Assembly: GCF_008831285.2 (NCBI RefSeq)
Contig: NC_045149.1
Span: forward strand, 15,340,578 to 15,404,577
DNA length: 64,000 bases
Direction: 5' to 3'
DNA from: Nymphaea colorata
Taxonomy: Eukaryota > Streptophyta > Magnoliopsida > Nymphaeales > Nymphaeaceae
Under the pieces are notes generated by a model. It saw nothing but the letters and a program-made list of their open reading frames with translations, was not told the DNA's origin and made no database searches. Below, piece by piece: positions 1 through 64,000 of the stretch (position 1 is its first letter; the number at the start of each line of letters is the position of its first letter). The translations under genes and the position numbers were made by a program.

Positions 1-429
1 AGATTTAGAACCTGATCCCGTTTAAATCAGCGTCTTCGATTAACTATTTAACTATGTGTGGAACATCTCTCAACTTTATAAAAGAAATATCTGTAAAAAA
101 CGTGGAGAGATTTTGATTGGCTAACTAACAAGAATTTGGAATATATTCATTCTGACGTAATGTTTTAGATGCATAGCTTTACACTTTGAGTTACCGCCGT
201 ACCACGAAAGGTTTGGTAGGAGTCAGAAACGGTTCAACCTTATGTTTGGTTTTGCTTCCCTTAGCGCGGCTGAAGTCCCAACCCTTTGAACCCAGCCAAG
301 TGCCTGCGTTCAATCAATGGTACATACCGACCTGGTCAAAGAACATATGGACATGTCCCCATATGGCTCCCGGTCACCGCCAAAACAGTCACTAATCTAT
401 GCAGCGAATTTCACCTTGGTTCATGACAG
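1..429. other. Upstream flank or intron of the PHO1-type gene
   Basis: No recognisable coding exon. PHO1 proteins have roughly 200 more residues before the first exon seen here, so this stretch is probably the intron preceding that exon, with the first SPX exons left of the window. The open frame from about 186 to 395 resembles nothing I know. The acceptor used for the first exon is taken as the AG at 428-429, after a short pyrimidine-containing stretch; an alternative AG lies at 403-404. Confidence 0.4.
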
Positions 430-3400
430 AAACAGACGAGCCCGGCAGCGACGGCTCACCGGCGGCCGGCGACCTGGTGGCGGCGCTGGAAGGGAACGGA
501 ATGAGGGTGGTGGGAGCGGCGGCGAAGGTGAAGACCAAGAAGGAAGGGGTGAAGTGGGGGAAGGGGAAGAGCAGAAGCGGGTTGCGGATCGAGTTGCCGG
601 CGACGACTCCCACAAGGGCCATCTCGGCGCTGGCTCAGGGGCTGTGGGAGGACGTCATCAACGGGCCGTCCAGGAGGGAGGGTCCCGGTCAGGCGGTCAA
701 CCGGAAGAAGGTGCAGTGCGCAGAGAAGATGATCAGGGGAGCCTATGTGGAGCTGTACAGAGGGCTCGGCCTGCTCAAGACTTACAGGTGCGTCCGATCC
801 TCCATCTCTCTCTCTCTCTCTCTGCAGTTGGCAGTCGTTGATGGTGAGTTTTTCTTCATGGCAGCTCCCTGAATTTGGAGGCTTTCCGAAAGATACTCAA
901 GAAGTTCGATAAGGTACTCTCTCTCATTTGAACGAGAGGGAATCTAGCATGATATTCTTTCAGTTGTTCCAGAACCATGATATTGGTTTTCCATGGCTCA
1001 TTATTTTTCATCTGCATACCATCCATTCGTATATCTTAATCAAAACCTTCACTTCGATCTTCTTTTAGTTGTTCCAGAATCATGATATTGGTTTTTCAGG
1101 CCCCTCGAACTTGTTCTCAACATTGCTTCACGTTCAATATTCTGTTGAATTAATCCCTGCATGTTGGTGAACCAAAAAAAAAAAAACGTTTCCTAGCCAT
1201 TTTAGAGGTGCCCATACTGGGATTTAAATTGCTCGGATCCAATATCCATTTAACTCATTTGGTGAGGGATCCATTTTGGCATTCTGAGTTTGAACCTAAA
1301 TCTGGATTTCGTTTCGAGTCTTTTCTATCTCATCCCTCGTGTGAGCATGCTATATTTGATCGGGTCTGAGTTGCCGAGATATATATCCAACCCGGAGAAC
1401 GATCAACTTGACAGTGGAAGCTGAGAAAGCCACTCAACTCCATGATCTCTCTCATACATTATTGGCCAAAAGGACTCTCTAGCCATTACTTTTATCCCCT
1501 TGCTCACCTTAGCACCTTATAATGGTTTCTAGTTGCCAACTAAACTTCACTTCCTCTTCCAATCCTGTGGCAAACTTTAAGTACAAGATTTAAAAAACTA
1601 AATAGAATAAAGTCATGCTCCGTATGTGTATTTAATGCGATATGAATATATATCCAGAACAAATGTGATTTTTAATCTTAGTAAGCATGTGAATATAAGC
1701 GGACCCTATTGGAAGCATAATTGCAGAATCTTTAACTTTTAAATTAATTTTACTAGTTTATTTAAAAGCATGGTTAATCCAGACGTAGGTGTCATTCGTA
1801 CTCAGATATGTTTTCACAAGAGTGAAAAATATTAAAACCCATATTCTCCAAAAAGTAGATATAGAGTCAAGGAGAAAGGTTATCCCGCATTTCCCATTGC
1901 CGACGATGATCTTTTATCTGCTTCCATTTATTAACATTTTCTTTGTTAATTCTGAAACAATCAGGTCTCGAATCAGCAAGCTTCACCTACGTATTTGAAG
2001 GCGGTTAAATGCTCGTATTTCATAAGTTCGGACAAGGTAATGCTCAGTCGCACCCTTCGCTTTTCTAGAAAATACAAAAACTTTTTCATGCATTATAGCG
2101 TTAACGGAACACTATTAATTTAACCAATTACTTTATCTTTGACGCATTTGTGCTTAAATAATATATCTGCATATCCATGAAAGCATATCTTCTGCATCCA
2201 TGTTGAATTCACAAATAATCGCAACGCTCCAAATGGGATCCTTGTCTTATATATTTAATTGTATGGCTCTAGTGGGTGCACTTGCAGTTGTGAGTGCCAC
2301 AACTGGATGCACTAAGTTAAATCACCCCGACTAAAGTGTTGAACAAAGAATCATAGGGCCCCTGTCCACACTGGTTTGAATTTTCTTTTTCTAAAGTTCA
2401 ATGTTCCAACTTTCTTGCTCTAGGTTGCACCATAAATGAATATATATGTATATATTATTTGTGGAAGTAAATGAGTAATGTAAGTAATCTTTGTGGTGGG
2501 GGCAGGTGGCGAGGATGGGGGACGAGGTGGAATCGTTGTTCACCAAGCACTTCGCAGGGAACGACCGGAAGAGGGCGATGAAGTTCTTGAGGCCTCAGAG
2601 TCAGAAGGGTTCTCACATGGTCACCTTTTTGGTAGGTATGTAACGTCACTCTCCGACCCACACACATGCATGCAGGCAACATATTCTTTGAAGCAATTAT
2701 TCTTCTGCATATCAATAAACAAAAAACAAAAATGCTATCAGTCTCCTCTGATCCTGTCCTTGTGATGGTGTTTCTTTGGTGCAGGTCTGTTCACAGGGTG
2801 CTTCCTGACGCTCTTCTGCCTTTATGCCTTTCTGGCTCACCTCTCCGGCATGTACTCCCCCTCTTCATCCGATTCCGGCTACATGGAAACCGTCTACCCT
2901 GTTTTCAGGTATACACGATCTAACAAAGCACCCTCCTAACATCGTAACTACATTAACTACAGTGTAGTGCGTGTTAGGGGGTCGAACACACCACATTTGT
3001 TCGACCCCTTGGCGATGCAGCCTTTTGATTTGCCACCATTTTGTCCCCATAGCATAGGTGGGCTCTCAGCCATCCGGACAGGCATGCATTGTGCAACAAA
3101 TATCCAGGTCCTGCAAGCTTGGTCCGGACTTTTTAACTCCACGGTTTCATGGTTTTCCACCATATAGTTTGCATCATTAGGTGTTTGACGGAATGTACAA
3201 GTTAGTGTAGTGGTGGTGGGGATTAATTAACATGATTTTTTTCTTGGGTGCCTCTATCTGGTGTGCCTGTGAAGCATGTTTGCGTTGATCAGCCTACACA
3301 TCTTCTTGTATGGAGTGAACATCTCTGCTTGGAGGAGAACGAGGATCAACTACCGTTTCATCTTCGATTTCTCGCCCACGACCGCTCTCCGGCAGAGGGA

Positions 3401-5640
3401 CGTCTTCCTCATCTGCACCACGATCATGACACTTGTGGTCAGTGCCATGGTGGCCCACCTCATCCTCCGGACTAATGGCTTCTCGCCGTATAACGTCGAT
3501 GCCATCCCCGGAGTTCTCTTCCTGGTAAAAGAAAAAAGACAAAGTCCTCTGCCGTTTCTTCAAAACCGAATCACCATGACACGAATCATACACCACACAA
3601 CACATTGTCACCTGCAAAAATTGTTTAGTAATAATTTCTTATTCTGTTTTTCTTTTTTCATTTGTAGATATTCACAGGCTTGCTCGTCTGTCCTCTCAAC
3701 ATCTTTTACCGCTCAACCCGCTATTACTTCCTGCGGGTCATGCGCAACATCGTTTTCTCCCCATTCTACAAGGTAAATTCCCAGACTCTCAAGCTTTGTT
3801 TCGTTTTCAAGAACTTGGTAATCAATATCCAGGTATTATGGGTTATGGTAATACAATCTTACATTCTAGCGATGTCCCTGGACTAACAGGTATTGATGGT
3901 CGACTTCTTTATGGCTGATCAGCTTACCAGTCAGGTGCTTTGAATTCCACAAATCCCGCTCCGATCGTATTGCTTGTTTCTTGAATTCCATGTTCTAATC
4001 AAGTTTTAATTGATAAAACGAAAGGAAGTAACTTCTTGTTGCTTGTTGGAGGGCAGGTGCCATTGCTCAGGCACATGGAGTTCACCGCCTGCTATTTCCT
4101 CGCCGGCAGCTTCAGAACCCACCACTACCAGACTTGTACTAGCAGCAAACTCTACAAGGAGCTGGCATACGTTATTTCTTTCATGCCTTACTTCTGGCGT
4201 GCAATGCAGGTACGAAGACAAGACAGAATGTTTTCTGTTGTATATATTTGAAGCCATGGATGGAGGTGCTAACTAATTTATATATATGCTCGCCGGATTT
4301 TGGCCACTGATTACTTTTGCTTGGACGCGTACAGTGTGCAAGAAGATGGTTTGATGAGGGTGACCTGAAGCACATCGCCAACTTGGGCAAGTACGTGTCG
4401 GCCATGGTAGCAGCAGGTGCGAGGCTAACCTACGGGATGCAGCCCACCCCGGCATGGCTGGCCCTCGTGGTGGTCACCTCGACCGTGGCGACTGTTTACC
4501 AGCTCTACTGGGACTTTGTCCAGGACTGGGGCCTGCTCAACCCCAGGTCCAAGAACCCATGGCTAAGGGATGACCTCGTTCTCAGACACAAAAGCCTTTA
4601 TTATCTCGCCATTGTGAGTACCATTCCTTTGCAGACTTCTTTATATACCAGAATTCCACTTTTCGCTGTCTCTAAGAAACCATTAGTTAGTAAAGAAAGA
4701 AAGAAAGAAAAAATGTCAGTAACAGTTCAGTTTTATTTTGCGTTGCTTGCTCCGTGGCGAAAAATGCTATTGAAGGTCTTAATGGCCAAACGATCAGAAA
4801 CACTCCAGAAACGTAACAAACACAAAAGAAATACTTCTGGGGAAAACGTCAGTGAAAAGGCACCTTCACTGCCAAAACATTTTTATAAGAACATAAGACT
4901 CTGCTCCTTATGTTATAGAGAGAAAGTGCTCAAACTTCTCGGATAGATCTAGTAATGTCGCCTTGCCATTTATCAGCAAACATTAGAAACGTCCTTCTAA
5001 TTGGACTGCAGAATTGCCAAGAAGAGAAGCTTCAGCAATATTTCAGTTTTGGATCAGATATGAGATCCGTGTATTCAGATTTGTCACGAGCTATAGTGTT
5101 GGTGCTAGTAACACCAACATGTCCAAGCTCATACGTTCAAGCGTGCGTGCTTGTTGCTCCAACACGACCAAGTTCTTTAACTTCGATGTACATTTTTGTG
5201 AAGAGAAACTTTTGTGTTAACAAAGGACAAAGGATCATTCAGATCGATATTGAACTACTCTTGCTGTTGGGCGAGGTCATGAAGGGACTATTTTCTTGCA
5301 TTTTTCAGGTCGTAAACTTTGTTCTCAGGCTTGTTTGGATCGAAGCAGTCATGCCCATCAACACCGGTAAGGTCGATCTTAGAGTGGTGGAATTTGTTGT
5401 AGCATCACTAGAGGTGATTCGGCGCGGCCATTGGAACTACTACAGGTAAAATTATAGCACGTTTTAGGCTGTGATTTGCTCATCTCATGCTTTTAATTTC
5501 TTTGTGAACTTAAGGGGTTTATGACACAAATATGGGGTTCAACTAACAGGCTCGAGAATGAACACTTGAACAACGTGGGCAAGTTCAGGGCTGTGAAGGC
5601 GGTGCCGCTTCCTTTCCAGGAGATGGATGATGATGAGTGA
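430..5640 (+). CDS. PHO1: PHO1-family phosphate exporter (SPX/EXS), 5' partial
   Basis: Membrane protein of the PHO1 family, known to export inorganic phosphate, classically into root xylem from Golgi/endosomal and plasma membranes. Exons by GT-AG and homology: 430-787, 865-913, 1965-2036, 2506-2635, 2785-2908, 3275-3524, 3668-3772, 3890-3934, 4057-4209, 4335-4613, 5309-5445, 5550-5640. All phases join and give about 597 residues with no stop; family members are near 780-800, so the SPX N-terminus is missing or lies upstream. Visible marks: the SPX C-terminal part ([20 protein letters not shown], then LKKFDKVSNQQ), several membrane segments starting at MVTFLVGLFTGCF, and the EXS domain with [38 protein letters not shown] and [25 protein letters not shown]. 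It ends in acidic EMDDDE. The subfamily (PHO1 or a PHO1;H paralogue) is not decided. No sign of decay in the visible part. Confidence 0.93.
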
Positions 5641-6834
5641 GTTTATTTAATGGATTGAAGGCTAAGAGAATTAATTGCTCATTGGGAGGGGGCAGGTTTT
5701 ACAAGGAAATTAATCTGCAGAAAGTAGACGACTTCTGTGCCAATTACCCGTTGGTCATGTAACCCAATCTCAACGAAGGTTTCCATGGGGAAGCACGCTG
5801 TAGAAACAACATTGCATAAATTGATCTTTTGTATATACATTTTCTTCTCTTTTTCTTTTTCTTGAGGGGCGAGTTGAGCTTCTTAGACACAATAAGACTG
5901 TGCTAAGGGAGCTTGAGGTCTTAAGTTCATTTATATCTCTGTCGCTTCCCGAATGAACGTCAAAATTATAATTACAGCGCAAGCGTCCAAATATATAAAG
6001 CCAGAAAGAAGGACCAGCTTCGAGAGAGAAGAGCTCTACGCGAGTCACGAGCGTCAGAGAATTCTAAATTTTGCCCGCCCAACAAAAGTAACTGTGTCTA
6101 AGCCCCTTTCTCTCTCTCCCGTCCGTCTGCTGAAAATCCGACCTTCTGCATTGTCTGTCTTTCGGAAAGGTCGTCATCGCCGGTTCCTGCGGGCACTGCT
6201 CGTCAAAATATTGTTATGTGTCTCTGGCTTTCTTTTTCCCCTTCTTCTTGTTGCTTTGATTCTGGCATCCTATCCTAGTTCCGTCAGGGATTTTAGATTT
6301 GTTCGATTCCTTAGGGGCATTTTCATTTGAGATTTTTTATTTGTGCGTTTGGTTTTGGCATTTGGGCGTTGATTTGGAGAGATCACATGCGTTTTTTTCC
6401 TCCTGAACAGCTAGTTTGGTCATGCGTTTGATTTTGGCATTTGGGTGTTTCGATGTTGCATTTGTTTGTTAATTAGCTTTCCCCTGACCTACATCAACCC
6501 CCCTCTCTCATTCTCTCTCTCTCTCACACACACAGTACAGACGCCAAAGCGTTTTCAGCTGCAGATATGAAGTCCTCTTTATGTTCACAATATGTTATTC
6601 ATGTATATATTCTGTATTACATATTTATATATATATTTCTGTACGTATATCCTGTGCAATATATATTTTCAGCTGCAGGTACTCATCGTGACTCCGTCTC
6701 CTTACAGCATGAAGTTTCCTTTATATTTATGATATATTTTCATGTATATATTCTGTTATTAATGCATATTCTATATATGTATTATATCCAATGAGGGCCA
6801 TACCGAATGGAAGGCTTCTACTCTAGAAGATGTG
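5641..6834. other. Intergenic; PHO1 3' flank and a promoter-like stretch
   Basis: Follows the PHO1 stop codon. The first 300 bases are probably its 3' UTR. From about 5990 the sequence looks like a core promoter and CT-rich leader (separate entry). Between 6556 and 6780 there is an imperfect direct repeat beginning CAGCTGCAG and continuing into AT-rich DNA. No open frame is convincing. Confidence 0.4.
5991..6330 (+). promoter_or_regulatory. Possible orphan promoter and 5' leader
   Basis: ATATATAAAG at 5991-6000 is a good plant TATA box. About 30 bases later begins a purine- then CT-rich leader, with CTTTCTCTCTCTC near 6108-6120 as in many plant 5' UTRs. No coding region follows in the next kilobases; what follows is a foldback repeat. 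It may be the displaced promoter of a lost gene or another captured 5' end. This rests on base composition and the TATA box only. Confidence 0.3.
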
Positions 6835-7255
6835 CCGGGCCTTAATTGCATCTTTTATGCGCATTTCCTCGCCCTTCTGCCTGTCAGTCCTGTCGGTTCC
6901 TTTGGTCATGGAATGTCTTCATGTTTGGTCTTGGCTGCCAGCTTTGACGATCTATCGGTCTTTCCTCTTATAAACTATTTTTAATTTGAAACGGGACACA
7001 GCGATTGTGAGAAAGAAAAAGTGTAGGAGATGTGTAGAATGACAGGCCGACCAGTCCCCGTAATGAGATGGTGCTTCTTATTTCTCATAATGTTGAACTG
7101 ATCGGCCTGACATTGCCTTACACATCTCCTAAGCTTTTCTTTCTCACAATCGCTGTGCGGCCGCGTCGTAAAAATAGCATAGAAAATGAAAGACCGATAG
7201 ATCGTCAAAGCTGACAGCCAGGAGCGTCGAAGTGGTAGAAACGCCAATTAAGGGC
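6835..7255. repeat. Foldback element P0
   Basis: Inverted repeat. The best-matched parts are about 6945-7068 and 7088-7225, including CACAGCGATTGTGAGAAAG against CTTTCTCACAATCGCTGTG, and AGCTTTGACGATCTATCGGT against its complement. The left arm carries about 80 extra bases relative to the right. The loop is only about 20 bases. Too short for a transposase; MITE-like or a foldback remnant. Confidence 0.75.
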
Positions 7256-7394
7256 ATGTAGCGTAGACAACAAAAGAAAATAAGTTAAAACCGTTCTTCT
7301 TCTTTGATAGAAGATAAGTGAGAAAAGCCTCACCTTTTATACCATACCCTGCAAGCTGCTGGTGTTCATGCATTTAGGCTGGTGCCTGTGTTCG

Positions 7395-8110
7395 GCCATC
7401 CTCATTCATTCCCTTACATCCACTACCATAACAAGCAAAGACACAGAAAGTAGTCATGTTACTGGAAAGAAAAGTTTTATCCAAGCAGAAGGTTGAAGCT
7501 TTGTGGATAGCCTACCCAATGTTGGATAAACGACGACGCCACCATCCTCCAAATACATAACCAATAACTAGAGCCCAATTAAGTTCTTTATGATGATAAG
7601 TTTTCAAAAATATCAATTAGCATAAAGGGATTCGATTCAGAAAAGCAGTGTAAATCAGGAAGCGGATTCCGAACAAAGCATGAACTTTGGTTGCTTTCTT
7701 TTCCCCTAGCTACTTCCCAAATGGAGGAAGAACAACGTCCATCAATGATAAAACATAGATCGAATCGAAAAGCAGGGGAAGAGTTTTTGTGCCCTGAACT
7801 TATTCCTCCATTCAAGGAAGTCACCAAGGGAAAAGAAATGCAACCAAACGTCCATCAATGCTAGCTTTTTGTCAGATCCAAGTATGGATCCTAGAATCAG
7901 AGAAGGATGTCATCACATAGAACTTGATTGGGCGCTCGTTGTTGCTTATCTGTTTGGAGGATAGTGGCGTCTCTGTCCAACATTGGGAAGGCTTTCCACA
8001 AAGTTTCAACTTTCTGCTTGGATAAAACTTCTCTTTCTAGTACCACGGCTTTCTGCGTCTTCGTTTGTTATGGTAGTGGATGTAAGAGAATGAAAGAGGA
8101 TCGCGGATGA
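7395..8110. repeat. Foldback element P1
   Basis: Inverted repeat with arms of about 330 bp meeting near 7750. Matching blocks include CTTACATCCACTACCATAAC (left) and its complement near 8070, AAGTTTTATCCAAGCAGAA against its complement near 8015-8035, and CCCAATGTTGG against CCAACATTGGG. Arms differ by substitutions and small indels, so they have diverged since formation. The left arm reads in part as coding-like sequence (SKQKVEALW...PMLDK), perhaps a captured exon of a gene I cannot name. Confidence 0.75.
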
Positions 8111-8304
8111 CAAAGGCGGCAGTTGGGAAGGCTACCCATTTAGGCAGTCTTTCAGGATCTTCAATCCATGAGCAACTTGGGATATCAAAGCTGATGAGAC
8201 CAGCGGTTTTAACTACTTTCTTTTGTTGTCTGCTCTAGATGCTTTTAATTGATGAAGTGCTCCAATTACCAGTACCTGGCGCGGAGCTACAATGGCTAAT
8301 CCAA

Positions 8305-8950
8305 GCAGCAACCCTCAAAACAGCCTCTCTCTGTTGCTTTGGCTCCGTCAGTAGAACCGCGATTTCAGTTTACTCTTTGCTTTTGCAGATTAGCAAGAAC
8401 CAGAGACGGCCACATCACGCCAAGACGGGGAGAAACCGAGACTCGACGCTTGACATGTAATTTTCTACCATCAACTTAATAGAAAGACACTGTTGTAGGG
8501 AGTTGGGAGATTGAAATAAGGGAGACAACCTTGAGTTGGTCCCATCTGCGTTTGTCGATCCATTTTCACCTGAAATGTTATCGACCAGTGGTCAGCCATC
8601 GAAGCATGCAGTCCGTTTTGTGCTCTAATACAAACTCGCGAAAAAAACTCACGCACACACAACACACAAGTTTCATGGAAAGGCCTAAATGGCCTCGCTC
8701 ACTCTCTACATTCATCCTCCTTATATAATCGTCACAATTCGTGAGCGCGCAAGATATGCCTTTCATACTTGAGGATGCGATTGAAAGCCTTAGCGATAAG
8801 GTAATTCCACCTTCTTTCTTTTTAACTTTTTTTATTTTCAGATGACCATGAACCAATTTTTACTTTGTACAGCCCATATACGTTCATTATGTGATTGATA
8901 TTTGATACGGCTCAAATATGAGCTGTTAGCTGACATCATCATCAATGGTT
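8305..8950 (-). mobile_element. Copia-like LTR retroelement relic R1 (LTR, primer site, gag start)
   Basis: Read on the minus strand: an LTR-like part with a TATATAAGG box (plus-strand 8720-8729), then a degenerate initiator-Met tRNA primer site (TTAGAGC near 8620-8630), then a degraded gag start reading MADHWSITF. Nearly the same sequence recurs in the same orientation at 11285-11940. No pol or second LTR is seen. The innermost 90 bases (8305-8400) are not gag-like. Confidence 0.6.
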
Positions 8951-9437
8951 ACTTGATTATGTGACACGCCGTAAGTTTAATTTGTTAGGCACCCCTGTTG
9001 GTAAGTGGATGTGGAGACACGGGTAGGTGGGTATGGTTGCATTTTAAAACATTTAAAATTATATTTTTAAACTTAATTTTTTTTCTAATTTGATTTTTCT
9101 CATCTTTTATTTCTTTTTCAATAAGATTCTATATTTTCTTTTCATTTTTCTTTAATTTTGAAAATTTTTGTGGATTGTAAGACTATTAATGTTTTTTTTT
9201 CATTTTATCATTTTTGAAAATATAAAGAGATGTTGAGGACTTGCCACAACCAGACAAATATCATCATGTGTTCATATCTGCCGATGTTCAAAAGCTTCAA
9301 CTGGACTAAAGGCATGCATTTTATCTTTTTTTATAAATATTCATCATATAAAAACTTAGAAGGGCAATATTTGCATTTTTTTATTCCGTGTGAAAGTCGG
9401 TGTATGGACTTAAAATTGATGGGAGACATTGTTGCAG
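8951..9437. other. AT-rich spacer
   Basis: Long T-rich runs between the LTR relic and the GH9 exon. No recognisable feature. It could be intron sequence that came along with the GH9 exon fragment. Confidence 0.4.
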
Positions 9438-9610
9438 GAGGTCTGATTCAGCTGAACCATGGCAGGCCACAGCCTCTTCCCTGTGTTGTTAATGCAGCCT
9501 TCCTTGCTTCAGTTTACAGTGATTACCTTGACGCAGCGGATACTCCAGGCTTGTACTGTGGTCCCAACTTCTTTTCTACAGATGTCCTACGGAAGTTTGC
9601 GAGATCACAG
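9438..9610 (+). pseudogene. Isolated exon of a KORRIGAN-type GH9 endoglucanase
   Basis: One exon of a membrane-bound family 9 endo-1,4-beta-glucanase, the KORRIGAN group involved in cellulose synthesis. Bounded by a good acceptor (GTTGCAG) and donor (ACAG/GTGCC). Recognised by [47 protein letters not shown] and KFARSQ. The frame is open across all 173 bases. The Trp that normally follows DTPG in this family is Leu here. No other GH9 exon was found on either side, so this is a fragment, either captured by an element or the remains of a gene. Confidence 0.85.
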
Positions 9611-10340
9611 GTGCCATTTATTACTTCTGATATCTATCTCTGTTCGCAGACACACATAAATCACAGGTTCATAGATGTTTATGATGCCATTATTTAGTTT
9701 GTTTGGTTGGTTCAGTTGATTAGATTTATCAAAATCTTAGAAGTTTCCAAAAATTTTATTAGTAAACTGTTGGATTTTCTTTATCAAATATGACATTGTA
9801 TGTACATCTGAATGGGAATGCCATGCATCATGTCCCACGTGATGTCATGTCTCCTGGAACTCTGCAAAGATGGTCATATTTAACTACCAAATACAAGTCT
9901 TACTATAAACTCAATCCAAAGCGAAGCGAGTTATACAAGCCCCCGGTGGGTGAAATCGATAGCGATAAGGCGGCAATGAAAAAATATGCCCCTCTGGGAT
10001 GTAAAATTGTTTTTTGAAGAGAGCGAATGGAGGAATATAGGTATAGAAACCAACAAAATCATGAAACAAACAAAACAAACGTCATCAGAAGAACATAAAA
10101 GCTGCAAAGAGAGAGAGATACAGAAAGGCCAATATCGGCACAGCGAACTCCTATAATACAGAAATCAGGGACATTGAGACTCGAAAATCAAGCTCCCAGA
10201 AATGGAAAAAAGATAAAGACAAATAAAGAACGAAACGTATGCATGATGAAAAAGAAGCTCATCACGGGACACGAAGTGAACACCCTGCATCCCGAAAAGC
10301 AAAGCGCATAAAAAGAAAACCATCTCTGCCAACTCTTGAA
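9611..10340. other. Spacer between GH9 exon and foldback P2
   Basis: AT-rich. An open frame at 9790-10017 (75 codons, ending ...YAPLGCKIVF) has a protein-like, Lys/Tyr-rich composition in its second half, but I do not recognise it. No splice context or conserved domain supports it as a gene. Confidence 0.3.
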
Positions 10341-11291
10341 CCCACCTTGACATGCAAATGGGAGACACGCAGCAACATCACGAAACTAAAGCAGCTAAAA
10401 GGAATCGCAAGACCTCCACAGATACTCGACAGGCAAGGGGACTTTTTTTCCGGAAAACGTTGATTCCAAAAATCAATCAGGAAGAGAAACATCAGCAAGG
10501 AAAAACCAGTAATCTACACTGAAAAGAAAAGAAGAAGTCAAACAAAGGAACAAGGCAAACTATATTTTCATCTGATCATGCATAAACAAATACACATTTC
10601 TTCCCACCCATACCTCCAAAGAAGACCCCACAGAGAGAGAGAGCACACTCGAGTCGAAGAGACCACATAGAGCGACGAACGCGGGAAGTCAGCGCCCCTT
10701 TTATGCAGGGGAAAACAAAAGGTGACCAACCTATCGGAATTTTTTCTCAAAAGTTAAAAGCTCACAACCTCAATATCGGAACTTTTATTGCCAGACTTAA
10801 AGGTGCCGCACCTGCGCCGATACTTTCTCATATCGACATTGTGAGCTTTTAACTTTTAACAAAGAAAAAATTCCTATAGGTTGGTCACCTTTTGTTTTCC
10901 CCTGCATTAAAGGGCGATGACTTTCCGCGTTCGTCGCTCTATGTGGTCTCCTCGACTCCAGTGTGCTCTCTCTCTCTCCGTGGGGGCTTCTTTGGGTGCT
11001 CGAGGAGGTGATTGTGAGAAGAAATGTGTATTTGTTTATGCATGATCAGATGAAAATATAGTTTGCCTTGTTCCTTTGTTTGATTTCTTCTTTTCTTTTC
11101 AGGTTTTTTCTTGCTGATGTTTCTCTTCCTGGATTGATCTTTGGAATCGTCGTTTTCCCGGAAAAAACAAAAAGGAAGTCTAGGGTTTCTCCCCTTTCCT
11201 CTTGAGTATCTGTGGAGGTCTTGCGATTCCTTTTAGCTGCTTTAGTTTCGTGACGTTGTTGCGTGAGTCCCATTTGCATGTCAAGGTGGGT
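10341..11291. repeat. Foldback element P2 carrying promoter/5' leader-like DNA
   Basis: Inverted repeat with arms of about 460 bp (10341-10800 and 10815-11291) and almost no loop. Matching blocks: GACCTCCACAGATACTC against its complement near 11205, AAGGTGACCAACCTATCGG against its complement near 10875, and AAGCTCACAA against its complement. In the right arm the plus strand looks like a plant 5' leader: CT-repeat, a possible intron acceptor TTTTCTTTTCAG ending near 11101, and CTAGGGTTTCTCC near 11180. This suggests a captured 5' region of a host gene. Confidence 0.75.
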
Positions 11292-11940
11292 GCAACCCTT
11301 AAAGCAGCCTCTATCTGTTGCTTTGGCTCCGTCAGTAGAACCGCGATTTCAGTTTACTCTTTGCTTTTCCAGATTAGCAAGAGCCACATGACGCCAAGAT
11401 AGGAAGAAACTGAGACTCGGCGCTTGGCATGTAATTTTCTATCATCAACTTAATAGAAAGGGAGTGCTGTAGGGAGTTGGGGGATTGAAATAAGGGAGAC
11501 AAGCTTGAGTTGGTCGCATCTGCATGAAATGGTATCGACCAGTGGTCAGCCATTGAAGCATGCAGTCCGTTTTGTGCTCTGACACCATACGAATGCAAGG
11601 GACAGCCAAAAAAAATCACGCACACTCAAACGCAAGTTTTATGAAAAGGCCTAAATGGCCTCTCTCGCTCGGCGTCCTTCTCTACATTCATCCTCCTCAT
11701 ATAATCGTCACAATTCGTGAGCGCGCACGATATGCCTTTCATACTTGAGGATGCGGATGCCCGATTTGGTGGATTCAAATCCTTAGCTATAAGGTAATTT
11801 CACCTTCTTTCTTTAACATTTTTTTATTTTCAGATTACCATGAACCAATTTTTACTTTATACGTACATTATGTGATCGAGATTTGATGCGGCTCAAATAT
11901 GAGCTGTTGGCTGACATCATCATCAACGCATCATGTGTGT
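11285..11940 (-). mobile_element. Copia-like LTR retroelement relic R2 (LTR, primer site, gag start)
   Basis: On the minus strand: LTR-like DNA from about 11940 down to 11600, then TGGTGTCAGAGC near 11577-11588, the classic initiator-Met tRNA primer site of plant Copia elements with one change. Then a gag N-terminus: MADHWSIPFHADATNS, SPNSLQHSLSIKL and ESQFLPILAS. The SIKL...NY...W/ES..LPIL pattern is typical of Copia gag. It breaks off where it meets foldback P2. Direct-repeat partner of 8305-8950. Confidence 0.7.
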
Positions 11941-14349
11941 TGTGCATTAGTAAATCGAGTTTCGAGACTTTCTGGCTTTTGTGGTGATGAAATGTATGCT
12001 GTTAACGGGCGTCGTTCCTCTATTCATTCTCCACATATTCATCGTTACTAAAATAATACTGACTATGGGAAAATTGTCTCAAATCTTAATGCATTTCTAC
12101 AGAAATGGCTGATAGTTCTTGATATCCAATCTATTGTTTCTTATCTGTGTTTATATTTCCCCATAGCTCCACAGTTTGTGGTTATTGAGAGCATGGATAA
12201 TTTGGTTTTCCTTGTAAAATGCACATACTTAATGTTCTACTCTCGTTTGTCGAATGACTTAGTTTCATGGGCTGGAAAAAAAACACCAAGCTCTACTATT
12301 CTGTCAGGTTTGACTCAATTTTTTTTATTTTAAACTATTCATATTTTGCTGGAGCTTTCCTTTTTTAGTCGATTCTTTCATCAGCAATGTCTAGCGATTA
12401 TAATTGCTTGCTAACTATTCATATTTTTTGTTCACCTTGATTCCACTAAAGATTTAAAGGCTACCATTCTAGTTGGCTGCCAACTGTACTAAATAGAAGT
12501 TGTAATTGGATTTGGCAGCCATTTCTATAAAATTTTGAGGCATTTCACTGCAATGAACAACATTGGGAGGCTGAAAGAGTCACTTCTATGAGTTTTGAGA
12601 AGTGTTTCACTGTAAAGGGCATTTGGAGGGTGAAGGAAATTCAACGCCAAGAGGAATGAGGCACACTTTGCCGACGACATGATCTCTGTCAACGACTTCA
12701 CATTACATTGGTCGAGAAACTAATACCCAAACCCCTCATTCTGCAGGATGCTCTGGCCAGCAGCGGCTTCCCGCAGATCATTGCTTCCCTCATTGTGAGG
12801 CTGAGGTCCACCACTTACTGCCGTCCCCGTAACGCTTTTCCCGTGGACCAGACCCATCTCCAGGAGTGAATGAGGCATCGTTGGGCAGGGACGACCAATC
12901 TCCAGGGGCGGTAAAATTTTCTATCTTCGCCCCTGCCAATAGATCTGATGGCAGAATTCCGCCGCTGAAGGTGGCTTTGATATTTGTTTACCGCCATGCT
13001 GGTCCTCTTCGACTTCTCGACAGGAAACAGCTTTCTTGAGAGGGGAGGACCTTATGGAGATCTTCGATGGTGGTCTGCTTTGTTCGAGGGAATCATATTC
13101 CGGCTCCCTGTTGATATCGCGCTTTCTCGGGTCAGCCATATGCCGCTGCATTCTTTCCCTTCGTTTTCTTGTTAGCTTCTGCTTATGCAGAATGTTCAGC
13201 TTCTCTCTAGTTCAATTTAAATAAAAGATAATGCCTCACTGACACCGACAAGTGCAAGCGCCTTCAAGAAATTTTGGCAATTCACTAGTGTAAGCCGAAA
13301 GAAATATGTAATCACAAAAGCAGTTTTAGTTTACAAGAAAACATAAATTTATGAAGCTCCTCTTATTTCATCCAGGCTTCATGCATCATGTTCTTCAATT
13401 GTTCAAATGAGGCGAGTGCAGACGGAAATACTGTATAATTGTATTAATGTTAAAGAAACGATGTGAATACGTCAAAATACGGCTGAAGCCAGAAGAGGAA
13501 GAACATTTCTTCAATACATTCAAAATGGCTGATAAAATGATTCTACTGGTGAATGACCATTATTTGTATTCCTTGAAGCACGGGAAGCAGGGATATTTTT
13601 CAACCACTAAATGAGATAGCTTGATTATATATTTTATTTAATCTGAAAGTCTGGCAAGCAGCTTTTACCTCCATAGTAGGAATTTTTTTCCCTTATCTTT
13701 CAGTGTCTCTCTCTCTTGAATAACAAAATCTAGACAACATAAGACCCTATACTATAAATGGGCACGTCTCCTCTTCTCCGCGATTCCAGTGGGTATTGGG
13801 TTGAGAGGTATTAAATTTGCACTATGAGATATTGATTTTTTATTTTGATTATAGTTTGGCATTTTCTGGTTGCTGTTCATGTAAGCTTAAATGTATAAAA
13901 TTTATAGTTCTTCTTTCATAAAAAACACGTCTTCCAGCTTTCTTGTTTTCTGGTTTACGTTTCATGGAAAATGATTAAAATGTTGGTAGCGTATGCGCAA
14001 ATTGTCTTCATTTAGCTTGTGTAAGCAAATATTTTATGGGATACGGCTGTCTGTCTATGTGTGTATGTATGCATGTAAAGGTTTTTAAAAGTGAGGGGGC
14101 AGGTGTTCCCTAAACCTGCCCTTTGTCCTTTGGTTTAAAGGGTTAAGTCTGGAGATCCAAACGGCGCTAAGGTAATTTCGGATCTATATCTGACGGCCTG
14201 CTATGGCCAGATCCAAATCCATGCAAAAGACACAAGGCTGAACTCTGTCTCCTTATTCGGATCTACAGGGACTACAACTAGTGTTTCCGTCTACGACAAC
14301 GACGCTGAGGTGAAAAAGATTTCTGATGACAAATTTATCTTTTTCCTCG
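11941..14349. other. Intergenic, with unplaced exon-like patches
   Basis: Mostly AT-rich. From about 12600 to 13180 the GC content rises and the sequence looks like gene debris: a possible exon after TTCTGCAG at 12740-12747 reads DALASSGFPQIIASL and onward, and the minus strand at 12921-13151 has an open frame rich in Arg, Ser and Glu. I do not recognise either. No complete gene. Confidence 0.35.
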
Positions 14350-15870
14350 TTGTTGCCTATTGAAACCGCTTTTTTATCTAATTTTCTTTGTTTTCTCTTC
14401 TTCTTCACAGGGCATCTTCGAAGGATTTGGCTTCACAGGCAATCATGAAGCCTAAAACTGATGAGTTGAGATGAAAATAACCAGGTTGCTCAAAAATTGC
14501 CGACGGTTGTGAGTGAGATTCTAGCAGATGATTGGCGTTTGGTTGATTTTGTAGTGGCTGACGCTTGTGCAAACGAAGTGTTGGATGCTTCGACTCAAGT
14601 CCTTTTTAGCTCTCTCTCTCTCTCTATTTAGTGTTTTCCTCTCTTCTTTCCTCCTAGCGTGTGTGAGTGAACGGGCGGCCGGCTTGTATCAGGTCCTCAG
14701 GAGAGGACCTGACGGCCGGAAAGGAGACTTTCTCTGTTCCCCTCCTTTTTACTCCTTTTATTATATGTATTTCGTTCTTTTCTGTTTTCCTTTATCATGG
14801 CACTTTCTCCCCTATATGGTGGAATTTATGTTGGGTTGGAGTTGAGGATGTGGCGGAAGAGTGAAAACGACTCCCTTCGTCTCCAAGGCATTCCGTGATG
14901 AGGGCTTCTAAGTCTGGTCCGGGTGAGGAGGCTGCAAATCTGAGATCTGTTTCACGGCGAACCTCTTTGAGTGGAGGTGGGATGATGCTAGAGATTTGCT
15001 AAAGCTACCCGAATCTGGTGTTGAGGAACATTAAACCAAGATATAGACAACAGGAAGGAATGGGTCGGTTGAACCACGAATGAAAAATTCAAATATTAGT
15101 TAAAAAGATGCTTTTTTTTTGGAAAAGGAAGGCAAGCAGAATCGATGCGATAGTACAGTCCAAACACAGCTGCACCACATAGAAAAGAAGCTAGCTTTGC
15201 TAGATGGGGTGCAACTACTTGCAAAACTAGCTCCATTCATTTTCCTCCTTTTTCACTTCCTTTTACAATTACAATATATATATATATATATATATATATT
15301 GTAAAATGTTTTGTTGGTTTTCCTGCTTCGCTCTCCTACGTGATCAAATTTTACATTCCCTTGCAGTTTTTTCTTTTAGATACCCTAGATTCGATGTTCT
15401 CCATTTTTTTTTATGTTCCAGCACATTCTTCAGGCTGAATTATACAGGTTCCGATCCACCGTAGTGGTTACTTACTTAGTTTCCGAATAAATCGTTAGTG
15501 CTAGAGACAGACAACTCATGTGGGCATTGTCTCCGTCTGTTTATAGTTTTTGCCACGCAGCTTTTGTTTAGACTATGGTACACATTTTGCCTCTTTACGG
15601 TCATGCGCCGGTTTCTAACCTCATAGCCGTCTAAAACTCGGCATCCTTTTGTTTCCAGAGATTTGTTTCCTGCCTCCGGCGGCTCCGCTGGTGCACGTGT
15701 TTCCTGCCTCCGGCGGCTCCGCTGGTGCACGTGTTTCCTGCCTCCGGCGGCTCCCTCATAGTCGTGACTTATGCTTTCCAAGAAAGGGATACAATCTTCT
15801 ACCTTATGATCGATGCTGGCTTGCACTACAACACCAATTTTTTTATTAAGTGCTTGGGGTCGGTTCTCTT
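14350..15870. mobile_element. Rearranged relative of the giant palindrome arms
   Basis: The part from about 14380 to 15250 matches 28470-29390 in the same orientation (shared CAGGCAATCA, GTGGCTGACGCTTGTGC-like, GAGGATGTGGCGGAAGAG, ACAACAGGAAGGAATGGG). After a TA repeat at 15277-15298, the part from 15300 to 15620 matches 33420-33740, the inner part of the other arm. The DUF630 exon between them is absent. A short perfect hairpin lies at 14690-14711. No transposase frame is seen. Confidence 0.7.
15665..15755. repeat. 34-bp minisatellite, about 2.7 copies
   Basis: GC-rich unit beginning TTTCCTGCCTCCGGCGGCTC and ending GCACGTG, in direct tandem at about 15666, 15700 and 15734. Absent from the matching part of the giant palindrome, so it expanded locally. 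Confidence 0.9.
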
Positions 15871-16233
15871 CATTAAAGCATCTATATCAATAACTTAACA
15901 AGTTGTGTCTTACTGTCCTTCACATTACTCTTTACCAAATCGAAGCCGATTCAGTGTCTCGATGAAACCGATCTTAGCGATATTGGCCCTCACCGAGATG
16001 ATTCGGCCGATTCCATGTCCCGGACCGACCAACATCAAATAATACCTGATTGATTTCTTAAATCGAAACGCTTAAGAATAATTTAACATTTATGAAGCGA
16101 GGGAAAATGGTCTTCCGTGAAACTAGGGCTTGACTGTGAGGTCCATTCTTGCAGCCAAATGGAAGAACTTTACTCTTCACCCCCAAAAATTTAACACAGC
16201 AGACAACACTTCTCTCCCTCAAACTCTCCTGTA

Positions 16234-16425
16234 TAAATCCTCTGATTCTGCTCCCACTTTCGCCACCGCCGTAAACCCCTCTGTGCTGGCTTCCTTTGAG
16301 GACTAGGCTCGGAGCCTCCACACCACCGGATCGCCGCAGTTTCTCGGCCGGTGGTCCGAGTCCGACTATGGCTCCCATGTGATAATAGGAGTGATCGACA
16401 CCGGGATCTGGCCGGAGCACAGTCA
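16234..16425 (+). pseudogene. Subtilase (S8) fragment, left arm of P3
   Basis: Part of a plant subtilisin-like serine protease, covering the end of the I9 propeptide and the catalytic Asp block. One frame reads ATAVNPSVLASFED, a TAG stop, then [27 protein letters not shown] and VIDTGIWPE. The DTGIWPE motif holds the catalytic Asp. No His or Ser blocks follow, so it cannot make a protease. The TAG lies where the other arm has a Gln codon. Confidence 0.85.
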
Positions 16426-16443
16426 CGATGATAATAAGACCAA

Positions 16444-16710
16444 CTAAAAAAACCTACAGCAGGTCCTTATGAATTTCTCTTTTCTCACTAACTTTCTCAC
16501 TATAGGGCAGACGACATATCGGCTCATTACGAGTACAGAGGAGGCAAGTTGAGGTCGATATTGAGAGGCTTCTTTCTTACCTTTTTCTTCTTCTTTTTCT
16601 TCAAGTGGAGGTAGGTTGAGGTCGATATGCTGCCTGTGGAACATCATGTAGCCACCCAACGCCTGGATAGTTGGGAAGCATCTTCTACAGATAGAGGAGC
16701 AGTTTCCCAA
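16444..16710 (-). pseudogene. C2H2 QALGGH-type zinc finger plus EAR motif fragment
   Basis: Minus-strand frame reads CRRCFPTIQALGGYMMFHRQ, which fits a plant C2H2 finger (CxxCF...QALGGH...H) with the family's conserved GGH changed to GGY, then HIDLNLPPLEE, an EAR-type repression motif (DLNLPP), then an acidic stretch. In plants such proteins are transcriptional repressors. Only the fragment is here, spanning the centre of foldback P3. The right arm has a decayed counterpart (IDLNLLPPEEEE near 16766-16800, plus strand). Confidence 0.65.
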
Positions 16711-16959
16711 CTAGTGGCCACATGACGTTCTAGAAGCGGCCAGCCAGAAAGAAGCTCCTGGGTATCGATCTCAATCTGCTTCCACCTGAAGAAGAAGAGG
16801 CCAGAAAAGAAGCCTTTGGATATCAATGTCAACCTGCCTCCTCTGTACTCCATAGTGAGTGGCTATGTCGTCGCCTAGTAGTGAGAGAAAGTTAGTGAGA
16901 AAAGAGAAATTCATAAAGACTTGCTTGTAGTTTTTTTTAGTTGGTCTTATTATCATCGT

Positions 16960-17165
16960 GCCTGTGCTCCATCCGGGTGTTGATCACTCCTATTATCACA
17001 TCGGATCCATAGTCGGACTCGGACCACAGACCGAGAAACTGTGGCGATCGGGTGGTGTGGAGGCTCCGAGCCTGGTCCTCAAAGGAAGCCAGCACGGAGG
17101 GGTTTACGTCGGTGGCGAAAGTGGGAGCAGAAGCAGAGGATTTATACAGTAGAGTTTGAGAGCAA
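16960..17165 (-). pseudogene. Subtilase (S8) fragment, right arm of P3
   Basis: Inverted partner of 16234-16425. On the minus strand it reads TDVNPSVLASFEDQARSLHT, TRSPQFLGLWSES and DYGSDVIIGVINTRM. It keeps residues lost in the left arm (Gln instead of the stop; Arg, Leu and Asp at family-typical places), but the catalytic Asp is Asn and the GIWPE part is lost. The two arms have therefore decayed independently. Confidence 0.8.
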
Positions 17166-17467
17166 GGAGTGTTGTTGTCTGCTGTGTGAAATTTTGGTGG
17201 TGAAAGTAAAGTTCTTCTATTTGGCTGCGAGAATAGACCCCACAGTCAAGCCCTAGTTTCACGGAAGACCATTTTCCCTCGCTTCATAAATGTTAAATCA
17301 TTCTTAGGCGTTCGGATTTAAGAAATAAATCAGGTATTATTTGATGTTGGTCGGTCGGGGACATGGAATCGGCCGAATCTTCTCGGTGAGGGCCAATATC
17401 GCTAGGATCGGTCACACTGAATCGGCTTCGAATTGGTAAAGAGTAAAGTGAAGGACAGACAGTAAGA

Positions 17468-17830
17468 CCCTTAAGACCCTGACTGAGAATACGAGGAAGG
17501 AAATTCTCACAACACATACAACACACAAAAGCTTCCTAGTGGTTCTTGGGTCTACGGGAAGACCGACGTCCACAGTTAAAGGGCCTCGCTCGCTTAGTCG
17601 GCGTCCTTCTCTATGTTCCTCCTCCTTATATAATCATCCTCACAATTCCTGTGCGCCTCTCACACTGAACTGAGGATGCGGATTCCTGATTTGGTGGATT
17701 CAAATCCATAGCCATAAGGTAATTCCATCTTCTTTCTTTATTTGTTAATTTTCCTAATTATAATGAACCATTTTTTATTTTTTTACAGCCCGTAAACATA
17801 AATTATGAGATTGGGATTTGAAAGGGCTCA
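17468..17830 (-). mobile_element. Copia-like LTR relic R3
   Basis: Matches 35395-35790 closely and the outer parts of R1 and R2 more loosely (shared CGGCGTCCTTCTCTA, TTATATAATC, GATTTGGTGGATTCAAATCC). On the minus strand it has a TATATAAGG box, as expected for an LTR promoter. No primer site or gag follows; it ends where foldback P3 begins. Confidence 0.6.
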
Positions 17831-18490
17831 AATATCTCTGATCAGAACTGATCAATTAAACCCTGTCCTCCAGTGAAACGAATACCTCTGGATCTAAATA
17901 TCTCTGATCAGATTAGATCGGAGTAAAGATTTGAGGTCCATATCCCATCATTCCTGATCTTATATCCAATTCTGTTCTCTGGATGTGCTTTGAACCGGGT
18001 TTGCCCCCCATTTGAGAAGTCTCCGAAATTCCATGTTTAATCGAATCGGATCTCAAAAAAAAAGTCCAAATGATCCTATTTCCAAATCCAGATATTTTGG
18101 ATCTCAAGCCAAGTACAACTTGAAGGCTAGGATCCAGATTTACAAAATGGAGTTCCAAACTATTGCCTCAATCAGGATGATGAGATCATTTTCTGATCAA
18201 ATGCTTCGCAAAACAAAATAAAAGAAAGTAAACAACTTTTGTTATCCAGATCCCGCCCCGCCTGGCTGATTGTGGCGTGTCCTGCCAAAGGACGCGACGG
18301 GGCCATCCCTCCCCACGCCCGTCTAGGCTCCTTGGCTCGCACTGAATTTCAAATTGTTTTTTGACATTTAATTTAGAAAAATAATAATTTAGTCCATATA
18401 AAATTTTGAAAAAACTATTTATTTCGGTTAAAATTTTAAAACTATAGTTCGGCCCTCCTAATGAAAAATTTCTATGTCAGACCTAATTAG
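17831..18490. repeat. Dispersed repeat block shared with 35.8-37.6 kb
   Basis: Continues the similarity of the R3 flank to the right part of the window: AAATCCAGATATTTTGGATC and AGCCAAGTACAACTTGAAG recur near 36370-36410, and the hAT-like tail at 18361-18490 recurs at 37478-37610. The right-hand copy is longer because other sequence, including Copia gag debris, lies inside it. Confidence 0.65.
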
Positions 18491-21400
18491 CATAATGGTT
18501 AAAGTCGAAAAATCAAAGTCTTTTTTTGTCATTTATTGGAATTAAGAATTTAGTTCAACGCCATACATCTGCACTACGATTCATATCCAAAAAGGTACAT
18601 ACCAAGACAACTGGTGCTAGGGCTTACAATTGCAATTCTAAACCCTATATCTGTTCTCGATACTATCAACATAAGAGTAGTTTAGTATGCACATAGAGGG
18701 TGTTATATCACACACACACATGGGTTAGGTTGGGTAAGGTTTTGGACAAAGAGGACAACTAATACATATACACACATATATACATATGAACACAAGTCAC
18801 ACATGTATTTTATATATATATATATATATATATGAGTATTTAACATGTTTTCTAATAATAAATACTCAATCATACCATCAAATTCAAAAATCAAACACAA
18901 ATATTCTATTCTACTCTATCCCCACCTGCCTAATAGCTCATTCCTTGCACGTTAAGCTTAATGAATCAAGAATTGAAGAAAAAAAAAAAGGACAGTTTAT
19001 TAGGAATAAAAAAACATCCAGAAAAAGAAGACTTAACCTATATTTACTAAGTTGGACCCTACGTTTACTAACTACAGGATATAAAATTTCACACAAAAAA
19101 AAAAAGAGTCAAATCAAAAGCAAACAAAAAAGAGTCAAATCAACAAAGCAAACAAAAGTACAAACCTTTCCACCATGCCCTGCATGGTTAATGACAAAGA
19201 TCCAAAATTCTAAAAAAAAAAATGATGATTAGTAAATGATGTTGCAAATGGAACCTAGTTTGTTCGACCAAAAACTGGTGTCCAACTTACAAATATCAAA
19301 GAAGTTCTTAAATACTTATTGCATGATTTATCAATCCATATGAAGACCCACCCATATGCATCTGTTTTACCACTGGGGACAGTTGAAAGTTGTTTACGGT
19401 ATTCCCTTCTGCCATAAAAAGGCAGGTGGAAATTTATTGCATCCATCATTTCTGCCAGCTTCATTCTCCAAAAAAAATATGTGAACCTGCAAATGCAACA
19501 TTAGTATTTTCATGAGAAAATTGGAAAGAAGAAACTGTAATTGCAGATGGTATGTGTGTCTGAAGCTCAAAGATAGCCCTTGCCCTTGCACAGCAGTTAC
19601 ATCTATCTGTTGCACATGCAAATCTTGTACATCTTGCAAAGATACTCAACTATGTCCCCATACCCACCTCGGGGCTCAGATTCAAAGTGTTAGGAGGCAA
19701 ATCATTACCACCATTTATTTGTTCTCTGACGCCAACATACTGGTAAGTTTAACTGTTGGTTGCATAAAACATTTCGTTCCTACCATCCCCCAGGTATTCA
19801 AAATGCTTTCCTCAAGGCGAGGTGCAAGAAGTTCAACACAATTTTGTGGAGAGCGAGGGTGGCCTGGCAAGGTGTTTGTATATGTACTGGCAGTCGAGTA
19901 GTTCATCTATATCATGTACCCTAGAAGTGCCGAATCTAGGAAGCGATTCTGACAACAATCCTTGAGATATAAGGTAGACATAACATCACTTCGACTACTA
20001 TAACCAGAGAAATATGTAGCCCTGACCATCTTCTCTAAAGATTTAACTGCGGAAGGTTCAATATCAGCCAAGCTGAATGTCACACAAGAGGGCACCTAGA
20101 ATCCAAGAATAGGATGGAATGACAACAAATTCAAATAAGTGTTTGCAGCAACCACATGATGAACATTTGCTTTTCAGATTGGCAACAAACTCATCCAGTA
20201 TAATTCCCTATCTTCAAAAAAAAAATTTATAAAAAATGTTCACATTTCCTGATCATACCAAGAACTAGTTCACAAAAGCCCACAGACATTTGTATCTGAA
20301 ATACAGTGTAGGAAAGAAACCACGTAATCCAATAAAAGCAGCAAACAATTTTATGAACCATGATGCCAAAAGTGTTGAGCACAGAGCCAAAATACAAAGA
20401 CCAAATAAAAGCAGAAAATAATTTTCTATGAACAGGAGAAAGAAAGATATGGCTCACAAGCAAATTCATTAGTTTTTTTTCACTCTCTTTGTTCTAGGAA
20501 CTACTTATTCTACTTGTGTTATTTGTACCTTAACCAACCACAGACCAAGCAGCATGTGCTTTAAACAACAACAAACATTATGCATTAAAACACAACAAAC
20601 ATAAAAAGAAAGGGCATTGGTTTGTGGTCAGCATATCAAAAACACATTCCTAAGGATGCCTTCAACCAACTCTACAGCCGCCCCTAGTTGTATAAGTACT
20701 TTGGTTTTTCCAAAAATGTTGTCATTGAATGGCGAATGGCATGAGAGGCTTTTGGTTCGCCAACCGCAACAGGCATGGGCAGGTGACCAAGTTCAGGAAA
20801 ACCTAGAATTTTAGGATCAAGTTTACGAATTCATGCAATAGTGGCCAACCTCTGCATAAAATGCTTGTTGTATCAACTGTTATGAACTAAAAAAAAAAAC
20901 AATATCACTGTTCACCTTGTAGTTCATGATCCTAGGCCTTACCTGCAGCAACAACATCTGGATAAGAACTTTAAAAAATTCAAGACCAATAAAAAATCTG
21001 AAAACAAGTTTTCCACGACCTTCTAAAATAAGCTTTAGTTGTGTCATTTTCACGCATAAAAAACTTACATCCTAACATAATTTGGACCAACCTCGACCCA
21101 CCTTCTCCTCCAATGTAGGAAAAACATTTCGGTTATGGGAAGGTGAAGAACTAGATTAAAAAAACAATAGCCTCAATCGATTGAGAGCAGATCGAACAGC
21201 CAACCTTAAATGAGTCGCACAACATAAATAATATCAATGAGAAAAGATTCAATAACATCATAAATTTTCCCCAACGTAGGATACTGTCCTGCATACCAAT
21301 CAAAATACCCGTATCTAACATGACACAAGAAGGAACAAGAAGAAAACTGAATCCTAACCTAGTCCAAAACTAAGAAGGACACAACTGTCGAAGCAAATGC

Positions 21401-22584
21401 ATGAGTGGGTAGTTGGTGACCATGAAGAACAAATCCACCCCGTTTTGCAAAACCATGTATTCCAAACCAAGACAAATATTAGATGAAGCTAGAAATAAAA
21501 CTCATGCAACTGCAAAGAACTTTTCTAAAATGTCAGAATTCAAAATCAACCAGTTCTTTTGAAAAAGGACAAGAGATCTTCCATGATAGCCTCAACGCTC
21601 AGTCTTGGTTATGTCATTGAAAAACATGTTGAAGACATGTCTTGGTTATGTCATTGAAAAACATGTCCAACCCACTTCATCTTACGGGTTTTCGACGAGC
21701 TAAAGGTTCGTAAGTCATTATCTTCTCGAAATAGACATAAATCAACTATATGCCAATCTTCTCACGATGTCAACAAAAAGAAATACAACAATTGTTTCAT
21801 ATTGACAGATCATTTCCTAACTATGCACATGGCCGTGAGATGTCAAACAAAGTGAAACCCAATCATTCTTGTATTGATTTAGACAAACAAAGAGGCAAAC
21901 AAGAGATGAAGATATCAAGAACCCAAGAACAAAAACCCCTCTAAATTTTCCCCCTCCCCCTAAATTCGGACTTGTATCAAATCAAACTTAAAGCATTTAT
22001 TCTAAGAGGAAAAAAAAAAAGAAAAAATGTTTGTGGAAAGGCAACGTGTCGTCCATCTAGCGCTCATGATTTTTTCTACTTTCATATGTTCAAAATCACT
22101 TTGAAATATTTAAATGTTCAGTTATCATAAATTTGAGATTCCCTCGGACTAAGTCCGAATCATGGGGTTTGCCAACTATTGTCAGGTAAGCATCTACCAC
22201 CACTAAGCATCATAGAATATTGTGTTTTTGAAACATATATGCATGCCTACTATACATAATTGAAAATACCATGTTCTTGTTAGAGGAAATATGATGTGAT
22301 TATGAATGTCTTTCTTGAACTCTCCAATAGAACACTACGACATATCTAGCACAAGAAGGTATATTCAATTCACGAACCAATATGTTTACCAAATTGATGA
22401 GTTGTCACTTTCCTTGGTTGCATTTCGTATATGTTCATGAACATGCATGCTGCATTATGGGTAGGTTCAGCCTGCGGATATATACATAAAGTCATGCTCT
22501 CACATGGTTGGTGGGGAAAGAGTCCAACTTTATCAAATCAGCATTGAAAATGATTGCAGTCGATGCTCCATCGCCAGCAGTGGG
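18491..22584. other. Long AT-rich stretch without a recognisable gene
   Basis: Contains CA and TA microsatellites (about 18710-18835) and many A-runs. On the minus strand, segments at 19255-19464 (ending ...VSWTPVFGRTN), 19715-19906 and 19907-20095 (CVTFSLADIEPSAVKSLEK...) look mildly coding-like and could be exons of one decayed or unrecognised gene, but I found no consistent splice chain. A direct repeat of about 35 bp (GTCTTGGTTATGTCATTGAA) occurs at 21602 and 21638. Confidence 0.4.
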
Positions 22585-24382
22585 GGTGATGATTTTTTTA
22601 TTTATTTTATTTAATATTTTAAAAATTGAAGGTGGATTGTGAAGGGTAAATTTGTAATTTGGGTTTATATCTTAATATATTTTAAAATGACGCTTTTTAT
22701 GAGTTTTATGAAAACATTGAGAGCTTATTTGACGCAGTTCAAAAGTTGAAGGTGTAATTGTTATTAGCCCAAAGGATGGGTGTTCCTTTCTAAATTTTTC
22801 CTATCTTTTCATTCACAATAAAAAAATATCTTGGATTTTTTATATTTCGTGCTTGAATTTAAAACGGAGACGTTTTCTCTGGCGTCGGAACAACCGTTCC
22901 GATATCTCCAGCGAATGGCGTCGATGTTATATCTTAGAAGATTGAGGCGTCTTTCACAAACCTGTCGCGTTAAATAAATGGCATTCGCGCCATATCTTTT
23001 CTTGAAACCGATGGCTTCCGCCCCCCTCCGACTCCACCCTCTTCCCGCCCCCTCCATCCTTCCCTCCTCATCTGATTTTCAAAATCCCGCTAAAACCCTA
23101 ACCTTGAAATTCCCTTTAAAGATTCGTCGTCCGATCATCTCAGGGCTCCTTATCGGAGTCGGAGGAGGATCGATGGCTTAGAGAAGAGCGGCGGTGGCTT
23201 CCAGAGGAATCGAGATGGAATTCCAAGCGGGATGCACTCGATCGAGAGATCTAGGCCATGAAGTTCGAGATCGAGGCTCTAAAGCGGGAGCGATTGTCAC
23301 AGGAAGCATCAGTCATTGATCTGATCACGAATCTCACGGGTCTCTTGCAGACCCTGAAGGGTGCAGATTTGAAGTCCGTCTTGGCGTCATCTCGTAATCA
23401 GATTCCTGATCGAATCGAAGAAGTTCCTGTTGTTGACTCCGTGCCAGAGGAAGAGCGGAAAGAAAAGAGGAGGCTGCGGAGGAAGGGTTCAGAAGGAGAG
23501 GATGTTAGAGGCTTAGAGCTATGTAGGTCTGCCATGGAAGACGGTGAAATTTCTTGCATTTTTTATGAAGGCGAGTTTAGCTTGTGTTCTCAAGTTGTTC
23601 TGTTCTATTGTTTAATCTGGGATATCCGTGGTTTAAAGTGGGAAAACAGACGGGATATGGTATGTTGTCAATCTCCATTCACAAACTTACTTACTGATCC
23701 AGAAATAAGGCGAGAGTGCTGATCTGTACATAACTTTACATGGTTTAAGTATGTAAAGGCGCTACCAACTCTGCCTTTTCTGTTCGTAAAAAATTGTAAT
23801 TTTGGTAGATCAGTTACTTTATGTTTTTTATTTTCTTGCAGAGAACGTATTGAATTTGCTTGGCGTCCTTTAGGGTTCCTATTTTGATTTGTCTTTGCTT
23901 TTCACTTTTGGCAGCAAGCTTTGCAGAAATTAGGATTCTACTCAGGCGCGGAGGATGTAGAATTTTCAACCTTTTCGAGCGGAGCCGAGAATGCTGTAAA
24001 AACATGGCAAGTATGTGAAAACTGCTCTTTGTTTTCTTGTACGCGTGTTTGTTTTGTTTTGTTTTGTTTTTCTCTCTGTAACTGATTGGTAAACTATCTG
24101 ACCATTCTCCCTTTGTTAAAATTGGTTCCTAAGACAGAACCTTGTATTATTGCCTCGTCTAATTTCTTATATATCAACTCTCTAAGGGTGGTTTGGACCA
24201 TGCGATGAAGTTATTGAACCTCTCTCTAATCTATGCTAGCGTTATACGTTTGGTTATGTGTCATTAGATATTGTCGGCGGTTGATATTTCACCAGATAGT
24301 GCGAACATGATATTAACCTGACTAATATCTGACAGCGTCACAGCAGCCACTGGTCGAAACTCTCTCTCTCTCTCTCTATCTA

Positions 24383-24428
<46 letters not shown>

Positions 24429-27293
24429 TATATATAGATATATATATATATATAACATCACGAGAAAAGTTGGACGTCGATTTGCTCAATTAAATGAAAA
24501 CATGCATGTTCACTAGCTCAGAGTAACACTTTTACATGGCACCTTCGTTTCAAGTTGATGGATATCAGCGACCACTTAGCTATAAAGACTTTCTGTTATT
24601 GATCACTTTGATTTGTTTTCTTTACGTGAGCTTTGTTTTCTGAAATGCTTTTCCATTTGATATCTAGAGTGACGTAAGGTTCTTTTAAGAGGTTGTCCTT
24701 AAGGTGATGTTCAAGATTTATAGCTTTAGATTAATAATTCCAATTGGAGGTATGAAGGTGTCTTTAATCTTTATGAACTACTGCAATGGGCCCACTGCAT
24801 CTGTGCCATCTCCGATTCTTCCGTCTATGTCCATGTGCTGTAGGTCTGATGTTTTATTCCACATGCACCGACAAATTACATTTATATACCTTTCAGATCG
24901 AGTCTATGAATTGTTTAGTTTAAGGTTATCATATAAAAGAAAAAGGTTTTGCTTCTGGAGAAAAAAGAAGCACCTGCCATAATATGATTGACATAGTAGC
25001 TAAAACATCTGACATATAAAATAGGTGAGGCTGTGTTGTATGATATTTTTAATAGCACCTGCCAGTAAATGCTCTGTTTAAGTGCCATGTAGGTGCCCTG
25101 TAGGTGCCTATATGTTCCTCAATGAAGGGGAAAGTGCTCAGTGAGGGTGATTCTAGAATAAATGCCTAAGAGGGCGAGGTACCTTCGGATGTTCAGAAGT
25201 AGTGAAGCAGACCGTTTGTTTACAAATAAAGCTGCTCAAATTGCAAATTCATGTTCAGTGTTATCTAGTTCTAAGTTTGGTTGTGGAGAATTTGATATTG
25301 ATTTAGAAATCTTTCTTGCATAGGCATCGGTTGGGTTTCCTGAAAATGGAATTATGACATTGGGACTGTTGGAAAGACTATATGGGGAGAGGTGTCGCTG
25401 CAAGAAAATGCTGATGCGGATGTTGATGAAACAGGCACTGAGCCGACCTCTGGCAAGATACTTTAACTGTGTTTCAGCATATTCTGTAACTGTCCTGACC
25501 ATTATTGTCCAGTTTCTTCACCTTTGCAAGAAACATAACGTGCTTGCCGAAGGTGCCTGCTGTCCCATCTATTGACATTTGAGCAATAAGTTGGTCCTCT
25601 TTCCGGAGGTTGGCGTGTGGTGTGAGAGGGAGTGGCTTGACATGTTTGGGAATTTAATTCTTTATGTTGAGACATAATAAATTTGATGCTCCTATTGTAC
25701 AAAATCCAAAGTGATGGACGACCTGCATGGATCTTCGCATTGTTGTCAGTTTTCAGCACCACAGTTGAATATCAAACTTTGCTTTCGCTTGATGGCTGCT
25801 GACCTTCATGCACTTATTTATGCGAGGGCTGATTTCTGAATTCTTGCAATCAGTGTGTTCTGGTCTTGCCGGATTTGTGTTTTATTTGCGTGTTTAGTGA
25901 CTGGAATCCATAGATTCCTTACCCTCTCAATGTAGCCCTTGCTTTGTTTTTTCTCTTCCTTTCTCCTTCCCATGCATGTGAGCATATATCAATAGTTGAT
26001 ATTGATTTAGAAACATTTGTTGCATAGGCATCGGTTGGGTTGCCTGAAGATGGAGTTATGACTTTGGAGCTGTTGGAAAGGATATATGCAGAAGTGCCGC
26101 TGAAAGCAAATGCTGATGAGGATGACGAAGAAAGAAGCACTGAGCCGATTGCTGGCAAGGTACGTTAACTGTGTTTCAGCATATTCTGTAACTGTCCTGA
26201 CCATTATTGTCCAGTTTCTTCACCTTTGCAAGAAACATAACGTGCTTGCTGAAGGTGCTGGTTGTCACATCTGTTGAACAATAAGTTGGTCCTCTTTCAG
26301 GGGATTGGGGCGTGAGAGGTAGTGGTCTGATATGTTTAGAAATTTGACTCTTTATGTTGGGGCATAGTAAATTTGATGCTCCACTTGTACAAAGTCCAAA
26401 TTGATCGACGACCTGCATGGATCTTCGCATTGTTGTCAGTTTTCAGCACCATAGTTGAATATCAAACTTTGCTTGCACTTGATGGCTGCTGACCTTCATG
26501 CGCTTACATATGCAAGGTCTGATTTCTGAATTCTTGCAATCAGTGTGTTCTGGTCTTTGCCGGATTTGTGTTTTATTTGTGTGCTTAGTAACTAAAATCC
26601 ATACCCTTCTAATGAATCCCTTGCTTTGTTTTTTCTCTTCCTTTCTCCTTCCCACGCATGTGAGCATATATCAATAGTTGAGATGTACTAAATGGTGTCT
26701 CAGATTCTGTGCACATATGTTTTATAGGATGGTGTTAATGGATCTGTCCGAGCATCCAGCACTTCAGTCACTGAAGTTTCAGAGATGAAGGAAATGCTTT
26801 TAAAGGATAATGTTTTCATTGAAGTTGTGACTTCAGAGCATAAAGCCTTTCTTTTGGAAGAAAATAGGTGGGAAGAACCGTCGAGACTTTTGGGTAGCAA
26901 CAAGCAGAATGGTAAAGGTTAAGCCAAGTCAGGAACAAAGTGCCTTGCCTGTAGTGGTGAAGGCCGTTTGATGTGCACAGGTGCTGGCATTTTTCCTTTT
27001 TATAATATTGTTGTGTTTCTATTAAACTGCACGAGAATTTGTTAAGCATCAACATGCGGTGCGAAGTTAATCACTGCAGTAGGGTAATTTTTCCAAGTTT
27101 GAACTGGTTTTAATCCTCTTGGACTAGTTATTGGAGGAACGGACTTTTAGATTTACATAATTTATCCAAGAACATATTTCATGTATGTATGGCGCCTAAT
27201 TATCTGAGACTTGGGTTGATGGAACTTGTAACTTACCAATTCCAAGTTCCTTTGCCCCTTTATAATTACAATATTTCCCAAGTTCTTGGCTTG
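22585..27293 (+). pseudogene. pTAC5 copy A, truncated and broken
   Basis: A second copy of the pTAC5 gene at 38.1-42.4 kb, alike in promoter, introns and exons. Exons corresponding to 1-4 are at about 23011-23545, 23915-24010, 25324-25456 with a duplicate at 26028-26159, and 26728-26980. Lesions: a one-base gain in exon 1 near 23111-23120; an in-frame TAG at 23252-23254; loss of one WLREE repeat unit; an 8-base gain at the end of exon 1; donor GT changed to AT after the first exon 3; TAA at 26920-26922 in exon 4. The last two exons, with most of the zinc-binding cysteines, are missing because similarity stops at about 27293, where a foldback element begins. Confidence 0.92.
24361..24454. repeat. 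Compound TC/TATC/TA microsatellite
   Basis: In intron 2 of pTAC5 copy A. The same intron position in the intact gene has a TC/TATC array at 39881-39952 without the long TA part, so the array predates the duplication and changed afterwards. Confidence 0.95.
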
Positions 27294-28402
27294 GTTTCCT
27301 TGTTTTCCTGAATTATATTTCAAGAATTTAGCGGCTAAATATCACTTACACATCATTTTCTTGGTATAAGCCCAAATCCTAATTCCAGGCACCACAAATC
27401 ACCCAATAAAGGAAAAGGCAGTAGATAAAACATTACATATCTCTAAGTGACTGCTGGAACCAAAATCTGGAGCAATAATCTATTGAAAGACAATCTACTA
27501 GCCATAAATGGATGTGTAACGTTACAGAAATAAAAATCTGATATCTGGCCACTATGGAACTGATGGGCAATTGTGTAACAGACAAGAAGAGAGTTAGATA
27601 AGAGCAGGTGAAATGAAGGTTCACTGCCTTTATAAAGCTAAAGCCCCACCCTCAGAAACCTGACAAGCAAAAGTCAGCATATTTCATTTCCAGCCTGTAA
27701 GGCACTATTTCTTTAAATGTAGTTCATTTCATGTGCTCAAAAAGACTGGCTTCAGTTCATTTAGCAAATGACCTCGTCATTGAGCGTTAGTTAAGAATGT
27801 CAAGTTAACAAAATGATCAAAGACCAAGAGTTTGCTAAGCTGGAATAAGCGTTGGGCAACAATTTTTCCATGGCAAAATCTCCTCTTAGTGTCTGGATCA
27901 ACTTCACATTTTCCTCCATGGTACCAACTGCTTCTTATGCAGGGGCATTAGCTGAAGCCAGTCTTTTTGAGCACATGAAATGAACTAAATTTAAAGAAAG
28001 AGTGCCTTACAGGCTGGAAACGAAATATGCTGACTTTTGCTTGTGTGGGGCTTTAGCTTTATAAAGGGAGTGAACCTTCATTTCACCTACTCTTATCTAA
28101 CTCTCTTCTTGTCTGTTACACAATTACCCATCAGTTCCATAGTAGCCAGATATCAGATTTTTATTTCTGTAACGGTACACATCCATTTATCGCTAGTAGA
28201 TTGTCTTTCACGTAGATAATTGCTCCAGATTTTGGTTCCAGCAGTCACTTAGAGATATCTAATGTTTTATCTGCTGCCTTTTTCTTTGTTGGGTGATCTG
28301 TGGTGCCTGGAATTAGGATTTGGGCTTATACCCAGAAAATGATATGTGTAAGTGCTATTCAGCCACTAAATTCTTGAAACATAGTTCAGGAAAGCAAGAA
28401 AC
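27294..28402. mobile_element. Foldback element FB1 at the pTAC5 breakpoint
   Basis: Arms 27294-27756 and 27952-28402 in inverted orientation, loop about 195 bp. Matching blocks: TTCAAGAATTTAGCGGCT against its near complement at 28368, CAGATATCAG-type blocks, and GAGCACATGAAATGAACT (right) against AGTTCATTTCATGTGCTC (left). The left edge coincides with the point where copy A stops matching the intact pTAC5 gene. No transposase. The loop has no recognised gene. Confidence 0.88.
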
Positions 28403-29398
28403 TAAATCGCCCTATGAAACCCCTTTTTTCTCTTTTTCTTTGTTGTTGCCTTATGAAACCGCTTTTTTTCAGTCACAGACCGCTTTTTATCTCATTTTCT
28501 TTGTTTTCTCTTCTTCTGTCACAAGGTATCTTCGAGGGATTTGATTTCACAGGCAATCAGGAAGCCTAAAATTGATGAGTTGGGATGAAAATAACCGGGT
28601 TGCTCAAAAATTACTGCCGGTTGTGAGTGAGATCTAGTTGATGATGGTGCTTGAAAGATTGCGGTTCCTTTGTAATGGCTGACGCTTGTGCAAAGAAAGT
28701 GTTGGATGCTTCGATTGATGTCCTTCTTAGCTCTCTCTATTTAATGTTTTCTTCTCTTCTTTCCTCCTAGCGTGTGAGTGGACGGGCGGCCGGCTACACG
28801 GCCAACAAAGGAAGGGGAACCACGTTGGAGTGAAGGCCGGAAAGGAGATTTTCTTTGTTCCCCTTCTTTTACTCCTTTTATTATATGTATTTCGTTCTTT
28901 CCTGTTTTCCTTTATCTTGGCACTTTCTCCTATGGTGGTATGGTGGAATTTATGTTGGGTTGGAGTTGAGGATGTGGCGGAAGAGTGAAAACGACTCCCT
29001 TCGTCTCCAAGGCATTCTGTGATGAGGGCTTCTAAGTCTGGTCCGTGTGAGGAGGCTGTAAATCTGAGATCTGTTTCACGGCGAACCTCTTTGAGTTCAG
29101 GTGGAGGTGGGATGCTGCTAGATTTGCTAAAGCTACCCGAATCTGGTGTTGAGGAACATTAAACCAAGATATAGACAACAGGAAGGAATGGGTCGGTTGA
29201 ACCAAGAATGAAAAATTCAAATATTAGTTAAAAAGATGGGTATTTTTCGAAAAAGAAGGTAAGCAGAATCAAATCGATAGTACAGTCCAAACACAGCTGC
29301 TCCACACAGAAAAGAAGCTAGCTTTGGTAGATGGGGTGCAACTACTTCCAAAACTAGTTCCATTCATTTTCCTCCTTTTTCACTCAAATTTACATGAT

Positions 29399-29462
<64 letters not shown>

Positions 29463-29541
29463 CTATAATATTCTTAGCATATGTTTAATCATTAGTTGTC
29501 CTATTCTTTGTAGTGGTTATGTTATGAAATGTGTTTTCTAT

Positions 29542-29573
<32 letters not shown>

Positions 29574-29903
29574 CCTTAATTATTTTGGTTTAGAGTGGTC
29601 TAGTTAGTACAAATTAAACTTGACATTTTTGTATGCTTATACGTTTTTAAAGGGGTGAAAATGAGCTACTCACACTCCTGTTAACCTTTATTAAGCTGTG
29701 TTACTGTGAAACATATTTTACACTAAATAAAGATTAATAACCGTTGGTAATTGTTTGTATTTCAAACACAACTAAAAAAACCTACGAGCAAGTCTTTATG
29801 AATTTCTCTTTTCTCACTAACTTTCTCACTACAGGGCAGACGACATTGCGGCTCACTACTGAGTACAGAGGACAGATCCTCTCTCTCTCTCGGGCGACAC
29901 AAC

Positions 29904-30122
29904 ATGGGTTGCGCCACCTCCAAGGTAGAGAGCGTAGACACCGTGGACCGCTGCAGAGAGCGGCGCCGCCTCATGAAGCAGGCGATGAAGTCCCGCCACC
30001 ACGTTGCTTCCGCCCACGCCGACTACCTTCGCCTGTTCGCCACCTCCGCCTCACGGTCTCGGCTCTCTCCCATTTTTCGGCCGGCGAGTCCCTCGCCGTC
30101 AGCGACGGTACTCTCCCTCTGA
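29904..30122 (+). pseudogene. DUF630-family first-exon fragment, left arm
   Basis: Starts [20 protein letters not shown], the conserved N-terminus of plant DUF630/DUF632 proteins (the group that includes NRG2, a nitrate regulator), with a Gly2 myristoylation-type start. It continues [20 protein letters not shown], the core of DUF630. An 8-base gain near 30030 shifts the frame relative to the right arm. The DUF632 part is absent. Confidence 0.85.
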
Positions 30123-31463
30123 TCCTCTGCCGTTGTTCCTCCTCCTCCTCCTCCGGCCCTTCACCCTCCCGCGAAATCCAAATCCTTCCACCATACTACC
30201 ACTTCTGCCGCCGATTCCTATCCCGCTAATCTTCACCTTCCTTCCAAAACCGTGACGGTGGGAGTTTCCGCAACCCCGTTTCCTACTCATTCTATATCCG
30301 GATCCTCTACTTCTTCCAGTTTCCGGGCTGCCGGAAAACCCAGGAGCAGAGAATTCTAAGCTGACAAGCAAAATGTGTACGACAGTCCAAACAAAAGCTG
30401 CGTGGCAAAAACTAGACACAGACGGAGACAATGCCCACATGAATTGTCTCTGGCACTAACGATTTATTCAGGAACTAAGTAAGTAACCATTACGGTGGAA
30501 CCTGTATAATTCTGCCTAATCTGTGCTGGAACATAAAAAAAACAATGGAGAGCACCGAATCTATGGTATCTAAAAGAAAGAACTGCAAGGGAATGTGAAA
30601 TCTAAAAGAAAGAACTGCAAGGGAATGTGAAATTTGATCACGTAGGAGAGCGAAGCAGGAAAACCAACAACACATTTTGGAAAGATAGCAGGACTTTTCC
30701 TTTAGAATTTTAAAGCAAAACCCAAACTTGAGTAAAATGACTGAAAGCCACAAACCAATAAATTAGGACTGAAAGAGGATCGCTTTTCCCCTCGCAGATG
30801 TGTTGTTTTTTGTTACTTCAGGCGGATTATACAGGTTCCGATCCACCGTAATGGTTACTTACTTAGGCATGTGAAGTAACAAAAAACAACACATCTACGT
30901 TTTTCATTTAATAGATAAAACTTCTACGTTTTTTACTACTCCCCTTCATCTCTGCTTTTTTCTTCAGTGAGAGAATTTGCTACTGTGGTCTCTTCTCCTT
31001 CCATGTACTTGTGAATCTGGTCTATTTATTTAATAGGTGTGGCTTTGTCCATTTGGCTTTTCCTTCTTTGGCTAAATGCGGTCCTTTGTGTCACTGTGTA
31101 TGCGATGAGAGGAATCCATTAATTCTCGCTCGGCCACAACTTTTTTACAATGAGGAGGGCGAGTTTTCTGGAAAAAGATGAAGAGAAAGACATATTGGAC
31201 AAGAAGGAGCAGGAGATTAGAAAGATGCCATCAAGGCGATAAACATCAGCAGCTTGTATATTCTTCGGCTGCTCGCCAACAAGTAGTCTTAAGAAATTTG
31301 GGTCGAACGTTCAGTTTTGAACTAGTTTTGCTTCTTCTGATTCTAATGCATCTTGATTCTTATTCCAGGAACAGGAGACAAAGTTTTTTTGCCCTCAATA
31401 AATATCTCTACAGTTGAGGAAATGAGAAGAAGAGAAAAGCTCATTATTTATCATCATGCAAAA

Positions 31464-31652
31464 TTAGGAACCAGAGTGGGCGAGAAACGAATAACATTTA
31501 GCGGCTGAAAGAAAGCACGTCGTTAGCAGCTCCAAGGAAGAGAGAGAGAGAGAGAGAGAGGGGGAGAGAGAGAGAGAGAGAGTACCAGAATAAGCATTCT
31601 CACACACCACAGTGGCCTTAGTACCAACTCCCCTGGACCTTTTCCTCAACAT
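31464..31652 (-). pseudogene. Possible captured 5' exon (FLZ-like start), left arm
   Basis: Minus frame starts MLRKRSRGVGTKATVVCENA, then YSGTL followed by a GA/CT repeat. The start resembles FLZ-domain (DUF581) proteins, which often begin with Met-Leu and several basic residues, but no FLZ zinc finger follows. The same start occurs in the right arm at about 32530 (plus). The family guess is weak; the pairing in both arms is clear. Confidence 0.35.
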
Positions 31653-32529
31653 GAGTCTTTCTCTCTCCCCCTACCCTTCCTGTCTCCCACACAAAGGGCT
31701 TGTTTGGTTGGGAGGGAAAGGGAGAGATTGCTCTTATGTTTGGTTGGTTAATTAGAAAGATGAAAATGAAAGAAAAGGAAGAAAAAGGTTTTTATAGTGT
31801 AAATTTAATTCCTCCCAGACGGATTGAAAGGGAAAGGAAAAAGAGTAAGTATAAAAGTGTTGACTGCCCACAATACTCCTCCATGTTTTTTTTCTCCCTG
31901 CCTCTCAACCTTTTGACTATTGAGGATATTATTATAAATTGTATCGTTTTCTTATTCCATTCATTTTTATTCAAACAAGCTTTTATAATCATTCTTTCAT
32001 CAGTGAAACCCCATGGACTGACAGTGGTGACACCTGGCTCAGAACCCAAAAACTACCAAGACGAAAGGTGTTTTATTTCATCTCACAGCCGCCAGACCGA
32101 TGAGGACCGCTAAACATGGTCCCGTCGTTGTTGTCCTCTCGGCCTTTCTGTGACGTGTTTACATCAAAATGGACGAACACATTCAATCCATCGGATAAGG
32201 GGTCAGGTGCTATCCAGCGCACGCAAATTGCTGAAATACAAATGGTGGCTGCCCTCATCGGTCTAGCATCTGTGAGATGAAATAAAACACCTTTGGTCTT
32301 CTATCCTTTTGTTTGTTGGTACTCCAAAAACCGCACCTTCTCTGTAGAAGAATGGTAGTTTTTGGGTTCTGAGCCAGATTCTTTCGGAAAGGAGGTGTCA
32401 CCGCTGTGAGTCCTCACGGTGGTTTCCTCGTCGTGGTTGTGTGATGGCGTTCCACTGATTCGGTTTTTATTTGTTCTTGTGGTTTCTTTTGGTGTGGGAG
32501 ACAGGAAGGGTAGGGGGAGAGAGAGACTG

Positions 32530-32610
32530 ATGTTGAGGAAGAGGTCCAGGGGAGTTGGTACTAAGGCCACTGTGGTGTGTGAGAATGCGTATTCTGGTAC
32601 CCTCTCTATT
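32530..32610 (+). pseudogene. Possible captured 5' exon (FLZ-like start), right arm
   Basis: Same MLRKRSRGVGTKATVVCENA start as on the minus strand at 31464-31652. The sequence TCTGGTACC after the start could contain a splice donor. No downstream exon is recognised. Confidence 0.35.
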
Positions 32611-33863
32611 TCTCTCCCTCTCTTCCTTGGAGCTGCTAACGACGTGCTTTCTTTCAGCTGCTAAATGTTATTCGTTTCTCGCCCACTCTGGTTCCTAATG
32701 TAGCATGATGAGCTTTTCTCTTCTTCTCATTTCCTCAAATCTAGAGATATTTATTGAGGAAAAAAAACTTTTATCTCCTGTTCCTGGAATAAGAATCAAG
32801 ATGTATTAGAATCAGAAGAAGCAAAACGGGTTCAAAACTGAACGTTCGACCCAAATTTCTTAAGACTACTTGTTGGCGAGCAGCCTAAGAATATACGAAT
32901 TGCTGATGTTTATGGCCTTGATGGCATCTTTCTAATCTCCTGCTCCTTCTTGTCCTTTATATCTTTCTCTTCATCTTTTTCCAGAAAACTCGCCCTCGTC
33001 ATTGTAAAAAAGTTGTGGCCGAGGGAGAATTAATGGATTCCTCTCATCGCATACACAGTAAAACAAAGGACCGCATTTCCCCAAAGAAGGAAAAGCAGAA
33101 TGGACAGAGCCAGACCCTATTAAATAAATAGACCAGATTCACAAGTACATGTAAAGAGAAGAGATCACAGTAGCAAATTCTCTCACGGACAGAAAAAAGC
33201 AGAGATGAAGGGGAGTAATAAAAATCGTAGAAGTTTTATCTATTAAATAAAAAACGTAGATGTGCTGTTTTTTGTTACATCACATGCCTAAGTAAGTAAT
33301 CATTACGGGGAAAAGCGATCCTCTTTCATTCCTAATTTATTGGTTTGTGGCTTTCAGTTATTTTACAGAAGTTTGGGTTTTGCTTTAAAATTCTAAAAGG
33401 AAAAGTCCTGCTATCTTTCCAAAATGTGTTGTTGGTTTTCCTTCTTCCCTCTCGTACGTGATCAAATTTCACATTCCCTTGCAGTTCTTTCTTTTAGATT
33501 TCACATTCCATTGCAGTTCTTTCTTCTAGATACTATAGATTCGGTGTTCTCCTTTGTTTCTTTTATGTTCCAGCACAGACTTAGGCAGAATTATACAGGT
33601 TCCGAACCACCATAATGGTTACTTAGTTTCCGAATAAATCGTTAGTACCAGAGACAATTCATGTGGACATTGTCTCCGTCTGTTTATAGTTTTTGCCACG
33701 CAGCTTTTGTTTGGACTGTCGTACACATTTTGCTTATCAGCTTAGAATTCTCTGCTCCTGGGTTTTCCGGAAACTGGAAGAAGTAGAGGATCCGGATATA
33801 GAATGAGTAGGAAACGGGGTTGCGGAAACTCCCGCCGTCACGGTTTTGGAAGGAAGGTGAAGA

Positions 33864-34175
33864 TTAGCGGGATAGGAATCGGCGGCAGAAGTGGTAGTAT
33901 GGTGGAAGGATTTGGATTTCGCGGGAGGGTGAAGGGCCGGAGGAGGAGGAACAACGGCAGAGGATCAGAGGGAGAGTACCGTCGCTGACGGCGAGGGACT
34001 CGCCGGCCGAAAAATGGGAGAGAGCCGAGGCCGTGAGGCGGAGGTGGCGAAGGTAGTCGGCGTGGGCGGAAGCAACGTGGTGGCGGGACTTCATCGCCTG
34101 CTTCATGAGGCGGCGCCGCTCTCTGCAGCGGTCCACGGTGTCTACGCTCTTTACCTTGGAGGTGGCGCAACCCAT
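33864..34175 (-). pseudogene. DUF630-family first-exon fragment, right arm
   Basis: Reads [20 protein letters not shown] on through [20 protein letters not shown] and GESLAVSD, the complete DUF630 domain (about 60-70 residues), open for 103 codons. It lacks the 8-base gain of the left copy and so keeps the ancestral frame. The downstream coiled-coil and DUF632 regions are missing. A full-length donor gene should exist elsewhere in the genome. Confidence 0.87.
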
Positions 34176-35393
34176 GTTGTGTCGCCCGAGAGAGAGAGAG
34201 GATCTGTTCTCTGTACTCCGTAGTGAGCAGCAATGCCGTCCGCCCTGTAGAGAGAAAGTTAGTGAGAAAAGAGAAATTCATAAAGACTTGCTCGTAGGTT
34301 TTTTTTAGTTGGGTTTGAAATACATAAAATTACCAACGGTTATTAATCTTTATGTAGTGTGAAATATGCTTCACAGTAACACAGCTTAATAGGAGTGTGA
34401 GCAGCTCATTTTCACCCCTTTAAAAACGTATAAGCATACAAAAATGTCAAGTTTAATTTGTACTAACTAAACCACTCTAAACCAAAATAATTAAGGCATA
34501 TATATATATATATAGAAAACACATTTCATAACATAACCACTCCAAAGAAAAAGACAACTAATCATTAAACATATGCCAAGAATATATATATATATATATT
34601 GTAAAAGAGAGTGAAAATGGAGGAAAATGAATGGAGCAAGTTTTGGAAGTAGTTGCACACCATCTACCAAAGCTAGCTTCTTTTCTGTGTGGAGCAGCTG
34701 TGTCTGGACTGTCCTATCGCTTTGACTTGCTCACCTTCCTCTTCGGAAAAAACCCATCTTTTAAACTAATATTTGAATTTTTCATTCGTGGTTCAACCGA
34801 CCCATTCCTTCCTGTTGTCTGTATCTTGGTTTAATTTAGCAAATCTAGCAGCGTACCACCTCCGCCCCAACTCAAAGAGGTTCGCCGTGAAACAGATCTC
34901 AAATTTGTAGCCTCCTCAACCGGACCAGACTTAGAAGCCCTCATCACGGAATGCCTTGGAGACGAAGGGAGTCGTTTTCACTCTTCCGCCACATCCTCAA
35001 CTCCAACCCAACATAAATTCCACCATATAGGGGAGAAAGTGCCATGATAAAGGAAAACAGAAAAGAACGAAATACATATAATAAAAGGAGTAAAAAGGAG
35101 GGGAACAGAGAAAATCTCCTTTCCGGCCGTCAGGTCCTCTGCTGAGGACCACAAATAATCTGAGTGAGCAACAAGGGAGCCCCTTCCTTTATTATTGGCC
35201 GTGTAGCCGGCCGCCCGTTCACTCACACACGCTAGGAGGAAAGAAGAGAGGAAAACACTAAATAGAGAGAGAGAGAGAGCTAAAAAGGACTTGAGTCGAA
35301 GCATCCAACACTTTGTTTGCACCAGCGTCAGCCACTACAAAATCAACCAAACGCCATCATCTGCTAGAATCTCACTCACAACCGTCGGCAATT

Positions 35394-35790
35394 ATTCCTT
35401 ACTGAGAATATGAGAAAGGAATTTCTCACAACACGTACATCACACAAAAGGCTCCTAGTGGTTCTATGGGAAGGCCTACTACGTCCACAGTTAAAGGGAC
35501 TCTTTTACTCGGCGTCCTTCTCTATGTTCCTCCTTATATTTCATCGTCACAATTCGTGTGCGCACGGTCTTGCCTCACACAGAGGATGAGGATTCCTGAT
35601 TTGGTGGATTCAAATCCTTAGCGATTAGGTAATTCCATCTCCTTTCTTTATTTGTTAATTTTACTAATTACAATGAACCAAAAGGGCGTGGAAACACATA
35701 AGACCATTTTTTATTTTGTACATAAATTATGAGATTGGGATTTGATACGGCTCAAATATGAGCTCTTACTCAATAGCATGCATGATTTGA
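35394..35790 (-). mobile_element. Copia-like LTR relic R4
   Basis: Partner of 17468-17830: shared TTTCTCACAACAC, CCTAGTGGTTCT, TCCACAGTTAAAGGG, CGGCGTCCTTCTCTATGTTC and GATTTGGTGGATTCAAATCC. The TATA-like box on the minus strand is weaker (AAATATAAGG). It abuts the giant palindrome. Confidence 0.6.
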
Positions 35791-37629
35791 TTTTTTGGAA
35801 CTTCATAGGCAACCAAAGCACAAGAACTGGCGACCCAAATGTCGAACCCTTTCTATCTAGAGCATGCCGTCATATTTATTGGATTACACGACCACGTAAA
35901 TGACCCTAAAATTTACCATGATTAGCATCCAATTTTTCCAAAAGGGGGGACGCAAAATTGTGCTTTAACCATTTTGAACTATGCATCCCTTGTTTATTGC
36001 AATTTCTTGGCAATTTGATCCAGATCGAACCATGAATCTCACCCGGTCAACTTGATTTGAGGTCCGTATCCAGAAATTCTATTCCGCTTCTCGTCGAAAC
36101 TGATCAATTAGACCCTGTCCTCAAGTGAAACGAATATCTGGTGACTGGATCCATTTCTAAATATCTCAGATCAGATTAAATTGGAGCAAAGATTTGTGGT
36201 CCATATCCGATCATTCCTGAATCCAAATGAGATCTTATATCCAATCCTGTTGATCTGGATGTGCTCCCAAATGATTTGAGCAAATCTCCGAAATTCCACG
36301 CTTAATCGAATCTTTGGATTTAAAGATCTCAAAAGATCCAAGTCCAAATGATCCTAAACTCATTACCAAATCCAGATATTTTGGATCTCAAGCCAAATAC
36401 AACTTGAAGCCTAGGATCCAGATTTATAAAATGGAGTTCCAAACTAATGCCTCCAGGTCTAATTTGATCCCAACCTATGCTTTTAGTTGTAGTTCCAAGT
36501 AGAATCACGATGATGAGATCCTTTTCTGATCAAATGCTCCACAAAACAAAATAAAAGAAAGAAAAGTTACAACTTTTGCTATCCTGAGCCCGCCCCGCCT
36601 CGCTGATAGAAATTGAACCATCTCTACTGCGGTGCCGTGTCGTGCCAAAAGACTCGACCTGTCTAGGCCCAACGGCTCGCACTGAACTCATGTTAGGCTC
36701 GAGCTTGCTACTGTTGAATCTATTATGGTCTTAGCTCGTCAATGACCGATCCTGTTTTGTTTGGGTTTACTTCGTGTCATAAGAACAAGATCGGGAGAAG
36801 CTGAGACTCCCATAACATGCAATTTTCTGTCTGCCGTAGACTTAATAGAAAGAAAGTGATGTAGGGAGTTAAAAGAAAAGATTGTAACGGCTGCTATAAA
36901 TCCTCTGTTTTTTCTCACACTTTATTACTCTCGTGTATCTCTTATATACACGCAGCGATATGCAGTTACATTTCAATTTACGTTGCAGTTATTAAAGGAT
37001 AATAACTGCTTCACACGTCCAGCAGCACTTTCCGCTTGTTATGTTATGGAAACTGACCATCATCGTAGCATTTTTTTGCACGTCCAGCAGGTGGTTCCCA
37101 TGATGTCACTCTGGGTTGCAGCCTCGCCTCACATGATCAGCGCCATAACATAGACGTTTCTAGAACTGATCACGTCTGGTAGTCTAGAAACGTCTATATG
37201 TTAATAGGAGTAAGGGAGACGATTAGCTTATGCGGATTCCCTTTCATGAACTCTACGTCGAAAATCCATCCAAATTCTTTACTTAATTTGTCACAGACGG
37301 AGGTGAAGGTGATCGAGTTCATTTATTGTGAAAATGCTTAATTGCGAAGCATACTATAAGAAGATGGCGATGCTCGAGTGCTTGACTTTCTAGGCTTTGG
37401 GTTTCCGTCGATCAGGCTAAGAAAGAAAATTTGGGAGGTAATAATGGAACAGTCGGGGTGGAGCTGGGGTCATGGACCCCCTCAAATTTCAATTTTAAAG
37501 AAAATTATTTAGTCCATATAAAAATTTGGAAAAATTATTATATTCTGATTTATGTTAAAATTTTAAAACTATAGTTCAGCCCTCCTAATAAAAAACCTAA
37601 TTAGAATAATGGTTAGAGTAGACTGCTAA
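35791..37629. repeat. Repeat block with Copia gag debris and hAT-like tail
   Basis: Matches 17831-18490 in two parts with extra DNA between. Around 36790-36880 the minus strand resembles the SIKL region of the Copia gag in R2 but is frame-broken. A near-perfect hairpin lies at 37148-37201 (ACATAGACGTTTCTAGA against its complement). The end at 37478-37610 is the same hAT-like tail as at 18361-18490. Confidence 0.55.
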
Positions 37630-37850
37630 CAGAGCATATAGTCTTTCTTCTGGTGGAAAATAGGTGGGAAGAACCGTCGAGACTTTCAGGTAGCAACAAG
37701 CAGATTGGTAAAGGTGAGGCCAAGTCAGGAACAAAGTACCTTGCCTGTCGTGGTGAAGCCCGTTTGTTGCTGGCATTTTTCATACGTTGTTGAGTTTCTA
37801 TATGAGAATTTGTTAAGCATCAACATGCGCTTCAAAGTCAATCTCTATTT
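37630..37850 (+). pseudogene. Third pTAC5 fragment (end of exon 4 and intron start)
   Basis: Matches 41590-41820 of the intact gene: GAAAATAGGTGGGAAGAACC, GGTAGCAACAAGCAGATTGG and GCCAAGTCAGGAACAAAGT. About 11 bases at the exon end, including the Met-Cys-Thr codons and the splice donor, are deleted. It lies 0.7 kb upstream of the intact gene in the same direction, so at least three copies once existed in tandem. Confidence 0.88.
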
Positions 37851-38525
37851 AGGTATGATCTCCCGTATTTTATTTAAGAACCATTTTCTTGAGTTTTGAG
37901 TTGATTTTGTTCAGAATTTTTTTTTTTTCTACGATCCTTTCTACCCATTCTATGGGCACCCTTGATGCCCTGGCTGCTCGGCCAGGGTCGGGGATTTGAT
38001 CTCTATCGCTGGACTTCTGGCGAGGGGAGTGGAAGACCAACTGGGTGCGATGCCTCTTACGGTGAGTGAGGGTCGATAGACGGTCAATTCTCGATGATGA
38101 TTTTTTATTTTGATGTTTTAAAAATTGATGTTGATATTGAAGAATAAATTTGTAATTTAGGTATATATTTTAATTTTTTTAAATGGGGCTTTTTGTGAGT
38201 TTCATGGAGGGCTTATTTGTGCTGCCCAAATTATTATTGGCCAAAAGGTTGGGTGTTCCTTTGCAAATTTTTCTTTCATCTTTTATTTGTTTGGAAACGT
38301 AGGAGTGGATTGGATGCTGTGCAGGACTCGTTTTGAGAGGATTATTGGATCCATCGTTCGTGGTACCCTGCTGTAAAAAAAATATCTGGGATCTTTTCGC
38401 ATTTCGTCGGCCAAACGTTTGCATATCTCCGGGGAGTGGCATCGTTGTTATATCTTGGACATTAAGGCGTGTTTCACAACCATGTCCCGTTCACTAAAAG
38501 CCGTTCGCGCCTTATCTTGAAACCG
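37851..38525. promoter_or_regulatory. 5' flank of intact pTAC5
   Basis: From about 38095 this matches the 5' flank of copy A from 22585 (shared AAATTTGTAATTT and GGGTGTTCCTTT), so the promoter was duplicated with the gene. No single TATA box is convincing. The leader just before the start codon reads ATCTTGAAACCG in both copies, apart from small changes. Confidence 0.45.
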
Positions 38526-39878
38526 ATGGCTTCCGCTTCCCTCCGACTCCACGCTCTTCCCGCTCCCTCCATCCTTCCCTCCTCCTCCGATTTTCAAAAT
38601 CCCGCTAAAACCCTAACCCTAACCGTTAGATTCCCTAAAAGATTCGTCGTCCGATCATCTCAGGGCCCCTTATCGGAGTCGGAGGAGGATCGATGGCTTA
38701 GGGAAGAGCGGCGGTGGCTTCGGGAGGAGCAGCGGTGGCTTCGAGAGGAATCCAGATGGAATTCCGAGCGGGATGCGCTCGATCGGGAGATCACGACCCT
38801 GAAGCTCGAGATCGAGGTTCTAAAGCGGGAGAGATTGTCACAGGAAGCATCAGTCGTTGATCTGATAACGAATCTCACGGGTCTCTTGCAGACCCTGAAG
38901 GGTGCAGATTTGAAGTCCGTCGTGGCGTCATCTCGTAGTCAGATTCCTGATCGAATCGAAGAAAAACATGTTTTATTAGAAGAAGAGCCTGTTGTTGACT
39001 CCGCGCCAGAGAAAGAGCGGAAAAAAAAGAAGAGGTTGTTGAGGAAGGGTTCAGAAGGAGAGGATGTTAGAGCTATGCAGGTCTGCCATGAAAGACGCTG
39101 AATTTTCTTGCATTTTTTTATGAAGGCGAGTTTAGTTTGTGTCCTTGAGTTGTTCTGTTATATTGTTTAATCTGGCATGTATCTGTGGGAAAATCGGCCG
39201 GATATGGTATGTTGTCAATCTCCATTCACAAACTTACTTATTCATCCAGATATAATGCGACAGTTGATCTTTCAATCATTTTACATGGTTTGAGTAGATA
39301 AAGTTGTTATCAACTCTGCCTTTTCTGTTCGTAAAAATTTGTAGATTTTGGTAGATCAGTTACTTTATGTTTTTTATTTTGTTGCAGAGAACGTATTGAA
39401 TTTGTTTGGCGTCCTTTAGGGTTCCTATTTTGATTTGTATTTGCTTTTCACGTTTGGCAGAAAGCTTTGCAGAAATTAGGATTCTACTCAGGCGAGGAGG
39501 ATGTCGAATTTTCAACTTTTTCGAGCGGAACCGAGAGTGCTGTAAAAACATGGCAAGTATGTGAAAACTGCTCTTTGTTTTCTTGTTTGTGTGCATGTTT
39601 TGCTCTCTATAACTGATTGGCAAACTATCTCACCATTCTCCCTTTGCTAAACTTGGTTCCCAAGACAGAACCTTGTACCATTGCCTCGCCTAATTTCCTA
39701 TAGATCAATTGTCTAAGGGTGGTTTGGACCATGCTATGAAGTTATTGAACCTATCTCTAATCTATGCTAGCGTTATACGTTTGATTGTGTGTCATTAAAT
39801 ATTGTCGCGGTTGATATTTCACCAGATAGTGCGATCATGATATTAACCTGACTAATATCTGACAGTAGCCACTTGTCG

Positions 39879-39952
<74 letters not shown>

Positions 39953-42434
39953 AATTTCTCGTTCGATACATAGCATCAGGAGCAAAGTGATATTGGACGT
40001 CGATTTGCTCAATGAAATGAAATGAAAACGTGCATGTTCACTAGCTCAGAGTTACACGTTTTCGTAGCACCTTTCTTACAAGCTGATGGATCTAAGGAAC
40101 CATTTAGCTTTAAAGATTTTCTGTTATTGATCACTTTGATTTGTTTTCTTTACGTGAATTTTGTTTTTTGAAATGCTTTTCCATTTGATATCTAGAGTGA
40201 CTTAAGGTTCCTTTTAAGAGTTTGTCCTTATGGTGATGTTCAGGATTTGTTGCTTTAGATTAATAATTCCAATTGGAGGTAGAAAGGTGTCTTTAATCTT
40301 GTTTTTTACGAACTACTCCAATGGGCCAACTGCATGTGTGCTGTCCCCGATTCTTCTGTCTATGTCCATCTGCAGTAGGTCTGATGTTTTATTCCACATG
40401 CACCGACGAATTAGATTTCTATGCCTTTCAGATCGAGTCTATGAATTGTTTAGGTTATCATATAAAAGAAAAATGTTTTTCTTTTGGAGAAAAAAAAGAA
40501 GCACCTGCTATAATATGATTGAGATAGTATCTAAAACATCTGACATATAATATTGGTGGGGTTGTGCTGCGTGATATTTTCAATAGCACCTGCCAGTAAA
40601 TGCTCTGTTTAGGTGCCACCTCGGTGCCTATATGTTCCTCAATGAAGGAGAGTGCTGAGTGAGGGTGATTCTAGAATAAATGCCTAAAAGGGCAAGGTAC
40701 GTCTGGATGTTCAGAAGTATTGAAGCAGACCGTTTATTTTTAATAAAGCTGCTAAATTGCAAATACAATTTGATATTGATCTAGAAATCTTTCTTGCATA
40801 GGCATCGGTTGGGTTGCCTGAAGATGGAGTTATGACTTTGGAACTGTTGGAAAGGCTACATGGAGAGGTGCCGCTGCAAGCAAATGCTGATGCGGATTAT
40901 GAAGAAACAAGCGTTGAGCCGATCGCTGGCAAGGTACGTTAACTGTGTTTCAGCATATTTTGTAACTGTCCTGACCATTATTGTCTAGTTTGTTCACTTT
41001 TGCAAGAAACATAACATTGTCGCATCTATTCAGATTTGAGCAATAAGTTGGTCCTCTTCCTGGAGGTTGCGGCGTGAGAGGGAGTGGCTTGACATGTTTG
41101 GAAATTTGATTCTTTATGTTGGGGCATAGTAAATTTGATGCTCCACTTGTACAAAATCCAAAGTGATGGATGACCTGCATGGATCTTCACATTGTTGTCA
41201 GTTTCAGGGCCATAGTTGAATATCAAACTTTGCTTTTGCTTGATGGCTCTGACCTTCATGCACTTACATATGCAAGGGCTGATTTCTGAATTCTTGCAAT
41301 CAGTGTGTTCTGGTCTTTCCAGATTTGTGTTTTATTTGCGTGTTTAGTAACTGAAATCCATACCTTTCCAATGAAGTCCTTGCTTTGTTTTTTCTCTTCC
41401 TTTCTCCTTCCATGCATGTGAACATATATGAATAATTGAGATGTACTAAATGGTGTCTCAGATTCTGTGCACATATGTTCATAGGATGGAGTTAATGGAT
41501 CTGTCCGAGCATCCAGCACTTCAGTCACTGAAGTTTCAGAGATAAAGGAAATGCTTTTAACGGACAATGTTTTCATGGAAGCTGAGACTTCAGAGCATAA
41601 AGTCTTTCTTCTGGGAGAAAATAGGTGGGAAGAACCGTCAAGACTTGCAGGTAGCAACAAGCAGATTGGTAAAGGTGAAGCCAAGTCAGGAACAAAGTGC
41701 CTTGCCTGTCGTGGTGAAGGACGTTTGATGTGCACAGGTGCTGGCATTTTTCCTTTTTATAATATTGTTGTGTTTCTATTAAACTGCACGAGAATTTGTT
41801 AAGCATCAACATGCGCTGCGAAGTTAATCACTGCAGTAGGGTAATTTTTCCAAGTTTGAACTGGTTTTAATCCTTTTGGACTAGTAATTGGAGGAACGGG
41901 ACTTTTAGATTTACGTAATTCATCCAAGAACATATCTCATGTATGTATGGCGCCTAACTATCTGAGACTTGGGGTGATGGAACTTGTAACTTATTAATTC
42001 CAAGTTCTTGTGCCCCTTTATAATTACAATACTTCCAAAGTCTTTGGCTTGCACCATGAAGCTGTGCTTTAGGTTTTAACTTTTATTCGTAGAGCAGTCT
42101 TAACCTCGAAAGCAATGATGCCATCAATTGTATGATCGAGATGGCTGTTCCTTTGCTAAAAAGTTGTCTCTGTTTTCTTTGTAGAATGTGATGGTACTGG
42201 TGAACCCAATGTCGAAGAGCAGGTTAGATTGGGTTTGATGTAGCCTTTTATCAGATGCTTCTTTTCTTTTTTTCCTTTTCTTGCCCTCTAGACACCACTG
42301 GTTCCTCATTTTTTTATCTCCAACTGATGCAGTTCCTGGATTGGGTGGAAGATGGAGCCAAGTGCCCTTATTGTGAAGGCCTTGGTTATACCATCTGTGA
42401 CGTGTGTGACGGCAGAGCTGTAATAAGCTCTTGA
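38526..42434 (+). CDS. PTAC5: pTAC5, plastid transcriptionally active chromosome protein 5
   Basis: Plastid nucleoid protein; Arabidopsis pTAC5 is linked to the plastid transcription machinery and the chaperone HSP21 under heat. Exons 38526-39080, 39461-39556, 40802-40933, 41485-41737, 42185-42222 and 42333-42434 give 391 residues in one frame. Order: Ser/Pro-rich transit peptide (about 1-45); three WLREE repeats in a charged helix (56-78) and coiled coil; basic linker; peptidoglycan-binding-like fold (about 175-240, KALQKLGFYSGEEDVEFSTF then SAVKTWQASVGLPEDG); ENRWEEPSRL; and a DnaJ-type zinc domain with four CxxC units (CLACRGEG, CTECDGTG, CPYCEGLG, CDVCDGRA). The start at 38526 is chosen over two in-frame upstream ATGs because it begins the MASAS transit peptide as in relatives. 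The duplicated copy at 22.6-27.3 kb is dead. Confidence 0.95.
39881..39952. repeat. TC/TATC microsatellite
   Basis: In intron 2 of intact pTAC5. It corresponds in position to the compound array at 24361-24454 in copy A. Confidence 0.95.
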
Positions 42435-45400
42435 TCTTGTCTACCAGATGTACGTTATCCATCTAATGCGCTGACGACTCAAAATTAGTTAATGTATTAA
42501 TAGATAGTGCCTTTCATCACTTAAATTGTATAGATTGTATCCTGGTTGGTTACGTAATAATTTGAGGTGTATATCCCTGTAATTGTAACGAAGGCCGTGG
42601 ATGATTGTTCGTTACTTAAACAATAGAAGCACATGGGTTGCTCGGTCTTGGTAATTCGCTTGAAGTTATTGGTTGACTCCATTCCTTGTGGGTAGGAACC
42701 GATGTTGCATGGAAGGCCAGAACATACTTCCGTACAAGCAAAAGAAATACTGCTTCGTATCTCATGGTACTGAGAGAAGAATATTTAGTTGCACACAAGA
42801 CAGGAGAGCCTTCATCTGCTTCCAAACGACGAGCCTAGTCCTTAAACTGGGCGTTCTGCAGGCCAGTGGCTGTGACGCAGCACCCTATGCATCCGGCGCT
42901 GCAGGTGAGACTGACGAAAGGTACATCCACAGTTTTCTTCTTTAAACATCTGTATTCCATTAGTTATCAGGAAAATGATGCCTTCGCCACACTTTGGAAA
43001 AAATTATGAGGGGTTGACATCAATAATTTGAAAAACAAATCAGTTCTTTTTTTCCCCCTTGTGCGTATGTTTTGAAGCTGAAATCTGAGAATTTTGAAAA
43101 GACTTCGCAAATTCCTCCCGTTATAGACTTGTACTCTTTTAGGTTGCTATAATGCTGCCAGTCTGCCCAATCGAGAATATTATCGAGACGCCTTTGTGGA
43201 ATTGGACTTTTCAACATGTTCATCTGCACAAGGCTGCATACACGAGGCTACTTAGAAGTTGCGTCCAAATTAAACCAGCAACATTTATCAGTCGCAGCAA
43301 ACAATTAGGCGATTATTGGGAATGTCATTTATAATGTCTTTTTGCCCATACAATTTTCCGTCGTTTGTGTGTGTGATGACAAAGCTTTGTTCTGATTCCA
43401 GTGACGGGACGCTAAGGTGGGACGAATGCAGAAAAAAATGGTTGAAATTTGCCTCCCGGTCGTCCGCCTTTTTTCTTAAGCATTTTCTTTATCAAAGGAT
43501 TATTCTTTTTAGTATTTGTCATGTTGACCAACCGAGAGAGTACCAAAGTTAGTAAATTCATGACGAGAGTTATTTTACTTTGTTTTGGTGTCATTAGAAT
43601 GTGATCGAGATGCCATTGGTTCTTGTTTGGTTTGAAGCGGGCAGCAGTCGTAGATCGTCCGCCTTATTATTCTTTAATCCCCGCACAACTTAGAGGACCT
43701 TCAGGTATGCCATGGTTCGTTTTAGCCTCTGCTTTGCTATTTTATTTTTCCTTGCAGAATGACATTTTCTTGCAAGTGAGCAATGTCTTTTACCTGACAT
43801 TTTTTCTGGAAATGAATTGGTTGGTCAAATCCCTCAAGATTCATTTTCACCAGCTATAATAAGGCAGCAACCGGTAAATCTGAGTCCAACTATCTGGCCC
43901 TGTGGACGGTATTTTTCTCGGCACCATCTATCTAGAGTTTTTACTCTTACTCTCTTTAGGAAACTTCATTGCAAACTTACCTCTGTGACAAGGACGTAAG
44001 CATATGCTTTGGTAGGTTATCGATATAAATAAAGTAAGGAGGGTATATGGTTGTCATCATGATGCACACCAAAAGCACGGTATTATGCTGGATCCAATTG
44101 GTGGGACTTGGGAGGGGTTCGCCTGGTGGGTGTGCCTATTGGTAATTGTTACCAGGATAATCAGGTGCCTAGTTGTCTCCCATAATCCTGTGCCGAGACA
44201 CCTAATTACCTGCTGCTCAGGCTGACATAACTCCTGTTAAATTTGGGATCGGCCTTGGCATGCTTTTGTTTGGTGGGCCTTGTTCTTCCCTTCTACTAGG
44301 AGGGAAGATGAGGCATGTTGGAGAACTGTCAAAGAAGGCTGCCTTTCCAAGAGTTCTAACATTGGGATTTTATGCTAGCCGTAGCTATTTCGTTACCAAC
44401 CTAGTTTATGTTATTAGAAGATTATTTGTATGTTGTTCTGCGCAGGTCGTTCATTTCTGTTATTTTTGAAGGGCTCCTATATCATTTTATCTGAAAACAG
44501 AACTTGCGGACAAATTTAACATCAAAACTAGAATAATTAAATAAAAATTAAGCATAGATTTTAGTAAACGTTAATCTATGGATGGATATATTCATGAATC
44601 ATAATGCAGCAACAAAAATGATGAGGTCTTGTCAATTTTAGGACTAAACTGATGGCATTTGCTAGAAACGGCTTCTCCCTAGTTTCTCATGCCAACTTGC
44701 ATGTTGCTTTCGACAAAGGCGGAGGGAATACCCCGATCTTATCAAAAGTCCATGCAAGTACGTATTTACATATTAGTGTCTCTTTCTGTCTTTCATACTG
44801 CTCTTCTCCCTAAAATTTCAATCTCCACATCTGGCTTGGGAATGGTCAGATATGTGGGCCATGACTCGTTATTATAGGTATTCGAGCAGTCAATAAGTGC
44901 TTTACTATCGTGAGGTCTATTTATTTCTTGTCAAGATGAATACATTGGCAAGACTATCGGGGGCATGTGCTTTGTTGCAAGTGGTGTAAAATGGTTAATG
45001 GATGTTAAGTGGAGCCAGGACAGGGATTTTGCTAGATGCAAGTTAGATAAACAGCCGGTTGAATTTTGATTTATGACCTTATCCTTGCAAGTTGTTCCGA
45101 TACTCACAACCTTACCGTTTAAGGTTGATCTCAGTAGAAGCAAGAAGGTGCTTGAGCTGCTTTGATCACTGGCTAGAGGCCGGATTATGGTCGTCAGTGG
45201 CTGGTGGAGGAGCCCGGAGTATGGATTTATGGTCACCAGTGGCTGGTGGAAGAGCTTAGATGACCTCACATTTGGGAAAGGCCTATTACATTTTTAAACA
45301 CTTTTTATGGGCATGCACGAAAGATTCGATATAAATTTTAAAGTTCTTAAAAATCGGGCAACGTTCCCCCGATCCCCACCATGGAAGTTCCATAAGGTTA

Positions 45401-47482
45401 TTGGGGAAAATGTATGGAAGTAGTAAACTTGCACGCTTCTATAGCGGCAGACTTCATTGAAAGACTTGGTACCCTTAGCCTTAGGCAGCGCAGAGCCAAG
45501 GGGCCCCGGCAGGGGCCATGGCTCCCTTTAAAATTCAAAACAAAAATAATAATAATAAATTTCATTTAATCTTATATTAAAATTTTGAAAAATTATATTT
45601 CTGTGATTATTATAATTTTAAAACTATAGTTCTACCCACTTAATGCCTGATTTTCTTTTTTGGAAAGACGTGTTGCCCACTTTATCCATATCTGATTCTC
45701 GGTCCATGCCCTGAATTATCAGAGAATACGGTTTCCTTATGGAGCTTTATTATTGTTACAAGAAATGTTAAACCCCATCTGCGATTGTGAAGAAAGAGTC
45801 TCTAATATAAACTCTCGTTTTTTTCCTTCCTGGTTTTCTCTCGTGAAGCAAGAGTGAGGAGAGTAAAGCTTGATCATTGCTTTTGGCCAAGATCTTAGTC
45901 TGGTGTCCTCTGTCTATCTGTTGTGTCACGATTGAGGCAGTTCCCTCCCTTCCCCCCAAATTTTAAGGAAAGAAATTTTATGCATACATTTTTGAAAAAA
46001 TTTAACTTCACATATGGAAACTTCTCAAAATTGTTATTCAGCTTCTGTACAAATTTTGAAATTACTCTTCGACCCCTAAAAAAATATAAAAAAATAAAAA
46101 TTCTGGTTCAGCACTTAGATAGAGAGAAAGAGAGTAATTTTCCTTTTTCTAATTGGTTTCTGCTTTTCGTGTAACGAACTGTTGTTCAGTGTCTGTGACA
46201 AACATTCTTGAAGCATTTCGACTTTCTGCTTCGCACACAAGATTTTAGCCAGACAAATTTTATTTGTGTGGCCAGTCAACGTGGCCAAACCTGGTGACAT
46301 ATTTAGGAACCTGCGATTGCACGGACCTTTACGCATTCGATTGACGACCGACTTGAGTCTGCAATGTGGTGCCCATGAGGTCCTCTGCCCGTTGGTGCTC
46401 AGCGCGATGGACCTGTATTTTTCTGAAACTTGTGAAAGTATATCAGCATGGTCCTAGTACTTGCCCTGCCACTCCAGGACGCATTCTACCTGTTCTTCCT
46501 TGCAAACCTCTGCCCCTAAACAGACCATTCTCAGATTTTCCAGTAATATATATATCTGTGTCTGTGTGTGTGTGTTATAGGTCGGACAAGTGATCATGTT
46601 CGTTCAAGTGACTCCTCCTTGCCGCGTGAAATGATGTGGAACTGTCATTTTGTCCACGTGCAATACCTCTGTGTTTTGGTCGTTCAAGTTTTATAGCCAT
46701 TTACAATATTTAAAATGATAGAAGTTTTATACACATCAATAATCCTGCCCTCTCATGCATGAGGTCCTTCTTTAGCACCTACCTAGTGCTCCCGATGGCT
46801 AAAAAGGGTTCCCGATCCGATGAACAACTTGTCGCATATTGTTTCTCCATGCAACATGGAGATTGTATATCAAAAGAGGGTCTAGCATTATCTATTTGAC
46901 TATATTATGTCCTTCCTCCCTGTCTAAAGAATGCACGTGCTGGTGACTCACCAATGCTAGTGCCTGTCTTTAATCCTGTTTTTTTATTAAAATGTTCAAA
47001 GTGATTCCTTGAAGCAGTATCTAATGTGGATATATATGCTGGAGACCATCTATTTATTATTTCGTTCACAATCTGTTCACAATCTTTACTTGAACTGATG
47101 CGCTTATGGACCTATTATGGTTACTTGATACCCTAATGTCTGGGCGGTGAATACTACGTCTAGGCTACGGTTTGAGCTGCACCCCATTTGTGTGTGTGTA
47201 TTACTTTTCTCATATGTTCAATCATGGAGGATTGTGGTGTCCAACCTTTCCTTACGTTTCCGAGAGTCATCTCTTCCCTGCCTCAATTTCACGAAAGCAT
47301 CATGGAGAGAGAGCGAGAGAGAGAGAGAGAGAGAGAGAGAGTCACGGTAGTGTAAACGCCGTTTAGTTAGTCTAACGATTTTAGGCCGAGTGGTATAACT
47401 GTAGAACGGCCAAATGTTGCTGAGGATGTATCACAAACTCAGGCTGCAGGTACCTGTCTCCGGACAGGGAGGGCGACGCAGT
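42435..47482. other. Intergenic region
   Basis: No gene I can support. Exon-like patches: about 42830-42910 (LGVLQASGCDAAPYASGAA), 43635-43705 (RPPYYSLIPAQLRGPS before a GT), and 43810-43890 (SGNELVGQIPQDS, which resembles one leucine-rich repeat). They may be remains of one gene on the plus strand or chance. 45488-45650 is a hAT-like tail. A GA microsatellite lies at 47305-47341. Confidence 0.35.
45488..45650. repeat. hAT-like dispersed tail
   Basis: GC-rich start (GGCCCCGGCAGGGGCCATGG) followed by AAATTC-rich DNA and TTTTAAAACTATAGTTC. The same arrangement is at 18361-18490, 37478-37610, 50495-50640 and 58325-58435. It resembles the ends of plant hAT elements, which often carry a GGCGGAGCC-type terminus; that assignment is from general knowledge. 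Confidence 0.45.
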
Positions 47483-47914
47483 TAGGGATGTCAACGGATC
47501 GGATTCGGATCAGATACATCTTTAACCATATACGCTTTTTCGGATATTCATATATTCGGATTCGGATTCGGATTCGAATAAAGCAAAGTCATATCCGAAT
47601 CCGAAATCTGATTTTACAATTCGAATCCGATCCGAATCTGATTTTTATATTTATATCCGAATCCGAATTTTGAACCGGATTTTGCCATTTTTCAAGTATT
47701 AGATATAGGATATTTGTCTAAAAATAAATCCGATCCGAATCCGTATTCGAATCTGATCCGATATTCATGTATATCCGAATCCGATCGGATGTCATTTATT
47801 AAATCCGAATCCGATCCGATTTCTTAATCGAATATTAAATTTTTATCCATATCCGATTTTTTCGGATCGGATCGATTGGATATCCGATTCAAATCGGATA
47901 TATTGACATCCCTA
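47483..47914. mobile_element. 432-bp non-autonomous TIR element of ATCCGAAT units
   Basis: Perfect 12-bp terminal inverted repeats, TAGGGATGTCAA and TTGACATCCCTA, flanked on both sides by GCAGT, a likely target duplication. If the element is taken to begin after TA, the duplication would be TA instead. The interior is a degenerate array of ATCCGAAT/ATCCGATC-like units, partly in both orientations, so it can fold on itself. No coding capacity; MITE-like. Confidence 0.85.
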
Positions 47915-48309
47915 GCAGTCCCTTGTTCCCACTTTGCAATTTCTGCAGAAGTGTGTGTGAGAGAGAGAGAGAGAGCCTTTGCCTATCCAGCTATCCAGCC
48001 TCTTGTCCGTCAGTCAGCGCCTGCAATTAGTAGTTACTACATGAGTCAAAATCCTTTCTTGGCTTTGCATGTCCATGTGAATCGCCGTAGAAAGATCTCT
48101 TTGATCTCGTTTGTGTTTGCATTGTCTCGTGGAAAGTTAGCAGAAAAGAAGTATACTTGCTTGCATGAATGCTTATTTGCAGTTAAATATAGTTGTTGTT
48201 TATTTACAAAAGGAAGTAAAAGAAACGTGCTTCTATGAAGATTCTAAATACATTCAATACCCTCTCAACTGCTTCTGATTTTCCATCCTACTTTATTGTG
48301 TGTGTGTGT

Positions 48310-48344
<35 letters not shown>

Positions 48345-48422
48345 CAATGGCATACACTATAAGAAAAGAGCTGGAAAACAATCTCATCCATGCGTGGAAT
48401 TATGGGTATGGTGATTTAGATC
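47915..48422. other. 3' flank of the alcohol oxidase gene
   Basis: Downstream (minus-strand sense) of the FAO stop codon. Holds GA-repeats at about 47958-47974 and a TG/GA microsatellite at 48297-48343. No gene. Confidence 0.5.
48297..48343. repeat. TG/GA microsatellite
   Basis: About five TG units followed by a long GA run, 80 bases past the FAO stop codon, possibly in its 3' UTR. Confidence 0.95.
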
Positions 48423-51400
48423 TCAAGCTGCTCGTGATTCTGACTTGCTGTTCAAGTATTCAATCATTCTGTTGGAGACACAATAAGCCGCTGACTGAAT
48501 GGTGATCATGGGATTGACCCCAACTGCAGTAGGAAGCAGACTCCCATCACAGACAAACAGCCCATCTGCTTCCCAACTATGCCCATTCTCATCCACTGCA
48601 CCTTCTTCCTCATTTACACCCATCCTGCAGCTTCCCATTTGGTGTGCGGAGCAGTACATGGTCCACAACTCGGAACGCGAAGCCATACCTCCTCTTGCTA
48701 CTACTACATCCAAAAACTCGTCCAAATCCTCCTTTTTAATCCCCTTTGCTTTGAGACGTTGTCCATCACTCTGTAACGTACCAACCTCACTCGCACCCGC
48801 TGCAACCATGATTCTCAAAACAGTCCTTAACCCATCCGTCAGGTTCTCCTTGTCCACCTGATGGAACTTGTAGGTGACTCTGTCTTCCTCCTTCACTTCC
48901 CCAGAACCCACGTCCCTAGCAAGTGCAAAGAGATGCACTGTCCTGGAATACCTAAGTATCTTTTCCTTCATATCTACAGCGGACACCCATGGAGTCAGTG
49001 CAGCATAGGTTGCTGGTCCAAGGGCCGCAGCTTCTATGATGATCTTTGGACTCTTTTGCTCTGATAAAAGTTTGTGTATGGAAGTAATTATTCCACCTTC
49101 AAAGGACTTGCCTTTGAAGCTTGAATCCGATTCAGGGAAGTAGCCCCACGCTAACAGTACAGGGTGCAAGTGCAGGTGCCTTCCTATGTTTGGGTTCTTG
49201 AGCCCACTAGAAATGAGTAAAGGGGGTGTCAACAGCGCCCCTCCTGCTGAAACACTCAGTTTAGCACGGATTAGTACTCGCCTTGTGGAATTTGAATTTC
49301 TGGGCTCACAAACTCGAGCCAAAACTCCCACACATCTCTTCTTTTTACTCCCACCATCTTCATTTCTCTCTTCAAAGACGAATTTCTCTGCCTTTAGTCT
49401 GGTTAAAATGACTGCACCGCAGTTTACTGCATCCACCAACCAAGTGGAATCAGCTCCTTTCTTATCTCCAGTCGGGCAACCGTAGCTGCACTGCCCACAG
49501 TAGTGAGCTTCCGATGAATTTGTAGGTACAGATTCACAGTCCAAGCCAAGGGATTCGCACCCAGCTCTCAGTACCTTGTTCTGAAGCCCTTCCTCCAAAC
49601 ACTTGTCCACAACACCTAGCCTTCTCCAGACAACATCCATGGCTTCCTGATACTCCTGCCTGCCAAAGAGTGCAAGCCCATGATCATTAGCCCACTCCCT
49701 CCGCACTGGCTCCGGGGTCTTGATTGAAGCTGACCAATTGATTGCTGATCCGCCACCGACGGTTGACCCTGCCATGATCATAATTTTCGAATCTAGTGTG
49801 GCCAGTTTGGCTCCATTTTGGTACATTTCCTCCATGGAGGGACCTTCGAGCAACGAGTAGTCATCACCCCAGAAGTAACCTCCCTTCTCCATAACCACCA
49901 CCTTGTAGCCGGACTTTGCTAACAAGGCCGCGGCGATGCTGCCACCGCAACCTGAACCAACAACCACTGCATCACATTCTATTGTGTAGAGGTTCCTCCT
50001 GTGGTCTTCAGCAACTCTGAGGCCATGGTTACTGAGACTCTTCAACAAACTGCTTCCATCCTTGGCAGAAGTGTCGACGACTCCTTTATCCAAAGGTCTC
50101 TCTCTGGTGGCCTCTCCTCTGTCTTGGGGTACGTCATAGCCGACGGTCGTCCAGAAACGATTCTTCACGTCTTCATCAACCTACACTTTGCAAAACCAGT
50201 CAAGTTAAGTGTTCTCCACTTCTCGTGCACCGTCATCCTTTCTTTCCGTGAAATCAAGGGCAAAAAGAAAAAGAAGAATGTAAATGCTGCCTCGAATACC
50301 ATTTTCATCTGACATTCACACAGGACGGTTCATTAGCCCTATAACTCTGCTTGTCTTCTTACTCTACATATTCTATCGAAGAAACAGTAAATACGAAAAG
50401 CCAATAAATGAGGATTGGGGGCAAGGAGCAGGTACGACATTAATGTGTGACACCAGTAACAAACCGTAGAGAGAAGCCGTAAGGAGGCAGGGGCAGAAAG
50501 GGCCCTGTCAGGGGCCATGGTCCCCCTCCAACCAACATTTTTAGAAAATAAAAATTTTCCTTGTAAATTTCTCTCTACGGTTATAACTTAATCTATATAC
50601 AAAATTTTTAATGATATACTTTGGCTTTAGTTTTGAAACTAGTCCCGCTCCTGCAAGGAAAATTCCCAATTCATCCTTTATAAAGAAAGATACAGAGTGG
50701 CGAAATGGGGCTCCTAAAATTTTATTCGGAGGGGCCACTTTTTATGAAAAACTAAGGGGACCGAGATGCTATGTTTGGAAACCACATGAATTACCTGAAT
50801 TGGTAAGCCTGCATAAGACAATAAATTCTCTCTCTCTCTCTCTCTCTCGTGCCTTTTCTTCCTTTCTTTCTTTATAGTTTTGCACTTCACGACAGCTTGT
50901 CACCCATTTTGTTAATGCATTTAACTTTTTATTGGAGACAAATGAGAAATGCAGTTGAATGACGCTTGTAGAATTGAATCAGTACGTAAATAGTAGAATT
51001 TGGACTGCTAAATATGTTGCAGTTAAGTAAATCAAGTTGCAGAGCTTCATAACCATGCGCCGCCTAATTACACCCTTAGATAGACAGCTGAAAATGACTC
51101 ATGCCCCAGATCAGGCTCATTGGTCGTCGAGATTTTTCAAAAGCGAATGCATGGACACGAAGTTTTTAAGATTGAATTCTGTGCATAAAAGATTATACAG
51201 ACAAGAGGATGTACCTGAGAATAGAAGGTGTGGAAGCAGAAGATTTTGAGGGTGCCGAAAGCCATTCTAAGGAAGAAGAAGGGCCCGTGCACCTTGGTCC
51301 ATCGCTGCAGCACCCTTTCCCTCGCCTCCACCGGCATGTCCGGGAAGCTGCGGACGAAGGGGAAGCGCCAGCTGAGGCTCTCCCTCCCGCAGAGGACCAG

Positions 51401-54188
51401 CGTCCCCACCTTCGTCGACAGCGCCCACAGCAACCACCACATCAGAACCACCCCCTCCTTGGGCAGCCTCCTCACCATTATCTCCGCAACCTTCACACTT
51501 TCCATGGTCAGCACCGAACAGAGCCACAAAAGAAAGGAGAGACTCTAATTGACTTACAGGTACTAAACAAAAGTGCCATCAATCGAACACTTTTCTCATA
51601 CATCTAACATAATCTGAAAGATTACTCGGCATGATTAGAAAGGACCCTCGCTACAGGAGAGCTGCTATTCATGTGTTCAAATCTAGGTGTGTTTTTATTT
51701 GTTGCAGGTGTAGTAGTCTCGTCGTTGCATGAAAGAAGATTCAGTAGAACTTCTCAAATGGAAACTTTTACATCGCCAGTGAGGCGAGATCGGTTATGGC
51801 AATTTGAGCAAGTAATGTCAGGCCTCTGTGCAACACATTAATGGTCTAAAGAAGAAAAAGGAAAAGAGAAACGTCGATTAGTCCTGACCAACAACTATTT
51901 TTTCTTTGTCGTTTATGTCATGAGTCGCCCACCATTATTGCCGCAAGACAATGGCAAGAATTTAGTTCCACGCGATAAGGGCTTACACACAAAGGAAAAC
52001 ATATCGGCATGCTTCTTCTCGCATTTTTGTATCCATTCCTTTGAAAGACAAGAGACCAGCTTCGTCGCAGATCCAAACGCATCTTTTTTTCTGGAATATT
52101 TGGTTTAAACACTTCTAAAGCTTTACAAAAGAGAGAACAAAAGAAAGGTTAAATGAAATTTGCTCTCTCTGTCTCTCTCCAAAATCGACTGCCTGCTTTG
52201 ACGCTGTCCGGAGATGGGCATAAAGAAGACGACAAACGTCTTGGCCCTCCATTAGGGAGGAGCCGTGTCAATTGGTATTTTTCTTTCTTGCACGAGTCAC
52301 TTTTGGCGGATATCTCATCCACTGAGGGGCCGGGGGAGAAGTGGGCTCCGTGGGGCCCACTATTTGAACTTGGGTTCAGTCAATCGAAATTTTTTTGACC
52401 ACATGTTTACTGTTCTTTAAAAAAAAAAAAAAATCTAGTTCCGCCCCATAATCTACTTGAAAGTGAGAGCCTTAGTTTTGATTTCTCGTATCCTTCGACA
52501 AAGGGCATTAGATCAAGTTTTCCCTTGGCTGCTTTTCCTTAAATAAATTCTCTACAGAAACACAAGTTTTTAACTCAACCCAACCATCAAGCATTTCTAT
52601 AAAAATTTTCATCTTTCCCTCAAAACAGTAAACCTCTATCCCATTTTTGACAGGCAAAATCTAGCAGAGAAACTATATGTAGGCTGGTATTAACAGCTGC
52701 CAACAGCAGCCTTTTTTTTTTTTTTTTTACTACTTGTCTTACAATTATTTAATTTTTTATACATATTGTGCCGCTTAAGAACCAACAATTACTAAAAATA
52801 GTGTTCGTTTAGCCAAAATTTCCAGCTCCCCAGGCTACTCTCTCGTGTATCAGCCTGTCGTCATTTTTTCTTCCAACATAAGGCCCGTGACCCTGTACCA
52901 TCGTTTGGCTTATTCATCATCAATCACAAGCAAATAAATGAATCTGAATCAGCCACGTGCGTCTGGCTCCCGAGAAGCTAACCAAGTCTCCCCACTCAAA
53001 TACAATTCCCCACGTAAACATATGATAAATTTTAAAGCTAAAAAATCAGATCCGATCAGGCCCTTATTCCCAAAGCGTAATCGCCTTCAACATACCCGGT
53101 AAATTTTGTGAACTTTTGATTCAAATGTTTTTTAACATTCTAGACACTTAACCCATGAAGAACAAGCAGACAATAGTGACAACTATTAACAACGTGACAC
53201 CCTATCTTTCCACCGGCGTACCTCTCCTTTTCCACTCATCTAATTTAACAAGAAAGTGATGAAAAAATAGTTCTAGTAGTAACTTTTAACATTGGTAGGT
53301 GTGAAGATTGGATTTATATGTGTGAGTGTGTATGTGGTGTCTATATATATGTATATACACACACACTATTTTGGGTCATGGTGAGTCCATTGGCATGCTT
53401 TTAGTCCGGTTCAAATGGAACCACATGGAGCTCATTTGGAATCATGTCTGGCCAGGCTGCTGAGCTCGATGGGCGAGCCAACCTTTGGTTGGGCTCCCCC
53501 TCGCTAACTCACTACAAGGCCGAACAAGCTCCCCAGCTAGAAGAGCTCTGAGCTCCTTGCCCAGAGATAAGGCTGTCTCGTTACCAACCTGACAAAGACA
53601 TCCCAAACGCCCTCTCTTCTGGCTCACGTCGGCACCTCCGACCAAGTGATCATGCTCGGCTTGGTCCCCGCCCACGAGTTGCTCGTCGCCGGCGTAGCTG
53701 ACAAGACGAACAAGTCGTAGGCGGCCGAGCAGAGTCAAGGGCAGGAGCTTGTAGGTGCGTCAAGCGACAGACCCTTCTGGCTGGCCATATTGACTCAGTG
53801 TGAGGCAACCAAAAAGAGGCAAGTGGCCGCCTTCGTGGAAGGACACAGAAGATGGCGGATAAGGAAGAGCCAAAAAGAGAGATCAAACAAATCTAGATAA
53901 CAGATAGAAACCGAGAAAGTTGGTCGGTAGGTGGGTTTACCTCTTCAGGGACGCCGTTGTCGGATCCAGAGGCCTCGTAGAACTCCCGGAGGTGCTTGCT
54001 CGCAGGGTCGGCCTCGCCAGCGACGTGGGGAGATGTCTCCGACATGGAAACCGGCCGGATGAAGGTGGCGCAGATGGCGGAGAGAGATTTCATCTGGCTG
54101 GCCGAGTAGCCATGGCTGTACTTCTCCTTCTTACCCCCAAAAGCAGTGGGTGGTGATCGCGTCTCGTCGGTCTCCCCTCGCTGCCCAT
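48423..54188 (-). CDS. FAO: Long-chain-alcohol oxidase (FAO), exon 1 frameshifted
   Basis: FAD-dependent GMC oxidoreductase that oxidises long-chain fatty alcohols to aldehydes with O2 (EC 1.1.3.20); plant FAOs are membrane-associated. Exons: 53941-54188, 51215-51490 and 48423-50180 (stop 48423-48425). Exon 1 ends KSLSAICATFIRPVS...GVPEE; exon 2 is VAEIMVRRLPKE... with a hydrophobic stretch; exon 3 has the FAD motif VVVGSGCGGSIAAALLAKSG, GSTVGGGSAINW (GMC signature), YCGQCSYGCPTGDKKG and the C-terminal active-site part HQMGSCRMG...GVNPMITIQSAA. Total about 760 residues, normal for the family. Exon 1 from its ATG is 248 bases; 249 are needed. The shift maps to the five-base run at 54134-54138 (G5 in gene sense), between HHPLL and GKKEKYSHGYSASQ. 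It may be a sequencing error or a real null allele. Confidence 0.93.
50495..50640. repeat. hAT-like dispersed tail in FAO intron 2
   Basis: GGGCCCTGTCAGGGGCCATGG followed by AAAATAAAAATTTTCC-type DNA, like the copy at 45488. Lies inside the FAO intron at 50181-51214. Confidence 0.4.
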
Positions 54189-54192
54189 CTCT

Positions 54193-54195
<3 letters not shown>

Positions 54196-54226
<31 letters not shown>
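54196..54226. repeat. CT microsatellite in the FAO leader
   Basis: Begins 8 bases upstream of the proposed FAO start codon (GA-repeat in gene sense). Such repeats are common in plant 5' leaders. A weak TATA-like AATAAATAC lies about 60-70 bases upstream (near 54262). Confidence 0.9.
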
Positions 54227-54229
<3 letters not shown>

Positions 54230-56938
54230 CCGGGTATTCGGCAAAGGAACGGCGTTCGAGTATTTATTTACGGAAGAATATGGTATGTTTCTGTTCTCCA
54301 CCTATCACTTACCAGAAATTCCGAAAAAGTACTAGTTTTTGTAATTTAGTACACTGCACATTTTGAAAAAAAAAAGAATTATCACAGGAGCCTGAAGTAA
54401 ATTTTCGTTAATTTAAAAAAAAAAAATGAAAACACTAGATTGTATTACTTCACTGTTTTTTTCCTTCTATGTTATGGAAATTCAGCCAACTCTTCGTTTG
54501 ATGGTTTTCGTGAAAATTGAGCTTTTAGAAATCGAGCGGCCAAAAATATTATGGGTTGGAAATGACTAAAACGTCTTTAATTGATAGAAAGAAAAAAAAA
54601 CCTCAAGGGTAAACATGGATTTTAAAGTATTTTTATCCATTAAAATGACTAAAATATTCTTATGGTAAAATCAAGGGTTATTCGGAAGTTAGAATACCAT
54701 GTGAGTGTGTTACTAATGTTTATCAAAGATTGGGTCAGAAAACTAGGTGTGCATGAATCTGTATTCTCGTGTCACCAGCATAATATGAGATATAAAAAGT
54801 TATAAATATCTGAATAGAAAATCAGATTAAAAAATGTCATCAGATTGAACAAATGTAAATAAACATACAATCAAATAATAAGGATGAAGTAGCGACTTAA
54901 ATATGTCTCCATTTTTTTAACTTGACCTGTTCTAAAGTACTTCAGGATTTCTTAAAGTGGGATTTGGAGTCCGTTGTGAAATTTAGTCGTCGGATTGGGA
55001 TAAAATTCAAGTTTCGAAAGTAAAAGTTGGATGGTAAAGATGTTTTTCATTCCCATTTGAATCGGTAAGCATGATCCCTAAAAGCAAAAGGTTACGTGTG
55101 AATTGAATTCGATCTGTTCACATCCCTAACTGGGAACTAGCCTTCCAGATAAAGATGAACATCTTTGAGGAAGGAGAAAGGCAAGCGATGGCCAACACAT
55201 TTGGGTAAGTACCTAACGTTGGTTTTCAGATCCAAATCAATATCCCATCAGCAGCCTCTGTAACAGCAGTATTCTCCTTCCCTTTCCAAAACTCTTTTGA
55301 CAAACACGCTTAAAAATCTGGTGATAATAATAACAAGAAATTCCCAACCTCTTGTTATTGTACAGGACCCAATTAAGTTATACTCAATTAAGTTTGCATT
55401 AATGTAAAAGAAAAACTAAGATGCCCGAAATAAAACAATCGGCGGTTCTTAATAAAATAGCAAAATGATATCATTTCTTACTGGTTGGCGAAACAAGTCA
55501 TGAGAACTTTTATGGGAATACAAGAGCATGCTTTCAGTAATGTCAAATATTTGGGTAGGCTTTTTGTCATTATCAAACTATTGGTGCGTCTTTGAAAGTT
55601 TCCCTAACTTTAATTGACCTGAACTATATACATCATCAACTCTGGCTTGGATCGGGTTTTGAATTTTGATCATGTTGGAATAGTTTTTCAGAACCTCTGA
55701 TTCTTGGTTTGGATCTAGATGCAAGCGTCGAGCGAGCGACTTGTACTTCTCCCTGATGTATCAAATTCATATGCATTAGAATGAAAATGATCTCGCATGG
55801 ACTCCGCAAGAATCTGAATGGGACTTTTAAGAGAAAAATCAAAGCTGCTTTAATCTTGTTCTTCTTAATTTGTTTTTTGTTTGCTTTTTTTAACATAGAA
55901 AGAAGTGGACTGGACAAAGCTACAGCTGATTGAATCCTTTTGAGTTTTTTTTTTGTCAAATAAGCAACTTTGACATGGACTGGTGTGGGAAATTGCCTGT
56001 AAGAACCAACTTAAAATTGCTTATTTCTATATTGATATCACATGCCATGCAATTATGTACATATCGAGGATACTAAAAATTTGTGACAATGTGGAACTTT
56101 AAAACTTGAACTAATAAAAAGTAAATGGTTTTAGTTCCTCGTTGAAATTAAAAAGCAACGCGGAGGCTTTCCTAATATGCAAAAAAGAGGTTATGAGTAC
56201 ACGCAGGGAGAAAGATCGAAGGTTTCGATGATATAGAAAGTGGGCATTTTTTTTGTTCATCCGCCCAAATAATGCTTTTCTACTTGGTCTATAGAAATAT
56301 ATATATATGATATCATTCGCTATAGCAGAGTGTTGGTAAAGCAAGGTGAGAATATTAAATTGGCGTAGATGCATGTTGACCCAATTCCTGACTCGCTTAT
56401 TGAATATGTGAACCGTTACTCTGGGTACGGGTCTGAGACGTTGACAGACCCTCCCGTGTGAAATTTATGGGTGCCGTTCACGTCAGGGATGTCAGGATCC
56501 GTGGTCGGCAGAGGAAGCCGGACCGTGTTAACCACGGATTCTGTATCCAAAAACAAATCATATCGGGATCCAGATCTGCAGAATACGTTCTCCACCGCAT
56601 CTGGACTGTGACCGGCGGATCCAGTTTTTTTGCCATTACCCAACTAATCCGAGTCAGTTATGGATCTTTATAAACAGTCTGCCGCCGGTTGAACCGAAAT
56701 AATTGTTTCTAAGCATTTTAATTTGATTATTGATCCGTAAAAAATATTGACATGGATTCGTCTATTCGGCATCCATCTGACACCTGAAATTGAAAAGAAT
56801 AGAAACCATAAAGGATATTTTCCAACGGAACATAATTGTAGATCAAGAATGTGGGCAACCACTATGGATCAATTTTTTTTAGTTTGGCCGGACCCGCAGA
56901 TCGTTTGGCCTACCCTTGAAAAAAATCCTGGCTCTCGT

Positions 56939-57083
56939 CAGTCCATCTAAACTAAATAGACGGCTATCAAAAGTCAGTCTATCTAAACTAAATAGACGAT
57001 CAGTAGAAATAGGAACCCTAGCAGACTTGTCGAGAAAGGCGATCCCTAGAAATAGGAACCCTAGCAGACTTGTCGGGAAAGGC
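56939..57083. repeat. Two interleaved tandem duplications
   Basis: First unit ATCTAAACTAAATAGACG occurs twice (about 56944 and 56981). Second unit AATAGGAACCCTAGCAGACT, continuing TGTCG-GAAAGGC, occurs twice (about 57007 and 57052) with one base difference. Short local duplications, no coding meaning seen. Confidence 0.88.
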
Positions 57084-57539
57084 AAAGGGGACAGGCTGGG
57101 GTCCTACCTGAGTTGCTCAAGCTGCTGGAGCACCAGCGTTTCCTTCTTAAACACAACCATATTGATATTGTCATTGGTGGGCCATACAAGGCTTTCCCTT
57201 CTTCAAAATGTCTTCACATCCAATCAAGTTAGTCAGTGGATGGATTAAACACATTCTCTTATGCAATACATCGGACATTGTATTGGGAGAGGCAGGACAA
57301 CTTTCTTCGTATCCGACCCTGGAAAAAAATAGAAACCCAATCCCATTTTTAAAAATCTGAAATGCCTTTAGTAAAGGTAGCAAACAAATTTCCTTCTTTG
57401 AATTTTTTTTTTTTTTTTGTCTCCTTTAAAGATTGTTTTAGTCTCTTAAAATATAAATAAGTTTCCATTTCTTCCAAGTATGATCTTTTCAAAATCATTG
57501 ACGGTGACAATTCTCTTTCATCATTTATGAGATATTAAG

Positions 57540-57650
57540 GCCTCGCATCTAGAAGGTCTTGCATCTTCCGATTTTCTTATATATATCATGGTATCGTGCC
57601 AAACGGGCCATTTTCATGGTGTCCGCCTCGCATCTAGAAGGTCTTGCACA
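57540..57650. repeat. 24-bp direct repeat
   Basis: GCCTCGCATCTAGAAGGTCT, continuing TGCA, occurs at about 57540 and 57626 in direct orientation, 86 bases apart. It looks like a duplication with later divergence of the spacer. Confidence 0.85.
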
Positions 57651-58324
57651 CCTATTGCATCATTGGCTCCGCTCGTACACACAACACAGGCTGAACCTCC
57701 TGACCGATTGCCAAGCCAAAACGGAAGCTTCAATTGTTTGACTAAATAGCTTTGCGTTTATAAACTTTTTTTTAATTTCATGGTGAAGTTTTTGGAATTG
57801 TGAGAGTTCGCTCGGGCTTTACGTGCCAATCACCAGCGTCACATTTTGGTGCTGATTTTTCCATTATTTAAGGTTGATCCGGTGGAGAATGGTTGTCATG
57901 ACAAAAAAATAATAGTCATCAGAAAAAACAAATAAACTAAAGAGGAAAAGAATGGACAAATTAATAGCAAAATAGAAACCGTTGAGAGGAGGGGCGCAAG
58001 GTATTAGACCTGCAAGTGTTAGACCCATGAAGAATGATCTTCGTCGTTGAATTCTAGATCCCAACCATCCCAAAAAAAAAAAAAAGAGATAGTCAAGATC
58101 ATTCCAGAGATATCTAATATTCGAGACAAATCTAATACTAGCAATGTCTCTGTATGTTAATTTTAATCTATGGATATGACTTATGGGACTTTTTACTGGA
58201 GATCAACTTCAGAAATGCTGGAATTCGATGTTTCTAAGATGGACCAGAGTAATCACAGTCTGTTCCATCGAATTGATTAGGTGTAACAATGACTTGAAAC
58301 CACCACTTAACCATTCTCCCTTGT

Positions 58325-58435
58325 CTTTAAGGGCGGAGGGAGGGGGATTTAGAAAATTTTAGTTTAATATATATATAAATTTAGAAACTATAGTTTGGCC
58401 CTGCGACAAAAAAAATTCCTAGCTTCGCCTATTTT
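58325..58435. repeat. hAT-like dispersed tail
   Basis: GGGCGGAGGGAGGGGG, AT-rich middle, then AAACTATAGTTTGGCCCTG and CCTAGCTTCGCC. The two ends together look like a short internally deleted element of the same family as 45488-45650. Confidence 0.45.
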
Positions 58436-60188
58436 TCTTATTTGTTATTGTTATTTTTATTTTTGTTGTGTCTTCCATTTTTCATTTTTTAATTCAAAAA
58501 TGTATAACACAACCTGAGCATTTTTTCCTTTCTTTGAAATCCATCCGAAAGCAACTCGGATTTGAAAGTCGATTGAGACGATTCCTTACCGTTCTTGCGA
58601 ATCCATTCAATTTTGAATAGCATTTGGTGAGAACTGTTTGATTGTGTGAAAAGGCAACGAGAATCTCACCCACTTGTTTCTTGTGGGGAACTTATGGAGC
58701 CGCTGTTCATTTAACTCGGCATTGATAGAACTGCGACGCATCCTGCGTGTATTTATTCCGCAACGAACTCATCAAATTTGGCAGTTGGCAATAAACTCTG
58801 CATTCATGTCGCCACTAAGTAGAAAATGAACTCGTGCACTCTTATCTCCTACAGTAGAAGCCATTGTCTTCAATAAAAGTTACAAGTTCAAATCCTATTA
58901 AACGAGCTTGTTGTCTTGAGTTTGATTTTCATGAGTGCTGTCTCCCGACAGCATCAAGATGTTTTTAACCAACAATGGAAAACCTTGTATGTATTTTTAA
59001 CCATATTCAACATTTACGCGGGTTTTTTTATTATATCAATTCTTGAAATGCGTTTTCCGAAAATTTTCCTTATTATTTGAAGTTTGATAGATTGCGATGG
59101 AAATAAAAGCAATCACACTATGAAAGTTCCCGTCGACGAACATTTTCTATTTTAACTTAATTTGTTTAAAACATGACTCAATTTTCTTTTACTGGACAAT
59201 CCGTGTGAGAGAAGCACGTCCCAGGCCCATCTTCTTTTTGCCCTTTTCTGATAAAAACAAAAAAAAACAAAAAATCTTTAGGGAGCAGTTATCCTGGATA
59301 ACTTCGGCTGTGTTTGACGGCCTGCTGGAAGTCATGGACATTCTTCATTTCAATGTCCCACGAATCAAACACGCCCCACGGGTTTCTACCTGAGCAGAGA
59401 ACAAAGCTTCAGTTACATGGTATATGGCAAATGAGTTGGGATGGGGTTGGGCCCTCTTTCACAACAAAACATAGATTAGGTATCACTGCTGAGCGCGGAA
59501 TTTCAACCTCTGTTTCTATTGTTTTCCAGTTTTAGCTTTGCCTTCTGTTCCCCAAAGTTCTCATTTAAGCAACAGGATTACAAATTGGATTGGGGCTAAG
59601 CCTGCTTATGTTCACCTTGTGTTAATACTTTGAAATGATTTGTAAGTAGGGCTGGCGCAAAGTCATGAGTCTGACAGTGACTCCAATTAATAAATATAAT
59701 TGACATTGCGGGGATGCAATAAACACATCCAACTCACGTATGAACCTTTGCATCCTTTCCTGGCAGTATCATGCAGAAAAAGAGATATAATGCATATGTA
59801 TGGTCGAGGTAGTACCACATAGGAGCGGCAATCTACTGACGAGAACTTGGACAAACCGAAAGGTTAGAAAGGTGCTCATAAAGGCCCTTTCGGGTACTTT
59901 CTCAGCCATGAAATCTCTGCCAATAAAGTTCGGAATAACAGTTCGGCTTAGTATTTTGCCAAATACTATGTGACCTTTAGAAATCAATATATTTCAAAGA
60001 AAAGATTCTTGATATCCCCCTAATAATACCGTTTCACAGTTCGGACACAGAGCACTGTTTCACAATTACAAATTGATACAGAAACATATTGAATTACTAT
60101 TAACTGCTAAAAGTATCAACTGAAGCAGCAAGCAGATGTAGGATACATGCATTGTCATTCGGTGTATGTGCATATGTACATAAACGAA

Positions 60189-63100
60189 CTACGACAAAAA
60201 CCGCCAAGAAGCTGGTTGATCTCTAGAAATAAGAAGCACCCTCGATGCGCATAGTCAAAGGAGGGGCAGTATAAATTATCAGGGCCAAGCACCTCTCTGA
60301 GTTCTGTTACATTCGAAAAACCACTGTGTACAAACTGCATCCCTTCATCCTTGAGAACCTCAAAAACAAATAGTCCGCAACCAGAAGCAGCCATGACAAG
60401 GTCAGATGATCCCCAAACTTGTGTCAAAGATGAGTGTTCGTTGTGATAATTGGCATCTGGTAATGAATAAGTGCTTACCAGTCTTCCTTTGCGCAACGAG
60501 AAATGCTGAATTGTTGGAGAACTATGCTCTTTTAAGGTCAACCTTCCACTGACAGAGCCTAGAAAAACAGAGTCTCCACGAGCAAAAAGTGACTGCCCAT
60601 TTACGCCAGGTTTAGGTATCCTAAGACCTATACCAGATGGGATACGGAAATAAAAAACATTAAGATTTGAAGGGTTTCTTTTCACATTATTATTTATTCT
60701 TTGCTTTTTTTATTTCATTTTTTTTGTCGTAAAAAAAAACCTTTTGAATAACCGGTAGAAATGGATTTAGCTAAAGAAAAAGCTTTTACCGCTGCCCAAT
60801 ATCCCTTTCTCTTCCAAAAATTTCTACAAATATGCTTTTTTGATATAGAAGTACGTTTTTTTGGAACCGCCATGCAAAAATGAACTTTTTTAAGTTGCTG
60901 CTTCTGAAGAGCTAACCCTGAACAGAGAACAGAGAGATCTTTTCAGCACATTCCTTTACGTCATTTCACAGCATTTACATGCTCAATGGACAACATTTCA
61001 GAGTCTTGAATATATTTAGACGAGCACATACAAGAACATGAAGACATGTCTTCTTCTGTGCAAGCAGGCATATCGTCCGTGCAAGAGAAAGACAGGGAGA
61101 GAGAGTTTTCATAGTTCTTCACATAAGATACAAATAAAGAAAAGGAGACGCAAGGGAAACAATCACTTAAGAGTTGGAAGTCATATAACAGACCGCAACC
61201 AACAACAATTAAACACTTCCATCAGGAAAGTACCTAGCCTGAGACCTGAATTCTGGAAGTCAGGCCACAGAATTATCCCCTTTAATTAAAAAAAGAAAAA
61301 AGAAAACCATAATGTTGCCATAGAAATATTCAAACTATAGAAGTCATCATTTAGCAAAGATTCACGGGCCCAGTCCTTTTGAGTGATCTTAAGGGCATGT
61401 CTCTCCCCCGTAAATTCATGCTGAGATTTATTGTTTGAAAAAACACTGGATTTCCGGTTATCACAGATCGGTGGTTAACAAATATGCCTCGTGTTGCTTT
61501 CAACAGACGAACCAATCTAGGAAAGCACATAATATAACGCATATCGGTCAGGTCAGAAGCCAGATTTCTAGTGTACGCATTATGTAGTTGCAGTAAGAAG
61601 ATGGCAAGTACATGTTACTTACAACATGCAAGTTTTATTAGATAATCAAATTTGACACTTAAATTACTTCCAACACTTTGTGTTTCAAAATGAAAAAGAT
61701 TTCAGCATGTATGAGTTACTTCTTGGAATCTAGAAAAAGCTTGATGGTTACAACTTCAATTTTCGATTTGAAGGACAGAGATAGGCCCTAATACCAAAAA
61801 AGATAAAAGCTGTACGCTGTGTGAAAGGAAACCTAAATTTTATTTTTTTTTCACTTTACATACGTAAGAATGCCCTGTATGAGAAACTTAAGATTCAGCC
61901 TTAAGAAATTTGTATAGCTCCTAGGTTAGAAAAAAAAGAAAAACCTATTTGTCACTCTTTTTTATGTTTTTAAACTATAAATTGTGATGAGAGTTACGCC
62001 TCGCTTGTCATAGTGATTCCCTAAGATACAGTATGGCACATCATTTTCCACTGTAGCTATGCTACATAATGTAATATATTGACCAATACATTAAGTTACA
62101 ACATTCCATTAAGCCTTTCTTTCACATATTAACCAATCTAGAATTCAATAGATTATTTTCACCAAATATAATTGAAGGAAAAGAAAAAAGGTTGGCACTT
62201 CCTCCATGCTAAATTACTCTGTATAGTACTTTGAACTTTTCGAGTGGTATGGCAGAACATTAGCAACATATCTCACACTAGGTGTGGCCACTAAGTTGAG
62301 GATAATTTCTTGATGCAGAATACAAAAACAAGTTTCAATTCAAACCCACATGGCTTCTAACTCATTGAAGCAACAATCAAGAAAGAACAAATAAAATGGG
62401 TAGAACAAGCACAGTTACCTCAGCAGAGAACAAATAGTGCAGATGTGGAAATTAATTTTAGGACCTATAAAGGGGCAAAGAAACAAGCTGCTAAATTTCA
62501 CTGTGAAGAGGAAGGGGACGTTTTCTATATTGGCCACGAGTGATGATACTTGTCAATTGACAAAGTTAAAACACAAACCCATGATCTAGTAACTTAACAT
62601 GAACAATGAAGGGAAACAAGAAAATCTTCATGTGCATCATGCAGTTGAAGAATTAAAATTTGTCCCAATCGATAAAGGACAAAAGGGTGGAGAGGAAGGG
62701 GAATGCAGCAAACCTCTGGCGAACACCACCACCAAAGTCAGCATCAGTGTTATGAATATGAAGAGCAGAAACCCTTTTATAGCAAGAAATAGATGATAGG
62801 ATACGAGGATTTAATGATGAAACGTCCCATAGGCTGATTGCTTCACTTTCTGCAACAACCACCTTCTCTTTATTTCTCCACTGCAATGGGCTAGCAAAGT
62901 CCATGGTTACTACAGGAGTTTGCGTTTCCTATCTCATCACAAGGTCACTATCACGGATATCATATACACCGACATTCTTCTGAGAAGTGGCAGTTCAAAC
63001 AATAGGAGGCCCGCATGGTTTATACCACCACTGATGGTTTTCAGGTGCCCCAATTGTGGAAAGAACATTTCTTCTCCTTTGGGAATTTCTGTGTGACAGA

Positions 63101-64000
63101 GAAGAGAGAGCCAACGGACATCTGCCCTCTGTATGAAAGGCCCGAAATTCTTTTGAATAAAAATCCCATGAACAAAAACCTGAATCCAACACAACACATT
63201 CCCAGCTGATGCAGCCACCACATATTTTGCAGCGCATCCATCTGGACCAGCCGCACGAATCAAACCATATATCCCGCCACAAGTTAGGAGAAACTTGAAC
63301 GGGAGGTACATATTCAGATTTCTCCTATAATGTTTAGAAGTCGCATTAAATCAAAGATAAATAGTATTGGGAACATGCAAGAGCTACGGTACTCCACTCG
63401 CTTTTAGACATATAAAAAAACAATACAGATATCTGCTTCATGATACCTTATCTTTCTGAATTGGCAGTTTATGTTATGGTGTCTCTAACATATGAAAACG
63501 AACAAATCGAGCATGAAATTTCTAAAACAAAATCACCTATCGAGCTGTATGGAAATAGAGCTGAAGAAAGGTCATGTATCATACCTCGCAGTGTATAAGA
63601 TCATTGAAGGTACATGAACCATCAGCATGAGCAAGCAATGCTGATTCACCCTCTGAGACAAACCATCCACCAGTTGAGGGTTTTACCCCAATCTCAATCA
63701 ACTGATTAGCACAAGAATCGTTAGGACCTTGACTCACTGAAACAGACCGATTTTCTTTATCATTGAGCTGCAGTTTTTCATCGCATGAGAGTTTCAACTC
63801 GCCCTTCCCTTCAACAAGTTCCTTTGATAGATGGGGAGCATCAGAGGATTGCTTCTGGCTTTCTTCATTATTGGATGATGATTCCATTTCATGGATAGTG
63901 CAAAGGCTAAGCTTCGCAATTGCATCGTTCCCAAATGTTTGAGTTTCATTTGCATGTGCTAGGGAAGCCAGAAACTCAAGGGCGAGGGGATTTTCTTCAA
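60189..64000 (-). pseudogene. WD40-like At4g14310-type gene, 5' partial, decayed
   Basis: Resembles the C-terminal half of the plant transducin/WD40-like protein At4g14310, described as a kinesin KIN14B-interacting protein. Exons: 64000-63595 (runs off the edge), 63324-62714, about 60677-60189. Marks: ENPLALEFLASLAHANE, GGWFVSEGESALLAHADGSC, VQVSPNLWRDIW, AAKYVVAASAGN, LDSGFCSWDFYSKEFRAFHT, ENHQWWYKPCGPPI, PLQWRNKEKVVVAESE, ISLWDVSSL, RIPSGIGLRIPKPGVN and QHFSLRKGRLVSTYSLPDAN. Lesions in gene order: one extra base at 63262-63264; five extra bases near 63188-63197 (frame regained); TGA at 62995-62997; TAG at 62929-62931 where relatives have Trp; a one-base loss near 60247-60252, after which another frame gives the expected C-terminus ending in TAG at 60189-60191. 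Introns are kept, so it is not a retrocopy. About 17 residues expected before the last exon were not found. Confidence 0.82.

Follow-up and report, generated by a model that had tools for sequence, protein, structure and literature searches.

A cluster of six palindromes in Nymphaea colorata that looks like a product of repeated faulty DNA repair

The window analysed here is a 64,000-nt stretch of the Nymphaea colorata genome (NC_045149.1:15,340,578-15,404,577, forward strand), and all unprefixed coordinates are window positions. It contains a large palindrome, P28606 (Table 1), whose arms are a patchwork of three loci. These are a DUF630/DUF632 gene on C12, the 3' side of an aquaporin gene on C1 and, on C2, an FLZ gene represented by its 5' end. 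By domain, the genes adjoining the three donor loci were DUF630+DUF632, zf-FLZ and MIP. The initial annotation had described inverted partner arms of more than 3 kb each, and self-comparison recovered them as two long inverted alignments, 28606-30791/33307-35396 (85.9% identity including gaps) and 30846-31695/32489-33308 (90.4%), with an innermost inverted pair at 32058-32110/32248-32300. The unpaired centre that it had proposed was present, but measured 137 nt rather than about 145 bp; among the matches listed for a search with 31440-32700, the loop had no further genome match. Judged by eye, the right arm probably extends about 17 bp past 35396. The left arm is 3.5 kb long, including a repeat that has dozens of counterparts in the genome and is missing from the right arm (3.2 kb).

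Table 1. Features of the palindrome cluster, in window positions, with strand and matching locus or basis where given.
Feature	Position	Strand	Matching locus or basis
P6929	6929..7223		Both halves match C12:15275411-15275550
P7384, mirrored C12 and C8 pieces	7384..8117		Loop partly matches C10
P10336, flanked by direct copies 8308-8945 / 11292-11926	10336..11295	.	C13:2125621-2126383
Unit 1, forward colinear DUF630 5'-region copy without 5'UTR and exon 1	13921..15699	+	C12:15219072-15225422
P15913, 5' end of subtilase-like gene and DUF630 5'UTR piece, mirrored	15913..17458	.	C9 (subtilase-like gene)
P27291, between both copies of tandem unit	27291..28405	.	C7:4761136-4761785
Left DUF630/DUF632 copy: upstream region, 5'UTR, part of exon 1	28427..30343	+	C12:15219628-15220409 and 15223123-15224216
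P28606 left arm	28606..32110	+	Self-comparison
Apparent gene conversion between arms (450 aligned columns with 3 mismatches)	29872..30343	.
DUF630 exon-1 piece, left arm; 8-bp insertion breaks frame	29904..30343	+
Inverted piece of the same DUF630 gene (mirror at 33307-33768)	30333..30799	-	C12:15225314-15224862
Aquaporin 3'-side pieces (mirror at 32611-33242)	30912..31555	+	C1:3522730-3522401 reverse, then 3521812-3522218 forward
FLZ gene 5' end, left copy	31579..31695	-	C2:14058764-14059133
High-copy repeat (MITE-like), left arm exclusively	31696..31998	.
P28606 unpaired loop, ~137 bp	32111..32247	.	Self-comparison
FLZ gene 5' end, right copy (same gene as left copy)	32240..32603	+
P28606 right arm; last ~17 bp meet flank F at ~15-nt stretch common to donor and flank	32248..35413	-
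Mirror DUF630 exon-1 piece, right arm; 103 codons open	33767..34175	-
Right flank F, relative of unit 1 flank at 17478-18508	35397..37622	+

The palindrome is real, far beyond chance. Palindromes are difficult to assemble, and a mirrored assembly artefact was considered as their source. At aligned bases, however, the arms are 94.7% identical (150 mismatches in 2846 columns, 28606-31695 versus 32489-35396), and with a difference of about 5%, many private indels, a repeat in one arm alone and an independent relation of each arm to the donor, such an artefact is very improbable indeed.

DUF630 reading frames start at 29904 (+) and 34175 (-) and match the Pfam family with E = 1.1e-16 and 7.2e-21, in agreement with the DUF630 N-terminus annotated in both arms. 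A second start (MLRKRSRGVGTKATVV), likewise annotated in both, was read off the sequence at 32530 (+) and 31652 (-); its 44-aa right-arm peptide, scanned alone, matched no Pfam family. The expected matches to real host genes were borne out, and a DUF630/DUF632 donor gene lies some 145 kb upstream of the palindrome on this contig. The left copy of this gene begins 179 bp outside the edge of P28606. The combination of three donor loci in the arms, and the five further palindromes adjoining, had escaped the initial annotation.

These five palindromes occupy 6929-28405. Altogether, eight inverted alignments form six palindromes, all within 6929-35396. Among inverted alignments with a spacer below 8 kb, no others reached 100 bp in the 240 kb surveyed, and the remaining ~211 kb held no palindrome of that size. 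In each, both arms match the same segments elsewhere, with arm-to-arm identities of 79-95%, and P7384 is a second mirrored patchwork like P28606. The fetched donor loci (C12, C1, C2, C9 and C7) showed no inverted repeat of at least 100 bp. Donor homology crosses the left palindrome edge in four of the six (P28606, P15913, P10336 and P7384), and a duplicated flank at the putative rejoining site was seen in two, P10336 and P27291, with none at P28606. Patch-mediated break repair with tandem duplications has reportedly been described in rice (Vaughn and Bennetzen 2014), resembling these two in its insertions joined to direct duplications. P27291 sits between two copies of a patchily colinear unit of about 13 kb, and because these copies (82.8, 89.1, 89.3 and 92.3% identity in four stretches) differ from each other more than the arms of P27291 do (94.6%), the palindrome need not stem from the duplication event. 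Neither of two short peptides taken from the subtilase-like part of P15913 matched a Pfam family, and the ORF at 9218 gave nothing in a solved-structure search or Pfam. Weak Pfam matches below the cut-offs, to DUF5919, Cap17-like_N and DUF3450, were disregarded.

Both arms were compared with the donor in three of the six palindromes. Private substitutions on the left arm, right arm and donor numbered 73, 73 and 91 of 2210 columns in P28606 (seven segments, exon excluded), 13, 10 and 11 of 447 in P27291, and 21, 14 and 31 of 465 in P15913. The changes thus fall alike on all three, with some donor excess, in near-star relations, so that little time seems to have separated capture from mirroring in these palindromes. 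The longer donor branch in P15913 and in the inverted DUF630 piece (24 versus 9 and 10 on the arms) would allow for a delay between the two. Against the outer region of P28606, unit 1 was 94.8% identical to the right arm and 91.6% to the left, a difference that counts against the explanation preferred below.

Between the arms, identity in the DUF630 exon reaches 99.3%, against 94.3% to the donor. Selection was tried as the reason and rejected, because the donor-arm distance was unreduced (21/406 changes versus 29/733 in two neighbouring segments, p = 0.37), arm-private changes were reduced (2/406 versus 34/733, p = 3e-5), and two gaps relative to the donor were common to both arms. The comparison indicates that the exon was homogenised by arm-to-arm gene conversion, later than palindrome formation.

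The initial annotation had read P28606 as a Pack-type element with an inverted duplication. A Pack-type transposon, such as a Pack-MULE, would have captured the three gene fragments, its terminal repeats growing to include them. Fragments from different chromosomes fit this reading; gene fragments are carried by Pack-MULEs, and long terminal repeats are described for most MULEs (PMC3310237). By eye, the sequences flanking P28606 on the left (TTGCTCAAAA) and on the right (TTACTGAGAA) are the same at 7/10 letters, but this likeness falls within the donor homology, which continues through the left edge, and among the matches listed the outer arms match this locus and the DUF630 donor only. In the 80-bp ends of the six palindromes no common terminal repeat emerged, as a single one of 60 cross-pairs exceeded the null level of 98% (score 21) and not one exceeded the maximum of the null, 26. 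No direct repeat was seen by eye in their 15-bp flanks, the target-site duplication of MULEs being given as 9-11 bp (PMC3310237), and no transposase match was obtained in 12 scanned of 27 ORFs of at least 100 aa in 6-45 kb. P28606 thus shares with Pack-MULE and Pack-TYPE elements, as described in PMC8903248 and PMC3310237, the carriage of host gene fragments, and differs in having neither a terminal-repeat family nor a target-site duplication and in holding its fragments within mirrored arms. Since neither hallmark was found and donor homology runs beyond the edge, repair is favoured; the near-simultaneous capture and mirroring also speaks against the annotated reading, and a Pack-type transposon, set aside as first choice, is distinctly unlikely.

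A closely similar patchwork is predicted if loose fragments were end-joined, or if a mobile element that escaped recognition had captured the pieces. Palindromes made by end-joining of loose DNA fragments and then inverted duplication, without template switching, would suit the mostly short patches, their arbitrary orientation and the slight microhomology; a second event, the mirroring, would, however, be required soon after ligation in every palindrome, and we regard this origin as unlikely. Our preferred explanation, held with confidence a little above even, is that P28606 is a chimeric inverted duplication from error-prone repair or replication at a palindrome-prone locus, with recurrent template switching and fold-back. 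It draws on the composition of the arms, the donors, non-palindromic at the five loci fetched, the near equidistance of arms and donor in three of the six palindromes, and the five neighbouring palindromes, two of them between direct duplications. For the cluster of six, too, recurrent errors of DNA repair seem a better fit than a transposon.

With template switching and fold-back, the locus would already have contained a copy of the DUF630 5' region, of the kind seen in unit 1. Copying from a free 3' end would have run along this resident region, moved to an inverted segment of that gene, and passed from there to the aquaporin flank and on to the FLZ 5' end, after which the 3' end would have folded back and the new strand been re-copied in reverse. 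Rejoining with the flank would have occurred at a short stretch common to both. Gene conversion between the arms would have homogenised the DUF630 exon afterwards, and the MITE-like repeat would have inserted into the left arm. We infer these polymerase steps and their order. Reading three junctions by eye, without a null test, gave microhomologies of ~2, ~5 and 2-3 nt, while the stretch shared where the right arm meets the flank is ~15 nt long; some junctions hold unexplained filler. Human and yeast fold-back inverted duplications, as described in PMC3907307 and PMC7467729, share a hairpin or fold-back step, whereas here both arms include pieces from other chromosomes and the events recur at one locus.

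In P28606 the DUF630 5' regions point inward and the FLZ 5' ends outward, so any transcript from either would hold hairpin or antisense sequence. With transcript limits inferred, the left and right arms had 173 and 141 exact 21-mers in common with the DUF630 5'UTR and exon 1, 28 and 130 with the FLZ region, and 136 and 151 with the aquaporin 3' region, and 947 of 3129 right-arm 21-mers were exact in the left arm. P28606 thus has inverted partial gene copies, target genes elsewhere and exact matches of at least 21 nt, as expected of a hairpin locus, and silencing by it is possible as far as sequence goes. An Rfam scan of 5000-45000 gave no family at the gathering threshold. There are precedents. 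Mu killer of maize, a partial inverted gene duplication with a proposed ~4 kb hairpin RNA, resembles P28606 in its partial inverted duplication of gene sequence, but it is described with one source element, against three gene loci here, and silencing is reported there, against a possibility here (PMC3440606). The poplar ARR17 repeats are also inverted partial gene copies with a target elsewhere and hairpin potential; they differ in their reported small RNAs, single target gene and sex linkage (PMC9636151). A selected, working hairpin-RNA locus that silences DUF630, FLZ or aquaporin genes in trans would fit the precedents and the common 21-mers, but the arms diverge outside the exon with no visible constraint and gene conversion explains the exon tract, which makes such a locus quite improbable. 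Of low probability, too, is the speculation that a long-lived locus repeatedly gathers host-gene pieces, with several 5' ends among them, from many chromosomes, making each palindromic, as a growing store of hairpin-RNA templates and a plant counterpart of hairpin-RNA/piRNA clusters.

On the established view, new silencing loci and young microRNA genes draw on inverted partial gene copies as raw material, but the origin of such copies is seldom visible. Here six palindromes stand at one locus with donors available, and in the three compared the mirror form appears about as old as the capture. It thus becomes possible to test whether hairpin loci originate as repair products for which a transposon is not required, and the cluster may show, in a natural setting, whether a chimeric hairpin can affect several genes simultaneously.

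Comparison of the window with itself bore out the long palindrome claimed in the initial annotation. The arms of this main palindrome (P28606, named by its start) were 94.7% identical over 2846 aligned positions, and a repeat with dozens of genome places among the matches listed was confined to the left arm (31696-31998). Searches of the assembly (407.8 Mb, 783 contigs; those named here are C1-C14, the window being C12:15340578-15404577) traced most of each arm to three donor loci. The C1 aquaporin gene is presumably of PIP type. The "second start" noted earlier in both arms proved to be the 5' end of the FLZ zinc-finger gene on C2, the product of which starts MLRKRSRGVG. The expected DUF630 gene outside the palindrome was found on C12, ~145 kb upstream of P28606; its first exon is open and encodes DUF630 and the start of DUF632, with further DUF632 frames reaching 15230558. 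The rice gene REL2, which contains DUF630 and DUF632, is described as controlling leaf rolling (PMC4967057). No inverted repeats of at least 100 bp were detected in the fetched donor loci. The window copies lack 2.7 kb of the DUF630 donor upstream region (C12:15220410-15223122), which would reflect either a donor-side insertion or a deletion long ago.

Features of the palindromes and their matches (bare coordinates are window positions)
Feature	Position	Orientation	Remark
P28606 outer arm pair	28606-30791/33307-35396	inverted	window self-comparison
P28606 inner arm pair	30846-31695/32489-33308	inverted	window self-comparison
P28606 innermost paired stretch	32058-32110/32248-32300	inverted	137 nt between
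Unit 1	13921-15699	forward	DUF630 5' region copy without 5'UTR and exon
DUF630/DUF632 donor, start codon	C12:15223741
DUF630 donor upstream region in P28606 arms	C12:15219628-15220409, then from 15223123
DUF630 donor 5'UTR and exon 1 in P28606 arms	as far as C12:15224216
DUF630 donor inverted piece in P28606 arms	C12:15225314-15224862		after exon 1
P28606 donor 2	C1:3521812-3522730		downstream of last matched exon of aquaporin gene (Pfam MIP)
P28606 donor 3	C2:14058764-14059133		5' end of FLZ zinc-finger gene
P6929 match	C12:15275411-15275550
P7384 matches	C12:15280498-15280744; C8:16350899-16351002
P7384 loop (part) match	C10:23947321-23947403
P10336 match	C13:2125621-2126383		preceded by match to C13:2119672-2120545
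P15913 match	C9		5' side and part of subtilase-like 801-codon open frame; P15913 also matches DUF630 5'UTR
P27291 matches	C7:4761136-4761785; C9:21885266-21885813		C9 is second match

Inverted alignments were sought across 240 kb of C12, from which 577 bp were missing, with an E cut-off of 1e-10 and low-complexity sequence filtered. Eight reached 100 bp or more and had a spacer shorter than 8 kb; they represent six palindromes, all inside the window at 6929-35396; the other ~211 kb scanned contained none. Arm identity at aligned bases was 79.0% in P6929, 84.5% in P7384, 93.1% in P10336, 89.3% in P15913 and 94.1% in P27291. Given this range, up to the 94.7% of P28606, the palindrome-forming events were probably spread across a long time. 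Donor homology extended leftward past the left palindrome edge in four of the six, and in P27291 and P6929 it stopped with that edge, within about 10 bp. The C9 frame was called subtilase-like from sequence alone, and Pfam gave no match for two short window peptides of this piece. The C7 donor locus of P27291 may itself be chimeric; most of the window stretch that it matches can also be aligned to C9:21885266-21885813, and the end of that stretch to C11:888659-888761. In excerpts of the literature on gene-fragment inverted repeats, palindromes, fold-back and hairpin RNA, no plant locus with clustered palindromes from several donors was found described.

Private changes (substitutions in one of left arm, right arm or donor) were counted by three-way comparison. 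In P28606 they numbered 73, 73 and 91, respectively (2210 columns across seven segments that leave out the exon), in P27291 13, 10 and 11 (447 columns) and in P15913 21, 14 and 31 (465 columns). The near-star pattern suggests that capture and mirroring were near each other in time. The donor excess, greatest in the inverted DUF630 piece of P28606 (24 versus 9 and 10 in the arms), would leave room for some delay. The DUF630 exon was 99.3% identical between arms, each arm being 94.3% identical to the donor and both having two gaps relative to it. At each of four window widths (300, 400, 450 and 480 columns), none of 5000 permutations produced a stretch with equally few mismatches. Compared with two adjoining segments, arm-private changes were scarcer in the exon (2/406 versus 34/733, p = 3e-5), while donor-side changes were not depleted (21/406 versus 29/733, p = 0.37). 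This is the signature of recent gene conversion between the arms across ~29872-30343.

Direct duplications also occur at the locus. P10336 is flanked by direct copies (8308-8945 and 11292-11926, 91.1% at aligned bases); in the intervening 2.3 kb there are also a patch matching C13 and a high-copy repeat. This repeat (8958-9226, dozens of genome matches listed) adjoins the end of the first copy and the C13-derived patch. A patchily colinear unit of ~13 kb occurs on either side of P27291 (14334-27293 and 28427-42051), and its two copies were 82.8, 89.1, 89.3 and 92.3% identical in four stretches. As unit 1 duplicates the DUF630 5' region, a copy that was present here beforehand may have supplied the DUF630 part of P28606. 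Over the outer region, unit 1 was 94.8% identical to the right arm and 91.6% to the left; a second comparison with the donor yielded different branch proportions.

A tandemly duplicated gene region (22883-27293 and 38405-42051, 89-92% at aligned bases) has a product that by eye looks coiled-coil with a plastid-like N-terminus (211-aa ORF at 38466-39098), and its left copy has an extra internal direct repeat (25292-26002/25996-26684). Part of the right flank of P28606 (35507-35680) recurs at five places on C14 (2.32-3.46 Mb) and on C13 (6.75-6.77 Mb) at 78-83%, with weaker matches on C2 and C4. Much of 47123-64000, including a GMC-oxidoreductase ORF at 48426-50180, recurs directly downstream (C12:15405127-15418183, 93-94% in long pieces).

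The palindromes would be most simply explained by template switching and fold-back synthesis during repair or replication, repeated at this one locus. Such a process fits the patches from several chromosomes, their mirrored order, the near-star relations, the donor homology overhanging left edges and the placement of palindromes between direct duplications. Junction microhomology seen by eye hints weakly at template switching: three junctions share about 2-5 nt, and the join of right arm and flank about 15 nt. The Pack-type transposon origin proposed for P28606 in the initial annotation is disfavoured, since neither a terminal-repeat family nor a target-site duplication was found at the palindromes and the outer P28606 arms are DUF630 flanking sequence. 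A Pfam scan of 12 of the 27 ORFs with 100 aa or more between 6 and 45 kb gave no transposase match.

The DUF630 5' regions face inward in both P28606 arms and the FLZ 5' ends face outward, so that a transcript from either would contain hairpin or antisense sequence. Exact 21-mers in common numbered 173 (left arm) and 141 (right arm) with the DUF630 5'UTR and first exon, 28 and 130 with the FLZ region, and 136 and 151 with the aquaporin 3' region. Silencing by a P28606 hairpin is thus possible in sequence terms, and this potential may be likened to that of Mu killer, for which hairpin silencing was proposed (PMC3440606), and of the poplar ARR17 repeats, for which silencing was reported (PMC9636151).
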